A stretch of 64,000 nucleotides of DNA from a virus. Under the pieces are notes generated by a model, which was given only the letters and a program-made list of their open reading frames with translations, had not been told where the DNA came from and did not search any database. The stretch is taken from IMG/VR virus record IMGVR_UViG_3300020446_000003, positions 33,461 through 97,460 of that record. One strand, written 5' to 3'. This document shows positions 1 through 64,000 of this stretch, piece by piece. Both the position numbers and the translations under genes were made by a program. Numbering within the stretch: position 1 is the first letter of the stretch; each line of letters begins with the position of its first letter.

Positions 1-1
1 G

Positions 2-928
2 TATCTTCCTAAAGGTATTTTACATGAAGATATGGACAGAGAATTTGTTCAATATATGGAAGACGATATAACTTTAGTATTGAATGGTGAAAAAGTACCA
101 GTTATTTTCTTAAGTATACAAAGATGGGCAGAGTTTGCAAAAACTTGGCAATTTTCGGATGAATACAAAAATATAACAATGCCTTTTATTACTATAATAA
201 GAAAACCAGACGCACAAACAGGAACTAATTATGCAGGAAAATTTAATGTGCCTGGTAAACCTACTTTTACATATATGAAAATACCTACATGGGATGGTAA
301 CATAAAAAGTTTTGACATTTATAAAATACCACAACCTGTTTCAGTAGATTTAAATTATGAAGTGAGATTATTTTGTACTAGAATGAGGGATTTAAATATA
401 TTAAATAGATTGATGTTAGATTCATTTTCTGCGGGTGAAAAATATATAAGAGTAAATGGACACCCAATTCCTCTTATGATGGACAATATTGGTGATGAGA
501 GTTCCATACAAAATTTAGATGAAAAAAGATATTACGTACAATTATTTAGTATTAAAATGTTAGGTTATTTATTAGATCCTAAACAATTTGAGGTTACACC
601 TGCAATTAGTAGAGCAATTAACTTCTTTGAGGTTAGTGAAAATGTACATTATGCGGCATTTCAGATTAAACCGAGGGAAGAAGATACCTCAATTGAAATC
701 AACATACAATATGCACCAGGAATTAATGTTTTCCAATTGGTAGTTGAAAATGATACAGAATATAACAATATTTCTCAACAAAATATTAGTTCTTTTACTA
801 TAACTGTAGATGGAGAAGTGAAAAACTTACCTTTTGAAGTGACATATGGACAAACATTAGAAATAAACATAACAAAATTAGATGTGGCAAATACCGCATT
901 TCTTACATTAATAGGTAATACAAAATGA
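2..928 (+). CDS. Tail sheath stabiliser/completion protein, gp15-like (5' partial)
   Basis: The reading frame is open back to base 2, so the ATG at 32 is probably internal and the true start lies before the window. About 309 residues are visible. The pattern resembles T4 gp15: an early strand VPVIFLS followed by RWAEF, then MPFITI, then a conserved middle YKIPQPVSVDLNYEVRLF with a helix MRDLNILNRLMLDSF, and later YYVQLFSIKMLGYLLDP. In T4 gp15 caps the tail tube and sheath and joins tail to head. The position just before the sheath and tube genes agrees with the T4 order 15-18-19. The last 90 residues look like an added beta domain. The stop overlaps the next start (ATGA), implying translational coupling. 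The assignment is from remembered family pattern, not a search. Confidence 0.6.
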   Translation, partial: YLPKGILHEDMDREFVQYMEDDITLVLNGEKVPVIFLSIQRWAEFAKTWQFSDEYKNITMPFITIIRKPDAQTGTNYAGKFNVPGKPTFTYMKIPTWDGNIKSFDIYKIPQPVSVDLNYEVRLFCTRMRDLNILNRLMLDSFSAGEKYIRVNGHPIPLMMDNIGDESSIQNLDEKRYYVQLFSIKMLGYLLDPKQFEVTPAISRAINFFEVSENVHYAAFQIKPREEDTSIEINIQYAPGINVFQLVVENDTEYNNISQQNISSFTITVDGEVKNLPFEVTYGQTLEINITKLDVANTAFLTLIGNTK

Positions 929-1224
929 AAAGGATTATAAGAAATTATGTTGTTAGAGACCCAAAACCTATTTTGGATACACTTATAGGTGGTGGTGTAA
1001 TCAATAATTATCAAGCATTAACTTTTAACCCTTCTGTTGATGGGCAAATTATATTTGAAGAAATAATTGATTTAGATATAAGTGATGTAAATAAAACTGA
1101 ATTATACATAAACGGTATAAGATATCATATAGGGAAGGATTACCAAATAGAAAATAGAAAATTGAAGTGGGAAGGTAGTTTTAATTTAGAAACTTCTTAT
1201 AATTTAGTTTTTATTGCGAGATAA
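925..1224 (+). CDS. Small beta-rich structural protein of unknown function
   Basis: Encodes 99 residues and starts inside the stop of the preceding gene (ATGA overlap), so it is almost certainly co-translated with it. The second half, ELYINGIRYHIGKDYQIE, has the alternating hydrophobic pattern of a small beta-sandwich module often seen in phage structural proteins. No signal peptide, membrane segment or catalytic motif is visible. A role at the head-tail joint or as an attached virion decoration is an inference from position alone. The gene ends one base from the stop of a convergent small gene on the other strand. Confidence 0.6.
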   Translation: MKRIIRNYVVRDPKPILDTLIGGGVINNYQALTFNPSVDGQIIFEEIIDLDISDVNKTELYINGIRYHIGKDYQIENRKLKWEGSFNLETSYNLVFIAR

Positions 1225-1225
1225 A

Positions 1226-1384
1226 CTATTTAAGTATTTCTCCATATAAATCTTTTTTGGGTATACATTTCTCTTTAATTATTTTTTCCACAAATGCAAA
1301 CATTTTCAATCCATTTTCCTCACAATAAGTTTTTAATAATAAATGAGTTTTAGGGGTTATTTTTAGATTTTTAGTCCTTTTCAT
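1226..1384 (-). CDS. Small ribbon-helix-helix-like DNA-binding protein
   Basis: I translated this minus-strand frame by hand: 52 residues, ATG at 1384, TAG at 1226-1228. The order is basic N-terminus (MKRTKNLK), a short strand ITPKTH, helix LLLKTYCEEN, turn GLK, helix MFAFVEKIIKEKC. That is the layout of the ribbon-helix-helix fold of Arc/CopG-type repressors, where the strand inserts into the DNA major groove as a dimer. It fills the only 300-base stretch lacking a plus-strand gene, converges on the preceding gene with a one-base gap, and is the only minus-strand gene I support in the window. A palindrome sits 17 bases upstream of its start, which suggests autoregulation. Fold assignment is by pattern only. 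Confidence 0.65.
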   Translation of the reverse strand: MKRTKNLKITPKTHLLLKTYCEENGLKMFAFVEKIIKEKCIPKKDLYGEILK

Positions 1385-1400
1385 AGTTGTTTTTTATATA

Positions 1401-1431
1401 AGTATGATAAAAGTATGAAAAATATCATACT
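1401..1431. promoter_or_regulatory. Candidate operator: 9-bp inverted repeat with a third half-site
   Basis: AGTATGATA (1401-1409) and TATCATACT (1423-1431) are perfect reverse complements, with a further AGTATGA at 1412-1418 between them. Three copies of one half-site in 31 bases fit cooperative binding by a ribbon-helix-helix dimer. The site lies between the start of the minus-strand regulator (1384) and the divergent sheath gene (1529), so it could control either. There is no T-run, so it is not a terminator. Confidence 0.55.
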
Positions 1432-1477
1432 AAATATCTTAATATTAAAATAAATCACTTACTTTCAAAAATAATTG

Positions 1478-1490
1478 CATATTTATAATA
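1478..1490 (+). promoter_or_regulatory. Late-type promoter element upstream of tail sheath
   Basis: Contains ATATTTATAATA (core 1479-1486), matching the element found ahead of a dozen other genes here. No TTG lies 20 bases upstream, unlike the host-type promoters. The sheath ATG is 42 bases downstream of the core. Confidence 0.5.
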
Positions 1491-1528
1491 AAAACAAAAT
1501 AATAAAAAAGATTAAAATAAAAAATTAA

Positions 1529-4351
1529 ATGGCTTCAACAAATAGAATTTTCGTTAGTCCAGGTGTTTTTACATCAGAAAAGGATTTAACATTCGTAACA
1601 AGACAAGTGGGGGTAACTACTTTAGGGTTACTAGGGGAAACTCCTAAAGGACCAGCATTTGAACCAGTATTCATCTCAAATTATGATGAATTTACTTCTT
1701 ATTTTGGTGGTTTAGATCCTGCTAAATATAAGGGCAACGGATACCCAAAATTTGAACTTAATTATATTGCGAGATCATTTTTAACTCAGACTAACCAACT
1801 TTATGTAAGTAGAGTATTAGGTTTATCTGGTTATAAAGCAGGAAATGCGTGGTGTATCACTTTAGACGCAGCTGCAGACCCTTCAACGGCAGCATCGGCA
1901 AGTACATCTACTTTTACTATGACATACAGTGCTAGTACAGGAGGTTCACCACTAACATTAGACTTTGATAGTGCAATTCTACAAGAATTATATGATGAAG
2001 GTGAAATTAGTAGTAGTTTTAGTGATTTAGGTTTAAAAGGAACTGGTGATACTATATCTATTTCTACACCGGCATATATAAAAGTAGGTACAACATTTTC
2101 AGGTGCTACTTTTGACTTAACTATAAACTCCACAGGATCTGGTAGTACTACTTCATTTGTAACTGGTAGTACAACAGGTACAGTAGTTACTTATACGGCA
2201 TCTTCATATGGTATTGATGGTAGTGTAGTGGCAACTTTAAGATCTAGAGGTAATTATGGTGGAGACCAAATATTAGATTACACAGTATCAGGTATAACAG
2301 ATGCTAGTATGACAAATACCTCCGCTATTGTAACTAATCCATTTGGTAACTTTACTATAAGTGGTACGACAAGTAGTGGTAATGATTTTGATTATAATGT
2401 TTCATTAGATAGAACTAAAAAGAATTATTTACCTAACGTATTTGGTGTTTATGCACAAGATAAAGAGACTGAACTTTTCGTAGAGGAATTATTCATTAAT
2501 AGTTTAGATGATTTAAACACCGCAGGAAAAGTTAGAGGTTTAGATATTACGTTCCTTAGAATTAGTGGAGATTCAACTAATAACCTAAGTAACTATGAAG
2601 AAAAATATCAATCAGCCGCTTCACCATATGTTTTATCAGAATTAAGAGGTAATAAATTACAAAGATTATTTAGGTTTATTACAATTTCTGACGGTGATGC
2701 AGCAAACAGAGATATTAAATTCTCAATTATTAATATTAAACCAGATGATAAGACATTTGATTTAATAGTTAGAAGGTATAATGATACAGACGCTAATTTA
2801 AGTGTTATTGAGAAATTTTCTAAATTATCATTAGATCCGAGAGATAATGGATTTATTGGTAGAAAGATAGGTACTTCAGATGGAGAGTTTCCATTAAGAA
2901 GTAATTACATAATGGTAGAGATGGCAACAGATTACCCAACTAACGGTATTCCAGCAGGTTTTGAAGGTGTACAAGTTAGAGATTACATAGGTGATAGAAC
3001 GGCATTACCACCACAAATAGAATATGGAACAGAGTATCCATCACTAAATAATTCACAATTAAGAAGATATTATTTAGGTCTTAACACAACTATTGGTGTG
3101 GATCAAGATTTCTTCGATTATAAAGGTTTAGATGCAGTTACTAACTTAGCATATACAGGTAAATCAGATGGTTTCCATTTAGACGTAAATGCAGAAGGTG
3201 CTGAAATATCAGCGGGTGACGATAGTTACTTCCCATCATTACAAGTGGGGATTTCAGCGTTTACTACTGAAGCTTCACTAGTAGGTGGACCATATGAAAA
3301 AGTAAGTGCTAGAAAATTCACATTTGCACCTTATGGTGGTTATGATGGATGGGATGTTTATCGTTTAGATAGAACAAATACTGACGCATACACTAAAACT
3401 GGAAGTAAAGGTAGTGAAGGATTAACTAATGGTACGTTTACTACTTATACAACATCAGAAGGTGATGACGGTATTACTTCTGACTACTACGCATACTTAG
3501 AAGGTATTTACACTTATAATAATCCTGAAGCAGTTAACATCAACGTATTTGCAACTCCAGGTTTAGACTTAAGAGATCAACCTTCATTAATTGATGCGGC
3601 AGTAGATATGGTTGAAAATGATAGAGCAGATTCATTATATGTAATTACTACTCCTGATACGGATAGTTCTGGTGAAACTGTTTTAACTACGGATGAAGCG
3701 GTTGATATATTAGACGATTCCGGAATTGATAGTAACTATTCTGCAACTTACTTCCCTTGGTTACAAATGAATGATACAGAAAACAATCAGTACATTTGGT
3801 TACCACCAACTTTAGAAGTTGTTAGAAACATTGCTTTAACGGATAACGTAGCATTCCCTTGGTTCGCAGCAGCTGGTTTAAACAGAGGTACAACAAACGC
3901 AATTAAAGCTAGAACAAAATTAACCTTAGATCAAAGAGATGATTTATATGAAGGAAGAATTAATCCAATGGCAACATTCTCAGATGTAGGTGTTTGTATT
4001 TGGGGTAATAAAACCTTACAATCTAAAGATACGGCACTTAACAGAATTAATGTTAGAAGATTGTTATTACAAGCTAGAAAACTTATTTCGGCAGTATCTA
4101 TTAGATTATTATTCGAACAGAATGATGATGTTGTAAGAAATCAATTCCTTTCATTAGTTAATCCAATATTGGATAATATTAGAAAAGAAAGAGGTTTAAC
4201 TGACTTTAGAGTTGTATTAGATGATACACCAGAATCTATCGACAGAAATGAATTAAATGGTAGAATATTCATTAAACCGACAAGATCTTTAGAGTACATT
4301 AGTATTGAATTTAATATTACTAATACTGGAGCATCTTTTGATGATATCTAA
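1529..4351 (+). CDS. gp18: Tail sheath protein (gp18-like)
   Basis: Encodes 940 residues that polymerise around the tail tube and contract during infection. The N-terminus has the sheath signature: ISPGVF-type start (VSPGVFTSEKD), then TTLGLLGETPKGPAFEPV and NYDEFTSYFGG. The C-terminal domain is also typical, with INVRRLLLQARKLISAVS, FEQNDDVVRNQFLSLVNPIL and a final strand region RSLEYISIEFNIT. Between residues about 112 and 300 there is a Ser/Thr/Gly-rich beta insertion, and the protein is much longer than T4 gp18 (about 660), so it probably carries extra surface domains. It is flanked by a late-type promoter and an intrinsic terminator, so it is expressed alone, as expected for an abundant protein. 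Confidence 0.95.
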   Translation: MASTNRIFVSPGVFTSEKDLTFVTRQVGVTTLGLLGETPKGPAFEPVFISNYDEFTSYFGGLDPAKYKGNGYPKFELNYIARSFLTQTNQLYVSRVLGLSGYKAGNAWCITLDAAADPSTAASASTSTFTMTYSASTGGSPLTLDFDSAILQELYDEGEISSSFSDLGLKGTGDTISISTPAYIKVGTTFSGATFDLTINSTGSGSTTSFVTGSTTGTVVTYTASSYGIDGSVVATLRSRGNYGGDQILDYTVSGITDASMTNTSAIVTNPFGNFTISGTTSSGNDFDYNVSLDRTKKNYLPNVFGVYAQDKETELFVEELFINSLDDLNTAGKVRGLDITFLRISGDSTNNLSNYEEKYQSAASPYVLSELRGNKLQRLFRFITISDGDAANRDIKFSIINIKPDDKTFDLIVRRYNDTDANLSVIEKFSKLSLDPRDNGFIGRKIGTSDGEFPLRSNYIMVEMATDYPTNGIPAGFEGVQVRDYIGDRTALPPQIEYGTEYPSLNNSQLRRYYLGLNTTIGVDQDFFDYKGLDAVTNLAYTGKSDGFHLDVNAEGAEISAGDDSYFPSLQVGISAFTTEASLVGGPYEKVSARKFTFAPYGGYDGWDVYRLDRTNTDAYTKTGSKGSEGLTNGTFTTYTTSEGDDGITSDYYAYLEGIYTYNNPEAVNINVFATPGLDLRDQPSLIDAAVDMVENDRADSLYVITTPDTDSSGETVLTTDEAVDILDDSGIDSNYSATYFPWLQMNDTENNQYIWLPPTLEVVRNIALTDNVAFPWFAAAGLNRGTTNAIKARTKLTLDQRDDLYEGRINPMATFSDVGVCIWGNKTLQSKDTALNRINVRRLLLQARKLISAVSIRLLFEQNDDVVRNQFLSLVNPILDNIRKERGLTDFRVVLDDTPESIDRNELNGRIFIKPTRSLEYISIEFNITNTGASFDDI

Positions 4352-4371
4352 AATAAATAAAATATAATTAT

Positions 4372-4399
4372 AAGGTGGGATTATTCCCACCTTTTTTTT
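4372..4399 (+). terminator. Intrinsic terminator after tail sheath
   Basis: AAGGTGGGA (4372-4380), loop TTAT, TCCCACCTT (4385-4393), then eight T ending at 4399. The 9-bp perfect stem with a T-run is a classical rho-independent terminator. The ATG of the next gene begins only five bases after it. Confidence 0.93.
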
Positions 4400-4403
4400 G
4401 TCT

Positions 4404-5222
4404 ATGAAAATAAAATTAAGTCAATATCAAAAAAGTCTACTTTTGGAATTTAAAAAAAGAGCATATTCATTTGATTGGGACGATAATATTTTATTTATGC
4501 CCACTAAAATTTATTTAGAGAAAAAGGTAGGTGATGGATGGATACCTGTTTTAGTAGGTACTGAAGAATTTAGAGAAATTAGGAATAGAGTTGGTAAAGA
4601 TTATAGATACGAAAAAGATGACTTATATTATGCGTTTAAAGATTTCAGAGATTATGACGCATTTATAAGAGACACAAAAGAAGCATTAAGAAAAAAATCT
4701 TTCGGACCAAGTTTTAATAAATTTATTGAAGCGTTATTATATGGTAATGACTTTTCTATTATAACTGCTAGGGGAAATCCACCTAAAGCAATTAAAGATG
4801 GGATAAAAGTAATAATTGACACTATTTTTACTGAAGAACAAAAAGAAAAGATGTTATCTAACTTACATGGTACAACTATAGAACAATATCTAAACCTACA
4901 GGACTACTATCCTGTGACTTCTGACGAATTTGTAGAAGAATTTGATACTGATGTAAGTGTAACTAAACCAGAAGTCGGTAAAATGATTGCATTAAAGACT
5001 TTTGTAAACAGAGTAGTTAACGCAGTTAAAGAAATGAAAGATAATCCAGAATATAATGGTATGAGTATAGGTTTTAGTGATGATGATTTAGGTAATATAG
5101 AAAGTGCGGAGAAGTATATTGAAGAGGAATTAAAAAGATTATATCCTGATGTTAGGTTTTTAGTGTATGATACATCTGAACCCGATAACCCTAAAAAGAA
5201 AAGAATAATAATTAAAAAATAA
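4404..5222 (+). CDS. HAD-superfamily phosphatase-like protein
   Basis: Encodes 272 residues from ATG 4404; an in-frame TTG at 4398 sits in the terminator T-run and is not a credible start. All four HAD motifs are visible: motif I FDWDDN (nucleophile D24, acid D26), motif II threonine in IITARGNP (T121), motif III lysine (K189 or K193), motif IV GFSDDD (D226-D228). HAD enzymes hydrolyse phosphate esters with Mg2+; the substrate cannot be told. The first 20 residues, MKIKLSQYQK then LLLEF, resemble the short N-terminal leaders of several neighbouring unrecognised proteins. It sits between sheath and tube and has no promoter of its own visible, so it may depend on readthrough of the sheath terminator. 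Confidence 0.75.
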   Translation: MKIKLSQYQKSLLLEFKKRAYSFDWDDNILFMPTKIYLEKKVGDGWIPVLVGTEEFREIRNRVGKDYRYEKDDLYYAFKDFRDYDAFIRDTKEALRKKSFGPSFNKFIEALLYGNDFSIITARGNPPKAIKDGIKVIIDTIFTEEQKEKMLSNLHGTTIEQYLNLQDYYPVTSDEFVEEFDTDVSVTKPEVGKMIALKTFVNRVVNAVKEMKDNPEYNGMSIGFSDDDLGNIESAEKYIEEELKRLYPDVRFLVYDTSEPDNPKKKRIIIKK

Positions 5223-5241
5223 GATTTTATTTAAATATATA

Positions 5242-5249
5242 ATATTTAT
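5242..5249 (+). promoter_or_regulatory. Late-type promoter element
   Basis: AATATTTATTAAAA; core ATATTTAT 14 bases before the ATG at 5264. Same element as elsewhere in the window and without a -33 TTG. Confidence 0.45.
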
Positions 5250-5263
5250 TAAAAAAGACTGAA

Positions 5264-5707
5264 ATGGAAAAGAATATAAATAACGAAATTAAAAGAATGA
5301 AATCATTGTTTAATGAGGAAAGACTTTACGGTAATATAGAAAATGATAAAGAAAATTTAAATGAAGGTTTAAAGTCTACATTAAAAGGTATTGGTGGAAT
5401 GTTTAGAGGTACTGGGTATAGTTATACTAAATATGCTTATGAATTATCTGGGGCATTGAAAGAACTTAATGAAGAATTAGAAGAAACAATTAAAGAAGTT
5501 AATAAGATAATTGATAAATCTAATAAATCTAAAATGAGTAATGTAGCATTTGATAGATTAACTGTTCATGTGGCAGATGCAATAGATACCTATAAAATGG
5601 CTATAGATACTAATGATATTATTATTAAAGACTTAGATTTCTCTGTTAGTTCTAATAGGGGGGATGAAAGAGTAGATGATACTCCACAATCACAATTACA
5701 AAGATAA
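5264..5707 (+). CDS. Small helical protein with shared N-terminal tag; function unknown
   Basis: Encodes 147 residues. The first 24, with core EIKRMKSLFNEERLYGN, are nearly the same as the start of the 285-residue protein at 9438 (EIKRIKTLFTEERLYGN), although the rest of the two proteins is unrelated. An LNE-G sequence at residues 32-35 would fit a T4-type prohead protease site. The middle is a long charged helix or coiled coil (residues about 60-95, rich in Glu and Lys) and the C-terminus is short and polar. No catalytic motif is visible. Its place between a HAD protein and the tail tube and its late-type promoter suggest a virion protein. I do not recognise the family. Confidence 0.65.
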   Translation: MEKNINNEIKRMKSLFNEERLYGNIENDKENLNEGLKSTLKGIGGMFRGTGYSYTKYAYELSGALKELNEELEETIKEVNKIIDKSNKSKMSNVAFDRLTVHVADAIDTYKMAIDTNDIIIKDLDFSVSSNRGDERVDDTPQSQLQR

Positions 5708-5745
5708 TAAAAAACATTAAAGATTTATATTTTTTTAAAATTCAG

Positions 5746-5753
5746 ATATTTAT
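5746..5753 (+). promoter_or_regulatory. Late-type promoter element upstream of tail tube
   Basis: GATATTTATTAATA; core ATATTTAT 39 bases before the tube ATG at 5793. No TTG at the -33 position. Confidence 0.45.
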
Positions 5754-5792
5754 TAATAAAGAATAAAAAAACAACAGTAAAAAAAAGAAATT

Positions 5793-6281
5793 ATGGCAGA
5801 TTTATTAATGAGAATGCCGGTTCCTTATGAACCATTAAGAAAGAATAGATGGATTCTTAGATTTCCAGATGATTTAGGAATTCAAGAATGGTGGATTTCT
5901 ACTGCAAGTAGACCTAAATACACTAGTGATGAAGTATCAATACCTTTTCTAAACACTGAAACTTATGTTATTGGTAGATTTAGATGGGAAACTATTTCTG
6001 TAACATTTAGAGACCCTATTGGACCATCTGCGACACAAGCATTGATGGAGTGGGTAAGATTACATTCTGAGTCTGTAACTGGTAGACAAGGATATGCGGC
6101 AGGATACAAAAAGAATGTAGAGTTAGAAATGTTAGATCCTACAGGTGTTGTAGTACAAAAATGGATTTTAGAGGGAACTCAATTAAATGATGCTGACTTT
6201 GGTGGTTTAGATTATAGTTCTTCCGACTTAGCAGACATTACATGTACATTAAGATTTGATAGAGCGATTAACGTATTCTAA
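5793..6281 (+). CDS. gp19: Tail tube protein (gp19-like)
   Basis: Encodes 162 residues, the usual length for gp19 of T4 (163). It polymerises as hexameric rings to form the inner tube inside the sheath. Characteristic pieces are KNRWILRFPDDLGI, the strand ETYVIGRFRWETISVTFRDPI, the helix TQALMEWVRLHSE and the C-terminal beta hairpin with TCTLRFDRAINVF. It has its own late-type promoter and a strong terminator, matching the high copy number needed. Confidence 0.93.
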   Translation: MADLLMRMPVPYEPLRKNRWILRFPDDLGIQEWWISTASRPKYTSDEVSIPFLNTETYVIGRFRWETISVTFRDPIGPSATQALMEWVRLHSESVTGRQGYAAGYKKNVELEMLDPTGVVVQKWILEGTQLNDADFGGLDYSSSDLADITCTLRFDRAINVF

Positions 6282-6305
6282 ATCAAACTAACATATATAA
6301 TATTA

Positions 6306-6328
6306 AAAGTCGCTTTATGCGACTTTTT
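6306..6328 (+). terminator. Intrinsic terminator after tail tube
   Basis: AAAGTCGC (6306-6313), loop TTTAT, GCGACTTT (6319-6326), T-run to 6328. Perfect 8-bp stem with a GC core in an AT-rich setting. Confidence 0.9.
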
Positions 6329-6340
6329 CTATGCTTTTAA

Positions 6341-6348
6341 ATATTTAT
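6341..6348 (+). promoter_or_regulatory. Late-type promoter element
   Basis: AAATATTTATTTATA; core ATATTTAT 16 bases before the ATG at 6365, directly after the tube terminator. Confidence 0.45.
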
Positions 6349-6364
6349 TTATAAACCTATTAGG

Positions 6365-9300
6365 ATGAAAATTATAATTTCCGAAACACAGTATAAAAAA
6401 GTTTTTGATAATGATTTTTTAATTGTTAGTGAACAAGTAGACGGAATATCTGGTGTCGCAATTTCTGCTGCACCAAAATTAAATATGGGTTACCAACCTG
6501 TAAAACCTAATCAATTTAAATTAAATTCAGTACCACCCAATTTAAGTCTTAATTTAACTGAAAAATTATTAAAATTTGGGCCTAAAGGAGAAGAGATACC
6601 TGAAATACCATTACCAGAACCAGCAAAATGTGCGCCAATGGGTATGGAATTTTACCCTACACCTGAAGGTTGGGACTGGTGTAACTCTTATCAAAAAAGT
6701 GACTCTTATATGGGTAATACTGTTACCACCTATTATTCTAATAATAAAAAAATAGTTGTAAATGACTCAATTCCAGTTTTTGATTTTAAAAAAATATATT
6801 CTGATTATACAGTTAGGGACTCATCTACATATGGTTGGTTAAATGATGCGATTAGATCATGGAATGATGTTAATGGTAAATGGGGTGGGATGCAAAGAGA
6901 TGCTAATTGGATTAAAAATATTTATAATTTAAGTGTAGAAAATATACAAAAATTAGGTGGTGATAAATTATTAGAATTATTTAGTGGGTGTAATGATAGG
7001 GAAGATGGTGTCTGTAATACAGATTTATTATATCCGGGAGTTTTAATAGAAGAATATATTGAAAGGAATATTGATACACAAAAAGACTTTTTTGTACAAC
7101 TACAGAGAGAAATATTTAAAAAAGAACAGGCAAAGAAAGTTGAGGAATATAATAAAATATTAGAAAAATTTATAGAAGAAGAGAAGGAGTGGGATAAAAT
7201 GTATGGTAAGGCATATGCAGATTTAGTAAATGCACAAAAAGAATTTAACACCAAATATCAAAATCCAAATGATATTCATAGAAGAAATTTTGCAGACAAT
7301 ACTAGAGTAGATAATAGTTACCTTAATTTTGACCCTATAATTAAAACTACTGAAAAAAAAGAAGAGGAGAAAAAATACATTGAAGGTGTTGGAGATGCAT
7401 TAGGTTTAGATCTTTCGGATTTACCTTTAAAAATTACTAGTAATGATTTAAAGAAAAAATTCGTTGACTATCTGCGAAAATATTATCCTGAATTTCCTAA
7501 CTTAATTAAGGGTAAACCTAATGATATATCTGATATAAAATGGTTAGAAACTAATAACACATTACAAAGATTATGGGGAAAATTTAGAGTTTATTACGCA
7601 TATTTTAAGTTAGAAAAAGTTCCACCACCACCTGTAGCACCAGATCCTGTTTCCGCCAGATCATTTTCTTCTAGAGAAGGTGATGAACTTTCTCAAAAAG
7701 AACAACAATTAGAAACATTAAAATCAATAATTACTTCTATTACAAAATATAATCAAAAATTTATTGATCAATATAAATATTCTAAGTATTATAATTCTAA
7801 CGATAAAGGTGGGTGTAAAAGAACAAGGGGTTATAAACTAGTTCGATATAACGAACCTTGTAAATCTGCGTTCCATCGAGTTTGGGAAGGTACTGGTAGT
7901 GATAGATATAGTTTTTGCCAAGAGAATGTTGAGTTAAGTAATTGGAAAAGTTATTGTAGTAATGATAGAAATGGTGGTGTTTGGTGGTATAAAAGTAGTA
8001 AATCAACTGGTGGTTGTGGATGTGTAACTAATAGTATGAATCAATTTTTGGATCAATATGGACAAACTTATACAGAAATTGATTATTTAACTAAAAATAT
8101 TAAAACAGATGTAAGGACTATTGGTGAAAAATGGGATGATTGTATAGGAGATTGGCATTGTGTTGCAGATATTGCATCAATCGCTGCATTAGTTGTTTTT
8201 GCACCATTAAATACAGTTGTTCCAGGTATTAGTTATGCAATTTCTGCAGGTATTGATGCCATTAGTGCTGGTGGATACATTGTGGAAGGAGATCCTGGTT
8301 GGCAGATAAATGCAGGTTTAACACTTTTAGGTGGATTATTTAGTGGAGCAGATGCATTTAAATTGGCAAAAGCAGGTTCAAAAGCAGGTAAATTAACTAA
8401 GTGGAGTAAAGCTTTAACCGACACAGTTGAGGATATGGGTAAATTAGAATCCAAATTAAAAAAGATGAGTAAAGTAGAAGCTGATAATTTTTGGGTATCA
8501 CAGTTAAGAACTAATTTAGGTGACTTATCTGCTACAGAATTAAAATATATTGATGATTTATTAAATTCTGTCAAAAACATAAAAGGAGACTTAAAAGATA
8601 AGTTTAGTAAAATTTTAGAAGCTTTAAAACCATTAAGTAAAGGACAAAAAGCAGAATTATCTTTTTTATTGAAAAACCCTAAGACAACTAAGAATTTTAT
8701 TAAGTTAGTTGAAAAAAATGGTTGGGATTTGGCAAAAACATTAGAAAAATATCAGTTTGTAAGATTAGGTAGAGAAGGATTAATACAAGCAAGTTTATTT
8801 GGATTACTTACTAATTTTAGTGAAGAAATTGGAGAAAAAATACTTTCTAGTATAGATATGCTTAAAGAGTTAACAGGCATAAATCTTAGACCTATGTTGG
8901 GCGTACCAGACAAAGACCCAAAGGATGGAGATAGTGAAAAGGTTAAAAAGATATTAAAAGATTTTAAAGATTATAGATTTTTTGCGAAATCTATAGATAT
9001 TACATTACGTTCTTCATCTTGGAGAGAAATGCAAGAAAAATATGATTTAAAAGTCGAAAAAGATTTATATGATGAAATTTTTAATAGTGAAGATCCGATT
9101 GTGGATACAACGGCTTTAACCAATATTTTAGCGAAATTAGATTTAATGTATGAAATTTCAAAAGAAATGGAAAAACAAAATAAGTCTAAAGAAGAAATTA
9201 AAAATAAATTACAACAATTATTAGATGAAGCACTTAAAATTGCGGTAGAAACTACTGGATTTAGAGATAATCTCAATACATTAGAAGATATAAGAAAAAG

Positions 9301-9400
9301 AACAGGATATTCTGAAGAAGATATAGAAATTTTTAAACAAAATAATATGGACTTAGAGTTTAATGATACTCAAGAACAAATGATGAATATCTTGTATTAA
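6365..9400 (+). CDS. Large unrecognised virion-associated protein with hydrophobic Gly/Ala segment
   Basis: Encodes 1011 residues that I do not recognise. It opens with MKIIISETQYKK, a short leader like those of neighbouring proteins. Residues about 230-330 are strongly charged coiled coil. Residues about 480-560 hold nine cysteines with aromatic residues (GCKRTRGYK, GGCGC) and may form a disulfide or metal-bound module. Residues about 599-665 form a Gly/Ala-rich hydrophobic segment (IASIAALVVFAPLNTVVPG, then ISYAISAGIDAISAGG and LTLLGGLFSGADAF), the kind of pattern seen before toxin domains in polymorphic toxins and in membrane-inserting phage proteins. The C-terminal 340 residues are helical and charged. 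Its location after the tube and its late-type promoter suggest a structural or ejected protein; that role is inferred. Confidence 0.7.
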   Translation: MKIIISETQYKKVFDNDFLIVSEQVDGISGVAISAAPKLNMGYQPVKPNQFKLNSVPPNLSLNLTEKLLKFGPKGEEIPEIPLPEPAKCAPMGMEFYPTPEGWDWCNSYQKSDSYMGNTVTTYYSNNKKIVVNDSIPVFDFKKIYSDYTVRDSSTYGWLNDAIRSWNDVNGKWGGMQRDANWIKNIYNLSVENIQKLGGDKLLELFSGCNDREDGVCNTDLLYPGVLIEEYIERNIDTQKDFFVQLQREIFKKEQAKKVEEYNKILEKFIEEEKEWDKMYGKAYADLVNAQKEFNTKYQNPNDIHRRNFADNTRVDNSYLNFDPIIKTTEKKEEEKKYIEGVGDALGLDLSDLPLKITSNDLKKKFVDYLRKYYPEFPNLIKGKPNDISDIKWLETNNTLQRLWGKFRVYYAYFKLEKVPPPPVAPDPVSARSFSSREGDELSQKEQQLETLKSIITSITKYNQKFIDQYKYSKYYNSNDKGGCKRTRGYKLVRYNEPCKSAFHRVWEGTGSDRYSFCQENVELSNWKSYCSNDRNGGVWWYKSSKSTGGCGCVTNSMNQFLDQYGQTYTEIDYLTKNIKTDVRTIGEKWDDCIGDWHCVADIASIAALVVFAPLNTVVPGISYAISAGIDAISAGGYIVEGDPGWQINAGLTLLGGLFSGADAFKLAKAGSKAGKLTKWSKALTDTVEDMGKLESKLKKMSKVEADNFWVSQLRTNLGDLSATELKYIDDLLNSVKNIKGDLKDKFSKILEALKPLSKGQKAELSFLLKNPKTTKNFIKLVEKNGWDLAKTLEKYQFVRLGREGLIQASLFGLLTNFSEEIGEKILSSIDMLKELTGINLRPMLGVPDKDPKDGDSEKVKKILKDFKDYRFFAKSIDITLRSSSWREMQEKYDLKVEKDLYDEIFNSEDPIVDTTALTNILAKLDLMYEISKEMEKQNKSKEEIKNKLQQLLDEALKIAVETTGFRDNLNTLEDIRKRTGYSEEDIEIFKQNNMDLEFNDTQEQMMNILY

Positions 9401-9425
9401 TTTACTATTTTTTTAAAAAAACTTA

Positions 9426-9433
9426 ATATTTAT
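9426..9433 (+). promoter_or_regulatory. Late-type promoter element abutting the start codon
   Basis: TTAATATTTATAATT; core ATATTTAT ends four bases before the ATG at 9438. If transcription starts at the usual distance, the mRNA would have almost no leader. Confidence 0.45.
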
Positions 9434-9437
9434 AATT

Positions 9438-10295
9438 ATGGAGAAAAACATTAGTGAAGAAATTAAAAGAATTAAAACTTTATTTACCGAAGAAAGGTTA
9501 TATGGTAACTTAGTAGAAGCAACTAATCCAGATACTAATAATGATAATGTTATAGACGCAACTGAGTTTACTGCTTCTGGTAATGAAATAGATAGGGTTG
9601 AAGCAGAATTATTTTTAACTTCAAATAGTAAACCTAAAGAAAATTTAGTAGATTATTGTTTAAGATCAGGATCAACATTAACATTACCAAAAGAAGTAAT
9701 TGAAAGTAAGGTTCCTGTGTCATCAAAATTTGTAACAAAAATTAATTCGTCAGGTACAAACTGTTTTTGGGAAATGAGAAATCCATCATCTGCAATTATT
9801 ACTGCACCACAAGTTTCGATGGTATATATTTTAGAAGGTTATAAAATGGGATTTTTTGTTAGATTAAGTCCCGTTATTAATTTGAGTACGTTAGCAGATG
9901 CTGCTAAAACTTTGGAATATAGAGATCCTCTTCTTACATCACTAATCACAACTAATGCGGTTAGAAATAAAGAAGAAAAAATTGAGTATCTTAAATTTGT
10001 TGGTAAGTTAAATCCATCTCAATTTTCATCAACACCTAGTTACTCAGACATTGAATACGTAGATTTAAAGTTTACTGGTTTTTATGATACTAAATTTAGG
10101 CAAGCAGAAAACAGATTAGAACAACCATTATTTAAATCATTAGAGCATTTACCAAATGGTGGGTACAGACCATTAGATGGCGGCGGAACTAGAATTGACA
10201 ATTACGCCCCAAAAGTTGATGGAATTATTGAAGAATTAGGTATTTCACCTGGTAGTGGTAAGATAGAGAGTATAATTGATAATTTACAAAGTTAA
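9438..10295 (+). CDS. Unrecognised protein with shared N-terminal tag
   Basis: Encodes 285 residues. The leader MEKNISEEIKRIKTLFTEE matches the leader of the gene at 5264 in about 18 of 25 positions, while the bodies differ. LVE-A at residues 25-28 directly after the tag fits a T4-type prohead protease site. The body is mixed alpha/beta with isolated cysteines (DYCLRSGS, GTNCFWE) and no motif I can name. The start is fixed by the late-type promoter four bases upstream. The stop is three bases from the next ATG, so the two genes form a unit. A packaged virion protein is plausible but unproven. Confidence 0.65.
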   Translation: MEKNISEEIKRIKTLFTEERLYGNLVEATNPDTNNDNVIDATEFTASGNEIDRVEAELFLTSNSKPKENLVDYCLRSGSTLTLPKEVIESKVPVSSKFVTKINSSGTNCFWEMRNPSSAIITAPQVSMVYILEGYKMGFFVRLSPVINLSTLADAAKTLEYRDPLLTSLITTNAVRNKEEKIEYLKFVGKLNPSQFSSTPSYSDIEYVDLKFTGFYDTKFRQAENRLEQPLFKSLEHLPNGGYRPLDGGGTRIDNYAPKVDGIIEELGISPGSGKIESIIDNLQS

Positions 10296-10298
10296 GAT

Positions 10299-12794
10299 AT
10301 GAAAAAGAATTTATTAATAGAGTCTGATAAAATTAAATCCTTAATAAATAGAATGGATAAAAAACTATCCTATGATGAATATGTAATATATGAATCTAAA
10401 CAACTATTAACAGAAATAAGAGTTCCTTTAAAAAATCGTATAAGTGGATCTCTTAACAATATAAGGTTGGGTCGCGTAACAAAGAAAATTAGTAAAGACA
10501 TCGTAAATGACTTAACAAATATAAATAAATTTTTAGATGGTGATGTGAATGTAGTACTTAAAGGTAACACAGATGAAATTATAGAAGCATTAGTAGACAG
10601 TAATGTTTTGGGGTCTACTGAGAAACTCATAGTTAAAAAATATCTAGAAACTATAGATGGATTATCTAGATTAGGTAAGGGTGGACAAAAATCAGATATT
10701 TTAGATGTTTTAGTAAAAGATGGGACACCCTTAAATGAAGCTACAGAATACATGATAGATGTTTTAATTGAGAATCAGGAAGTCGCTTTAAAAAAGTTGA
10801 AGGGTTATGAAGCTAATAAGTTAAGAAAAATAATAGATGACCCTAATAATGTCTCTTTAAGACAAGATTTTATTAGTTCTTTTTTTAGTGATGTATGGAA
10901 AAATTGGGATAATATGAGTGAAAGTTTTAAAGCTAAAGTCATTAGAAAAGTAAAAGATTTAACCACTAAACAAGTACAAGAAATAGCAGCATTAGATGAA
11001 ATAGCTGAGGATATGATAGGTACTAAAGTATTATATAAAACGGTAGATGGTAAGACTAGAATTATTGTAGTCAATGGAGATGGTTTAAGTGATATTGTTG
11101 AAAAAGCACTAAAAGAAAATGGTTGGGCTATAGAGAATTGGAAAACATTTACTCAAAATGCAGGAATGAAAGGGAGTGGTACAAAGCAGGTATTGATGTA
11201 TCTTAAAGCAAAAACTAATCCGATATTTAAGTGGTATAAAAAAAATTGGAAATATATGGCGGGTACTGCTTTAGCCTCAAGAGTCTTAGAATGTTTTTTA
11301 TTAAGTGATAAATGGGAGAAAATGGAAGAAACGGATAAAACAACAAATGAAAAATTTGTTATAGACTATGATTTCTTAGATTGTTTAAAGCCCCAATGGG
11401 TGGGTGAACAAGATTATTACGTACCTGATGATTGGAAACCTAAATATTTTACTTGGGAAGGTATTCTTTTACCATTAGGTGGTCAACTAATAGATTTAAT
11501 TTATTTTGGTGTAAAAAATACTAAATTAATAAGTTTTAAAAAAATGTTACAATATATTAAAATGAAAGTGGGTAATGAATATGTAGATGCAAAAGAAGCG
11601 TTTTTTGATGGTTTTAATTTGATTCAAATTATTAGGAACAAGTGTAGTGTTAATCCTGAAGATGTAAGAATAATGAGAGATGGTATTAAAAATAAGTTAA
11701 AAAGAGATTTAGGTGACGATGTACCAGATGATGAATTTGGTATAGGTATAGATGAAATGTTAGGTTTAGGTATGGATAAATACGAAACTAAATTAGACGA
11801 TTTTATTGATAAATATCAAAATAAAGTAGCAGATCTAGATAAACTAAGAGATGATATTAAAGACCAATATGAAAAGAATAAAAAGTATAAGTTAAAGGTT
11901 AACGTTGATGAATACCCAGAATTAGATTTCACTCCAGACGTAGAGGGTAAACTTAAAGAATCTTGTATTGTCGCACAAACTAATGCAGCGATAAAGAGCT
12001 ATAACGCACACAACGAAATCGCAAAAAGTAGTGAAAAAGAAGGGGCATCTATGGAAGATGTATATGAAAATACTAAATGGAATTTAGAGTGGTATACTAC
12101 AACAGGTAAACTTAATAATGAATCAACACCAAATAATGTTTCCGTAGAAGCTTGTGAATACAATAAAGACAAGTTTAAAAATATGTTACAAATATTTGAA
12201 AACAAAGGTATGAATGTAAAAATAGAAAATTTAGATTCACAAATAGTTTGTAGTAAAGAAAATATGGATAAACTTAAGATGGATTTAGAAAATAGTTATC
12301 TTCTTAAAACTAAAGGAGAAGAAATTATAAATGACTTAGAAAACGATGAAGATGGAGAACGATTATTAGAGTTAGTAAAAAATGAAGAGTCGATTGATGT
12401 TAAAAAATTAGCTCTAAGGTCACTATTTTGTTGGGAGATGAAAACAAATCAGTATTATCCTATAAATTCTTATATTGATATGTTGTTAAACCTAAAATTA
12501 AAAGAAGGTGGAGAAGGCGGAAATTACCTTAAAAATATTGTACTTAACTTACGTGAAAATACTGATTGGAAAAAAGGTAGTGGGGGTTATAATTTTAAAT
12601 TAAAAGGTGAGGTTATTGATACTGTAGGAGAACGAATTTGTAATTGTAGTGATGGTAAAACTAAAAATATTAAATACAATGTTAATGGTACTGAAGTAAA
12701 TGCTTATGATTATTGTATGAAAGCTTTTAAGCAGAAACTTAAAGACGAAGGTATTTTTAATAAGTTTAGTGACGGAAGTAGTGGAAGTCAATAA
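10299..12794 (+). CDS. Large unrecognised helical virion-associated protein
   Basis: Encodes 831 residues, largely helical and rich in Lys, Asp and Glu. The leader MKKNLLIESDKIKSLINRMD resembles the leaders of the neighbouring tagged proteins and is followed by LLTE-I at residues 36-40, a possible processing site. Around residue 320 there is a short amphipathic stretch (YMAGTALASRVLECFLLSD) and near residue 390 a hydrophobic stretch (GILLPLGGQLIDLIYFGV), both too weak to call membrane helices. The C-terminal third contains several cysteines (ACEYN, CNCSD). It follows the preceding tagged gene by three bases. No enzymatic motif is visible and I do not recognise a family. Confidence 0.68.
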   Translation: MKKNLLIESDKIKSLINRMDKKLSYDEYVIYESKQLLTEIRVPLKNRISGSLNNIRLGRVTKKISKDIVNDLTNINKFLDGDVNVVLKGNTDEIIEALVDSNVLGSTEKLIVKKYLETIDGLSRLGKGGQKSDILDVLVKDGTPLNEATEYMIDVLIENQEVALKKLKGYEANKLRKIIDDPNNVSLRQDFISSFFSDVWKNWDNMSESFKAKVIRKVKDLTTKQVQEIAALDEIAEDMIGTKVLYKTVDGKTRIIVVNGDGLSDIVEKALKENGWAIENWKTFTQNAGMKGSGTKQVLMYLKAKTNPIFKWYKKNWKYMAGTALASRVLECFLLSDKWEKMEETDKTTNEKFVIDYDFLDCLKPQWVGEQDYYVPDDWKPKYFTWEGILLPLGGQLIDLIYFGVKNTKLISFKKMLQYIKMKVGNEYVDAKEAFFDGFNLIQIIRNKCSVNPEDVRIMRDGIKNKLKRDLGDDVPDDEFGIGIDEMLGLGMDKYETKLDDFIDKYQNKVADLDKLRDDIKDQYEKNKKYKLKVNVDEYPELDFTPDVEGKLKESCIVAQTNAAIKSYNAHNEIAKSSEKEGASMEDVYENTKWNLEWYTTTGKLNNESTPNNVSVEACEYNKDKFKNMLQIFENKGMNVKIENLDSQIVCSKENMDKLKMDLENSYLLKTKGEEIINDLENDEDGERLLELVKNEESIDVKKLALRSLFCWEMKTNQYYPINSYIDMLLNLKLKEGGEGGNYLKNIVLNLRENTDWKKGSGGYNFKLKGEVIDTVGERICNCSDGKTKNIKYNVNGTEVNAYDYCMKAFKQKLKDEGIFNKFSDGSSGSQ

Positions 12795-12873
12795 TAAGAC
12801 TAATACATAAAAAAAAATAAGTTTCATACTATTTATTTTATATAATAAATAATTAAATTTTAAAAAAAGTTTT

Positions 12874-13659
12874 ATGGAAAATGTACACAATAATATATTG
12901 GATCCTAATTATATTCCTGAAGAATTAAAAACACCTTATGATGTTATTGAATTACCTTCACAAGGATTATTATATAAGGATAAATTATCTAAAGTAAAAA
13001 TAGAATTTTTAACTGCAATGGATGAGAATATTTTAAGTTCTCCTAACTTAAGTTCTAATCCTAATGAAATGATTAATTTATTAATTAAAAATAAAGTTAA
13101 AGATTTAAATATGTCTCCTGAAGATTTATTAGATGGTGATAGAATGGCGATTTTAATATTTTTAAGAGCAACTGCATTTGGGCATATGTATCAACAAATG
13201 GTTTACGATCCTTCAGAAGAGGACTTTGTTGAAGTGGAAATAGATTTAACTCAATTAGAACATAAAAAATTATTAATTAAACCAGATAATAATGACGAAT
13301 TTGATTTTATTTTACCTTCGTCAAAAAAGTTGATTAAATTTAAATTTCTTACTGCAGGTGATGAAGAGTCTATAGATAATTACGATAAAGAGTTAATGAA
13401 AAGGAGAGGTGACAATTTATCACAAAAAATTACTTTAAGATTAGAAAAATGTGTTACAGAAATTGATGGGGAAAGGGATAAAATTAAAATATCTAATATT
13501 TTAAAGAAATTACCTATTATGGATTCTAGAACTTTAAGAAAGTATATAGAAAAAAATGAACCAGGAATAAATATGGAAACAAAAGGTCGGACTCAGGGGG
13601 GAGGGTCCGTTAGTTGCTTTCTTACACTCGGAGCAAATTTTTTCTGGCCTCAACTCTAA
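12874..13659 (+). CDS. gp26: Baseplate hub assembly protein, gp26-like
   Basis: Encodes 261 residues of the T4 gp26-type baseplate family that works with the tape measure in hub assembly. Typical parts are the N-terminal IELPSQGLLYKDK (Pro-Ser-x-Gly-x-x-Tyr), a hydrophobic helix after LLDGDRMAILIFLRATAFG, the middle strand KFKFLTAGDEESID, and the ending LGANFFWPQL. The usual CxxC pair before the final FFWP is missing; instead the codons there are unusually GC-rich and include a G6 tract (13596-13601). A second coherent reading frame overlaps the 3' end and continues past this stop, see the entry at 13571. A variant late-type element (CTATTTAT) lies at 12829-12836. Confidence 0.8.
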   Translation: MENVHNNILDPNYIPEELKTPYDVIELPSQGLLYKDKLSKVKIEFLTAMDENILSSPNLSSNPNEMINLLIKNKVKDLNMSPEDLLDGDRMAILIFLRATAFGHMYQQMVYDPSEEDFVEVEIDLTQLEHKKLLIKPDNNDEFDFILPSSKKLIKFKFLTAGDEESIDNYDKELMKRRGDNLSQKITLRLEKCVTEIDGERDKIKISNILKKLPIMDSRTLRKYIEKNEPGINMETKGRTQGGGSVSCFLTLGANFFWPQL

Positions 13660-13795
13660 TTTTTTACAACATTTACATAAAGAAATTTCTTTTTTAGTTA
13701 AGAAAGGTGGGTTTACTTATTCCGATATTATGGTAATGCCTACATATTCTAGAAGAATTTTTATAGAAAACCTTAAACCAAAAGACAATAAATAA
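13571..13795 (+). CDS. Out-of-frame hub-chaperone extension (gp51-like), probably made by recoding
   Basis: In the +1 frame relative to the gp26-like gene, a frame opens after a TAA at 13568-13570 and runs to TAA at 13793-13795. It has no ATG, GTG or TTG before residue 50, yet its peptide is coherent: FSGLNSNFLQHLHKEI then LVKKGGFTYSDIMVMP and RRIFIENLK. This matches the look of short hub-assembly or tail-chaperone proteins (a Gly-Phe-Tyr turn followed by a Met-Pro-x-x-x-R-R motif). The G6 tract at 13596-13601 would let a glycyl-tRNA reading GGG shift by +1 (or -2) into this frame, producing a longer gp26 variant. A one-base assembly error is the main alternative. The coordinates are those of the open frame; the real translation start is unknown. 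Confidence 0.55.
   Translation: MWKQKVGLRGEGPLVAFLHSEQIFSGLNSNFLQHLHKEISFLVKKGGFTYSDIMVMPTYSRRIFIENLKPKDNK
13588..13609 (+). promoter_or_regulatory. GC-rich hairpin with G6 tract in its loop (candidate recoding element)
   Basis: CGGACTC (13588-13594) pairs with GGGTCCG (13603-13609) with one T-G wobble, leaving AGGGGGGA as the loop. Its G/C density stands out sharply from the surrounding AT-rich sequence. It lies exactly where the frame must change between the gp26-like product and the downstream frame. Confidence 0.5.
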
Positions 13796-13805
13796 TTTTT
13801 TATAG

Positions 13806-13813
13806 ATATTTAT
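13806..13813 (+). promoter_or_regulatory. Late-type promoter element
   Basis: TAGATATTTATTAATA; core ATATTTAT 19 bases before the ATG at 13833. Confidence 0.45.
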
Positions 13814-13832
13814 TAATAAAAAAACTTCAATA

Positions 13833-15032
13833 ATGAAAGATTTAGAATATTTTAATAGATTAATAGAGGATGTTGTTGTACATGTTGATGGATTAATAGT
13901 AGAACAAAGTGAAAAGGAAGATTACGAACAAGAAAAGACAGATGCTGAATTAATACAAGATATAATAGATGCTTCCGAAAGTAATCCAAATGAGGATGTA
14001 GATGTCCAACAATTATTTGATGATTTAGAAGAAGGAGAATTTAGAAAAGCTTTTGGTGTAGAAGAAGCTGATATTGATAGGTGGTTTAGAGAACATCCAA
14101 ATGTAGATTATGTTATAGAAGGTGGAAAACAAGTGGGTAAAACAATAAGTAAAACAACATATACTGCAATTAGAACATTTAGAGCACAAGCTCAAGCGCG
14201 TAAATTTGCTAGTCAAAATACATTAAAAAAATTAATATCTAAAGAAGGTACTAAATCTTATTGTCATTGTTTAAAATTAGTGAGAACTTTTATTGATATG
14301 GACGATCCATCTGATGAAGCAACTAAATGTCCAGAAATAAATAGAGCTATGTGTAGAAGTAATTTTGAAACCTCTTTTAATGCAGAAATTGCTACTTTAA
14401 ATTCTTATGATCGAGAAATACAAGAAAAACATTATGATGATTGTTTAGAAAAATATGGGGGTTTTCGGAATATAGGTAAAAAATTATGGAGTCTTAACTA
14501 TAGACAACAAGTGGATAAAAACCAACAATGTAAAAAATGGGATAAAAATATTAAACAAACCGTATCAGATATTATGAGTAAACTTACTTCAATGGCAAGT
14601 GAATGGTTTGTGACGACTCAAGATTTTAAAAAGAAAATGTCAACAGAAGGTGATAGTATTGCGGCTAAACTTATAGTATTTGATAAAATTCGTATAAAGT
14701 TTGATGACGATGTGTTTGACCCAAATAACAGTAGTCCACCTCCTCCTGCATGTCCTTCTGGTGGTTCAACTTTTCCTAATTGTGTACCTAATAGTGAAAA
14801 ACTTGATGCTGGTGAATATACATTTGAACCTTTAAGTGCTAGTCCTTTTAGTAAAGGTAATACAGTAATGTTTGCACACGGTTCTTACAGAATGTTAATG
14901 ACGTTTAAAAATTCTACTAGATTAGCGCCAAATAGTGGTAGTTTAACTTTTTACACAAAAAGTACGGCAACTTCGGCTGAAAGTCCTAAAGTTAAATGGA
15001 AAGGAACAATAACTAGAATGGATGCTTTATAA
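13833..15032 (+). CDS. Unrecognised virion-associated protein, cysteine-bearing
   Basis: Encodes 399 residues. The acidic N-terminal leader MKDLEYFNRLIEDVVVHV is followed by LIVE-Q at residues 21-25, comparable with the leader-plus-cleavage pattern of neighbouring proteins. A charged region to about residue 100 precedes a helical part with spaced cysteines (SYCHCLKL, KCPEINRAMC, DDCLEK, QCKKW). A Pro-rich linker (SSPPPPACPSGG) near residue 305 leads to a C-terminal beta domain of about 85 residues that may be a small carbohydrate- or surface-binding module. It lies between the hub chaperone and the tape measure. No family is recognised. Confidence 0.65.
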   Translation: MKDLEYFNRLIEDVVVHVDGLIVEQSEKEDYEQEKTDAELIQDIIDASESNPNEDVDVQQLFDDLEEGEFRKAFGVEEADIDRWFREHPNVDYVIEGGKQVGKTISKTTYTAIRTFRAQAQARKFASQNTLKKLISKEGTKSYCHCLKLVRTFIDMDDPSDEATKCPEINRAMCRSNFETSFNAEIATLNSYDREIQEKHYDDCLEKYGGFRNIGKKLWSLNYRQQVDKNQQCKKWDKNIKQTVSDIMSKLTSMASEWFVTTQDFKKKMSTEGDSIAAKLIVFDKIRIKFDDDVFDPNNSSPPPPACPSGGSTFPNCVPNSEKLDAGEYTFEPLSASPFSKGNTVMFAHGSYRMLMTFKNSTRLAPNSGSLTFYTKSTATSAESPKVKWKGTITRMDAL

Positions 15033-15058
15033 TAAAAAATTTTAAAAGTTAATAAATT

Positions 15059-16948
15059 ATGGCAGAGTTCGATGATGATTGGTATAAAGAACAATCAGGT
15101 AATCTTAAAAAATTATTAGATGAAACTAAGACTTTTTATAGTCAGGTTGATGGTTTAAGTAGGAAAACACGTCAAAGGGAAAAACAAGAAGTAGAAGATT
15201 TACTTAAAAAATTAAAATCTCAAGTCGAATTAGGTGGTGAAGAAGCTAAAAATGCCAAAGAATTAATTAAATTAGCACAAAAAAGATTAAAAGTTATTAC
15301 TTCTCAATACGAAGTAACAGGAAGAATTAGACAAGAAACACAACAAACTTTACAAGATTTTAAAAAGTTTATTGAGACGAGTGCTGCTCAATACAACTAC
15401 GCACAAAAAATTGCTAAAGAATACTTAACAGTAAGTAGAAATATAGGTGTTAGTGGTGCACATCAAGAAAGATTAACTAAAAACTTTAAAATGTCGTTAC
15501 CTGAAGTAGAACAATTAGGTGGTAGTTTAGAAGATGTTACAGATATTATGCAAACAATGGCGGAAGAATCAGGTAGAGCTAGAATTTTAGATCCTAGTGA
15601 TGTAACAAATATTGAAGAAATTGCTAGAGCATTAAATATGAGTGCTAGTGAAACTACAAAGATGTCAGAAACGTTTGATCTTATGGGAATATCTACTGAA
15701 AGTATGAAAAATAGTTTACAAGATGTTTATAAAGAATCAAGTAAATTAGGATTGAACGCTAATAAGGTAGTAAAACAATTAAGTAATAATATGAAGTCTA
15801 TACAGTCTTATTCATTTTCAAGTGGAGTAAGAGGTATGACTGAAATGGCTAAACAAGCAGTAAGAATGAGGATAGATGTATCTGATGTTTTACAAATGGC
15901 TGATAAATTTTATCAACCCGAAGCTGCAATTGAAGCAGCAGCTAATTTACAAATGTTAGGTGGGGATATAGCTAAAGCGTTTGGTGATCCATTTGAAACT
16001 ATGTATATGGCTCGTAATAAACCTGAAGAATTGGCTAAAAAATTAGGTGACATGACTGAAAACATGTTACAATTTAATGAAGAAAGTGGTAGATACGAAC
16101 TTCCAGCAGAAGCTAGAATGCAATTGAAAGCTGCAGGTGATCAGTTAGGAATTAATACTGAAAAAATGGTTGAGATGGCTAGACAATCTAGTAAAATCAA
16201 AGACTTAAAGATGAAATTCACTGCAATTGGTGACAACGATATGAAAGAGAATTTAGCATCATTAGCTAAATTTTCGGAAGAGAAGGGTGAATTTGTTATA
16301 CAACATAATGGGGAAGAATTAGGATTAAATGAAATTTCTGATGGAATGGCTGAAGAAATAATGGACGCCAATGCTAATGAAGGGAAAACAGATAGTGATT
16401 TATTTAAAAATATTGCCATTAACACTCAAACTATGAGTGAACAATTAGCTAGTTTAAAAGAGAGTAGTATGGCAACTATTGCAGGAACAACAGATTTATA
16501 TGAAATTACTGCAGAACAAATGAAAAAATCTTTAGTTACACCATTAAAAAAGAGTATGGAAACGGCACAACAATCTTTTATTGAAAATTTCAGTCCTAAA
16601 AGTTTATTTGAAGGTGATACATGGAAAAATACGTTAATGGGGTTTGAAGAAATAAAACAAGAATCTTTAGATTCATTAGAAGAGTATTATAGGGACGTAT
16701 TAAATATCCCATTACCTGAAGATAATGTAACACCAGGTCCCGATAATGAAAATAACAATGACAATGTTAATCCCGCTCCTATGGCAAGCACACAAAATAT
16801 TAATTTAGATGTTGCAATAAATGGAGATGGAACGTTTACACCTGCACAAATGGATATGATTTCTAATAAAATTACACAAAAAATTGTAAATGGGATTGAA
16901 GTAAAATCAGATGGACAAGATATTGAGGTAGTACTTAATATAACTTAA
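15059..16948 (+). CDS. Tail tape measure protein
   Basis: Encodes 629 residues, almost entirely helical, with a charged coiled-coil start (residues about 1-130) and a long amphipathic middle rich in Met, Ala and Gln (LGGSLEDVTDIMQTMAEE, ANLQMLGGDIAKAFGDPF), as in tail tape measure proteins. These proteins fill the tube and set tail length. The size is close to T4 gp29 (about 590), so a tail of roughly 100 nm is expected. The C-terminus has a polar Asn/Asp/Pro linker and a final compact domain (INLDVAINGDGTFTPAQMD). It follows the gp26-like gene with one gene between, which fits the usual chaperone-before-tape-measure order. Confidence 0.8.
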   Translation: MAEFDDDWYKEQSGNLKKLLDETKTFYSQVDGLSRKTRQREKQEVEDLLKKLKSQVELGGEEAKNAKELIKLAQKRLKVITSQYEVTGRIRQETQQTLQDFKKFIETSAAQYNYAQKIAKEYLTVSRNIGVSGAHQERLTKNFKMSLPEVEQLGGSLEDVTDIMQTMAEESGRARILDPSDVTNIEEIARALNMSASETTKMSETFDLMGISTESMKNSLQDVYKESSKLGLNANKVVKQLSNNMKSIQSYSFSSGVRGMTEMAKQAVRMRIDVSDVLQMADKFYQPEAAIEAAANLQMLGGDIAKAFGDPFETMYMARNKPEELAKKLGDMTENMLQFNEESGRYELPAEARMQLKAAGDQLGINTEKMVEMARQSSKIKDLKMKFTAIGDNDMKENLASLAKFSEEKGEFVIQHNGEELGLNEISDGMAEEIMDANANEGKTDSDLFKNIAINTQTMSEQLASLKESSMATIAGTTDLYEITAEQMKKSLVTPLKKSMETAQQSFIENFSPKSLFEGDTWKNTLMGFEEIKQESLDSLEEYYRDVLNIPLPEDNVTPGPDNENNNDNVNPAPMASTQNINLDVAINGDGTFTPAQMDMISNKITQKIVNGIEVKSDGQDIEVVLNIT

Positions 16949-16967
16949 AAAAAAATCATTTACACTA

Positions 16968-16998
16968 TTGACTTTTTGAAAAATATTTTCTATATTTG
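16968..16998 (+). promoter_or_regulatory. Host-type promoter (TTG-N20-TATATTTG) ahead of baseplate operon
   Basis: TTG at 16968-16970, 20-base spacer, TATATTTG at 16991-16998, matching the Bacteroidota primary-sigma pattern of a -33 TTG and a -7 TAnnTTTG. It would give a leader of about 145 bases for the gene at 17147, which also has a late-type element at 17124. Confidence 0.75.
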
Positions 16999-17123
16999 AC
17001 CAGAAATAGACCTTAAAAATTATAAATAATTATTAAAACTAGAATAAATATAATAAAAAAACTAGTAATAATCTATTAATTATATATAATATATAATTTT
17101 ATCTCCTGAAATTTCTGATTTAA

Positions 17124-17131
17124 ATATTTAT
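17124..17131 (+). promoter_or_regulatory. Late-type promoter element
   Basis: TAAATATTTATATAG; core ATATTTAT 15 bases before the ATG at 17147. Together with the host-type promoter upstream this gives the baseplate operon two promoters of different class. Confidence 0.45.
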
Positions 17132-17146
17132 ATAGAAAGAATATTT

Positions 17147-20100
17147 ATGCCAGGAATTTTAAATCAAACATTATACACAAGTAATTTTGGTGTTTTAACA
17201 ACTGAGGATTTAAGAGAAAACTTGCTTAGTCGTAATTTACCGCCACCAACTAACCGAACATTGGTAGAAGGAGGGTTAACATCTAAACTTGATGATATTG
17301 GTAGAGTTATTAATGTACCCATAGGTGGTTCTCAAAACGAAAATACTGTTGTTTCATATAATGAAGAAGGTAATATTATTACTGAAGGAGAGACATTTAG
17401 AGATACCCAAAACGTTAATAATAATAGATATATTCCTAAATTAGATGAATATAATGAATATGGTGTTAATATTCCTGCAGAACCTTATCCTAATTCAGGA
17501 AATAAAGAAAGAATGCCTTACCCAACTGATTCTAATATAGAAAATTTTAGTTTATTGAGTAGTGGAGATGATTCTTATGTTTCTTTTCCTTTTGATGTTA
17601 TAGATAAAATGTCCACTCTAACTTTTGAAAATGAAACGTCTTTAGGTATGTTAGGTGCTAAAAGTTTAGAAACAAACGTAGTTAATAAAGTTGCTCAGAT
17701 ACAAAATAAAATGAGTAGTGACTTAGTAAAATTTGCTATAACTTATTTCCAACCACCTGAAGACGAAGCCAATGAGTTTGAGAATAGAATGAGAGGAGAA
17801 AGTGTAGGACAACAAACTTTACCACCAGAATCAGTAGGTTGGCAAGAATATAATACTCAATTAAGAAATAATAAATTAGGTAACCAATTAAATAATAATC
17901 AAACCAATCCTGTTATAACTACCGAACAAAGAAACAATACATTAATAAGTAACACAGGTATAAACCAAACTACTTTTTTATTTAACGCTTTAGGTTTAAA
18001 CTTATATGTACCTAATTATAGTGATAGAAGATTATCATCTACCTCAAATGCGGGTACTAATAGTAGGTATTATATTGGTAGTGAAAGAAGTACTAATAGA
18101 GGTAGTAAAATAATGACTACTTTTACCTCTGATGAATTTAATGGTGCTGATGGTATAAATTCAGAACAAATAGGACAAACTACAGTAGATGAAAATTATT
18201 ATTGGGAATTTAGAGATAATAATAATTTTAATAATAAAACTATTTTATCTGAGACACAACAATTAGTAAATAATTTTCCTGATGATGTTTTTATAGATCA
18301 AACAAAAAAGTTTTTTAAGGATAGAGTTAAAGGAAGATTAATAAGTAGAGGTAATGCTATTAGTAGTGAATCTTTTGAGTCTGCTATTAAAAACGGTAAG
18401 TTTTGTAGAGTATGGACACCTAATGATCCTTATAAATATCAAAATGCGATTAGAAAAAGTGGTTTATTTAGTTCTGATAGTAAAAGTAAACCAGGTTTTT
18501 CTGTTACATCTGATAATGCATCTTTAAGTGTATTACAGAGTAATGGTTTTCCTAAAACACATCCTACGGAAATAGATAGGACAACATCATTTAAAAAATA
18601 TATGTTATCTATTGAAAATTTAGCGTGGGCAGATAATTTAGCGGATTTAACATTAGATGAAATTGGACCGGGTGATCCTTTAAGTAGAAATAAAGGTAGA
18701 ATTATGTGGTTTCCCCCATATGATTTAGGTTTTGATGAAAATATGAGTGCAAACTGGACAAAAACAGATTTTATTGGTAGAGGTGAACCTGTTTATACTT
18801 ATAATAATTCTACAAGAAGTGGACAATTAAAATTTAAAGTATTAGTAGATCATCCAAAAGTAATCAATGCATATAGAGGAAGGAGAACTAATGAAATAGA
18901 AAGATTTTTCGCTGGTTGTATTTCACCACAAGAATTTTTAGATTTATTAGATAATAGTCAAGGTGTAAGTCCAAATACTAAAAAAGAAATAGAAAAGAAA
19001 TTAAATTTACAACAACAACAATCTACTGCGACTAATTATAGTGCTAGTGAAAAATATACTCTTTTATTCCCTAAAGATGTTTCTTCGGGAGTAACTATTG
19101 ATAGTAGTAGTATTACTAATTTTTTAAATGTACAAAAAAATAGTGATAAAACAGTTAAAATATTAATCAATGGTTACGCTTCTAAAGATGAGACTAACGC
19201 AAAAACATTGGCAACTGCACGTAGCACTGATATAAAATCACAAGTTGAAGCAGTGGTTAACTCCATAAGTAACATTAATTCATCAACTGTTATTAAATCA
19301 CAAGTAATAGATATAAACGGTGATGTTAATAGTAGGAGAGTAGATATAAAAATTTCTTACGATGCAGTAAATGATTCTACTGCACAACACCAACAAACTA
19401 ATGTAGATAGTAATTTAGTCACCTTACCTTTAGATTCCCAAATTATAGATAATTTAAGAATCGATGAAACAAGATATTTTGATTTTGTAGGTGAAGAATA
19501 TCCTGAATATTTTGAATCTATATCCGAAAAAATAAAATACTTTCATCCTGGTTTTCACTCTACAACTCCAGAAGGTTTAAATACGAGATTAACTTTTCTA
19601 CAACAATGTTTAAGACAAGGGCCTAGTATATATGATAAAAAAGATTCTAACGGTATCAAACCTCAGAATTTAGCGTTTGGTAGACCGCCTATTTGTATTT
19701 TAAGAATAGGTGATTACATAAATACAAAAATTACAATTAATAGTTTAAGTATAACATATGCTACGGGTAATTCACCACAATGGGATTTAAATCCTGAAGG
19801 TATTGGTGTACAACCAATGATGGCAGACGTTACTTTATCTATAGATATAATAGGTGGACAATCATTGCAAGGCCCGATTAGTCGTTTACAAAATGCTTTA
19901 TCATTTAATTACTATGCCAATACTGAAATGTATGAAAGAAGAAGTGATAAGTTAGAAGTAGACGCATTTATAGGGGCACGAATTGTGAATGGAAGAAATA
20001 GTTTATTTAGTGAATTATTACCTGGTGTTGCTAATGTTGCACAAAAAATATCTTTATTGGGCGATTCACCTAAAAATACATTAAAACAAGAAGTGCCGAT

Positions 20101-20611
20101 AAATCAAACTAGTCAAAATAATAATCCTAGTGAACCTGCAATACCTACTGATACAGTTACTATTAATATTAATTCTAACCAACAAAATGTAATTGTAGAA
20201 ACATTAGTAAACGGTATTTTAAAACCTTTAGATACACCTATTAGAGTAATAATTACCGATAATAAAACTAACATTGTACACGTTGATGAAGCATATACTT
20301 CTGGAACTAATATAATAAGTTTAAGTTCTAATAGTACATTAGCAGTTGCATTTTCTCAATCTCAACAAATTGTAACAAAACAAAATCAAATAGTAGATTT
20401 ACAATTGGAATATAATAGTTTATCTAATACTACGGCATATAACTTAAATAGAAAAAGTCAGATAACTAATGAAATTCAGATATTAAATAATCAAATCATT
20501 GATTTAGAAAATAAAATAATGAATGTAAATGTTAACGTAATTTATGAATTAGTGGGTGCAGAATTAAATAGGACACAAACATTTACTATTTCTGATAATA
20601 AATTAATTTAA
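17147..20611 (+). CDS. Baseplate protein with internal OmpA-like domain
   Basis: Encodes 1154 residues. The core consists of a central part (WADNLADLTLDEIGPGDP, GRIMWFPPYDLGFDEN, TRSGQLKFKVLVDHP) and a conserved later part (PPICILRIGDYINTKITI, DLNPEGIGVQPMMADVTL, SRLQNALSFNYYANTEMY) of a kind I associate with baseplate proteins of large Bacteroidota phages. Between them, at about residues 640-735, lies an OmpA-like module: ILINGYASKDETNAKTLATA and ending NSRRVDIKISYD, which correspond to the GHAS, N-x-x-LSxxRA and NRRVEI signatures of peptidoglycan-binding OmpA domains. The C-terminal 150 residues contain a beta domain and a coiled coil. It heads a tight operon (5- and 10-base gaps) with a gp53-like protein and the hub. 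Confidence 0.72.
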   Translation: MPGILNQTLYTSNFGVLTTEDLRENLLSRNLPPPTNRTLVEGGLTSKLDDIGRVINVPIGGSQNENTVVSYNEEGNIITEGETFRDTQNVNNNRYIPKLDEYNEYGVNIPAEPYPNSGNKERMPYPTDSNIENFSLLSSGDDSYVSFPFDVIDKMSTLTFENETSLGMLGAKSLETNVVNKVAQIQNKMSSDLVKFAITYFQPPEDEANEFENRMRGESVGQQTLPPESVGWQEYNTQLRNNKLGNQLNNNQTNPVITTEQRNNTLISNTGINQTTFLFNALGLNLYVPNYSDRRLSSTSNAGTNSRYYIGSERSTNRGSKIMTTFTSDEFNGADGINSEQIGQTTVDENYYWEFRDNNNFNNKTILSETQQLVNNFPDDVFIDQTKKFFKDRVKGRLISRGNAISSESFESAIKNGKFCRVWTPNDPYKYQNAIRKSGLFSSDSKSKPGFSVTSDNASLSVLQSNGFPKTHPTEIDRTTSFKKYMLSIENLAWADNLADLTLDEIGPGDPLSRNKGRIMWFPPYDLGFDENMSANWTKTDFIGRGEPVYTYNNSTRSGQLKFKVLVDHPKVINAYRGRRTNEIERFFAGCISPQEFLDLLDNSQGVSPNTKKEIEKKLNLQQQQSTATNYSASEKYTLLFPKDVSSGVTIDSSSITNFLNVQKNSDKTVKILINGYASKDETNAKTLATARSTDIKSQVEAVVNSISNINSSTVIKSQVIDINGDVNSRRVDIKISYDAVNDSTAQHQQTNVDSNLVTLPLDSQIIDNLRIDETRYFDFVGEEYPEYFESISEKIKYFHPGFHSTTPEGLNTRLTFLQQCLRQGPSIYDKKDSNGIKPQNLAFGRPPICILRIGDYINTKITINSLSITYATGNSPQWDLNPEGIGVQPMMADVTLSIDIIGGQSLQGPISRLQNALSFNYYANTEMYERRSDKLEVDAFIGARIVNGRNSLFSELLPGVANVAQKISLLGDSPKNTLKQEVPINQTSQNNNPSEPAIPTDTVTININSNQQNVIVETLVNGILKPLDTPIRVIITDNKTNIVHVDEAYTSGTNIISLSSNSTLAVAFSQSQQIVTKQNQIVDLQLEYNSLSNTTAYNLNRKSQITNEIQILNNQIIDLENKIMNVNVNVIYELVGAELNRTQTFTISDNKLI

Positions 20612-20616
20612 ATATT

Positions 20617-20943
20617 ATGAGTACAGAATACTATAATCGATATCAAAAATTTAATTTTAATGGAAAATATACACCATTACCATTTATTAAGATTGAGCCT
20701 AAATCTTCAGATAAAACTGTTTTATATAGACAAACTCAAAGTAGAATGGATAAATTAAGTCAAGAATATTATGGTAACCCATATCATGGTTGGTTAATTA
20801 TGTTAGCTAATCCCCAATACGGTGGTGTAGAAGAATCTATACCTAACAATGAAATAATAAGAATACCATTTCCTTTTAAAGATAGTTTACAACAATATAT
20901 TTCTGAAGTTCAAAAGTATCAGAGATTAAATGGTACAGGATAA
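20617..20943 (+). CDS. Baseplate protein, gp53/LysM-like
   Basis: Encodes 108 residues. The middle MDKLSQEYYGNPYHGWLIML then ANP, followed by IPNNEIIRIPFPF, is the pattern of LysM-like baseplate proteins such as T4 gp53 and tail protein X: a helix ending in YG-P-x-x-W and an Ile-Pro strand. Such proteins bind the hub or wedge and sometimes peptidoglycan. It lies between two large baseplate genes with gaps of 5 and 10 bases. Confidence 0.75.
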   Translation: MSTEYYNRYQKFNFNGKYTPLPFIKIEPKSSDKTVLYRQTQSRMDKLSQEYYGNPYHGWLIMLANPQYGGVEESIPNNEIIRIPFPFKDSLQQYISEVQKYQRLNGTG

Positions 20944-20953
20944 ATCTTAATCA

Positions 20954-23900
20954 ATGGCAGAAGAAGAAAAAGATGTGAATGTTGAACAAGTAGGTGCGGG
21001 TTTGATGTTAGTTGATCCTAATCCATCAGGTAGAAATGTTTTACCTGCAGAAGATATGTTCATATATGTAAGTTTAACTGCACAAGAACGAAATAGAGGA
21101 GTAGTAACTATAGGAGAAAATGAAAATGAGTTTGATGAAAGTAGATTTGGTGAAATTGAGTTTGTAGCTACCGAAGTAAAATATAATCAAGCAGGTGAAC
21201 CTATGAAAGATATTATGGGGGATGTTACATCTTATGCGACTACCAATTACACTAATATAGGAGGTATACAAAACACATTTGGTAGTGGGTTATTAGAAGG
21301 GTTTGGTATTACATCCATCAATGTAAAATATAATACAAGTTTAATACCACAGGTTGATATAGATTTTACTGACATTAGGGGTAGTGGTTTATTTGATGTT
21401 ATAGAACAAGACAATAGAAAATCTCCATACAGTGTATTTTTTAAAATGCCGTACCCAATATTTAATTTAACTTTAAAAGGATATTTTGGTAAACCTGTTG
21501 AGTATTGTTTAAATTTAGTAAACTGGACTTCTAAATTCGATCCTGGTACAGGTAATTTTAATATAAGTGCTAATTTTGTAGGATTCCAACAAGCATTTTT
21601 GGCGGATATAACTATAGGAGATATAATTGGTACTGTTAATACAGAGGCAGGGTTAAAAAATTTATTAGATTTACCCTTAACTGTGGGAACAGTAAAAGAA
21701 GGTGGTGAGACAGGTTCTGGACAAATTGCAACACCACAGTTAGATGAGTTTGTAAAGGATTTGAGTAAATTACAAATTGATTTAGAAGAACTTAAAATTG
21801 AAAATACAATTTATAAAGAATTACAAATTTTAAATACACAACAAAAAAAATTAGAAGATATAAGAGGGTTTATTGGTAGACCGTTAGGTAAAGCTAATAT
21901 AGACACGTATAAAAATAATGAAAGTGCACCCCCTTATTTATCACAGTTAAATTCCCCATTACAGATTAGTAGTTCGAGTATTAAATCTCAAAATCTAACA
22001 AATTTCAAATCATACTTATCTATTAGAGATTTATTATTTGTTAAAACCACAGTAAATAGTTCGGTGGATAATTATATGAATGATTTATACGATAAAGTTA
22101 ATGACTATGTTAAATTCTATGGTGACAATTCTACTGTATTAAATGCTAACGACAATATAGCAAAAAAATCGGTTAACGGTGCACAAATAAATAGTGAGTA
22201 TTGGAAATTTAGTGAAAACAATAATGGAGAGAGTGTTGACTATGAACAATTTAAATTAACTTTTGCAGGTGGTGGAAATACTACAACATTAACTTTAGAA
22301 TCCTTTATAGATGAATTAAAAAAACCAAATAGTATTTTAAAAAGTAATAACCCTAAAGAATATGCAGAATGTAACCAAAACTTTGATGTTTCTGGTATTA
22401 CTATAAATAATTACTCTAAAGATTTAAATGATAATAAACCTGGTAATAAAAATAGTGATTTTAATAATTCTGATGTAGGATTTGTTTTAGACTTTAGGGC
22501 AATAAGAATGATGGTTAATGATATGTTAATAACTTTAAACAAAGAAAAAAAGAAGAAAGAAGAAAAGTTATTAAAAGAATTAAATGATGCATTATCAGTT
22601 AGATTAGGATATAAACCAACCATAGGAACAGTATTTCAAATCATATGTAACAATGCACAGGCATTTTTGGCGACAATATATGATATAGGTAGAAGTGCGG
22701 AACTACAAAATAAAGCAAGACAAAAAGCGTTACAAAGGGTAGCGGTAAATAGTGATATACAACTAAAAGAAGAATTCGATTTCAAAAGTCAAACTATTTA
22801 TGCTTTCCCTTCAGTATTTGTTAAAAAAGATGGTGGATTTGTAGAAAAATATATTGGTTCAGAAGATATATTTCCACCCGATGATCAGGAATCTAGAAAT
22901 GCATTTCCTGAAATAGGTTTTATAGAAAATTTAATTAAGTCATTATTGGTAGAAGAAAAGAAACTATTAAATATAACTAAACAAGTAAATAAAGCAAAAA
23001 GAAGTAGTAGTGGTGACGATACAGATAACTGGATACCCAACAACCCAATAGATTATAAAAACAATCCATTTTATTTATTGAATAGTTCTCAATCTAAAAG
23101 TGCTGAAGGAGCAGAAAAGTTATATGAAAAATTTATTAGTATATTAGTAGACAGATATATAATTTTAACACAATATAGTAATTCTATTAAACCTAGTACT
23201 TATGGTGGTTTCGATGGATTATTAGCGAATTTATCTTTTGTTGATGATAGAGTTAAAAATATTTTGTATACTTTTTTAAATGATTCAAATAATGATGATA
23301 AAATAAAAGAACTACGAGACAAAAGATTAAAAGAATTAAATAGTGCAAAATATCAAGATGAAACAGGAGATGATAAAATTTATCACGTATCCAATCCAAA
23401 AGGAAATTTTATTATAATTGGTGGGAGTAATAAAGGTAAAGAAATTTTAAGTAATAATGTTACGTTAACTGAAGAACAAAAAGACGATGATTATAATAGA
23501 ATTTATGTTGATAAAAAAGTAATAGATGAATCGAAAGAAAATTATACTGAATGGAACAGTAGAAATTTATATTTAACTACTAATCAATCGTATAATGTTT
23601 TTGATGCATTTACAAAAATGAGTTTAGTTTCTAAATTAGATAAAGGAAAAATTAATTTTACTATACCTAACAATGATATAACGTTATTAGATGGTGGTAT
23701 AAATCCAAAAAATAATCCTGCACCCAATACACCTACAGAAACTGAAACTATTAATCTTTACCTTAACTCTAAGTTTCCACTGAATAATATTGATACAACC
23801 CAAAAAGCAGAACTACTCACTAATTCAAAACTTTATCAGAACAATACTTCTGAATTATCAAAAGCATTATTGTTATTATCTACTTTACCTTTTTCTGTTT

Positions 23901-26533
23901 TTGATAAAATACAATTTCCTCAAACAAATGTACCAAATTTTATCTCACCCGCTTGTGTAGTAACATTACCTAAATATTTTTTATTATATATAGGTGGTAC
24001 ATTATGGAGACAAAATTTAAGTACTGACCCTATAATATGGGATGATTCTATTTATACGGGATCAACTATTCCTACACAACAACAATATATTACTCCTTTA
24101 TGGTCACGTGAACAAAGAGGTGATATTGAATCTAAATTAATAAACTTACCAACCCAAACAAAATCTAATTTTATTAATTATTTTACTAATTGGGTTAATA
24201 GTGGAGAGTTTAGTAATTTTGCAAATGCAGTAATAGAGTATTCAGATGATGATTTATTAACTACTAGTGAGAAATTTGATAAGGGTACATCCGTAGTTTC
24301 ATTTCTTAAAGAAGAAGAGAAAATGATAGTAGTTTCTACAGGAGTTCTTAATATAACACCTTCCTCTTCTACATTTTCACTTGATGGTATAACTAATTTT
24401 GATGACTACTTAAAATTATTCAAAACGAAGTTCAAAGGTTCATTAGTTGGTACTGAAAAAATTTCACCTACTAATAGTGAAAAAGAAGATGTTACGAAAA
24501 ATATGGACGCATTAAAACAAAGTGTGTTTAATAGTATAAAAAACGTATACGATAGATGGGTGGCGGGTAATACGTCTAAATCTAAATTAACTTTTAACGC
24601 TTGTGCTAATGAGGGGACACCCTTATTTGATTATTTTAGATTTGTAGATAGAGGTTTTAATGATATTGGTGATAAAGCTATAATTAATTTAGAAAGTGTT
24701 ATAACTTTAAGTGAAAATTTAACGACTAATGTATATTTCTTTATGTCTAAATTATTGAGAGATAGTAATTTTTTATTTCAAATACTACCAAATTATATTA
24801 ATTATAAAGATCCTGAAGAAGTATCTACTATGTTTAAACCAATAACTAACATTTCAGATAGAAATAATAGTAGTGGTCCAACTTATTTATGTATTTATGC
24901 TGGTGGTGCTTCACAAGTTTTAAATATTGAAGAACAAAATCGTTATACCTTTAAAAATGATGGGTTTAATTTAGATTTTCCTCCGTCTGATATTTCTGCT
25001 AAAAAAGTTTCTGATAAAAGAGCAGAAAGACAAAAAAATAGAAAAGAAAAAAATTTAGAAAAAAGAAATAAGAGTAGGGAAAAACGTGGTAAAGCACCAA
25101 TAGTTCGTCCTTCAGGTGAAGGAATTAATTTAGTAGGTTTTAGAGTGTCTTTTGGTACAGAAAACCAAACAGTATTTAAAAGTGTATCTTTAAATCAACA
25201 AGAACACAAAGATACTGCGGAATATCATAAAACTTTAACAGACTTAATTGATAAAAGAGGTGGTACGAGTAGAAGTTATCAAGGTACAGATTTATATAAA
25301 ATGTTTAGAGCACGTTCCTATACCTGTAGTGTTGAAGCATTAGGTTGTATGAATATTCAACCAATGATGTATTTTCAATTAGATAATGTACCGTTTTTTG
25401 AGGGAGCATATATGATACTTAATGTTACACATAATATTTCTCCTAACCATATGACAACTTCATTTACTGGTGTAAGACAAAGTAAATATTTAACTCCTGT
25501 GGTGGATAAAATGACTACCTTTTTAAATATTAGTTTAGATGATACATTAGATACTGAACCTATTTTTGAAAGGAGTTCAGTGGCTAGAGAAATCGATTAC
25601 AATACAGGAATACCTAAAGATAAAGAACCAGATGAACAATTTAATTTTGATTCTTTAAATGAAGGTAGTTTAATTACTATGGGTGTTAATAATGTTTCAT
25701 TAAACTTAGTTAATAGTTTAAAAACTGAATTGATTGGTAATGGTATAACTAGTAATTCTCAAGTTACTATGTTCTTAGCCAATGCACTTACAAAATCAAA
25801 TAATTTCTCTACTTCTGTAGACGTATGGAACGATAAAAACAGTGATGCGGGTAAAACACTTTATGGTTCTGTGGGTAATAGGTTTGGTAATAGAGTAAAT
25901 ACCGATGATGCATATATATATAGACCTAAAGGATATATCCCAATAATAGGTAGAGATCAGTACCAAAGATTTTCTAAAGATACTGATACACCATTATCTA
26001 CATTAACAGGTAATACAATAAATGTGGCAACTGCTTGTAAAATTTCTGCTTGGAGATGGATTAATTATCCTTATAGTAATAGTTATCACAATGACGAAAA
26101 ATTACAAGAAATAGATATAAGAATAAAAGCTTTAGAAGAACTTAAAAAAGATAATCAAGAAATTATTGATAACCCTAATACTACACCAACTGTAAAAGAA
26201 CAATTATTTATGGCTAACACCAAAATAGACATAGAAGGACAAAAACTTATAGAAAAGTTTACAGTACTTCAAGAAGAAAAAGACGAAAGATTAAAAACAG
26301 AGGAAAATTACCCACCTGGTGGATGGGCTAATGGCGGACAAGCTAGTAACTTTTCACGTATAGTAGAAAGTTTAAATTTTTCAGGTGGTAAAGATATAGA
26401 AGATGCGTTTGAAAATTTTGCAAAAGTACTAAATGCTTTACCGACTACAGATGGAGACGATAATTTATTGGGGCAAACAGTAGATGGAACTAAGTTTAAA
26501 AAGAAAGGCGTTAATTTATATAAGGAAACTTAA
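20954..26533 (+). CDS. Giant baseplate hub protein with C-terminal degenerate GH19 domain
   Basis: Encodes 1859 residues. The N-terminal 230 residues (NVKYNTSLIPQVDIDFTDIR, VFFKMPYPIFNLTLKGYFGK) look like the hub tube domain of gp27-type proteins. A basic stretch lies at residues about 1350-1382. A late-control-type beta domain follows at about 1450-1500 (SVEALGCMNIQPMMYFQLDN, then EGAYMILNVTHNI). From about residue 1600 to the end there is a GH19 chitinase/lysozyme-like domain: MFLANALTKSNNF, GNRFGNRVNTDD, YRPKGYIPIIGRDQY corresponding to the HES, GNR-GN and RGRGLIQLTGR-NY signatures. The catalytic Glu of HES is replaced by Lys1614, so this domain may bind rather than cut cell wall. It plays the part of gp27 and gp5 of T4 in one chain. 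Confidence 0.78.
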   Translation: MAEEEKDVNVEQVGAGLMLVDPNPSGRNVLPAEDMFIYVSLTAQERNRGVVTIGENENEFDESRFGEIEFVATEVKYNQAGEPMKDIMGDVTSYATTNYTNIGGIQNTFGSGLLEGFGITSINVKYNTSLIPQVDIDFTDIRGSGLFDVIEQDNRKSPYSVFFKMPYPIFNLTLKGYFGKPVEYCLNLVNWTSKFDPGTGNFNISANFVGFQQAFLADITIGDIIGTVNTEAGLKNLLDLPLTVGTVKEGGETGSGQIATPQLDEFVKDLSKLQIDLEELKIENTIYKELQILNTQQKKLEDIRGFIGRPLGKANIDTYKNNESAPPYLSQLNSPLQISSSSIKSQNLTNFKSYLSIRDLLFVKTTVNSSVDNYMNDLYDKVNDYVKFYGDNSTVLNANDNIAKKSVNGAQINSEYWKFSENNNGESVDYEQFKLTFAGGGNTTTLTLESFIDELKKPNSILKSNNPKEYAECNQNFDVSGITINNYSKDLNDNKPGNKNSDFNNSDVGFVLDFRAIRMMVNDMLITLNKEKKKKEEKLLKELNDALSVRLGYKPTIGTVFQIICNNAQAFLATIYDIGRSAELQNKARQKALQRVAVNSDIQLKEEFDFKSQTIYAFPSVFVKKDGGFVEKYIGSEDIFPPDDQESRNAFPEIGFIENLIKSLLVEEKKLLNITKQVNKAKRSSSGDDTDNWIPNNPIDYKNNPFYLLNSSQSKSAEGAEKLYEKFISILVDRYIILTQYSNSIKPSTYGGFDGLLANLSFVDDRVKNILYTFLNDSNNDDKIKELRDKRLKELNSAKYQDETGDDKIYHVSNPKGNFIIIGGSNKGKEILSNNVTLTEEQKDDDYNRIYVDKKVIDESKENYTEWNSRNLYLTTNQSYNVFDAFTKMSLVSKLDKGKINFTIPNNDITLLDGGINPKNNPAPNTPTETETINLYLNSKFPLNNIDTTQKAELLTNSKLYQNNTSELSKALLLLSTLPFSVFDKIQFPQTNVPNFISPACVVTLPKYFLLYIGGTLWRQNLSTDPIIWDDSIYTGSTIPTQQQYITPLWSREQRGDIESKLINLPTQTKSNFINYFTNWVNSGEFSNFANAVIEYSDDDLLTTSEKFDKGTSVVSFLKEEEKMIVVSTGVLNITPSSSTFSLDGITNFDDYLKLFKTKFKGSLVGTEKISPTNSEKEDVTKNMDALKQSVFNSIKNVYDRWVAGNTSKSKLTFNACANEGTPLFDYFRFVDRGFNDIGDKAIINLESVITLSENLTTNVYFFMSKLLRDSNFLFQILPNYINYKDPEEVSTMFKPITNISDRNNSSGPTYLCIYAGGASQVLNIEEQNRYTFKNDGFNLDFPPSDISAKKVSDKRAERQKNRKEKNLEKRNKSREKRGKAPIVRPSGEGINLVGFRVSFGTENQTVFKSVSLNQQEHKDTAEYHKTLTDLIDKRGGTSRSYQGTDLYKMFRARSYTCSVEALGCMNIQPMMYFQLDNVPFFEGAYMILNVTHNISPNHMTTSFTGVRQSKYLTPVVDKMTTFLNISLDDTLDTEPIFERSSVAREIDYNTGIPKDKEPDEQFNFDSLNEGSLITMGVNNVSLNLVNSLKTELIGNGITSNSQVTMFLANALTKSNNFSTSVDVWNDKNSDAGKTLYGSVGNRFGNRVNTDDAYIYRPKGYIPIIGRDQYQRFSKDTDTPLSTLTGNTINVATACKISAWRWINYPYSNSYHNDEKLQEIDIRIKALEELKKDNQEIIDNPNTTPTVKEQLFMANTKIDIEGQKLIEKFTVLQEEKDERLKTEENYPPGGWANGGQASNFSRIVESLNFSGGKDIEDAFENFAKVLNALPTTDGDDNLLGQTVDGTKFKKKGVNLYKET

Positions 26534-26570
26534 AATTCTAATTTAACTATAGCACCGCCCACTTCATAGT

Positions 26571-26601
26571 TTGTTTTTTACATAAAAAAATAGTATATTT
26601 G
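26571..26601 (+). promoter_or_regulatory. Host-type promoter, predicted leaderless start
   Basis: TTG 26571-26573, 20-base spacer, TATATTTG 26594-26601. The ATG of the next gene follows after only four bases, about where transcription should begin. Confidence 0.8.
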
Positions 26602-26605
26602 TAAT

Positions 26606-27229
26606 ATGTATATTGGAAATATAGTAACTAAAGATAAAATTTTAGATGAAAAATATAATATTTGTGAAGACATTACACAAATAAATGAGAATTTTATTAC
26701 CCTTATTATTGGTTGGGGTGTAGTTAAAGAAATATATGGAGAAGAAAATGTTTCTATTTTAAATAAAAAAATAGATGATAAAACCTATTGGACTTTTGAT
26801 AGTAAAGAAAGAAAAGTAGACTTAGAAATTGATTTAGAAAATTTCCCTAAAAAATGTTTAGACTATATTAACCATAATTTAAATTATGTATTCATTGATA
26901 TTTTACATGATAAACCATCAAAAATAAAAAAAATAATAAAAAAAATATATTCATTAGAAACTGTTATTTCATTTTTTAATGAGAAAATGGTTTATATTTT
27001 CGATGAAAATTTAATCTTTGGTTTGGATTTAAATATATTAGAATTTGTAGGTTTAGATATTAATAAAATTAAACATAAAATTATTAATATTTCTGAGGTA
27101 ACTTTAAGAGAAAATGAAATATTTAATAAATGTATAAGGTGTGTAGAAAATAACAACGAAAAAACCATACCTTACATTTATAGATATGGAACAACGAACA
27201 AAGATAATCACATTAGCATCGTTTGTTGA
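26606..27229 (+). CDS. Unrecognised protein of the early/middle region
   Basis: Encodes 207 residues, very rich in Ile, Asn, Lys and Glu. Mixed alpha/beta pattern (ENFITLIIGWGVVKEIYG, KTYWTFDSKERKVDLEID) with two cysteines near the C-terminus (KCIRCVEN). I see no catalytic motif, signal or membrane segment. It starts four bases after a host-type promoter, so early or middle expression is likely. Its 3' end overlaps the next gene by 44 bases. Position before replication genes suggests a non-structural role, but no function can be assigned. Confidence 0.65.
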   Translation: MYIGNIVTKDKILDEKYNICEDITQINENFITLIIGWGVVKEIYGEENVSILNKKIDDKTYWTFDSKERKVDLEIDLENFPKKCLDYINHNLNYVFIDILHDKPSKIKKIIKKIYSLETVISFFNEKMVYIFDENLIFGLDLNILEFVGLDINKIKHKIINISEVTLRENEIFNKCIRCVENNNEKTIPYIYRYGTTNKDNHISIVC

Positions 27230-27599
27230 TGAGGATAAAGTAGAGGGTTTTAGTGATTATATTAATAAAAGATTTAAAATACCTAAAGATAAATTATTTA
27301 TATATACTTCACCACAAGAAGAAGGTAAAAAAATTATAACGTTTCGGTTATATTTAAGGGATGGTAAAAAAATAAATACTAAATCGTTTTTCCCCACCAC
27401 TATAATTACACATAAAAAAGGAGAATGTTTTTATACAATTAATGCATTAAATAAACTTATAGAAAGTAAAAGTGAAGGTGAAACAGGAAACATTAATCAT
27501 AAAGAACATAAGATAGAATGGGATGAATACCAAAATAAAATGTTAATAACTAAAAAAAATGAATTAACTATTATCGATATCAAACGTAATTTTTCTTAA
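27186..27599 (+). CDS. Unrecognised protein overlapping the preceding gene
   Basis: Encodes 137 residues starting at an ATG 44 bases inside the 3' end of the previous gene, in a different frame. No later in-frame ATG precedes the well-ordered part, so the overlap is probably real. It begins with TKIITLASFVDEDKVEG and has a beta-rich middle (KKIITFRLYLRDGKKINTKS), then ECFYTINALNKLIES. No known motif is seen. Translational coupling with the upstream gene is likely. Function unknown. Confidence 0.6.
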   Translation: MEQRTKIITLASFVDEDKVEGFSDYINKRFKIPKDKLFIYTSPQEEGKKIITFRLYLRDGKKINTKSFFPTTIITHKKGECFYTINALNKLIESKSEGETGNINHKEHKIEWDEYQNKMLITKKNELTIIDIKRNFS

Positions 27600-27606
27600 A
27601 ATTCTT

Positions 27607-27614
27607 ATATTTAT
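27607..27614 (+). promoter_or_regulatory. Late-type promoter element
   Basis: TTATATTTATAATAA; core ATATTTAT 16 bases before the ATG at 27631. Confidence 0.45.
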
Positions 27615-27630
27615 AATAAAAGACATTAAT

Positions 27631-27813
27631 ATGAACGAAAATACAGATAATAAAAAAACTAAAGATTTGGAAGATTCACTTAACGAATTTCTTAAAGTTA
27701 ATGAAGAAAAAGAGTGTGAGGGAGAAGAATGTTTAATTAATGACGGAAAAGAAATTGTAGAAAGAGTTAATAAAGTTTATAAAACAACTGATGGAAGACA
27801 ATTATTAATATAA
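27631..27813 (+). CDS. Small acidic protein of unknown function
   Basis: Encodes 60 residues, strongly acidic and Asn-rich, with a short CEGEEC motif near residue 32 and a final strand (RVNKVYKTTDGRQLLI). It has its own late-type promoter and ends four bases before the next ATG, so it is transcribed with the tagged acidic protein downstream. Too short to classify. Confidence 0.55.
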   Translation: MNENTDNKKTKDLEDSLNEFLKVNEEKECEGEECLINDGKEIVERVNKVYKTTDGRQLLI

Positions 27814-27817
27814 AAAA

Positions 27818-28549
27818 ATGGATAAGAAAAAATTAATATCAGAAGAATTAAAAAGACATATGGAACTGTTAGAATATACGTTCTATATGGAAGATAAACC
27901 TGCGGAAGATGAGGTAGACAATCTTTTGTTAGGGGCAGAAAAACTTTATGAACAAGATCCTGTACCCGCTGAAGATGCAGAAGAAGAAACTACTGAAGAT
28001 CCATTTGGTGGTGGTTCAGAAGATACAGAAGGTGGTGAAGAAGAAACTTTAGATTTAGATACTGAAGAAGGAACTAGTGAAACTGACCCATTTGGTGGTG
28101 AAGAAGGTATGGAAGTTGAGGATGAATTTGCAACTGAGGAAGGTGGAGAAGAGACTGTCGAAGTAGACGTTACTGATATAGTAGATAAGGCAGAACAAAC
28201 TAGAACAGAAATAGAAGGTATGACTGCTAAAATGGATGAATTATTAGGTAAACTTGGTGATTTAGAAGGTAAGGTAGGCGATATGGATCAAGTTATTGAT
28301 AAAATAGATGGTTTAGAAAAAGAAATTGCAGACAGAAACCCAACACCAGTAGAAAGATTAGAAATGAGATCAATGGATTCTTTTCCATATAGTGTTTCCT
28401 TAACTGATTATTGGACAGATAAAGAGGGTTATGATGTAGGAGGTGAAGAAAAAGAAGAGTTTGTTATCACTCAAAAAGATGTAGATGATTATAGTGCAAC
28501 TGAAATTAAAGATTCATTTGACTATAATAAAAATGATGAAAATTCATAA
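27818..28549 (+). CDS. Acidic low-complexity protein with coiled coil and tag-like N-terminus
   Basis: Encodes 243 residues. The start MDKKKLISEELKRHMELLEY resembles the leaders of the tagged virion proteins, with LLE-Y at residues 17-20. Residues about 45-115 are extremely acidic (Glu, Asp, Gly, Thr) with the element DPFGG twice. Residues about 120-170 form a heptad coiled coil (MDELLGKLGDLEGKVGDMD). The last part has a conserved-looking RLEMRSMDSFPYSVSLTDYW. Acidic, coiled-coil proteins of this kind occur as scaffold or core proteins in T4-like heads, but that is only a suggestion. A terminator follows. Confidence 0.62.
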   Translation: MDKKKLISEELKRHMELLEYTFYMEDKPAEDEVDNLLLGAEKLYEQDPVPAEDAEEETTEDPFGGGSEDTEGGEEETLDLDTEEGTSETDPFGGEEGMEVEDEFATEEGGEETVEVDVTDIVDKAEQTRTEIEGMTAKMDELLGKLGDLEGKVGDMDQVIDKIDGLEKEIADRNPTPVERLEMRSMDSFPYSVSLTDYWTDKEGYDVGGEEKEEFVITQKDVDDYSATEIKDSFDYNKNDENS

Positions 28550-28563
28550 AACAAAAATTTAAT

Positions 28564-28594
28564 TTGACATATTAACCAATAATGACTATATTTG
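28564..28594 (+). promoter_or_regulatory. Host-type promoter overlapping a terminator
   Basis: TTG 28564-28566, 20-base spacer, TATATTTG 28587-28594. The -7 element is exactly in the loop of the terminator hairpin at 28574-28607, so transcripts starting here would contain only the 3' arm and could not form it. Confidence 0.7.
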
Positions 28595-28611
28595 TTCATT
28601 ATTGGTTTTTT
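28574..28611 (+). terminator. Intrinsic terminator before SSB gene
   Basis: AACCAATAATGA (28574-28585), loop CTATATTTGT, TCATTATTGGTT (28596-28607), T-run to 28611. Perfect 12-bp stem. Ends transcription from the acidic-protein unit. Confidence 0.85.
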
Positions 28612-28617
28612 CTTGTA

Positions 28618-28648
28618 TTGACTTTTACGAAAAAACTTATTATATTTA
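28618..28648 (+). promoter_or_regulatory. Second host-type promoter for SSB gene
   Basis: TTG 28618-28620, 20-base spacer, TATATTTA 28641-28648; 54 bases downstream of the first promoter. Leader of about 28 bases to the ATG at 28682. Confidence 0.72.
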
Positions 28649-28681
28649 GAAATAATTATTAACATTTAAAAAAAATTAAAA

Positions 28682-29584
28682 ATGAGTAACAGTTTAGACG
28701 CAATTTTGTCTCAGTATGAAAGTAATACTGAAAACAGTTCAAAAAAACCTAAGTTATCTAATGAAGATAGACTTAAGAAGTATTTCACTGAAAAACTTCA
28801 ACAAGGAGTAAAAAGTGCAACTCGAAGATTTAGAATTTTACCAGCAAAAGATGGTAAGTCTCCATTCGAAGAAGTATATTTTTACGAAAGACAAGTTAAC
28901 GGTAAATATGAAAAAATTTATTGTAATAAATTAAATGATGGTGAATATTGCCCAATGTATGAAGCAAAAGAAGCTTTATTAATGGAAGGTAGTAAGAAAG
29001 CCAAAGAAATGGCGAGAGAGTATACTCCTCGTAAATTTTATGTGGTAAAAGGTATCGACAGAGATAACGAAGATCACGGTGTTAAATTTTGGAGATTTAA
29101 ACACAATTATACAGGTAACGGTGTTATGGATAAGTTAATGCCACTTTTTAAATTAAAAGGTGATATTACAGATGCTAGAGAAGGTAGAGATATTATTATC
29201 ACTACTAACCGTAATGAAAAAGGGTGGAGTGTAGTAACTTCTATTATGTGTGATGATGTAAGTATGTTAACTGAAGATACGGTTAAAGCTAACGATTGGT
29301 TTAACAACGAAGAAACATTTAGAGATGTTTACGCTAAAAAATCACCAGAATATTTAGAGATAGTATCAAAAAATATGACTCCTGTTTGGGATTCAGAACA
29401 AAGTAAATACGTAGCAGAAGAAGAAAGAGAAGAATCAGAAACTGCTTCATTAGAAGAAGAAATAACTTACTTAAGAGAAGAAAGTAATACTACTTCTACT
29501 ACCACCATAACTTCAAATGAAGATGAAGATGAGGTAACTGTAACTAATCTAGAGAGTGGTGATAGTGATGATTTACCATTTTAA
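28682..29584 (+). CDS. gp32: Single-stranded DNA-binding protein (gp32-like)
   Basis: Encodes 300 residues with the T4 gp32 layout: basic N-terminal arm, a central OB-type core with RRFRILPAKDG, VYFYERQVNGKYEKIYC, ARE-type helix and KFWRFKHNYTG, and a strongly acidic tail ending DDLPF that recruits other replication proteins. It coats single-stranded DNA during replication and recombination. In T4 the core holds zinc through one His and three Cys. Here only C81 and C90 are present, the third cysteine position is Tyr93 and no matching His is seen, so zinc is probably not bound. Two promoters upstream and terminators on both sides make it an isolated, strongly expressed unit. Confidence 0.92.
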   Translation: MSNSLDAILSQYESNTENSSKKPKLSNEDRLKKYFTEKLQQGVKSATRRFRILPAKDGKSPFEEVYFYERQVNGKYEKIYCNKLNDGEYCPMYEAKEALLMEGSKKAKEMAREYTPRKFYVVKGIDRDNEDHGVKFWRFKHNYTGNGVMDKLMPLFKLKGDITDAREGRDIIITTNRNEKGWSVVTSIMCDDVSMLTEDTVKANDWFNNEETFRDVYAKKSPEYLEIVSKNMTPVWDSEQSKYVAEEEREESETASLEEEITYLREESNTTSTTTITSNEDEDEVTVTNLESGDSDDLPF

Positions 29585-29602
29585 TTAATTGTAAATGTGA
29601 AG

Positions 29603-29636
29603 AATAGGTCATCTTTTATGGGTGACCTATTTTTTT
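29603..29636 (+). terminator. Intrinsic terminator after SSB gene
   Basis: AATAGGTCA (29603-29611) pairs perfectly with TGACCTATT (29623-29631), followed by T to 29636. The loop is 11 bases. Confidence 0.88.
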
Positions 29637-29652
29637 AAAAAAAAATATAGAT

Positions 29653-30702
29653 ATGGCAAAAAAACCAATTAAGAAAAAAACAACTGATTTTTCTAGTATT
29701 AGGAAAAAATTTTCATCTAGTGATAAATACAAAGAACAAAAATATTTTGATTTAGGAGAATCATTTCAAAAAGCAACAGGTATTCCTGGCCCAGCTATTG
29801 GACAAATTAATATGTTGTTAGGACATTCAGATACAGGAAAAACGACTGCATTAATTCAAACTGCAGTAGATGCTCAGAAAAAAGGTATATTACCTATTTT
29901 TATTATAACTGAACAAAAATTTAGTTTTGAACACGCTAAACAAATGGGATTAGAAACTAATTATATTGAAGAGGTTGATGAAAGTACAGGAGAAATTGAG
30001 GCATATTGGGATGGATTTTTATTATACAAATTAGGTTTTGAATATATAGAGCAAGCATTTGAATATGTAACTGAAATTTTAGATGCACAATCAAAAGGAG
30101 ATATTCCACACGATATTGTATTCTTATGGGACTCCATAGGGACAATACCCTGTAAAATGAGTTTTGAAGGAAAGGGTGGAAACCAACATACTGCAAGAGT
30201 AATATCAGAAAAATGGGGTATGGGTATGGCTCAGAGAATAACCTCATCTCGTAAAGAGAGTTCGCCATATACCAATACTATGGTATTTGTTAACCAACCA
30301 TGGGTAGAGTTACCAGATAATCCGTTTAGTCAACCTAGAATTCAACCTAAAGGTGGACAATCAATTTATTTATCTTGTGCACTAGTATTCCTATTTGGGA
30401 ATCAAAAGAGTGCTGGAGTTTCTAAATTAAATGCCACCAACAAAGGTCGTAAAGTAAATTTTGCAGTCAGAACTAAAGTGGGTATCCATAAAAATCATAT
30501 GAATGGTTTAGGGTATGCTGATTGTAGAATATTGGCTACTACACATGGTTTTATTGAAGATGAAAAGAAAGCTATAGATACTTATAAATCTGATTATAAA
30601 GAATACTGGTCGACAGTATTTGATAGTGTGGGTGAAGAAGTAGACTTTACTATAGAAGAAGGGGAACATATTGATGCACCCGTAGAATATGCGGATCAAT
30701 AA
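29653..30702 (+). CDS. uvsX: RecA-like recombinase (UvsX)
   Basis: Encodes 349 residues of the RecA/UvsX family, which forms filaments on ssDNA and drives strand exchange in recombination-dependent replication. Walker A is GHSDTGKTT (residues 57-65). Walker B lies near residue 154 (DIVFLWDS). The later segments MVFVNQPW and PKGGQSIYLSCALVFLF correspond to RecA loop regions. The C-terminus is acidic, as in UvsX. It follows SSB, its functional partner, from which it is separated by a terminator; no clear promoter is visible in the 16 bases between, so it may rely on readthrough. Confidence 0.9.
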   Translation: MAKKPIKKKTTDFSSIRKKFSSSDKYKEQKYFDLGESFQKATGIPGPAIGQINMLLGHSDTGKTTALIQTAVDAQKKGILPIFIITEQKFSFEHAKQMGLETNYIEEVDESTGEIEAYWDGFLLYKLGFEYIEQAFEYVTEILDAQSKGDIPHDIVFLWDSIGTIPCKMSFEGKGGNQHTARVISEKWGMGMAQRITSSRKESSPYTNTMVFVNQPWVELPDNPFSQPRIQPKGGQSIYLSCALVFLFGNQKSAGVSKLNATNKGRKVNFAVRTKVGIHKNHMNGLGYADCRILATTHGFIEDEKKAIDTYKSDYKEYWSTVFDSVGEEVDFTIEEGEHIDAPVEYADQ

Positions 30703-30731
30703 TTTTGTTAAATTTGTAATCAATATGATAA

Positions 30732-31775
30732 GTGTCCAGACCAAATAAAAGAAAAAAATTTACACAGACTCTATTAGTAGATGGTGATTCATTATTGAAA
30801 ACCGCATATCATGGGGCTAAAAATCTTTATTATAAAGAAACTCATATAGGTGGAATTTACCAATTCCTTACCATGTTAAGGAAATCACTTAATGAATATA
30901 AATACGATAGAGTTTTTGTATTTTGGGATGGGCAATTTAGTGGTAGACTAAGGTATGATTTATATAAAGAATATAAATCAAATAGAGATAAAGATTTCTA
31001 TAATGAAACCCCTCCTTCTGAACCAGAACTTTTTATTCAAAAAGAAAGAGTAAAACAATATTTAGAAGAATTATTTGTTAGACAATTTGAAGATTTAGTA
31101 ATTGAAGCAGATGACGCAATTGCATATTATTGTAGTAAAATTAAAGAAGATGAAAAAATTGTTATAGTAACTAATGACAGAGATATTTTACAACTAATAA
31201 ACGATAGAATAGGTGTTTATATTATAAATAAAAAAAGAATCATTACAACTACTAATTATAGTGACTATTTTAATCATCACTATACTAATCTTAAGTTACT
31301 AAAAATATTATCTGGCGATAATAGTGATAATATAAAAGGTATTAAAGGTGTAAGTGAAAAAACTATTATTAAATATTTTCCTGAATTTGTTAAAAAAACT
31401 TTGACATTGGAAGAAATTTTTAGTAAAATTGAAGATATACAAAGTGAAAGAAAAAATAGATTGAAAACATTAGATAATATAATTAATAAAGTTACAGTTG
31501 GAGTACAAGGTGAAAGTATTTTTGATGTAAATGAAAAAATTATAAATCTAAAAAAACCTTTGTTAACAGAAAATTCTATAAACGTTTTAAATGACTTGTT
31601 TAGTTCACCTATCGACCCTGAAGATAGGACTATTAAAAACGTTATTAAAATGATGTTGGAAGACGGTTTAACAATGGCAATACCTGGGGGTAGAGATGGT
31701 TATATTAACTTTTTACAACCGTTTCTAAGAATAATTAAAAAAGAAAAAAGTTATTTTAGTAAAATTAAAAATTAA
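30732..31775 (+). CDS. rnh: 5'-3' exonuclease / RNase H of FEN-PIN type
   Basis: Encodes 347 residues from a GTG start; an in-frame stop lies directly upstream (30729-30731) and no in-frame ATG precedes the conserved part. All metal-binding acidic motifs of the flap-nuclease fold are present: LLVDGDS (D17, D19), VFWDG (D66), EADDAIAY (E125, D127, D128), VTNDRD (D149, D151) and the helix-3-turn-helix SGDNSDNIKGIKGVSEKT (D196, D199). The T4 counterpart removes lagging-strand RNA primers. It lies in the replication block after uvsX. Confidence 0.88.
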   Translation: MSRPNKRKKFTQTLLVDGDSLLKTAYHGAKNLYYKETHIGGIYQFLTMLRKSLNEYKYDRVFVFWDGQFSGRLRYDLYKEYKSNRDKDFYNETPPSEPELFIQKERVKQYLEELFVRQFEDLVIEADDAIAYYCSKIKEDEKIVIVTNDRDILQLINDRIGVYIINKKRIITTTNYSDYFNHHYTNLKLLKILSGDNSDNIKGIKGVSEKTIIKYFPEFVKKTLTLEEIFSKIEDIQSERKNRLKTLDNIINKVTVGVQGESIFDVNEKIINLKKPLLTENSINVLNDLFSSPIDPEDRTIKNVIKMMLEDGLTMAIPGGRDGYINFLQPFLRIIKKEKSYFSKIKN

Positions 31776-31780
31776 AAATT

Positions 31781-32242
31781 ATGAAAAAAAGTTATGACAA
31801 TCTTCCTTATGAATTTTTGTTGAAAATTAACGGAAAACCAATTGTGGGGAGAAATTTTCACATTAAAGGGTATAATGCCGATAGTTTAAAGTCTATAGAA
31901 CTTAAAGAAACTATTGATGACGCAACTAGAGTTATTGAAGAACAATTTAAATTAAAAAGTAATTTTTATTTGTGGAGATATTATAACCCTTACGCCACCC
32001 AAACTACGGAAGAGGTAGAAGAGTTAAAAAAAGATTTATATGAAAATGAAGATGTTTTTATTTTCCAAATAAAAGTAAAAGGTAGAGTAGTTGCTCAGAA
32101 GATTTTTAGTGGAAATGACTACCCACCAAAGGTAAGATATGATGTAGATATAAGATCAATTATTCCCGAAATCATCTCTATTATACAAAATGGGTTAAGT
32201 TTAAAAAAATATACTCACGAATACTGTGGTTACACGCTTTAG
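31781..32242 (+). CDS. Unrecognised protein in the replication block
   Basis: Encodes 153 residues and starts six bases after the nuclease gene, so it is in the same operon. It has a mixed fold with EFLLKINGKPIVGRNFHIKG, a helix rich in charged residues, LWRRY-like aromatic LWRYYNPY, and the final CGYTL. No motif I can name. Position between the nuclease and the helicase hints at a replication accessory role (for instance a helicase-loader analogue), which is speculation. Confidence 0.6.
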   Translation: MKKSYDNLPYEFLLKINGKPIVGRNFHIKGYNADSLKSIELKETIDDATRVIEEQFKLKSNFYLWRYYNPYATQTTEEVEELKKDLYENEDVFIFQIKVKGRVVAQKIFSGNDYPPKVRYDVDIRSIIPEIISIIQNGLSLKKYTHEYCGYTL

Positions 32243-32245
32243 TGT

Positions 32246-32253
32246 ATATTTAT
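32246..32253 (+). promoter_or_regulatory. Late-type promoter element upstream of helicase
   Basis: TGTATATTTATTAATA; core ATATTTAT 24 bases before the ATG at 32278. This is the one clear case of the element ahead of a replication gene. Confidence 0.4.
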
Positions 32254-32277
32254 TAATATATCAAAAATGATAATAGA

Positions 32278-33669
32278 ATGACTAAAGAAAAAGAAAAAAA
32301 TTTAGGTTATTTAGGATGGAGTTTTCAAGTTAAGTTAGTCAAACAATTAATTGAAGATAGTAAATTTTGTGAAGAGATTATTGATATAATCGATCCAAAA
32401 TATTTTGACAATGAGTATTTGAGAATAATTATTGCTAGTTTAAAAAATTACTATGATAGTTATGAGACAATACCTACATATGAAACACTATTTCAAATAA
32501 TAAGGGTAGAGATAAAAAGAGAAATCGCTAGAGACTCTGCTATTGAAATGGTTAAAGAAGTCAAAAACTCTGATAATAAAGATTGTTTACATACTCAAGA
32601 AGTTGCAACTAAATTCTGTAAACAACAAGAACTTAAAAAAGCAACTAATAAAATTCAAAATATTTTAGAAGCAGGTGATTTTGATAGATATGATGAGTGT
32701 GAAGATATTCTTAAAGAAGCTTTGTCTGTTGGTGGTGAAAAAGATAATGGTATTGATGTTTTTCATGCAATAGACGAAGTATTAAGTGATGATTTTAGAA
32801 ATCCTGTTCCTACAGGTTTAGTTGGTATAGACAACTTAATGGATGGAGGATTATCTAAAGGAGAATTAGGTGTAATTTTAGCACCTTTTGGTGTCGGTAA
32901 AACCACTTTAATAACTCGTATGGCAAATACTGCATATAATTTAGGTTATAACGTAGTACAAATATTTTTTGAGGATAACCCCAAAGTTATTCAAAGAAAG
33001 CATATGACATGTTGGAGTGAAATACCTTTAAATGAATTAACTGAGAGAAAAGAAGAGGTTAAAGCTTTATTACCTCAGTTTAGGGAAAAAGAAGGAAACC
33101 TAATTTTAAAGAAAATGCCGAGCGATGGCACAACAATTAATCATATAAAACAATACTTAAGAAAACTAACATCAAATGGTACAAAACCTGATGTAGTTTT
33201 TGTTGATTATATGGATTGTGTTGTACCCACTAAACAATTTAAAGATGAATATGCGGGTGAAGGAAACGTTATGAGACAGTTTGAAACTATGATTTCAGAA
33301 TTAGATGTTGTTGGGTGGACTGCAGTACAAGGTAATAGAAGTTCTATAGGTGCGGATGTAGTGAAAGCAGATATGATAGGTGGTTCAATTAAAAAAGGAC
33401 AAATTGGACACTTTATTATCTCAGTAGCTAAAACATTAGAACAAAAAGAAGAAGGAACGGCTACTATGGCTATTTTAAAATCTAGATTTGGTAAAGACGG
33501 TATAATTTTCGAAGACATATTGTTTGATAACGGATCTTTAAAAATTGATACTAGTATATCTAGTGACGTTTCATTCTTAGAACACCAAAATGGTGAAGAA
33601 AAAAGAAAATCTCAATTGGTTATAGATGCTATGAAAAAGAAAAGAGAGATTGGACTGGGGGAAAATTAA
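32278..33669 (+). CDS. gp41: Replicative DNA helicase (DnaB/gp41-like)
   Basis: Encodes 463 residues: an N-terminal helical domain to about residue 150, a linker, then a RecA-type ATPase. The start of the motor reads PTGLVGIDNLMDGGLSKGEL, Walker A APFGVGKTT (about 202-210), Walker B VVFVDYMD (near 306), and a later conserved segment AVQGNRSS. Hexameric helicases of this kind unwind the fork and pair with a primase; a primase gene begins at the window end. The length is close to T4 gp41 (475). Confidence 0.9.
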   Translation: MTKEKEKNLGYLGWSFQVKLVKQLIEDSKFCEEIIDIIDPKYFDNEYLRIIIASLKNYYDSYETIPTYETLFQIIRVEIKREIARDSAIEMVKEVKNSDNKDCLHTQEVATKFCKQQELKKATNKIQNILEAGDFDRYDECEDILKEALSVGGEKDNGIDVFHAIDEVLSDDFRNPVPTGLVGIDNLMDGGLSKGELGVILAPFGVGKTTLITRMANTAYNLGYNVVQIFFEDNPKVIQRKHMTCWSEIPLNELTERKEEVKALLPQFREKEGNLILKKMPSDGTTINHIKQYLRKLTSNGTKPDVVFVDYMDCVVPTKQFKDEYAGEGNVMRQFETMISELDVVGWTAVQGNRSSIGADVVKADMIGGSIKKGQIGHFIISVAKTLEQKEEGTATMAILKSRFGKDGIIFEDILFDNGSLKIDTSISSDVSFLEHQNGEEKRKSQLVIDAMKKKREIGLGEN

Positions 33670-33699
33670 TAATAAGATTTAAATTAAGTATTAAAAAAA

Positions 33700-35559
33700 A
33701 TGGAGTTATCAAGCAAAATTTTATCAGATATTACTGTATATATGAAATATGCAAAATATCTACCTGAATTAAACAGAAGAGAAACATGGGAAGAATTAGT
33801 TACACGTAATAAAGAAATGCACCAAAAGAGATATCCTCACATTGCAGACAAAATAGATGAAGCATATCAATATGTGTATGATAAAAAAGTATTACCTTCG
33901 ATGAGAAGTATGCAATTCGGTGGAAAACCGATAGAAATTTCCCCTAACAGAATTTATAATTGTGCATATATGCCTATAGATCATATAGATTCATTTAGTG
34001 AATGTATGTTTTTATTATTAGGTGGTACAGGTGTGGGTTATTCTGTACAAAAACATCACGTAGAAAAATTACCACCAGTTAATAAACCATATCCTAAAAG
34101 AACAAAAAGATTTTTAATTAGTGATTCGATAGAAGGTTGGGCAGATGCAATAAAACTTTTAATGAAATCATATTTAAATGGTAAAAGTTCAAGAATAGAA
34201 TTTGATTACTCCGATATTAGACCTAAAGGTGCTAGATTAGTAACTTCAGGTGGTAAAGCACCAGGACCTCAACCACTTAAAGAGTGTATTGTTAAAATAA
34301 GAGGTATTCTAAGTGAAAAAGAAGATGGTGAACAATTAACTACTTTGGAAGTACATGATATAGTTTGTCATATTGCAGATGCAGTATTAGCAGGTGGGAT
34401 AAGAAGAGCGGCATTAATATCATTATTTAGTGCAGACGATCAAGCAATGATTGGTTGTAAGTCTGGTAGTTGGTGGGAAACAAATCCACAAAGAGGTAGG
34501 GCTAATAACTCAGCTTGTTTAATGAGGCATAAGATTACTAAGGAATTCTTTTTAGATTTATGGAAAAGGGTAGAGTTAAGTGGTTCAGGTGAACCAGGAA
34601 TCTATTTCAATAATGACAAAGATTGGGGTACAAATCCTTGTTGTGAGATTGCTTTAAGACCTTACCAATTCTGTAACCTATGTGAAGTAAATGTATCAAA
34701 TATTGAATCACAAGAAGACTTAAATAATAGAGTTAAAGCAGCAGCATTTATTGGTACATTACAGGCAGGATATACACATTTCCATTATCTAAGAGATATT
34801 TGGCAAGAAACTACTGAGAAAGAAGCATTAATTGGTGTTAGTATGACAGGTATCGGTTCTGGTAGAGTATTAGGATATGATATGGAAGAAGCAGCTAAAG
34901 TAGTTAAAAAAGAAAACAGTAGAGTAGCTAAATTGATTGGAATAAATAAATCCGCAAGAACAACTACTGTAAAACCTGCTGGTACAACATCACTTACATT
35001 AGGAACATCTTCTGGAATTCATGCATGGCATAACGATTACTACATTAGAAGAGTTAGAGTTGGTAAAAATGAGTCTATGTATACATATTTACTTAATAAT
35101 CATCCAGAACTTGTAGAAGATGATTATTTTAGAGGACACGATACTGCAGTTATCTCTATTCCACAAAAAGCACCTAAAGGTTCTATATTAAGAACTGAAT
35201 CACCTTTTGATTTATTAGAAAGAGTTAAAAAAGTGGCTACAGAATGGGTAAAAAATGGACATAATAGTGGTTCTAATTCACATAATGTTTCTGCAACTAT
35301 CTCTTTAAAAGATGAAGACTGGGAGTTAGCAGGTGAATGGATGTGGAAAAATAGAAAACATTATAATGGTTTATCGGTATTACCATATAACGGAGGAACA
35401 TATGTTCAGGCACCATTTGAAGACTGTACTAAAGAAGAATATGAAAAAATGATGAAGACTTTAAATGAGATAGATTTATCAAATGTTATAGAAGAACAAG
35501 ATGAAACAAATTTAAGTGGAGAGTTAGCTTGTGCCGGTGGTGCGTGTGAAATCACTTAA
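33700..35559 (+). CDS. nrdJ: Adenosylcobalamin-dependent ribonucleoside-triphosphate reductase (class II)
   Basis: Encodes 619 residues matching the monomeric B12-dependent reductase of Lactobacillus: NC at residues about 87-88 (IYNCAYMP), GGTGVGYSVQ, the active-site strip GTNPCCEIAL (radical Cys and Glu) followed by FCNLCEVN, TTVKPAGTTS, SVLPYNGGTYVQAP, and a C-terminal redox pair CAGGAC. It makes dNTPs from NTPs using a B12-derived radical, so it depends on cobalamin supplied by the host. It is shorter than the 739-residue lactobacillar enzyme. It is the last gene of the replication block and is followed by a terminator. Confidence 0.93.
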   Translation: MELSSKILSDITVYMKYAKYLPELNRRETWEELVTRNKEMHQKRYPHIADKIDEAYQYVYDKKVLPSMRSMQFGGKPIEISPNRIYNCAYMPIDHIDSFSECMFLLLGGTGVGYSVQKHHVEKLPPVNKPYPKRTKRFLISDSIEGWADAIKLLMKSYLNGKSSRIEFDYSDIRPKGARLVTSGGKAPGPQPLKECIVKIRGILSEKEDGEQLTTLEVHDIVCHIADAVLAGGIRRAALISLFSADDQAMIGCKSGSWWETNPQRGRANNSACLMRHKITKEFFLDLWKRVELSGSGEPGIYFNNDKDWGTNPCCEIALRPYQFCNLCEVNVSNIESQEDLNNRVKAAAFIGTLQAGYTHFHYLRDIWQETTEKEALIGVSMTGIGSGRVLGYDMEEAAKVVKKENSRVAKLIGINKSARTTTVKPAGTTSLTLGTSSGIHAWHNDYYIRRVRVGKNESMYTYLLNNHPELVEDDYFRGHDTAVISIPQKAPKGSILRTESPFDLLERVKKVATEWVKNGHNSGSNSHNVSATISLKDEDWELAGEWMWKNRKHYNGLSVLPYNGGTYVQAPFEDCTKEEYEKMMKTLNEIDLSNVIEEQDETNLSGELACAGGACEIT

Positions 35560-35582
35560 TAGTTAATAAAATTTAATTTTTT

Positions 35583-35613
35583 AAAAGGTATCTTTTCGAT
35601 ACCTTTTTTTTTT
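35583..35613 (+). terminator. Intrinsic terminator after ribonucleotide reductase
   Basis: AAAAGGTATC (35583-35592), loop TTTTC, GATACCTTTT (35598-35607), T-run to 35613. Perfect 10-bp stem separating replication genes from the wedge operon. Confidence 0.92.
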
Positions 35614-35647
35614 ATATAACCTTTTCTTTTAAAAAATTTATTGTAGA

Positions 35648-35655
35648 ATATTTAT
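35648..35655 (+). promoter_or_regulatory. Late-type promoter element of the wedge operon
   Basis: AGAATATTTATATACA; core ATATTTAT ends six bases before the gp25 ATG at 35662, directly after the terminator. Near-leaderless start. Confidence 0.5.
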
Positions 35656-35661
35656 ATACAT

Positions 35662-36045
35662 ATGGCAGATGTAAGATATATAAATATTGATTTCCCTTTT
35701 AGAAATAGTGAAAAGGGTTTTTATTTTAAATTAAACCAAACTGATAAAGATGCAATTAAAGCAGATTTATTACATCTTTTATTAACTAATAAAGGCGAAA
35801 GACTATATATGCCTGATTTCGGTAGTGATTTGAAGAAGTTTATATTTCAACCTAACGATAATATTACACATAGTGAAATTAAAGATAACTTAAATGAAAC
35901 AATAAAAAGATACATTCCCAATTTAGTGGTGGATAGTATAGATTTTAAGAAAAATGAAATAGAAGAATTAATAATAGTAGAATTAAAATATACGGTAATT
36001 GATGGTACTTTCGCATCTTCCGATATTTTAGAGATAACACTTTAA
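35662..36045 (+). CDS. gp25: Baseplate wedge protein gp25-like
   Basis: Encodes 127 residues of the gp25/GpW lysozyme-like baseplate family, similar in length to T4 gp25 (132). Typical pieces are DIRYINIDFPF-type start, DKDAIKADLLHLLLTNKGER, LYMPDFGSDLKKFIFQP and the beta hairpin VELKYTVIDG. It forms part of the wedge inner ring that starts sheath assembly. The next gene, gp6, follows after two bases, the same order as in T4. Confidence 0.93.
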   Translation: MADVRYINIDFPFRNSEKGFYFKLNQTDKDAIKADLLHLLLTNKGERLYMPDFGSDLKKFIFQPNDNITHSEIKDNLNETIKRYIPNLVVDSIDFKKNEIEELIIVELKYTVIDGTFASSDILEITL

Positions 36046-36047
36046 TT

Positions 36048-37871
36048 ATGAAAAAGAAAGTAAATTATAATAGTAGAAATTTTGCTGAAGTAAGGGCAGA
36101 ATTAATTGGTTTCATCCAACAATATTATCCTGAAGTGTTTTCAGATTTTAATGATGCATCAGTTGGTATGATGTTATTAGAACTAAATGCTGCAGTGGGA
36201 GATATGTTATCTTTCCATACGGATAGAATGTTCAATGAAACACAAATAAACTACGCACAAGAAAGATCTTCTTTATTAGAATTAGCAAGAACTTTTGGTT
36301 TAAAAATACCTGGAAACAGACCTAGTATAACTATTGCTAATTTATCTGTTACAGTACCAGTAGATGAACAAGATGGTGATAGACCTGATTATAATTATGC
36401 ACCTATTCTTTTAAAAGGTACACAAGTTACCGGAGCGGGTAAAGTATTTGAATTACCTATGGATTTAGACTTTTCATCTCCATTTAGTAGTAGTGGTATA
36501 CCTAATAGAACGGTAATACCAAAGTTTAATGAATCAGGAGGTGTAGATAATTATGAATTAACTAAACAAGCATTAGTTATCAACGGAATTACTAAAGAAT
36601 ATAAAAGAGTTATTTCTAGACCCGATTATAAACCTTTCTTTGAGGTAATATTACCTGAAGATAACGTTCTTTCTATTGAAAATATTATTACATTAGAAGG
36701 TACTAATTTAACTACACCACCAACACTTAAAGAATATAGTGACTTTAATAATAATTATTATGAAGTAAGTGCACTGGCGGAAGCCGAAAAGTTTATAGAA
36801 GATCCTAATACACCAACTACAACCGAAGGTATTTTACCGGGAAGATGGAAAAATATACCTCAAAGATTTATAACGGAATATACTGATAATGGATTTTGTA
36901 AAATAACTTTTGGTGGTGGTGAAATAGATACGTCAGAATTAAATGATTTTATTGGTTGTAGAGGACAAATAAATGAAATAGGTAATTTTGTTAATAATGA
37001 TTCATTAGGTGTAATACCAGTACCTGGTAGGACTATGTACATTAAATATAGAATTGGTGGGGGCGCTGATAGTAATATCGGACCCAATGTATTAAAAGGA
37101 TTGGGTGATGTTTTTATGATTACACCCGGAGAGGATGCAACAATTAATTTAAACGTAAGAAATAGTTTAACATCTAATAACCCAATACCTGCAATTGGTG
37201 GAAAAGAACAACCTTCGTTAAACGAAATAAGACAATTAGTTAAATACAATTTTGCGGCACAAAATAGGTGTGTCACAATAAAAGATTATTTATCAAGAAT
37301 AAGTTTAATGCCAGGTAAATTTGGTATTCCATTTAGAACTGGAGTATGGGAACAAAGAAATAAAGTCAATGTAACTATATTAGCATTAAATGAAAATAGT
37401 CAATTAACTAACCAATCTACTGACACATTAAAAGAAAATATTGCGGAATACCTATCAAATTATAGAATGTTAAATGACTATGTTACAATCAAAGATGGTA
37501 GAATTATAAATCTTTCTTTTGAAATATCTTTATTTACTGATAAAACTACTTCTAAAGGTGAAATTATGTCTGACGTAATAGAATCGGTAGAAGAATATTT
37601 TGATATTAATAATTGGGAAATGGGACAGAACGTTTATTTAGCACAATTAATAGAAAATATTAATAATGTTGGTGGAGTACTTAATGTTACTGACATTAAA
37701 ATATTTAATAAAGTAGGTGGGGAGTATTCGTTAAATGAAATATCCCAACCTTATTCTGATGATGCAAGTAAACAAATAGATATTTCAGATGATTATACAT
37801 TATTTGGTGAACCTGATGCAATGTTTGAGATTAAATTCCCAAATAGAGATATAAAAGTAAGGTTTAAATAG
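36048..37871 (+). CDS. gp6: Baseplate wedge protein gp6-like (gpJ family)
   Basis: Encodes 607 residues. The N-terminus has the gp6/gpJ signature: RAELIGFIQQYYPEVFSDF, NDASVGMMLLELNAAVGDML, SFHTDRMFNETQ, with residues ERSSLLELARTFGLKIPG. The C-terminal half has the segments NEIRQLVKYNFAAQNRCVTI and KDYLSRISLMPGKFG typical of the wedge-dimer part. gp6 builds the continuous ring that connects wedges in the baseplate. Length is near T4 gp6 (660). Confidence 0.92.
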   Translation: MKKKVNYNSRNFAEVRAELIGFIQQYYPEVFSDFNDASVGMMLLELNAAVGDMLSFHTDRMFNETQINYAQERSSLLELARTFGLKIPGNRPSITIANLSVTVPVDEQDGDRPDYNYAPILLKGTQVTGAGKVFELPMDLDFSSPFSSSGIPNRTVIPKFNESGGVDNYELTKQALVINGITKEYKRVISRPDYKPFFEVILPEDNVLSIENIITLEGTNLTTPPTLKEYSDFNNNYYEVSALAEAEKFIEDPNTPTTTEGILPGRWKNIPQRFITEYTDNGFCKITFGGGEIDTSELNDFIGCRGQINEIGNFVNNDSLGVIPVPGRTMYIKYRIGGGADSNIGPNVLKGLGDVFMITPGEDATINLNVRNSLTSNNPIPAIGGKEQPSLNEIRQLVKYNFAAQNRCVTIKDYLSRISLMPGKFGIPFRTGVWEQRNKVNVTILALNENSQLTNQSTDTLKENIAEYLSNYRMLNDYVTIKDGRIINLSFEISLFTDKTTSKGEIMSDVIESVEEYFDINNWEMGQNVYLAQLIENINNVGGVLNVTDIKIFNKVGGEYSLNEISQPYSDDASKQIDISDDYTLFGEPDAMFEIKFPNRDIKVRFK

Positions 37872-37916
37872 TTACTTTTTTACTATTATGAATTAGTTTT
37901 AAAAAAAATAGAAATT

Positions 37917-38324
37917 ATGGGATGTAACACATGTAAACAAAAAAACGAAGCTTATGATAATTCAAACGGAACTGAAATAAAATTAGTTCCTGATAAAGTT
38001 GCTAATGGACAATTCAATGAGATGAATATACTTTTAAAATTAACTACTGTTGTAGTTATAATTGCCGCTTTACCATTTATCCTTTGTGCACTCAGTTTAC
38101 AATTAATTTTTACTATGTTTACTCCAGTATGGTTTGACAGAATGAGAAGTAAATGGTCAACTTATTGGAGAAGTAAGATGAAAAAAACACAAGAAAATAT
38201 TAATGTAAAGAAAAGTAACGCACAAAAGAAAAAAAGAGAAAAAGAGTTTGAAAATACACCCACTTATACTGCAGAAATGTTTGAGGGAGTAGGTGTTGTA
38301 GAAAATAACGAAGAAAATGAATAA
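37917..38324 (+). CDS. Small membrane protein of unknown function in the wedge operon
   Basis: Encodes 135 residues. An N-terminal CxxC (MGCNTCKQK) is followed by a long hydrophobic segment at residues about 36-73 (KLTTVVVIIAALPFILCALS, then LQLIFTMF), enough for one long or two short membrane helices, then a very basic tail (WRSKMKKTQENINVKKSNA) and an acidic end. A membrane protein between gp6 and another baseplate gene is unusual. It could anchor baseplate assembly at the membrane or be an unrelated cargo gene. No family recognised. Confidence 0.65.
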   Translation: MGCNTCKQKNEAYDNSNGTEIKLVPDKVANGQFNEMNILLKLTTVVVIIAALPFILCALSLQLIFTMFTPVWFDRMRSKWSTYWRSKMKKTQENINVKKSNAQKKKREKEFENTPTYTAEMFEGVGVVENNEENE

Positions 38325-38332
38325 AAATAATT

Positions 38333-41300
38333 ATGTCGAAATCTGTTCGTATAAGAACAACACCAAATGGAGAGGATAAATATGTTAAAGTCGAACTTAA
38401 ACAAGATTTTGACTTATTAGAGATTCTAAGTTTAAAAATAAAACAATCTGATGTTTATGGAAACTTCTGTTCTAATCATGGAGTTGTTGCGGGTAGAGTA
38501 ATTATTAATAATGGTTTTGGTGTACCAAACGTAAAAGTATCTATATTTATACCAAGAAATTCAGATAACCCTATTGTAGAACAATTATACCCTTACGATA
38601 GTCCTACACCGGATAAAAAAAATGTTAATGGAATAAGATATAATTTATTACCTGATACACAACAAAAATTAAGTCACACACCAGTAGGAACTTTTCCTGA
38701 TAAAATTAGTATTTTAGATGATAAAACTAATTTAGAGATTTATGAGAGGTATTATAAATATACTACCACTACTAATGAATCTGGTGATTTTATATTATTT
38801 GGTGTTCCCACAGGAAATCAAATACTTCATTATGATATGGATGTCAGTGATATTGGTTTTATTTCTGCGAGACCTTATGAATTAATCGAACAAGGTATAC
38901 CTAAAGAACAATTTCAATCCCCTTTTAAATATAAAAGTAGTAGAAATTTAGATAGTTTAACTCAAATAGTTAGTGCAAATATAAACATTCAAGTAGAACC
39001 TTTTTGGTGTGATAGTTTAAGTACGGGAAGAGTATTAGGTATTACAAGAAAAGATATAAGTATTGATTCTTTAGAATTGATACCTACCGCAATGTTTTTT
39101 GGTAGTGTTATATCTGATGATGAAAAAGATTCGGTAAATAAAAATTGTCGCCCTCGTAAGAAAATGGGTCAGATGGATGAAATGATTACGGGTGAAGGGC
39201 AAGTAGAGGCAGTATATAGAACAATTGACGGTGACATAGAAAAGTATGATGTTCCAGAAGATGCTATAGATGAAAATGGTACTTTTGCAATGCAATTACC
39301 GATGAATTTAAGAAAAGTAGTAACCGATGAGTTTGGTAATTTAGTTCCTAGTCCTGATGGTATAAAAGGTATTGCAACTGAAGCAGATTTTAGATTTAGA
39401 ATTAGTATGGATGCCACTAGTCAAGATAAGAGACTAAGACAACGAGCGAATTATTTAGTCCCTAATTTAACTGGTAACTATAAATTTGACAATTATGATT
39501 TAGAAGAGATGCAAGAAGAACAACCTTATCAAATCAATCAACAATTATCTACATTTACTCAAAACACACCATATTCTGCGGACACTACTAATCAATATAA
39601 TTATCTTGAGGATTTTTATACTTTAAGATGGAAAAAAGTATATACAGTTAAACAATATATTGGTAGATATCAATCAAACAAAAAAGATAGAAATAGAAAT
39701 TTCATAGGAATAAAGAGGATACTAGATGGGGTTGGTGTTAATAAATTTCCAATTAATAGGTTATTTACTAAAATAAACCCAATATATACTATTTTATGTG
39801 TATTATTACAATTTATTGGTATTGTAGTTGCTTTTATCAATGGGATATTAAATATTATTAATGGTTTAGTTACGGCAATCTGTAATGTTACACTAATTTG
39901 TGGTATTAAATTCGCCTTTTCCGATACTAATTGTAACTTTTCTAACCCATGTATTCCGGATGCGCAATTTATAGTACTTCAATGGTCACCTTCACTATTT
40001 GGTTATACGTTATTTAATTTATGTTTAAAGGGTAAGATATGTTTTAAACGTAAATGTATTTTTGCCGGATTTTTATGTAAAAGATGTGATAATGTATGTG
40101 CACCTAATAATCCTTCACAACAACATAGTTGTATGAAAGATGATAACGGTAATAACATTAATCCTCAAAGTTGTAATTTTTTAAGTAATAAACTATGTAG
40201 AAAATTAAATAAATGTACGGAAATGGTTCCTGCAGCAGGTGAATCAGATCCCGTTACCGGAGAAGAAATATTTTGTTGTAGTAAATGTTGTGGTAAAGTT
40301 AATCTCATTTCTTTAAAATGTCCTGAAGAGACAGGTACCGGTCCTTTTAGACCATCTTGTATAAGAAGTCCTTTTGCGTCCTCTCAATGTAATGACACAT
40401 ATGTTGATTTATTTTCTTGTAAAGAATGTTCGGGGTGGACTACACCACAAATTAGAGATTGGGTGGCTTGTAAGTTAGAGGGTGTGGCTACTTTTTTAAA
40501 TATGTTACAATTTGAGTTTTATAATGATTGGGTTAGTGGTACATTATATTTCCCATTGATAAAGAGAAAGTATAAGGTAAGAAAAAGAAAAAAAGGTAGA
40601 GGTGATGTTAGAAAAGATAAATTTTGTGACTATGATTGTGCACCAGATTACCAACAACCACCAACCTATACTCGTTATAGAATTATAGTTAAAAACAATA
40701 CAGTTAGTAAAGAAGCGGAAATTGAAGTGGGTGGTTGTAAAGCTAAATTAAGAGGAAGTTATAGATATGTAACTAAATGGTATGGGGAATATGTGGCGGG
40801 ACAAAATGCTTCTGCCGCACAAGCATTAGCATTAGCGTCGGCTAAAGAAGAATTGAAATTTGCTGGAAGATTTGTTGATACAGGATATGGATGTACATTA
40901 AGATTTAGTGAACCTGCAGTAGAACAAGCATTACAAAATAATAGTAGAATAACTATTAGAATGAATGATAATAAAACCACTAAAGATTTTCCTGGACCAC
41001 ATGGTAAACCTAAATATATTAAAGTAGAAGATCCAATTACTGGAATAAATGGGTGGGAAAATGTTGGTGGTCATGCACACCATAAGAATAAATGTAATAC
41101 TGTATATAAGGTAGAAAAAGAAGAATATTTTAGGGATAATATAGGATGCTTACCAACCGATGTCAATGATCCATTTAATAATCCAGATGGTAACCCTTTT
41201 GAAAGTCAAGACGGTCCACCTGAAGAAGGTCCATATACAATTAACCCTAATAGTGCTTGCCCACCAAATGGATGTACTTCTCCTTGTAGTTCAGGTGTGC

Positions 41301-42934
41301 AAGGTTGTACCAATCAATGTAAATGTTATGGACATGAACCATATAACGATAGAAATATAAAACATGGTATAGTAAAATATCAAGATGGTAATATATATTA
41401 TGCATCAATAATTAAAAAAGGTGATCCAGCATTTAATGAAACAACCAATGGAGAATTTTATAAAGCAAACTTAATGTTCCCAACAGATTTAGTTGAAATG
41501 GGTAGTTCAGTTAATTGTGATATAGATGATGTACCTTTTATTATTGGAGAATTAGAACCTACCACATCTAAAGTTAGTGAAGAAGGTATGAAATATAAAA
41601 TGACTGGTACAAATCCTAAAACAGTAACAGAAGTAGAAGATAAAGATGGTGTAGTTAATCTTAGAGCATATGTTTCTTTTGGTTGTGCAAAAATTAATTG
41701 TTTAAATACCACTGCGGGTGTTGTACAATCACAAATAGGTGTTGATTTAATTGATGATAATGATTTAGGGATGGAAATACAACCTTGTTTCACATATTAT
41801 GATCATGACGATCAAATTAGAGACTATTTCTGTAGAAGATTTAGTACTTATAGAGATAATGATTTAAATGTAAATTATATGAGACCTGGTTCTAATGAAT
41901 TTGATAATTTATATGAAACATACCCAACAGTCACATTAGCTAGTAATACACAATTTATTATAGATAATATAATTTATCCCGAAACTATTAATGATGGTGA
42001 TGAATTTATTACAGGTGATAGGTGTGGTTTAAAAAATAATGGACAATATTTTTATGGGGCAGGGTGGAATGGTAATACACCGGATACTTTACTTAAATTC
42101 CCTACAGAATCAGACATTGATAATAAAAATATACCTAATAAATTTGGGGTTATGTATAGTACATCTCAAACACCATATTATCATTATTTTGGTTTAGTAC
42201 CAGGAAAAACTGCATTACACCGCTTAGTTTCATTATTTTTCGCAGATATTATAAGTGAAGTAACTTTACAAGGTTTAGGTAATAATGAAGACGCAGCACA
42301 AAACACATATAACCAACCTAATTTTAGGAATATAGAACAAAATAAATTTACTGTATTAAGAAGTTGTTTGGGAGAGGCACAAATTGCAAGTGCTACTGAA
42401 ACAAGTGCAGCTAATGATGTTGCTATTGTGGTTGGTAATACAATAGTAAATAAAGGTATTGGTGCAGGTGGGGGGGTAAGTACACCTGCACCCCCAATAA
42501 CTGACTATACTGTAAATGGTATTACTACTGTAGGTAATACAAATGTCTATTCTACTAACCAAACTAATAATGTAGGACAAATAAGTCCTACTACTATTAC
42601 TGTTACTTCTGTACCTGCCCAATTAAAAATAGAAATATTTGGTGGATCAACTCCATCTTCTGGACCGTCAATGGGTGGTGGGACATTTAATATTTATGAT
42701 AATGGAACAACTAATCCTGTGTCTACTAGTGTTATTTCACAGTATGGAGAAACTTCTTCATTAGGTGCAGGAGGTCAAGCTATTACTAATGACGGAACTA
42801 ATCAATCGGTAGTTGCAAATGAAAATGAAACAATAACTTATTCTTTTAGTATTTTACAAATAGGTACGTATAATGTTTATATGGCTTATTCTTCTTTAGG
42901 AAATAATAATGATGGTTTTATGAAAATAAGTTAG
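38333..42934 (+). CDS. Giant cysteine-rich baseplate/tail protein with hydrophobic segment
   Basis: Encodes 1533 residues. The N-terminal 160 residues contain a prealbumin/carboxypeptidase-regulatory-like beta module (GVVAGRVIINNGFGVPNVKV, then YTTTTNESGDFILFGVPTG). Residues about 483-525 are strongly hydrophobic (YTILCVLLQFIGIVVAFING). About 26 cysteines follow in residues 518-770, in CxxC and CC pairs (CKRCDNVC, CCSKCCGK, CKEC). A very basic stretch (KRKYKVRKRKKGRGDVRK) precedes a further beta part. The last 150 residues, after a Gly/Pro linker (GAGGGVSTPAPP), are a separate beta-sandwich. It lies after gp6 where T4 has gp7, so a wedge role is likely. A G7 tract hairpin lies in the linker. 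Confidence 0.65.
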   Translation: MSKSVRIRTTPNGEDKYVKVELKQDFDLLEILSLKIKQSDVYGNFCSNHGVVAGRVIINNGFGVPNVKVSIFIPRNSDNPIVEQLYPYDSPTPDKKNVNGIRYNLLPDTQQKLSHTPVGTFPDKISILDDKTNLEIYERYYKYTTTTNESGDFILFGVPTGNQILHYDMDVSDIGFISARPYELIEQGIPKEQFQSPFKYKSSRNLDSLTQIVSANINIQVEPFWCDSLSTGRVLGITRKDISIDSLELIPTAMFFGSVISDDEKDSVNKNCRPRKKMGQMDEMITGEGQVEAVYRTIDGDIEKYDVPEDAIDENGTFAMQLPMNLRKVVTDEFGNLVPSPDGIKGIATEADFRFRISMDATSQDKRLRQRANYLVPNLTGNYKFDNYDLEEMQEEQPYQINQQLSTFTQNTPYSADTTNQYNYLEDFYTLRWKKVYTVKQYIGRYQSNKKDRNRNFIGIKRILDGVGVNKFPINRLFTKINPIYTILCVLLQFIGIVVAFINGILNIINGLVTAICNVTLICGIKFAFSDTNCNFSNPCIPDAQFIVLQWSPSLFGYTLFNLCLKGKICFKRKCIFAGFLCKRCDNVCAPNNPSQQHSCMKDDNGNNINPQSCNFLSNKLCRKLNKCTEMVPAAGESDPVTGEEIFCCSKCCGKVNLISLKCPEETGTGPFRPSCIRSPFASSQCNDTYVDLFSCKECSGWTTPQIRDWVACKLEGVATFLNMLQFEFYNDWVSGTLYFPLIKRKYKVRKRKKGRGDVRKDKFCDYDCAPDYQQPPTYTRYRIIVKNNTVSKEAEIEVGGCKAKLRGSYRYVTKWYGEYVAGQNASAAQALALASAKEELKFAGRFVDTGYGCTLRFSEPAVEQALQNNSRITIRMNDNKTTKDFPGPHGKPKYIKVEDPITGINGWENVGGHAHHKNKCNTVYKVEKEEYFRDNIGCLPTDVNDPFNNPDGNPFESQDGPPEEGPYTINPNSACPPNGCTSPCSSGVQGCTNQCKCYGHEPYNDRNIKHGIVKYQDGNIYYASIIKKGDPAFNETTNGEFYKANLMFPTDLVEMGSSVNCDIDDVPFIIGELEPTTSKVSEEGMKYKMTGTNPKTVTEVEDKDGVVNLRAYVSFGCAKINCLNTTAGVVQSQIGVDLIDDNDLGMEIQPCFTYYDHDDQIRDYFCRRFSTYRDNDLNVNYMRPGSNEFDNLYETYPTVTLASNTQFIIDNIIYPETINDGDEFITGDRCGLKNNGQYFYGAGWNGNTPDTLLKFPTESDIDNKNIPNKFGVMYSTSQTPYYHYFGLVPGKTALHRLVSLFFADIISEVTLQGLGNNEDAAQNTYNQPNFRNIEQNKFTVLRSCLGEAQIASATETSAANDVAIVVGNTIVNKGIGAGGGVSTPAPPITDYTVNGITTVGNTNVYSTNQTNNVGQISPTTITVTSVPAQLKIEIFGGSTPSSGPSMGGGTFNIYDNGTTNPVSTSVISQYGETSSLGAGGQAITNDGTNQSVVANENETITYSFSILQIGTYNVYMAYSSLGNNNDGFMKIS
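42461..42492 (+). repeat. GC-rich hairpin with G7 tract at linker before C-terminal domain
   Basis: GGTGCAGGTG (42461-42470) and CACCTGCACC (42483-42492) are perfect 10-bp arms with loop GGGGGGTAAGTA. The G-run covers 42470-42476. It lies inside the 1533-residue gene, in frame as Gly-Ala-Gly-Gly-Gly. It is the most GC-dense spot I noticed in the window. Confidence 0.8.
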
Positions 42935-42937
42935 AAA

Positions 42938-42945
42938 ATATTTAT
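42938..42945 (+). promoter_or_regulatory. Late-type promoter element abutting the start codon
   Basis: AAAATATTTATAAGT; core ATATTTAT ends five bases before the ATG at 42951. Near-leaderless start. Confidence 0.45.
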
Positions 42946-42950
42946 AAGTA

Positions 42951-44954
42951 ATGGATGAAAAATTTAAAATATTATTAAATAAAGAAAAATCAGTTAGATC
43001 GGTAAATGTAACTTCACATGTTCCTTTAAATTTAGAGAATAGTAATAAAATTATACCACTAAGTAATGAAGAAACAATAGTTAATAGTTACGAACAATTC
43101 GAAAAAGAAAGAAGAGAGTGTAATAAATATAGATTTTATGGTACATTAAATACTATGGCTAGTAATAGTTTATATAATGAAAATGTAAGGTTAGTTGATG
43201 AAACTCTACCAAATAGTATTACACCTAATATATCTAGTAAAATAATACCTGCCAACAGTATCTTTGTTAATGATGGGTGGTATGGTTATTATGAACCACC
43301 TGACACTGATGAAGCACAAATTCAAAATGACAATGAATCTTCCACGTGTCAGTTTAAAACTTTTGATCCTGGTTACAATAGATTATTAATGATTGATGAT
43401 GATGGTAAACAAAACTATTTATTAAAAATTACTTATCCATTTGATACAAGAGATATTAATTTAGTAGAAAATAATAATGGTATTTCTTTAAAAGATGGAA
43501 TTCAAATTATTGAAAAAGGAACTGTTAAAATTAATAATAGAAGTTATGTTTATTTTAAGACACCAATTAATCATGGATTAAATGCTGAAGACGAAATTAA
43601 ACTATATAATTTTGTAGATAATACTAATAATGGTTTATATTTAGATGAAAGAAATTTTATTGTAACTAAGTTAGGGGATCAACAAAATAGTAATTTAAAT
43701 AGAATATTTGTGATAGATATTAATCCTGCAGATATAGACTTTAATTTAGGTACATCTACGATAAAAAGAGTGGTAGATGACATAGAATCTGAATACTATG
43801 TAAGAAGATTAAAATCGTTAACAGAAGTGGAAAAAGATTACGATATATATCCTGCAGCATATGGAGTTAATTATTTTGATGATAGAAAAGCAGGTTTTTA
43901 TTTTAAAAAAGATATAGATGTTGAAGGGTTGAGAGATAATTTAGGTAGACCATTAAGTGAGTTATTTTTTACTATTGTTAAAAATGATAATGACAGTGAT
44001 TATTCTTCTATTAATAATGTTTATTGGAGAGACAAACAAAAAAATTTACCAGATGACATAAAAAATAGATTTTGGATGCCTATTGCTGCCGGATATGAAA
44101 CCGAACAAAATGTTAACGTTAATTACAATATAAGGGCATTTAGTTCTAATTATCCAAATGGGGATCCTAATTACCCACAAGTTTATTTTACTAATATAGA
44201 TGAAAGTAATGAGATATTTGATAACGATATTGTAGAATATAATGAAAGTCTATTGAAAGAAATTTCATTAGAAAATATATTTCACCGAATAAATACGGTT
44301 TATAGACAAAATTTAAACTTAATAGATTCTGAAAAAGTAGATAAAAGAGAAGGTTATATTTATAATCCTCATACTCCTATAATAATTAGGGAATTTTCCG
44401 ATTATATTGAGGAGGGTGATACACAAAATACTTTAAATATTCCAGATTATTCACACTTAAAATTTTCTGCACATACTGAGAGTTTACCTACAGGTATTTT
44501 AAAAACACGACCTTTAACAAAAGAATCTAAAGTTTATAGATGGAGAGATTTTTTAGAAATTGGATTTATAGATGGTAATGGTAGGGGTGTGGACTATCCT
44601 TTTGAAAGTGGTGCACATTATTTATATTTAGAAAATACTTTTTACTTATATAGACAAGATCCTCCCTGTATAGTTAACTTTACTGTACAAGATGTAAACT
44701 TACCTTCAGAAAAAGATAAATTTTTATCTTTAGTTGGTGAGCCCACTTTCTTTGATTATGAAGTAGAAGATTTAATAAGTATTTTACCGGGCGGTGCACC
44801 AGTTAATTTATTAGATCCTAATCTTTCACCTACTACAGTAGATATAAGATTTATAACCTACTCTGGAGAATATGAGTTAGGTGAGAGAGACACACCAGGA
44901 GGATGTGTAGATTATTCATCATTACAAAATCAAAACATTACTGATGACTGTTAA
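42951..44954 (+). CDS. Structural protein of baseplate/fibre cluster, unrecognised
   Basis: Encodes 667 residues, mostly beta with many Asn, Tyr and Asp. Noticeable segments are YRFYGTLNTMASNSLYNENV, VYFKTPINHGLNAEDEIKLY (a small beta domain), FYFKKDIDVEGLRDNLGRPL with ELFFTIVKN, and RFWMPIAAGYETEQNVNVNY. No signal peptide or catalytic motif. The tight gene order (11-base overlap with the next gene) and position after the gp7-like slot suggest a baseplate wedge or fibre-attachment protein. I do not recognise the family. Confidence 0.65.
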   Translation: MDEKFKILLNKEKSVRSVNVTSHVPLNLENSNKIIPLSNEETIVNSYEQFEKERRECNKYRFYGTLNTMASNSLYNENVRLVDETLPNSITPNISSKIIPANSIFVNDGWYGYYEPPDTDEAQIQNDNESSTCQFKTFDPGYNRLLMIDDDGKQNYLLKITYPFDTRDINLVENNNGISLKDGIQIIEKGTVKINNRSYVYFKTPINHGLNAEDEIKLYNFVDNTNNGLYLDERNFIVTKLGDQQNSNLNRIFVIDINPADIDFNLGTSTIKRVVDDIESEYYVRRLKSLTEVEKDYDIYPAAYGVNYFDDRKAGFYFKKDIDVEGLRDNLGRPLSELFFTIVKNDNDSDYSSINNVYWRDKQKNLPDDIKNRFWMPIAAGYETEQNVNVNYNIRAFSSNYPNGDPNYPQVYFTNIDESNEIFDNDIVEYNESLLKEISLENIFHRINTVYRQNLNLIDSEKVDKREGYIYNPHTPIIIREFSDYIEEGDTQNTLNIPDYSHLKFSAHTESLPTGILKTRPLTKESKVYRWRDFLEIGFIDGNGRGVDYPFESGAHYLYLENTFYLYRQDPPCIVNFTVQDVNLPSEKDKFLSLVGEPTFFDYEVEDLISILPGGAPVNLLDPNLSPTTVDIRFITYSGEYELGERDTPGGCVDYSSLQNQNITDDC

Positions 44955-45843
44955 TAAATATAAAATACCAATTAGGGATATAAGTGTATCTGGTTCTTCT
45001 ATTAATTTAAACATTAATCTAGATTTTACACCTGTGGATAATACAGAGTTAATTAAAACTAAATTAATAGACGATGAAAAAGAAAAAAGCATTAATCCTA
45101 TTATTGATTATAAAAAAGTAAGATTTTTTCCGGCAGACAATAATTGGAATCTTATAAGAAAATTTAAAATTAATATGAACTTTTTTGTAGAAAAAAGTAA
45201 TGGGTATTTTTATAGTAATCCACCTAGTTACAATGGTGCTTCTCCTTATGGTGATATAGGTTTTAGATTCGATGATTTGTTTTGTAGGACAGAAAGATTA
45301 ATGAGTAGTTTTGTTAGATTTAATTATTATGATTCTAAAGATTTACCTAATAATTTAATATATTCTACTAACATATACACACAGATATTAAACGATCAAA
45401 AAAATGACTATGGATTTGTTCTACCAAAGGACGAATGTCCAGTTAGTTTTGTGTTAGGGGATGCAACTTTAGAACCTGAAACGGTACATGAAGGATTTTA
45501 CTTTTATTGGTTTCAAGATTTAGTGGATAATGCACCTAATCAAGAATATGTTGTCTACTTAGAAGTTACTTTTCAAAATGCAGGTAATGGGCAGTCTACT
45601 TTACATTATTCAAAAAAGACTGTAAATTATAATACATTGAGTTTTAATGAAATTAATGATAATAGATTTTTAAAAGTGGTATTGAAAAATGATAATGGAA
45701 TTTATAAGTATAGATTTGAACCTAATTCCCAGCAAACCGCATTTAACGGTGGACCGGGAGGAATAAACCTAAACCCACAGAGTGGGTTATCAGATTTGCC
45801 TTACTTAACTTTTTGGCAAATAGAACCAAATATAGGAAACTAA
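44944..45843 (+). CDS. Structural protein of baseplate/fibre cluster, unrecognised
   Basis: Encodes 299 residues. Begins 11 bases inside the previous gene and its stop overlaps the next start by one base (TAATG), so three proteins are translationally linked and probably form one complex. Beta-rich, with GDIGFRFDDLFCRTERLMSS, FYFYWFQDLVDNAPNQEYVV, YLEVTFQNAGNGQSTLHYSK. No known motif. Likely a baseplate or fibre part by context only. Confidence 0.62.
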   Translation: MTVNKYKIPIRDISVSGSSINLNINLDFTPVDNTELIKTKLIDDEKEKSINPIIDYKKVRFFPADNNWNLIRKFKINMNFFVEKSNGYFYSNPPSYNGASPYGDIGFRFDDLFCRTERLMSSFVRFNYYDSKDLPNNLIYSTNIYTQILNDQKNDYGFVLPKDECPVSFVLGDATLEPETVHEGFYFYWFQDLVDNAPNQEYVVYLEVTFQNAGNGQSTLHYSKKTVNYNTLSFNEINDNRFLKVVLKNDNGIYKYRFEPNSQQTAFNGGPGGINLNPQSGLSDLPYLTFWQIEPNIGN

Positions 45844-46613
45844 TGGATATAATAAGATTAAAAAGATGTATAGAAAATTATGTTAGTAGAGAATCTAATG
45901 ATACTTATGGTGATATAATTAGTGAAACTATTAACTTAAATTTATTTTTGACTCAAAAAATGGATGATCAAGGAATATTTACTGATGCGCCATTTAAACC
46001 TTTACTACCTTATTTAACTCAAAGACCAACAGACTTAGGTAATTTTAATTCTTTTACCTATGGTAGATTTCCTGCAGCACCTTTATCCTTTTACATTAAT
46101 CCTTCTATAAAAGTTAGGGGTACAAGTGATGATGGAAAATTACCAAATGTATCTTCATACAGAGTTGATCCTGTTACAGGTAATCCCATATATGTAAATA
46201 ATTTAGATATGACAGGTAATTCTGACTTAATATTTACGGGTGTTATTAATCAAGATAATGAAAAAGTACATTATGTATTAAATGCTGATAAAAATGATGT
46301 AAATAATACGGGTGTTCATTTTATTACTTTTTTAAATCAATATGCTAACACAATAGATGAGGAAGGTAATTTAAAAAGATATTTAAAAACAGAATTTTAT
46401 AGTGATTTGGATAGTATAAACGAAAATAATGTAACATTATCCGCATTAACAAAACAAGAAGAATATTTAGGTTTAGTTTTTAAACCAGAAGTTGATAGTG
46501 AAGTATTTATTAATAGAGGTGTGGCGGACATTTTTGAAAGACATGCTCTATTATGTGAAATAAAAACAACTAATGATATAGACACAAATAGGGGAGGATT
46601 TATAAGAACATAA
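45843..46613 (+). CDS. Structural protein of baseplate/fibre cluster, unrecognised
   Basis: Encodes 256 residues from the ATG at 45843, which overlaps the previous stop in TAATG; an in-frame TTG ten codons upstream is less likely. N-terminal helix IIRLKRCIENYVSRESNDTY, then SETINLNLFLTQKMDDQGIF and Pro-rich APFKPLLPYLTQRPTDLGNF. The middle is a beta domain and the end is polar. Unrecognised; context places it with its two overlapping neighbours in one assembly. Confidence 0.62.
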   Translation: MDIIRLKRCIENYVSRESNDTYGDIISETINLNLFLTQKMDDQGIFTDAPFKPLLPYLTQRPTDLGNFNSFTYGRFPAAPLSFYINPSIKVRGTSDDGKLPNVSSYRVDPVTGNPIYVNNLDMTGNSDLIFTGVINQDNEKVHYVLNADKNDVNNTGVHFITFLNQYANTIDEEGNLKRYLKTEFYSDLDSINENNVTLSALTKQEEYLGLVFKPEVDSEVFINRGVADIFERHALLCEIKTTNDIDTNRGGFIRT

Positions 46614-46625
46614 AAAAAATTAATT

Positions 46626-47540
46626 ATGGCAACAGGAAATTATGGAACAATAAGACCGGCAGATGTATCGGTAGAGGACGTAGAAATTTTATATTCTTTT
46701 AGTCCTACTAGAGGTAATAACAGTAGTGAAAGTACTTTATTAAGTTTAGACCCTTCACAAGTATTAGTACCAACAAATAACCCAAATGATGGTAGTGAAA
46801 TTTTAGGGGGTGCATATACACTTAAATTACCTACTAATGAGTTTACTGCAAAAGGTTTTTATAATATCATTATAAGACCTAAACAAATAAGAACCACTAT
46901 ACAAGCTTGTGGAGTTTTATCTAGTAGTCCTGATATTATTGGTGTGGTTTTACAAATTAACGATCCTAATATTGATGCATCAGATAAAGTTAAATTTGAA
47001 AATGGTAAATTAGTTGGATATAGAATTGAATATCTTACAACTAACACTAATAGTTCACAAAAAAAGATGCAGAATTTATTCAGAATAATTACATCTAATA
47101 ATAGAGTATTATCTGTAGCAGAAAATTTGAGTAATGCGTCAGCACAAGTCGCATCTTATTCTTTTGATGATAGTTCTGATTTAGTTTTTTGTACACTAAC
47201 ACCCTCATCTGCACCATCAATTAAACCCGATGTGTTACCTTATATTGGTGAACCGGGACAAGAAATTATAATTACTAATACTTTCTTCAACCCAATTATG
47301 TTAGAAGTTGAAATGGTAGAATATGATGACGAAACCTTAGCATATGCACTTTATGGTAACCAAACAAAATCTTTAGATGATGGTATTTATACTATATACA
47401 ACTTTGAAGATGAAATTTATAAACAATATGTATTATTTGAAATCAAAGACCAATTTACAGGTAAACCATTGTATGAGGTTAGAGAAGAATTACAAAACCC
47501 AGATTTTAGTAAGGAATTTGGCGATATAACAGATGTATAG
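46626..47540 (+). CDS. Structural protein of baseplate/fibre cluster, unrecognised
   Basis: Encodes 304 residues, beta-rich. Segments include LKLPTNEFTAKGFYNIIIRP, GVLSSSPDIIGVVLQINDPN, LVGYRIEYLTTNTNSSQKKM and GEPGQEIIITNTFFNPIMLE. The spacing to neighbours (12 and 11 bases) shows it belongs to the same operon. Many repeated beta strands suggest one or two immunoglobulin-like or jelly-roll domains. No recognised family. Confidence 0.62.
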   Translation: MATGNYGTIRPADVSVEDVEILYSFSPTRGNNSSESTLLSLDPSQVLVPTNNPNDGSEILGGAYTLKLPTNEFTAKGFYNIIIRPKQIRTTIQACGVLSSSPDIIGVVLQINDPNIDASDKVKFENGKLVGYRIEYLTTNTNSSQKKMQNLFRIITSNNRVLSVAENLSNASAQVASYSFDDSSDLVFCTLTPSSAPSIKPDVLPYIGEPGQEIIITNTFFNPIMLEVEMVEYDDETLAYALYGNQTKSLDDGIYTIYNFEDEIYKQYVLFEIKDQFTGKPLYEVREELQNPDFSKEFGDITDV

Positions 47541-47551
47541 TATTAATATGA

Positions 47552-50500
47552 ATGCCACATAACAATCAAAATAATAATCAAACTAATAATAACTCTAATA
47601 AGGTTATTAAAGTAACTGGTTATGCCAAAAGAAAATTTTTTGATGGTGGTATAGAATATAGAGATTTTAGTGATGATTTAGTAGGTTTACAATTAACTAA
47701 TGAAGGGGGTACACCTTTATTTACATTGGGTAATTTTAAAGTTACTACTAACTTAAGTCCTAAATTAAATAAAACTTATAATCAAGGAACTTATTCTGAT
47801 TTTTTTAGTTTAGATGATTTAGATGATGGACAACAGATAAGTTTAAAAGTACAAAAAAATCAAAAAGCAGGGTTAAATTTAGACATTACTAACCCATTAA
47901 GTTATATACTCTATGGTTCTGCAGAAGAGAAAATAAGAGTATCTTTAGAATATATCAATGAATATTTTCCGGCAGCCATTTATGTAGATAATGTTATAGG
48001 TACAGTTAGTGGTAATAATATTACTAACTATAGTTATGATAGTTTAAGTGATGAATCCACATTTTATATTAACACAAATTACTTTAACAATCCTTTTAAT
48101 ATAAAATATACAGTGGATAGGAAAAATACTTCTGATGAAGACACTTCTAATCCTTTGAGAAATTTAACTTTGAATCATAAAAATTATGTTGTAGAACACA
48201 ATGGAATAAGTAAAAAAATTAAATTTTTAACCGGTTCTACCACTACAACAAATGGGATAATTAGAGTAGTTGTAGACGGAAACCCATTTCCTGAAATAAC
48301 AGGTATAAATTTTTCACAGTTTACTTTTTTAAATGGAGCATCAAATGCATCTATACCATTTTTTATTAAACCTAATGAAATACAATCTGAAAATTTCTTT
48401 GCTGGATTAAATAATTTAGAAAAAAACATTTTAAATAGAAATGTTTATCCTATTTATACGGCTACTTTCAGTACTCCTAAAGAAACTAGTCAAGGTGTAA
48501 TTGTATATAGTGATGAAAAATTAACCTTTCCAATATTAAGTGATGGTTATAATTTGAATTTCTTTGATGGACTTTATGTAACTTATCTTAATAATTTAAT
48601 TTCTATTGGTGAAAATTTAGATAAATTTAAAACTGATATTATAAAAAGAAAATACACTGCAGAAGTTATTACAGGTTTTGATACTTTACCATCTGGTGAC
48701 GGATCTGAAGATTTAGAATTAGATGGTGCAAAAGCAACAAAACTATTAAGAATTTATGGTATAGAATTCGATGAAATTAAAAAATATATTGATGGTATTA
48801 AATTTGCACATGTTATAACTTATGATAAGAAAAATAATACACCGGATAGTTTAGTTAAAGATTTAGCTAATATGTTAGGGTTTGGTGAATTTGATTTTTT
48901 AACTGATGCAAATATACTAAAAAATGTTTTACCCAGTAATGGAGTTGGTTTAATGAGTGGTACATCCACCAATCTTAGTTTAGAAGAAATAGATATAGAA
49001 TTATATAGAAGATTAATTTTAAATGTTGCATGGTTATGGAAAAGTAAAGGTGCTAGAAAAGCAATAGAATTTTTATTTAGATTTATTGGTGCACCTGAAT
49101 CTTTAGTTAATTTTGATGAATATATTGTTTTAGCAGATAAACCAGTAAACATATCACAACTTAAAAGTATGTTATATGTTTATACAGGAAGTTCTGATTT
49201 AAAAGACTTACCATTTGATAGTGATGGTTATCCATTACCTACACCTAATGGTGAAAAAGTTTTAATTGGGTTTGATAATACAACTACACCCCCATCTCCA
49301 ATATATGACACTAGTTGGTTTCAAAAAGAAGGTGGTTGGTATAGAGAAACAGGTGGGTTAAACCCACCAATAGACATAACCGAAGGTAATAATGCACATG
49401 AAGGACCTTATGATAGAGGTTCTTTTTATATGAATCAGTTTACTACATCTATTTACCCCAATGATATAACCAGTAATTTTATTACCTTAACAGGTAACAC
49501 CATATATCAAAACCAATTTTTTAATTATAATGATGGTTTTATTAACGGTACAATAGATAATGATATTTTATATATCACCCCTATTAATCCATTAAATAAT
49601 CAAATTATAACGGAAGGTCTTGAAATTGAATTTTCAATAGTACCTTCACCCCCTATCTCCGGTGGGACTACCATATTTCAAGATTTATGTATTCAAGCAA
49701 AAGAAGAATATGATGCATGGGTAGAATTAATTAAAGAAAATTGTGAATTAGTTTATTCTCCTGAATGGTTTAGAGTACAACAAAATTATATTGTCGCAAA
49801 AAATAATTTAAACAAGGAAATTAGTAGTAGAAATGGAAATGATAATGATGCTTTAGAAATATGTATCAATTTTGACTGTGATAGTATTGAAGTAGTTCAA
49901 AACCCATGTGAACAATATACTATGGTTGAGGACGATGGTTTAATTTATTTTGTAGACGAAAATGGAAATCAAGTGAATTTTGATTCTTTCCCACAATGTT
50001 GTGTTGCAGCAGGTGGAGAGTATTTTTCTTATATAAATCAAAGTGGACAAGAATCTTTATTTTGTGCTAAAGAACCCCCATGTATAGGTAAACCAATTAA
50101 TACTACAGGTGAGGCAGTTGTGTGGGAAATAGAGGGAGTAAATGCAGTACCTGATAATATAATAGAAATTAGACCATCAACTAAACCAGTACCACAATAT
50201 GAGGATAAATGTATTAGACAATCTAATAGGGTAAGATTTGATTCTGAAGAAAGTAGAATAAAGTTTCTTCAAGATTGTACAACCAGACTACGTTTAGAAA
50301 GTGGTGTAGGTGAAAGTAATGGTATTTCTGGTTGTTATCAATTAACAGAAGCAGGAGAATTTTATTTTGGGTTTAAATCTAAAGCAAATAACACTGAGTT
50401 TACAACTCGAATTAGTAAAAATGAAGCTCCCTATGTAGTATATGATAAAAATAGTAAACCGGTAGGTTATATACCTAATACAACCGGTATTAGTTTAATT

Positions 50501-53500
50501 AGTGAAGGGGTGTCTGCAATGAATTATGTTAAAAGAAATAAAGGTATTATTTACCCTACTTACAAACAATCATTTAGTCAAAGTACAAGAAATAACCCTC
50601 AAAATGCATTGGATAATTATTTAGCAGAAGTGAGGGCAGGTAAGGATGTACCTAGTTTCCCTAAATATTTTAAACCTATCGATTGTGACGGTAAATCCAC
50701 AACTTTAATTTCTAGTGAAGAGTGTTGTGCATACTATGGTTTTGATCATTATTATGTAAATATAACACAAGAAGATGGTAGTGTTACTAGTGTAGTTTAT
50801 TGTAGAGGAAGGCAAAATGATGTGGGAGAATTACCAATTGATGAGACTAAACCTAATGATAGTACATCTCCTAGACCTAAACCTGGAAAAGGTGGTAAAG
50901 GAGAGTTATACAATCCTACTAAAGGTATTGATAAAGAAATTGAAACGATAAATAAAGAACAAAAAGAAGTAACTAAAAAAATAGAAAATAGTAGAACTTT
51001 AACTAACAAACAAAAATCTAATTTACGTTTAGAAAAAATAAATTTAGAACAAAGAAAAATTGATTTATCTACACAAAAACAAAAATTAAATGTAAAAAAT
51101 ACACGTACCATCCAACCAGCATTAGAAAAGGGTTATACTAAATACGTACCGGGTAGTAATTTAAATGCAGTAACAACTAAAGGAGATGAAATAAGTGTAA
51201 TAAAAGATAGAAAAGGTGTATACAATAAAGGCATAAAAGACAATAAAGGAGATAAAGTAACTACAGATTTTGGTTCACCCTTTGGTAATCCTGACTTACA
51301 AGATATTACTAATTGGAAACTTTCTTCTGTAGATCAATATGGTAGAATAACATTTACACCTGTGGATAGAAACGATAGTTCAATATTGAATTGGGAATCG
51401 ACTTCTGAAAGCGGTGCAGATTTATATAAAGAATGTTGTTTGAGTAAGGGTTATGCTTTTGGAGAATTTCAGATAAATCCCGCAAATAATGAACTTGTAC
51501 CTTATAATGGACAACCTAACAGTTTCACTAATGGTGCTACTTTTAATGCATGTATCGAACCTACTCATACACCATGTGATGATACAACGGATGTAAAATT
51601 AATTTTTGGAAGTAATGGATCGGATGGTTTCTTCTTACCTGAAAATACTGAAAGTAATGAAGTAACTATTAAGTTTGATTATATGATTAAGTATGACGCA
51701 GAGTCACTTATTAATTGTGCAGGAATTGAAGTTTGTCCACTTCCCTTAGATTTATATACTAATAGTATCTATAATTTAGATTGTAGGAACTTTATAGTTT
51801 TTACACAATCAGAAGAATATAAAAATATATTACAAAAAAATGTATTATATATAGATACTGATATTGTTCCAAATTCTGAAGAATCTTTAGATTTAACTAA
51901 ACCAGATAAAGATGGAATACCTAACTTAATACCTTATTGGGATACTAATAATATACAAGTATGGCAAACACCGGGAATTCAACAGACTATTGAAGATGGT
52001 GAATGTTGTACGGCATATGGTGGAGAATATGTTAATAAAGAAAGTTGGGGTAAAGTTAATTTTGAAAACGTAAGAGCCATTAAAAATGATTTTGATAATA
52101 CATTAAGAGAAGTATATAAAGTAGGTGTAACCTCAACTAACTTTCCTTCATGGGTAGATGATGATTTTAAATCTACTGCGTCAAAACTTTTACAATATAC
52201 TGAAGAAGTACAAAATATTTTAAATGATGAGTGTCTTAACTATGAAATATTTAATGGACAAAATTATTGTGATGATTTTGATAAAATTATTACTACTGAA
52301 AAAGTATGTGCATTATTAGTACCTAAAAAATTAGGTGGATATAGTGAAATTTTAAAAGAATATTGGAGATTAATAAATCAGTTAACTTTAATGGAAACTC
52401 AACTTACAATATGTGTTGAAAGGAATGAAAAAATAGGTGATTTAATTAAAGAAGTAGATAAAGAAAGAATTAAAGAAGAAGTAGATAAAGAAAAGAACAA
52501 AGAAGATAGTAGAAAAAGTGAAGAAGAACTAGAAACTGAGTACTCACTTAAAGAACGTGAATTTAGAAACATTGAAAAACAAATCAATGATATCACTGAA
52601 ATAACAATTGCTATTGACTCAGTAAAAGAAGAAAATTTACCTAAAATAAATTGTAATATATATCAAGATCAGATAAAATTAATACAAAATTATAATGTAG
52701 ATGAGTTTTGTAGAACAGAAACTAATGGTGTATCTGATAATCCTGATGTGGTGTTTACCGCATATAATAGATGTGTTGAAAGAAAAAGATTAGAATTAGG
52801 GCAAGAATTAAAAAAATATCAAGAGTTATATCAAAACTGTGTAAAAAGTAATGTTATTAGTGATGAAATAACTAAAGCAACAAGTAATAATGATTTAGTT
52901 ACTAAAGATAGATTAACTACTGAATATGATTTCACATTAAGAAATATAGATGAATTACAATCTACAGTGTATTGTGAGGATATAAATGAGCAGAACGAAC
53001 AATTAAGAGTTACTACTGAACAAGAAAATAATATTCAAAAGAATGTAGATATAGTCGCTAAAATATTAGATGTAGATAGTGATACAATAAGAAATGGTAA
53101 TACTACCGATTTATCTACACCACAAAAAATAGAAGTTACTAGAATTCTTAATACACAAAAGAATGTAGAAAACAAATTAAAAATTAAGAAAGAAGAAATA
53201 GAAAAAGAACTTACTAAAATAAGTAATGATAAAGAAAGAATTAAAAATGAATTAGAGGTAGAGGAAAAAGATAAAGAGGAAATTATTAAAAATATTAAAG
53301 ATGTTAAAAGTAATTTAGAAAAAGAATTAGGGGATAAAAAACAAATAAATTGTTGTAGAGAAACTTTAAGTTTAACTCAAAAACTTTTAGAAGAATTAAA
53401 AGAAGTAAGAAGTGGAGTTTATTATGAAACAGATACTTTATATCAACAATGGTATCTACAAAGATATAATAACTATTTATCGTATGTCCAAAGTAAAATG

Positions 53501-55810
53501 GCTACGGCATTTGACTATATGGATGAACTTAGACTGAGTTTTAATTTAGAAGTAGATAATAATTCTATTGGTAGTATACCTCCAAATGATATTGTAACTA
53601 ATCTTACAACATTACCAATTATGGATGATAGTAATCCAATATGGACATTTAATCCACAAAATTATAGTGGGGTAATTATAGGAGGTTCTCAATATTATAG
53701 TAACCTTTTAGAAGATTCAATAACAGTTGCATTGATACAACAAGGATTTAGTGGTTTAGATGCAGTTTTTGAACCGAAGTGGCAAAATTTCGAATTAAAA
53801 TTACCTCAAAGTGTTATCGAAAATTTAAATGGTGCATATCCTAATAAACAATTTTTCTTATCATTTATGTTGGAGCAATATGAATGTAATGTGTGTTTAT
53901 TGTTAGATAATATACAAATTAATTATAAAACATATGATATATTACCTTTTAATAATACTGCAGGTGATGGTTTACCAGAATTGAGTTGTGTTATAGATAA
54001 TAGAAAATCTTGGGTGTATGTGGGTGATAGTATAAAACCCGTTAGTTATTTACCAGATGGTGAATGTCAAAAAAATGAAGTAACTTGTGCAACTCCTTTA
54101 CAAATAACTGCACAAAATAGATTATGGCAAAATTTAGAGTATAGATATACTGAATATGACTTTAATCATTCAGACTTAATTATTAATTCTAAATCCGCAT
54201 CATTCCAAATAGATCCTTCTAAGTCTATTGAGTGTGACGTTTATAATTTTTGGAAAAATATAGACTGTGATGAATGTCCTTCTCCGTGTACCAGTGGTGA
54301 TAGTGTAACTTATGAAGGAGAATTTTTATACACTGGCGGAACATCCCAAAGTTATAGTATCCCATTATCTGCAACGTCTACTGGTACTATGTTAAGTGAT
54401 TGTGAAATTTTTAATAGTACGTTAAAAAATATTGTAGAAAATATAAAGGAAGAGTATTATACATTAACCGCAGATTATCCTTCTTCATTAAACGCAAGTT
54501 ATTACGATTTAATTGAAAAAGGTGGTAGTAGTGAAGAATTATTAATTGTAGATAATGATTGTAACACACAAACTTTTGTAATAGGAGATAGAGAAAATCT
54601 AAATAACGATCAAAGGTTAATTGTTGAGGAAGGTGATGGTACTATATCATTATTTGGTTTATATGTTTATAGTGGTTCAACACCATATAGTGGTGGTGAA
54701 ATAACAGATATTATCAGTGGAGTTTCTGCACAAACCTTTAATCAAACATCTGATATGACTGAAGAATGTTGTAAAAATTTAAATACAATATTGTCAAATA
54801 AAGGTAAATATGGTTTAGGTTTAGATAAAGACTATGTATGGAACGAATCACTCAGTGGTTGTACGTGGAGAGAAATAAATGATGGACAAGGGGATTGTAC
54901 TCATTGTGGTAATACTACACATTCTTCATTTACAGGAACTAGTAGTGGGGTTACTTGTGAGGTGGTAAATAAAACAATATGTGTAAATCCTTTAGATTTC
55001 TTAGATCAACCACCTTCTAAAATTAAAGTAAAAGAAGTATTTGACGAAATGGTACAAAGTAATCTTATAAATGCACAAAATAGACAAACTATTAGTGGAT
55101 ATCCTACTTTAAAATTATTTTACGAACTTTATTTAAAAGCTAGTAATTGTGGTGAACAATATAGTGGTAAATTAACATATAATAACCTATTCCAATTTAT
55201 GGATTTAATAGGTGATTATTGGTTAGAGTTAATTGAACAAGTTATACCATCTACTACAATAATGGAAGGGTGTGATAATTCTGGTAAGGTTTATAGGAAT
55301 ACTATTTTTGATAATAATAAATTTGTTTATAAAAAATATGCGTTAAATTATTTAGAAGTGACAAATGATTGTACTGTTAGTGGGGTAACTGATAATTCTA
55401 TAGGACAAGAAACAGTAGATGTGGCAGTAGAGGAAATTTGTTTAGGTGGTGGTTGTTTACCACAAGAAAGTAATGATTGTCAAGAAGAAATTCTACAATT
55501 ACAACAACAAATAAGTGATTTACAATCTCAACTAGAGACTACTACTAATCAAATAAGTGCAACACAATTAGCAATTAATACCATTAAAAATGATATTAAA
55601 AATTTAATCTTTGTTAATAAACCTGCTAGAGAACAAAAAGAAGTCACTCAAAAAGAAAGGGAACAAATTAAATTACAACAAAAAGAAAAAGAAAGTTTAA
55701 GAGATTTAAAAAAGATAAAACAACAACAACAGAATAAAGAAACGGAGGCTAGAGTAAAAAGAAATATAAAGGAACAATCTACCTCAATAAAAAGAAATAG
55801 TAGAAGTTAA
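47552..55810 (+). CDS. Giant baseplate wedge/fibre protein with P2 gpI/gp7-like motif
   Basis: Encodes 2752 residues, the largest gene here. After a low-complexity Asn/Gln start and beta domains, residues about 480-520 read ELYRRLILNVAWLWKSKGAR with KAIEFLFRFIGAPESL, the helix-turn pattern of wedge proteins related to P2 gpI and T4 gp7 (LYRR-x-LLN-x-x-x-L-x-KSKGT-x-x-AIE). Residues beyond are beta modules with many cysteines, including repeated SECCAYYG/GECCTAYGGEY-type elements. Residues about 1090-1180 and 1630-1950 are long charged coiled coils (KEEVDKEKNKEDSRKSEEEL). The C-terminus is Gln-rich coiled coil (EILQLQQQISDLQSQLET) and then basic. It appears to be a wedge protein fused to a very long fibre-like extension. 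Confidence 0.68.
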   Translation: MPHNNQNNNQTNNNSNKVIKVTGYAKRKFFDGGIEYRDFSDDLVGLQLTNEGGTPLFTLGNFKVTTNLSPKLNKTYNQGTYSDFFSLDDLDDGQQISLKVQKNQKAGLNLDITNPLSYILYGSAEEKIRVSLEYINEYFPAAIYVDNVIGTVSGNNITNYSYDSLSDESTFYINTNYFNNPFNIKYTVDRKNTSDEDTSNPLRNLTLNHKNYVVEHNGISKKIKFLTGSTTTTNGIIRVVVDGNPFPEITGINFSQFTFLNGASNASIPFFIKPNEIQSENFFAGLNNLEKNILNRNVYPIYTATFSTPKETSQGVIVYSDEKLTFPILSDGYNLNFFDGLYVTYLNNLISIGENLDKFKTDIIKRKYTAEVITGFDTLPSGDGSEDLELDGAKATKLLRIYGIEFDEIKKYIDGIKFAHVITYDKKNNTPDSLVKDLANMLGFGEFDFLTDANILKNVLPSNGVGLMSGTSTNLSLEEIDIELYRRLILNVAWLWKSKGARKAIEFLFRFIGAPESLVNFDEYIVLADKPVNISQLKSMLYVYTGSSDLKDLPFDSDGYPLPTPNGEKVLIGFDNTTTPPSPIYDTSWFQKEGGWYRETGGLNPPIDITEGNNAHEGPYDRGSFYMNQFTTSIYPNDITSNFITLTGNTIYQNQFFNYNDGFINGTIDNDILYITPINPLNNQIITEGLEIEFSIVPSPPISGGTTIFQDLCIQAKEEYDAWVELIKENCELVYSPEWFRVQQNYIVAKNNLNKEISSRNGNDNDALEICINFDCDSIEVVQNPCEQYTMVEDDGLIYFVDENGNQVNFDSFPQCCVAAGGEYFSYINQSGQESLFCAKEPPCIGKPINTTGEAVVWEIEGVNAVPDNIIEIRPSTKPVPQYEDKCIRQSNRVRFDSEESRIKFLQDCTTRLRLESGVGESNGISGCYQLTEAGEFYFGFKSKANNTEFTTRISKNEAPYVVYDKNSKPVGYIPNTTGISLISEGVSAMNYVKRNKGIIYPTYKQSFSQSTRNNPQNALDNYLAEVRAGKDVPSFPKYFKPIDCDGKSTTLISSEECCAYYGFDHYYVNITQEDGSVTSVVYCRGRQNDVGELPIDETKPNDSTSPRPKPGKGGKGELYNPTKGIDKEIETINKEQKEVTKKIENSRTLTNKQKSNLRLEKINLEQRKIDLSTQKQKLNVKNTRTIQPALEKGYTKYVPGSNLNAVTTKGDEISVIKDRKGVYNKGIKDNKGDKVTTDFGSPFGNPDLQDITNWKLSSVDQYGRITFTPVDRNDSSILNWESTSESGADLYKECCLSKGYAFGEFQINPANNELVPYNGQPNSFTNGATFNACIEPTHTPCDDTTDVKLIFGSNGSDGFFLPENTESNEVTIKFDYMIKYDAESLINCAGIEVCPLPLDLYTNSIYNLDCRNFIVFTQSEEYKNILQKNVLYIDTDIVPNSEESLDLTKPDKDGIPNLIPYWDTNNIQVWQTPGIQQTIEDGECCTAYGGEYVNKESWGKVNFENVRAIKNDFDNTLREVYKVGVTSTNFPSWVDDDFKSTASKLLQYTEEVQNILNDECLNYEIFNGQNYCDDFDKIITTEKVCALLVPKKLGGYSEILKEYWRLINQLTLMETQLTICVERNEKIGDLIKEVDKERIKEEVDKEKNKEDSRKSEEELETEYSLKEREFRNIEKQINDITEITIAIDSVKEENLPKINCNIYQDQIKLIQNYNVDEFCRTETNGVSDNPDVVFTAYNRCVERKRLELGQELKKYQELYQNCVKSNVISDEITKATSNNDLVTKDRLTTEYDFTLRNIDELQSTVYCEDINEQNEQLRVTTEQENNIQKNVDIVAKILDVDSDTIRNGNTTDLSTPQKIEVTRILNTQKNVENKLKIKKEEIEKELTKISNDKERIKNELEVEEKDKEEIIKNIKDVKSNLEKELGDKKQINCCRETLSLTQKLLEELKEVRSGVYYETDTLYQQWYLQRYNNYLSYVQSKMATAFDYMDELRLSFNLEVDNNSIGSIPPNDIVTNLTTLPIMDDSNPIWTFNPQNYSGVIIGGSQYYSNLLEDSITVALIQQGFSGLDAVFEPKWQNFELKLPQSVIENLNGAYPNKQFFLSFMLEQYECNVCLLLDNIQINYKTYDILPFNNTAGDGLPELSCVIDNRKSWVYVGDSIKPVSYLPDGECQKNEVTCATPLQITAQNRLWQNLEYRYTEYDFNHSDLIINSKSASFQIDPSKSIECDVYNFWKNIDCDECPSPCTSGDSVTYEGEFLYTGGTSQSYSIPLSATSTGTMLSDCEIFNSTLKNIVENIKEEYYTLTADYPSSLNASYYDLIEKGGSSEELLIVDNDCNTQTFVIGDRENLNNDQRLIVEEGDGTISLFGLYVYSGSTPYSGGEITDIISGVSAQTFNQTSDMTEECCKNLNTILSNKGKYGLGLDKDYVWNESLSGCTWREINDGQGDCTHCGNTTHSSFTGTSSGVTCEVVNKTICVNPLDFLDQPPSKIKVKEVFDEMVQSNLINAQNRQTISGYPTLKLFYELYLKASNCGEQYSGKLTYNNLFQFMDLIGDYWLELIEQVIPSTTIMEGCDNSGKVYRNTIFDNNKFVYKKYALNYLEVTNDCTVSGVTDNSIGQETVDVAVEEICLGGGCLPQESNDCQEEILQLQQQISDLQSQLETTTNQISATQLAINTIKNDIKNLIFVNKPAREQKEVTQKEREQIKLQQKEKESLRDLKKIKQQQQNKETEARVKRNIKEQSTSIKRNSRS

Positions 55811-55821
55811 AATAAACAAAT

Positions 55822-56565
55822 ATGATACCTAAGAATAATATAAAAATTAATGAGAGTAAGGTTAATAAGAAAGCGGTACAACCACCCTTAGCAACTAACC
55901 CTTACAATCCGAAACCACCTACTTCACCTGCCACTGAAGGTAATAGTAAAAAACCTTTAACAGGTAGTAGTAAACTTCCTACAGTTGGTGGTGATGTTAT
56001 AGGTAATACTACTGTTCCTAAACCGGGTACTAAAAAACCACCTACCTCACCTATTACAGGTGGAAAACCTAACCTTCAATTAGAACAATTAACAACACAG
56101 TTACAATCATTGGTAAATCAATTGGATATTTTGACTCAAACAGAAACTTCTTTAAACCAACAAATAGGTGATTTAGATGAACAATTAGTTTCATTACAAA
56201 AAGAATGTGAAGAGTTAGCCGCACAACAATTACAAGCAGAACAAGATTTCCAAAGTACTAAAAATGATTGTTATTCTTTAAGTGTAGAAATAGAAATGGT
56301 ACAACAACAACTTATAAATACACCCAATAATAGTGTAAGTGGTTGTACTTCTAATTCAGAGTATAATAGTTTGTTGGCACATTTAGAAAATTTAAGAGAA
56401 AAATATAAAAAGTGTATTGAAGGTGCGGTTGCCACTAATATCTCAACATATAATACTGTTTTCATAACTCAAATTTATGAAACTAATGAATATGAAGGAA
56501 ATGTGACGGTAATTGGTGATGATGAGTGGGATGATAATGATCAATTAATAGTAGATTGTGTATAA
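55822..56565 (+). CDS. Proline-rich linker plus coiled-coil protein
   Basis: Encodes 247 residues. Residues 1-80 are Pro/Lys/Gly-rich with the imperfect repeat KPPTSPATEG / KPPTSPITGG. Residues about 83-150 and 160-205 are Gln/Leu-rich coiled coil (LEQLTTQLQSLVNQLDILTQ). The end is acidic. The coiled coil resembles the Gln-rich C-terminal coil of the preceding giant protein, so the two may zip together. It ends the operon of the giant protein (11-base gap). Likely a fibre connector; no family is recognised. Confidence 0.6.
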   Translation: MIPKNNIKINESKVNKKAVQPPLATNPYNPKPPTSPATEGNSKKPLTGSSKLPTVGGDVIGNTTVPKPGTKKPPTSPITGGKPNLQLEQLTTQLQSLVNQLDILTQTETSLNQQIGDLDEQLVSLQKECEELAAQQLQAEQDFQSTKNDCYSLSVEIEMVQQQLINTPNNSVSGCTSNSEYNSLLAHLENLREKYKKCIEGAVATNISTYNTVFITQIYETNEYEGNVTVIGDDEWDDNDQLIVDCV

Positions 56566-56580
56566 AATGAAATATAAAAT

Positions 56581-56588
56581 ATATTTAT
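56581..56588 (+). promoter_or_regulatory. Late-type promoter element abutting the start codon
   Basis: AAATATATTTATAAATA; core ATATTTAT ends five bases before the ATG at 56594. Confidence 0.45.
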
Positions 56589-56593
56589 AAATA

Positions 56594-59530
56594 ATGGCGA
56601 AAATTAAAGGAAATATTACGAATCCACTTACTGTAAATGGTAACATTATTGTAGAAAATGAAGTAAGGACAGAATTAGATATTAATTTAAATATTAATTA
56701 TTTAGCAAATTCACTTTCTCCGTCTTTATTTACTGTAAATAATGCGTATTTTTTGGATAATTTTTCTCAGATTAAAAATTTAATTTTTAAAAATGTACCC
56801 GTATCTTTAGGTAATGTAGCTTTAAATACTTCATCAGTAAATAAATTATGTTTATTTAAATACGAAGTAGACCCAAATGGAGTATTACAGGAAATAGATA
56901 TATTTGATGATATACCTATGCAATATATTGATGGTGGTAAAACTTATTTACACTACGGTGCAATAAGTGAAAAGAAAATTTATTTGGGGTGGGAGCCAGT
57001 AAGTAATGAAGATAAGTATTCACATGAAGAAAGATCTGACGTTTATGGATTTGATTATCCACAGTTTACTCCTAGAGGTACTCGTAAAATCCCTATTTCT
57101 GGTAGTAATGATACTTTATGTGGACCTATTACTTACGAAGGAAACGAATACACATACGATAGATTAAATTATAATTGGTTATTTGGGCAACGAGCAGGAA
57201 TAAATTTCCAAACTATTGAAACCGGTGCAACACCAGTAGTTATAACTGGTTCTGTAGTTTCACAAGAAGGTTGTTCTTCAATATCTAATCAAAACGGAGA
57301 TTTATTATTTTATACAGATGGAAATACTATTTATACAAGTGGTAATACAGTGATGCTACAGGGTTCTAATTTAAGTAGTTCTGGCACATCTACACAATCA
57401 TCTCTAATTGTTCCTCAACCCAATAGTAAAAACTATTATTTATTTACAACAGATTATGAAGGCAATCCTAATGGGTTTGAATATAGTATTGTTGATATGT
57501 TAAAACAAGATGGAGAAGGACAAGTTACTTTAAAAAATCTAAAATTGATTCCTTTTCCTATAACTGAAAAAGTTACTGCTTGTTCACATGAAAATGAAGT
57601 AGACTATTGGATAATTACACATACTAGTGGAGATTCTAAATTTTATTCATATAGATTAAATACTCGTGGTTTAATTGGTCCTGTTATTAGTGACACAGGA
57701 GTTACACATACAACTAGTAGAGGTTATATGAAAACATCACCTGATAGTAAAAAATTAATTTCATTATTATATGATGAAAACATAATTCAGATATTAGATT
57801 TTAATAATACTGGTGGTACATTATCTAATGAAATTTTAATAAGTGGTGATACTAGATTTGGACAAGGACCTTATGGGTTGGAGTACTCGTCTGATTCTTC
57901 TAAATTTTATGTCAGTGATGGGGCAGCTAATTTAATTATACAATATGATTTGTCTTATAGTTCTGCAACTCAAATGTTAGATAATAGTATTATAGTTGCG
58001 GAGTTACCGAAAGATACTAGTTTAGGTGCATTACAAATGGGCCCTGATGAAAAAATATATGCGGCAGACTATTTAAGAAATTTCTTACATGTAATTCATA
58101 GACCTAATGGTTTAGGGGTACAATGTAATTTTAGAGAAAGAGGTTTTTCACTATCTGGAATTAGTAGTGGTGTTACATCTACATGGGGGTTACCTAATGT
58201 GGTAACTAGTAAAACACTCTCTTGTGATAGATATGTGTATATAAGTAAAAGAGAAAGAACACCTTTTGACTTTGAATTAGTAATGAATGATGTGTCAGAT
58301 GTAGTAACACCTAATAAACTTAACTTTACTGCAGAAATTTATCCGTACAATGTGGAATCAGGTGCATTTGATAGAGAACCTGTATATGAACAATTTTATG
58401 ATTATACTGAATTTAGTGCAATTACTGGAAATAGCGAAACTAAAATAAATATACCACTTAATAGAATTGATGAAGGTGAGTTTTTAATTAAAGGTTATTA
58501 TGATTACCCAATAAAAACTTTATTACAGAGACAGTTAGAAATAAGAAGAAATACTGTTAATACATATAAAATTGGTACGGAATATAATATCTATAATCCT
58601 GAAACGGATTGGTATTTCTTAAATATATACGAAGCAGATAAACCATTTTTTGTTAATACGGATATTGCTAGTGGTAATTTAATAGGTAATTTAACAGTTA
58701 ATTCATTTATTACAACATCAGGACAAACAATATTTGGGTATCAGTCTTTATCTGATCCTATCGTAACATATAATGGTGTACAATTAGCAAAAGGGTTAGA
58801 ATATAGTTCTAACACTGAAACTCAAGGGGCTTCCTTTGTTGAATTTTATACACCGACATTAGAAAATAGAATTGTTACATTGGCATTTGTTAATGATGGA
58901 CAACCTGAAAATTTAAAAGTGGATACGTATGTAGTTACATCACCTATAGTGAGTGGTGCAACTAATAAACAACCTGATGATATTAAATTATATTATAACA
59001 CTACAGAAAAGACTTTTGAATATTATTTACCTGTTTTACCTCAAGGTGATGTAGGATTGTCATTAAATGGAGAACTGTTATCTAATAATATTGAATATTT
59101 AATTTCATCTTCAGACAATAAAAGAATTATAATTTTAGTAGAGGTAAAACCAAGAGACATCATTCAAGTATTTTATAACCCAATAACTGGCTTATTTGGA
59201 CCTTTACAAACTAATAAACCAACATTATCTTGGACAATAAGTAACGCACCCATTGTGGGACAAAGTGGTGTGTTTACTGTGGAAGTAACTGATGTAGATG
59301 ATAAAAACTTTGAAAATATACAATATATTGCAACTACACCTTATATTATAGGAGAAGATAGTTATTCAGTAGATATGGATTTTAGTGATGCAGTTGCAGG
59401 AACAAGATTAATATATAGGGTAAAAAATCAAAAGTTTTATACACCTATTGTTGGAGAAATAATAACAAGTATTGCTTATAGTGACACTGTTCCGATAGAA
59501 ATAGTCACAAATAAGGGAAATATTTATTAA
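56594..59530 (+). CDS. Tail fibre protein with Bacteroidota-type beta-propeller
   Basis: Encodes 978 residues. After an N-terminal beta part, residues about 194-540 match the beta-propeller of large secreted Bacteroidota proteins that carry gliding-motility/type IX-secretion C-terminal signals: NWLFGQRAGINF, EGCSSISNQNGDLLFYTDGN, STQSSLIVPQPNSKNYYLFT, ITEKVTACSHENEVDYWIIT, then GYMKTSPDSKKL and GALQMGPDEKIYAADY. The typical sorting signal is absent here. The rest (540-978) is a chain of beta domains with a phage-type ending. A tail fibre or receptor-binding role is inferred from its position among fibre genes and from the late-type promoter. The propeller assignment rests on remembered family consensus. 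Confidence 0.75.
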   Translation: MAKIKGNITNPLTVNGNIIVENEVRTELDINLNINYLANSLSPSLFTVNNAYFLDNFSQIKNLIFKNVPVSLGNVALNTSSVNKLCLFKYEVDPNGVLQEIDIFDDIPMQYIDGGKTYLHYGAISEKKIYLGWEPVSNEDKYSHEERSDVYGFDYPQFTPRGTRKIPISGSNDTLCGPITYEGNEYTYDRLNYNWLFGQRAGINFQTIETGATPVVITGSVVSQEGCSSISNQNGDLLFYTDGNTIYTSGNTVMLQGSNLSSSGTSTQSSLIVPQPNSKNYYLFTTDYEGNPNGFEYSIVDMLKQDGEGQVTLKNLKLIPFPITEKVTACSHENEVDYWIITHTSGDSKFYSYRLNTRGLIGPVISDTGVTHTTSRGYMKTSPDSKKLISLLYDENIIQILDFNNTGGTLSNEILISGDTRFGQGPYGLEYSSDSSKFYVSDGAANLIIQYDLSYSSATQMLDNSIIVAELPKDTSLGALQMGPDEKIYAADYLRNFLHVIHRPNGLGVQCNFRERGFSLSGISSGVTSTWGLPNVVTSKTLSCDRYVYISKRERTPFDFELVMNDVSDVVTPNKLNFTAEIYPYNVESGAFDREPVYEQFYDYTEFSAITGNSETKINIPLNRIDEGEFLIKGYYDYPIKTLLQRQLEIRRNTVNTYKIGTEYNIYNPETDWYFLNIYEADKPFFVNTDIASGNLIGNLTVNSFITTSGQTIFGYQSLSDPIVTYNGVQLAKGLEYSSNTETQGASFVEFYTPTLENRIVTLAFVNDGQPENLKVDTYVVTSPIVSGATNKQPDDIKLYYNTTEKTFEYYLPVLPQGDVGLSLNGELLSNNIEYLISSSDNKRIIILVEVKPRDIIQVFYNPITGLFGPLQTNKPTLSWTISNAPIVGQSGVFTVEVTDVDDKNFENIQYIATTPYIIGEDSYSVDMDFSDAVAGTRLIYRVKNQKFYTPIVGEIITSIAYSDTVPIEIVTNKGNIY

Positions 59531-59547
59531 TAATATTTACATTGAGC

Positions 59548-59555
59548 ATATTTAT
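59548..59555 (+). promoter_or_regulatory. Late-type promoter element
   Basis: GCATATTTATAATAA; core ATATTTAT 19 bases before the ATG at 59575. The flanks are nearly identical to those of the element ahead of the sheath gene. Confidence 0.45.
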
Positions 59556-59574
59556 AATAAAATAATAATTAGTA

Positions 59575-61779
59575 ATGAGTTACATAAATAAACAAAATAC
59601 CGCACTAGTAAGAGTAAAGTTAACTGATATAGGTAGGGAACAATTAGCACAAGGAAAATTGACTTATAATTCTTGGTTAGCAGGTGATTCAGAGGTAGAC
59701 TATAATTACGTTAAGGGATGGAAAGAATTTGTTCCTAGTAGCGACGCTTCAACCGGAGAGTTTTATTTTTATGGTGGAGATGGTTCAGTAACTAAAAATA
59801 TTTATTCTAAGGTATTAAGACCTAAAGATGAACAACCTTATTTTACATCTTTTTTATTAGACAATAATAATGAGTTTATACAATCTATTGATACTAATAG
59901 TAGTCTACAACTAATCAAAGGGGTTGTAAGTAATCAAGCGGCAGATAGAGGATTTTTCTCAGGATCTACAGTAGATTTAGGTTTAACTGCACAAACTTCA
60001 CAAAGATTTATTAAGGAAAGTGGAACAATAGATTTAATTAATTTTACAGGTGAAATAGATACTACTCCATTTGTACAAGGGGTATTAAGTGGTATAACTT
60101 TAACTGCAACTAGTGAAGATGATTTTATTATGTTTAGGTTTAGTAATCCTACTTTGGGTGACATTACTAATTCAACAATGACTGCCGCAACCATTAATCA
60201 ATTTTACAATATAACTAGTATTAGTGGTTCTACTATTAAAGTAGATAGAGAATTACCAATGTTTAGTGGATTTGGGGGTACAATTATTACATATTATACT
60301 TTTCCGGGAGGTGACGATCCAGAAGACACATATTATGGATTACCTTCTCTTTCTTCTTATTGGAATACAGGTACACTTTCTTTTGATAGTAGTTGTGATA
60401 TTTGTGTAGAAAATATTCCAGTTTGGAATATGAATAATGTTTGGACTGAAAATATGGCAGGACAATTTAAAGATGATTTAGAAAATTATCATAGTCATAA
60501 TTTATTTGGTTCAGAGCAATATGCAGGTACAAAACAATTTTTAAAATATAACGAAACACCTACTCTAAATTTAAGTAGTGATAGATTATCGGTGAGTTAT
60601 ATGGATCCATATATAAAAGGAATATCAATTATACATTATACTAACAGTTGTATTTCTAATTTTTATGGAGAAATGTTTAATATTGATGGTAGTAGTGGAA
60701 AATTATTAAATTTAGATATACCAGTATTATGGCATAGACGAAATGAAGGGACAGGAAGTGGTACTACATTAGGTATGAGATTTGTGAGTGATACTATTGA
60801 AAAAACTTTAACTAATACTGATATTGAATACTATGATTTAATTGAATTTAGTGGGATGAGTGTCACACCTAATGCACCGTTAGCGGTTGGTAAAGTATTT
60901 CCACAACTTAAAATAGTTGTGATAGATAATGAAGAATTATTGGCTGCTATGTCATACAAATCAAATAGAAATTATACTTTACCTGATTTATCAGCTAGTT
61001 TAATTCCACCGATAGATGGGGATTGTACGGGATGTATAGAGGCAGGTGAAACAATGTATTTGACTTATGGTTTACAATACAGTGGTAGTAGTGGGTTTAC
61101 ATCTGTTTTACCTTGTCAACGATACACAGTATTAGATAACAATACGGCAACAGATAAAGATTTACAATTTAGAATAAATAATGTAGATCAGTTACCCTAC
61201 ATGAGAAAATTAGAATCTCCTTCATATGATGGTTATGGATTTTATGCTAATAGATTTGTTTTATTAAGTCAAAAAATTAATAAAGCCAACCAAAGTAGAC
61301 CTAACCCATCAGAATGGAGAGAAATAGATTATACTAGTGTTGATATTACCAGTGGTGCGTCGGAAACAATTAGTCCATTCTTATTACAAAATCAAAATAG
61401 TGCAAATACAGGATTTATTTTGAAAGGAAGTCAATTTAATGGTGCTAGTGCAAACACATTTAATTTAGGTGTAGAATTAGATTTACCTAAAGGTGAAAGT
61501 TATGGTAAATTAAATTTTGGTGATGAAAGATTATTTTACGGTAATTTAAGAACTTTTATTGGAGCAACAATTTATAAAACCCTTTTTACAATAAATGTAG
61601 ACGGTGCACAATTACAAAGTAGTTCTAATACCACTTATACTATCGGTGAAGATAGGTTTGTGTCTGAAGTAGGTATATTAGATAATGATGGTAATCTAGT
61701 GATGGTAGGGAAACTTTCTCGACCAATAAGAATAGCGGATAGTAGTACTGCCTCTATTGAATTAACAATTGATTTTTAA
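59575..61779 (+). CDS. Tail fibre protein, collar-fibre type (paralogue of next gene)
   Basis: Encodes 734 residues. N-terminus ALVRVKLTDIGREQLAQGKL, then LAGDSEVDYNY, and C-terminus RFVSEVGILDNDGNLVMVGK are the pattern of phage tail-collar fibre proteins (gpH/DUF3751-like): an LT-x-x-GR-x-x-L helix, a GDS-x-x-x-Y turn and an EVGI-x-D-x-x-G-x-L hairpin near the end. The same three landmarks occur in the next gene, so the two are paralogues with different middles. The middle here (residues about 130-650) is beta-rich with cysteines (SSCDICVE, GDCTGCIEAG), probably the variable part. Confidence 0.68.
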   Translation: MSYINKQNTALVRVKLTDIGREQLAQGKLTYNSWLAGDSEVDYNYVKGWKEFVPSSDASTGEFYFYGGDGSVTKNIYSKVLRPKDEQPYFTSFLLDNNNEFIQSIDTNSSLQLIKGVVSNQAADRGFFSGSTVDLGLTAQTSQRFIKESGTIDLINFTGEIDTTPFVQGVLSGITLTATSEDDFIMFRFSNPTLGDITNSTMTAATINQFYNITSISGSTIKVDRELPMFSGFGGTIITYYTFPGGDDPEDTYYGLPSLSSYWNTGTLSFDSSCDICVENIPVWNMNNVWTENMAGQFKDDLENYHSHNLFGSEQYAGTKQFLKYNETPTLNLSSDRLSVSYMDPYIKGISIIHYTNSCISNFYGEMFNIDGSSGKLLNLDIPVLWHRRNEGTGSGTTLGMRFVSDTIEKTLTNTDIEYYDLIEFSGMSVTPNAPLAVGKVFPQLKIVVIDNEELLAAMSYKSNRNYTLPDLSASLIPPIDGDCTGCIEAGETMYLTYGLQYSGSSGFTSVLPCQRYTVLDNNTATDKDLQFRINNVDQLPYMRKLESPSYDGYGFYANRFVLLSQKINKANQSRPNPSEWREIDYTSVDITSGASETISPFLLQNQNSANTGFILKGSQFNGASANTFNLGVELDLPKGESYGKLNFGDERLFYGNLRTFIGATIYKTLFTINVDGAQLQSSSNTTYTIGEDRFVSEVGILDNDGNLVMVGKLSRPIRIADSSTASIELTIDF

Positions 61780-61790
61780 AAAGTATTGAG

Positions 61791-63089
61791 ATGGGATTTA
61801 TTAGTTCAGCAACCACAGTATCAATAACGGCAAAATTAACTTTAGCTGGTAGACAAAGATTACTTACACAAAGTAATCAAATACTAACCCATTTTGTATT
61901 AGGTGATTCAGATGCAAATTATCAAACTAGTGGTATTTTAAGTTCGGGGTTAGTTCCCGCAAATAGTGGTGATTTAGGTGAAAATGGGGGTGTAAATGAT
62001 AATATAGACGTTGGGGTTGGTATTAAAAATAAACTTTATTTAAGTAATACACAAATTACCATAAAATCTGTAGAATCAGGTTCTAATGTTATAACTAATA
62101 CTACTGTACCGTTAGGTGAAACTGTTGTAAGTGGTGATAATTTAACATATACAGTTATAGATAAGAATGATAGAACTTCTTCATTTACTAACTATTTTGA
62201 AAGTTTGAGATTACCTATATTAGAATCTAAGAAAAATTTATTTACAGGAACTACTTCTACAAAAGGAGGATGGTTAGACACTGCATTTAGTGGTTTAGCT
62301 TCAGATAGAGTATTAATGGTTGTTGTTAATAATGATAGTTATGGTGAATTAATAGATGGTAAAACTATAAAGACAACATTACCTATAATAACTGGATATA
62401 CGTCAGGTGGTGAAGCAACAGGAATAACGACTTATAATTGTTATTCAACATTTGTTAATAGTGGACAATATAGTTTAGTACAATTAGATGCTAAATACAA
62501 AGATAGTTCAGTATTTACTAATGGGTTATTTGGGACTGATTTTCCAGTAAGTTATATGGTTTCAGACAACGTTCAAAAACCTAATAATGACGCTAATAAA
62601 AGTTGGGCTACTGGATATGATGATTTTAAACCATTTAGTGTTAACAACAAACAATTAATTAACACTAAAACAGTTACCCCAACCGGAATAAATGTAGATA
62701 AAATTATTGGTGTTGCGTATTTAGATAAAGGTATTTTAGCATTTACGGACCCCACTATAGTAGATAATATAGCAACTAATTTTACTGGTGATACTGAAAC
62801 AGGAACAGTCACTAATGATTTAGGACTTTATTATTATTCTGGTGGTACTTATAATACCACAGTAGATAGTGTTGTGAATAATTTAGTACAAAACGTAATA
62901 TGTATTGCTGGTAGAGGTGAATTTTTTAGATCTACTAATCCAACAATTGATATTAATGATGAAGTTAGAATTACAGAAGTAGGTATTACTGATGTAACTG
63001 GTGAAGTATTGGCTATCGGTAAAGCAGATAGACAAATTATTAAAAAGAAAAATGATTTTGTAATATTTGATGTACAAGTTGTTTTATAA
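61791..63089 (+). CDS. Tail fibre protein, collar-fibre type (shorter paralogue)
   Basis: Encodes 432 residues. N-terminus SITAKLTLAGRQRLLTQSNQ, VLGDSDANYQ; C-terminus EVRITEVGITDVTGEVLAIG then KADRQI. These landmarks match the previous gene. It is in the same transcript (11-base gap). The middle is Thr/Ser/Gly-rich beta without motif. It is the last gene of the structural block; resolvase follows 37 bases later. Confidence 0.68.
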   Translation: MGFISSATTVSITAKLTLAGRQRLLTQSNQILTHFVLGDSDANYQTSGILSSGLVPANSGDLGENGGVNDNIDVGVGIKNKLYLSNTQITIKSVESGSNVITNTTVPLGETVVSGDNLTYTVIDKNDRTSSFTNYFESLRLPILESKKNLFTGTTSTKGGWLDTAFSGLASDRVLMVVVNNDSYGELIDGKTIKTTLPIITGYTSGGEATGITTYNCYSTFVNSGQYSLVQLDAKYKDSSVFTNGLFGTDFPVSYMVSDNVQKPNNDANKSWATGYDDFKPFSVNNKQLINTKTVTPTGINVDKIIGVAYLDKGILAFTDPTIVDNIATNFTGDTETGTVTNDLGLYYYSGGTYNTTVDSVVNNLVQNVICIAGRGEFFRSTNPTIDINDEVRITEVGITDVTGEVLAIGKADRQIIKKKNDFVIFDVQVVL

Positions 63090-63126
63090 ATAAAGTTGAA
63101 AAACTTTAACAAAAAAATGTTTTATA

Positions 63127-63759
63127 ATGAGTAGAATTCTAGGATTAGATGTGTCCACAAAAACAATAGGGATTGCATTGTTTGAAGACAAAGGTGAAAA
63201 TGGAAAATTACAATTACTAACCCACATAACACCTAAAGTTAAACCAAAACCAAAAAATAATATTGAAACACTTATTAAAAAAGTTCAAATATTCGAAGAA
63301 GAATTTTTAGAAAAATATAGTGATATTGAAATTGATAGAGTTTTTATTGAAGAACCCTTATTAAGGTCTAATAATGTCAATACAGTAGCGACTTTATTAA
63401 GATTTAATGGTATGATATGTAGATCCGTATATGAAGTGTTGAATATTGTACCCGAATTTGTTTCTTCTTACGACGCTAGAAAATTTGCATTTCCTGAGTT
63501 AATGCAAGTTAGATTATTTAAAAAATCAGGTGAAAGGTATACAGATAAAGAAGTAGAAAAGAAGAATCCAGTTTTATTTGGGGGGTTACCATACGATATT
63601 GATAAAAAAGTGGTTATTCACCAAAAAGTAAGTGAAATTGAACCACAAGTTGTATGGATATATGATAAACACAATAAATTAACTAAAGAAAATTATGATA
63701 TGACTGATGCATATGCATGTGTATTAGGGGGTATGAGAAAATGTGGAGACTGGAATTAA
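63127..63759 (+). CDS. RuvC-like Holliday junction resolvase
   Basis: Encodes 210 residues with an RNase H fold. The acidic residues expected for RuvC are visible: GLDVSTKTIG (D8), FIEEPLL (E75/E76) and the C-terminal DMTDAYA (D191 and D194). Such enzymes cut four-way junctions, which here would resolve recombination intermediates before packaging, the job of endonuclease VII in T4. It lies after the structural block and before the primase, which has its own promoter. Confidence 0.85.
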   Translation: MSRILGLDVSTKTIGIALFEDKGENGKLQLLTHITPKVKPKPKNNIETLIKKVQIFEEEFLEKYSDIEIDRVFIEEPLLRSNNVNTVATLLRFNGMICRSVYEVLNIVPEFVSSYDARKFAFPELMQVRLFKKSGERYTDKEVEKKNPVLFGGLPYDIDKKVVIHQKVSEIEPQVVWIYDKHNKLTKENYDMTDAYACVLGGMRKCGDWN

Positions 63760-63760
63760 T

Positions 63761-63791
63761 TTGGATTTTTAAAATAAAATTCTTATATTTG
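63761..63791 (+). promoter_or_regulatory. Host-type promoter, predicted leaderless start of primase
   Basis: TTG 63761-63763, 20-base spacer, TATATTTG 63784-63791. The primase ATG at 63796 follows after four bases, the same geometry as at 26571-26606. Confidence 0.8.
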
Positions 63792-63795
63792 TGAA

Positions 63796-64000
63796 ATGTC
63801 ACAATTAGTTGTAGAAATCTTAGAAGACGTATTAGGTAATTCTAAAAAACATTATGAAAACAAAAGTCAAATATCTTTTGACTGTCCTGTGTGTTCATCT
63901 ATTAAAGGTTTGGATTGTGGGGACGGTAAAGGTAATTTAGAAGTTAATTACTATCATCACGTTTATAAATGTTGGGCTTGTTCAGAAACCTATGGTACAC
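63796..64000 (+). CDS. DNA primase N-terminus (3' partial)
   Basis: Only the first 68 residues are in the window; the frame is open to the end. After a helix (LVVEILEDVLGN) there is a zinc-binding ribbon: FDCPVCSS and, about 33 residues later, HVYKCWACSE, i.e. two CxxC pairs with aromatic residues and a His, as in primases of the DnaG/gp61 type. Such a domain recognises the priming site. It would partner the gp41-like helicase at 32278. Assignment is moderately firm from the zinc ribbon and context; the catalytic domain is outside. Confidence 0.78.
   Translation, partial: MSQLVVEILEDVLGNSKKHYENKSQISFDCPVCSSIKGLDCGDGKGNLEVNYYHHVYKCWACSETYGT

Follow-up and report, generated by a model that had tools for sequence, protein, structure and literature searches.

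A beta-propeller related to those of Bacteroidota T9SS surface proteins in a tail-region protein of T4-like phages

We describe a phage tail-region protein that is built around a domain common to Bacteroidota surface proteins. By sequence, its beta-propeller shares ancestry with the N-terminal propeller of surface proteins that Bacteroidota secrete through the type IX secretion system (T9SS). We read the protein, with a probability of about 55%, as a virion tail protein of a T4-like Bacteroidota myophage, in which an ancient shared propeller serves as a conserved adsorption platform. In the open-access literature we came across no previous account of a phage tail protein with this propeller.

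The propeller gene and its setting in the tail module

The window analyzed here is a 64,000-nt stretch of a 97,460-base IMG/VR record. Judged from its genes, it encodes a T4-like phage with a contractile tail (a myovirus). The original prediction placed a propeller-bearing gene at 56594–59530, and an open reading frame with exactly these coordinates encodes a protein of 978 aa that contains all three motifs quoted for it: EGCSSISNQNGDLLFYTDGN (residues 225–244), STQSSLIVPQPNSKNYYLFT (residues 266–285) and GYMKTSPDSKKL (residues 377–388). An identical protein is encoded in a second contig of 198,361 bases. The relevant features of the window are as follows.

1529..4351, + strand: contractile tail sheath (PHROG 23, E 7e-62; Pfam Phage_sheath_1C)
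36048..37871, + strand: gp6-like baseplate wedge, first gene of the tail-module block (PHROG 219, E 1.5e-20; homologues in Mel-JY01 and immuto)
47552..55810, + strand: 2752-aa tail-module protein (weak match to 1265/1336-aa proteins in the equivalent block of Flavobacterium phage immuto and Microcystis phage Mel-JY01)
55822..56565, + strand: 247-aa coiled-coil protein directly upstream of the propeller gene (variable: 53–83% identity in near relatives, undetected in distant ones)
56594..59530, + strand: propeller-bearing tail-region protein (978 aa, ATG start; full-length homologues 46–100% identical in IMG/VR phage contigs)
56594..57160, + strand: its N-terminal region, aa 1–189 (phage-only; mostly pLDDT <50; mean pairwise identity 49%)
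57173..58213, + strand: its beta-propeller domain, aa 194–540 (homologous to N-terminal propellers of Bacteroidota T9SS-secreted proteins; pLDDT 93.5; Foldseek; most conserved region)
58235..59527, + strand: its C-terminal region, aa 548–978 (all-beta, phage-only; found with the propeller in 28/28 contigs)
59575..61779, + strand: 734-aa protein, always directly 3' of the propeller gene (C-terminal tail common to Mel-JY01 tail-module proteins)
61791..63089, + strand: 432-aa protein of the tail-module block

Also encoded in the window are a tail tube, a T4 baseplate protein, a gp32-like SSB, a RecA/UvsX-like protein, a 5'-3' exonuclease, a DnaB/gp41-like helicase and a ribonucleotide reductase; the last (619 aa, window 33700–35559) matches a B12-dependent (class II) insertion domain. 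Long charged, coiled-coil-like stretches mark the 2752-aa protein, whose resemblance to known phage proteins is limited to one short, weak match.

Among cultured phages, Microcystis phage Mel-JY01 and Flavobacterium phage immuto are two of the best matches for the sheath and wedge (about 27–38% identity). Both have an equivalent block, in which the annotators of immuto name tail fibre and tail spike genes. The proteins encoded at 59575 and 61791 have short C-terminal matches to several Mel-JY01 proteins of that block, and no counterpart of the 978-aa protein was detected in the block of either phage. That the protein is a fibre we infer only from the position of its gene in the tail module. 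Neither PHROG nor INPHARED links it to a known fibre or receptor-binding protein family, INPHARED contains no homologue of it or of its 3' neighbour, and searches of Pfam, PHROGs, NCBIfam and PDB sequences with the single protein returned nothing useful.

Full-length homologues are present in 29 other IMG/VR contigs, which we refer to as class A; the distinct ones that were aligned are 46–92% identical to the window protein. Wherever a class-A contig reaches far enough, the order of genes like those at 47552, 56594, 59575 and 61791 is constant. A search for homologues of the C-terminal region without the propeller found none, and this constant association indicates that within class A the propeller is a fixed part of the protein and not a swapped cassette. 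In one homologue of 1218 aa (L024:4470-8123), a loop of the propeller holds an insert of ~250 aa that matches PA14 weakly, at E 9e-4 and thus below the Pfam cut-off. This loop thus tolerates additions and is probably exposed.

Fold and bacterial relatives of the propeller

AlphaFold2 prediction of the isolated domain, with 26 homologues in the input, gave a beta-propeller with a pLDDT of 93.5 and a pTM of 0.93. In a model of the full-length 978-aa protein, residues ~190–540 reached a pLDDT around 90 and residues 1–187 mostly stayed below 50. The domain has six or seven blades (about 26–27 strands in the model). Foldseek returned 818 PDB matches at E <= 0.001, the best among the matches listed being propellers with TM-scores near 0.5, and the neighbours include lactonases and a lyase. 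The best solved relative by profile (E 4e-11), which is also among the top structural matches, is 1l0q, an archaeal surface-layer YVTN propeller followed by PKD as in many of the bacterial relatives; it is, however, a distant, archaeal cell-surface protein.

Searches with the propeller led to the Bacteroidota. Plasmid tblastn gave matches in five records, all from this phylum (Hymenobacter, Pontibacter, Adhaeribacter), the best at 37% identity over 97% of the domain (E 4e-40). Whole-genome searches with the whole phage protein gave E-values down to 8e-68, with bacterial matches confined to residues 189–540 and none before residue 189, which places the predicted domain border of 194–540 within about five residues of the observed one. 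Chance cannot account for a similarity of this degree. Identity between phage and bacterial propellers is 35–42%, and the 56 positions that they have in common are mostly structural W/G/F/Y residues, among which no catalytic constellation or ligand site stands out. A mixed profile, run over 84,980 species genomes, matched 242 related stretches. The loci retained from it number 78 and belong to Bacteroidota or their kin (Ignavibacteria, Kapaibacteria, Chlorobiota) or are unnamed, with the sole exception of a contig in a Prochlorococcus single-cell genome. The propeller family has no model in Pfam, NCBIfam or PHROG.

In the bacterial open reading frames listed, the propeller nearly always starts at residue 19–42, directly after a hydrophobic leader. 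A CHU_C or Por_Secre_tail sorting domain was matched in all eight relatives tested, in seven of them above the Pfam cut-off, and most of the eight also carry PKD, SprB or Ig repeats. The combination of an N-terminal propeller with a leader and CHU_C (type B) or Por_Secre_tail (type A) makes "Bacteroidota T9SS surface protein" a correct name for these relatives. Proteins annotated as "gliding motility-associated C-terminal domain-containing protein", such as WP_243803310.1 of Hymenobacter tibetensis and L083 of Flavobacterium palustre, belong with the phage copy to one propeller family by sequence, at no more than about 42% identity across the domain. They differ in architecture: the bacterial proteins have a leader before the propeller and PKD/Ig plus CHU_C or Por_Secre_tail after it, whereas the phage propeller begins at residue ~190, between phage-only regions. 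We saw no signal peptide in the phage protein (start MAKIKGNITNP...) and, judged by eye, no hydrophobic leader in its class-A homologues; Pfam gave no match to either sorting domain in the 978-aa protein. With regard to fold and kinship the original prediction held. Neither of the two outcomes that would have refuted it, a model lacking a propeller or matches restricted to phages, was obtained.

Descent was assessed on a quick ML tree that is unrooted and weak at depth. The class-A propellers group as one clade with an SH-aLRT of 99, set off by a long stem, and its weakly supported neighbour is a Flavobacteriales MAG (82). The expectation that the closest propellers would come from one host genus was not borne out, as no named genus stands beside class A, and this absence indicates that the relation between phage and bacterial propellers is old. 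The propeller was most likely taken long ago from a Bacteroidota T9SS-protein gene; we infer the direction, from bacterium to phage, from breadth and paralogy in bacteria, the tree being unrooted.

Other viral contigs and the host

The profile search also found the propeller in further viral contigs, which form classes B and C, and some of these, e.g. L163, may be bacterial. Class B (L149–L162, L164, L167; contigs of up to 261 kb) comprises proteins of 366–474 aa with a hydrophobic leader and a propeller, in most cases followed by a PKD-like domain, and without a sorting domain. In L152, L153, L155 and others, the genes that come next code for a short secreted protein of PKD/Ig-like type and for a CHU_C type B protein of ~200 aa (E 3e-14 in L152, 3e-15 in L155, weak in L153). 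This three-gene arrangement (L152:5923-8482; L155:5923-8462; L153:3386-5899) resembles a single surface adhesin split into adjacent genes. For type A, T9SS cargo encoded by a phage has been described in Cryophage (PMC7468147); for type B, we found no report of such a phage arrangement in the open-access literature. Class C (L170–L178) has diverged propellers, among them a 505-aa protein in L171 and giants of up to 3,400–3,800 aa in L170, L173, L176 and L178, with genes that adjoin likely structural genes. We initially considered two independent acquisitions by classes A and B and dropped them, as an AU test did not reject a joint phage clade (p 0.83) and the joint tree scored higher.

The distribution of the propeller points to a Bacteroidota host. 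The profile search found it in at least 53 of 296 Bacteroidota genomes versus one of 194 cyanobacterial genomes, and that one match is a related phage contig. The Bacteroidota figure is probably an underestimate, as scoring was limited to the best seven candidates of each genome. This class-A phage contig of 83,794 bases (L044 / G005:C4, identical to IMG/VR locus L007) lies within the public single-cell genome of Prochlorococcus sp. AG-409-L21. Its GC content is 29% versus 36–39%, its tetranucleotide composition matches the other contigs poorly, and we saw no photosynthesis gene in it by eye. Of 99 Bacteroidota genomes, 17 encode enzymes 56–61% identical to its glutamine synthetase; among 98 cyanobacterial genomes only one other does so, at 54%. 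We judged Prochlorococcus to be the less likely host of this phage on account of the GC content, the tetranucleotide mismatch and the Bacteroidota-like glutamine synthetase. The data make a Bacteroidota phage sorted along with the cell more likely than a cyanophage, which bears indirectly on the phage of the window. Two observations count against the Bacteroidota reading: one relative comes from a single-cell genome of Prochlorococcus, and a phage reported from Microcystis is among the nearest cultured kin. The predicted Bacteroidota host is supported, by the genome counts and the glutamine synthetase, but not proven. Mel-JY01 (PP395634.1; L207, L208), recorded from Microcystis elabens, is near kin by sheath, wedge and helicase, as is immuto by sheath and wedge; the host assignment of Mel-JY01 may deserve a second look.

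Conservation and possible roles of the propeller

Across 120 phage pairs, mean identity is 68% in the propeller versus 49% in the N-terminal and 54% in the C-terminal region; the propeller is more conserved than the C-terminal region in 118 pairs and than the N-terminal region in 111. For the one pair in which dN/dS was calculated (the window versus L006, dS 0.5–0.75), values are 0.034 for the propeller, 0.058 for the N-terminal and 0.118 for the C-terminal region. The propeller is under strong purifying selection. The faster diversification of an exposed recognition domain that is typical, although not obligatory, of receptor-binding proteins is absent, as the propeller evolves more slowly than both flanks. 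This was counted against a receptor-specificity tip and would suit a structural part equally.

Phages have kept the propeller well conserved, and it therefore probably aids attachment to Bacteroidota. In the mechanism that we favor, the protein would be an adsorption or baseplate-associated fibre of the tail, a virion location suggested by gene context, with the phage-specific N- and C-terminal regions presumably anchoring it. The propeller would form a rigid exposed platform whose loops may attach to something conserved on the surface of the bacterium, and finer host specificity may reside elsewhere. This putative binding mode is modelled on the receptor-binding protein of phi11, a known case of a phage adhesion device that includes a propeller (PMC4901313). 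Gp45 of this S. aureus phage is a tail/baseplate protein with a propeller platform that may work alike. Its propeller differs in having five blades and a cavity that is proposed to take up GlcNAc of teichoic acid, and phi11 is a siphophage of a Gram-positive host; PDB searches gave no sequence relation between the two propellers. Two other phage systems are also comparable in part. The crAssphage BACON-domain protein (PMC6949934) likewise places a domain of Bacteroides-group type inside a phage protein, but as tandem repeats of a carbohydrate-binding type rather than a single propeller. Cryophage is a Bacteroidota phage with T9SS-related domains, but its genes encode secreted type A cargo with sorting domains and not a tail-module protein (PMC7468147).

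The same conservation would suit an internal part. In an unlikely alternative, the propeller acts within the tail or baseplate as a scaffold or hub that binds other phage proteins and has no direct part in host recognition: it is the most conserved region, it is never missing in the 28 contigs, and propellers often act as protein-protein scaffolds (PMC9143113). Mel-JY01 and immuto, however, share the wedge and sheath and have no detectable counterpart of the 978-aa protein, which argues that the conserved tail core can do without it. The relatives of the domain, moreover, are surface-exposed secreted proteins, and the large loop insert in one phage also speaks against an internal hub. Surface exposure of the relatives, which carry T9SS sorting domains, together with the 56 common positions, would also fit molecular mimicry, in which the phage propeller binds the partner of host propeller proteins and uses or competes for the docking site of a host adhesin. 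We consider this quite improbable, as identity is about 40% at best, the tree gives no host-genus match, the shared positions look structural and no ligand was found for any bacterial propeller of the family. Of the proposed phage fibre that copies a host adhesin, the domain homology thus stands, while a rapidly adapting mimic is opposed by the conserved propeller, its ~60% difference from the bacterial domains and its separate clade. A role of the propeller as an enzyme, such as a depolymerase or lyase that attacks envelope polymers, is very improbable. Lactonases and a lyase are among its Foldseek neighbours and propeller tailspike enzymes exist, e.g. the endosialidase tailspike (PMC12632334), but no Pfam, NCBIfam or PHROG enzyme family matched at a meaningful score, and the conserved residues form no evident catalytic constellation.

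If the propeller is a conserved adsorption platform, as we favor, a broader and rather doubtful extension is that widespread T4-like Bacteroidota phages recognize their hosts through the hosts' own T9SS propeller family, by way of the same conserved surface partner, the family having been recruited into the middle of tail proteins, the front of giant virion-like proteins and separate secreted genes. The propeller can also serve to pick out Bacteroidota-linked phages from anonymous contigs. Its long retention in phages also offers an independent handle on a family that heads many secreted Bacteroidota surface proteins. The ligand of the phage propeller, once found, would suggest that of the bacterial propellers, and its discovery would put to the test the idea that surface-protein domains of the host are reused by phages for adsorption.
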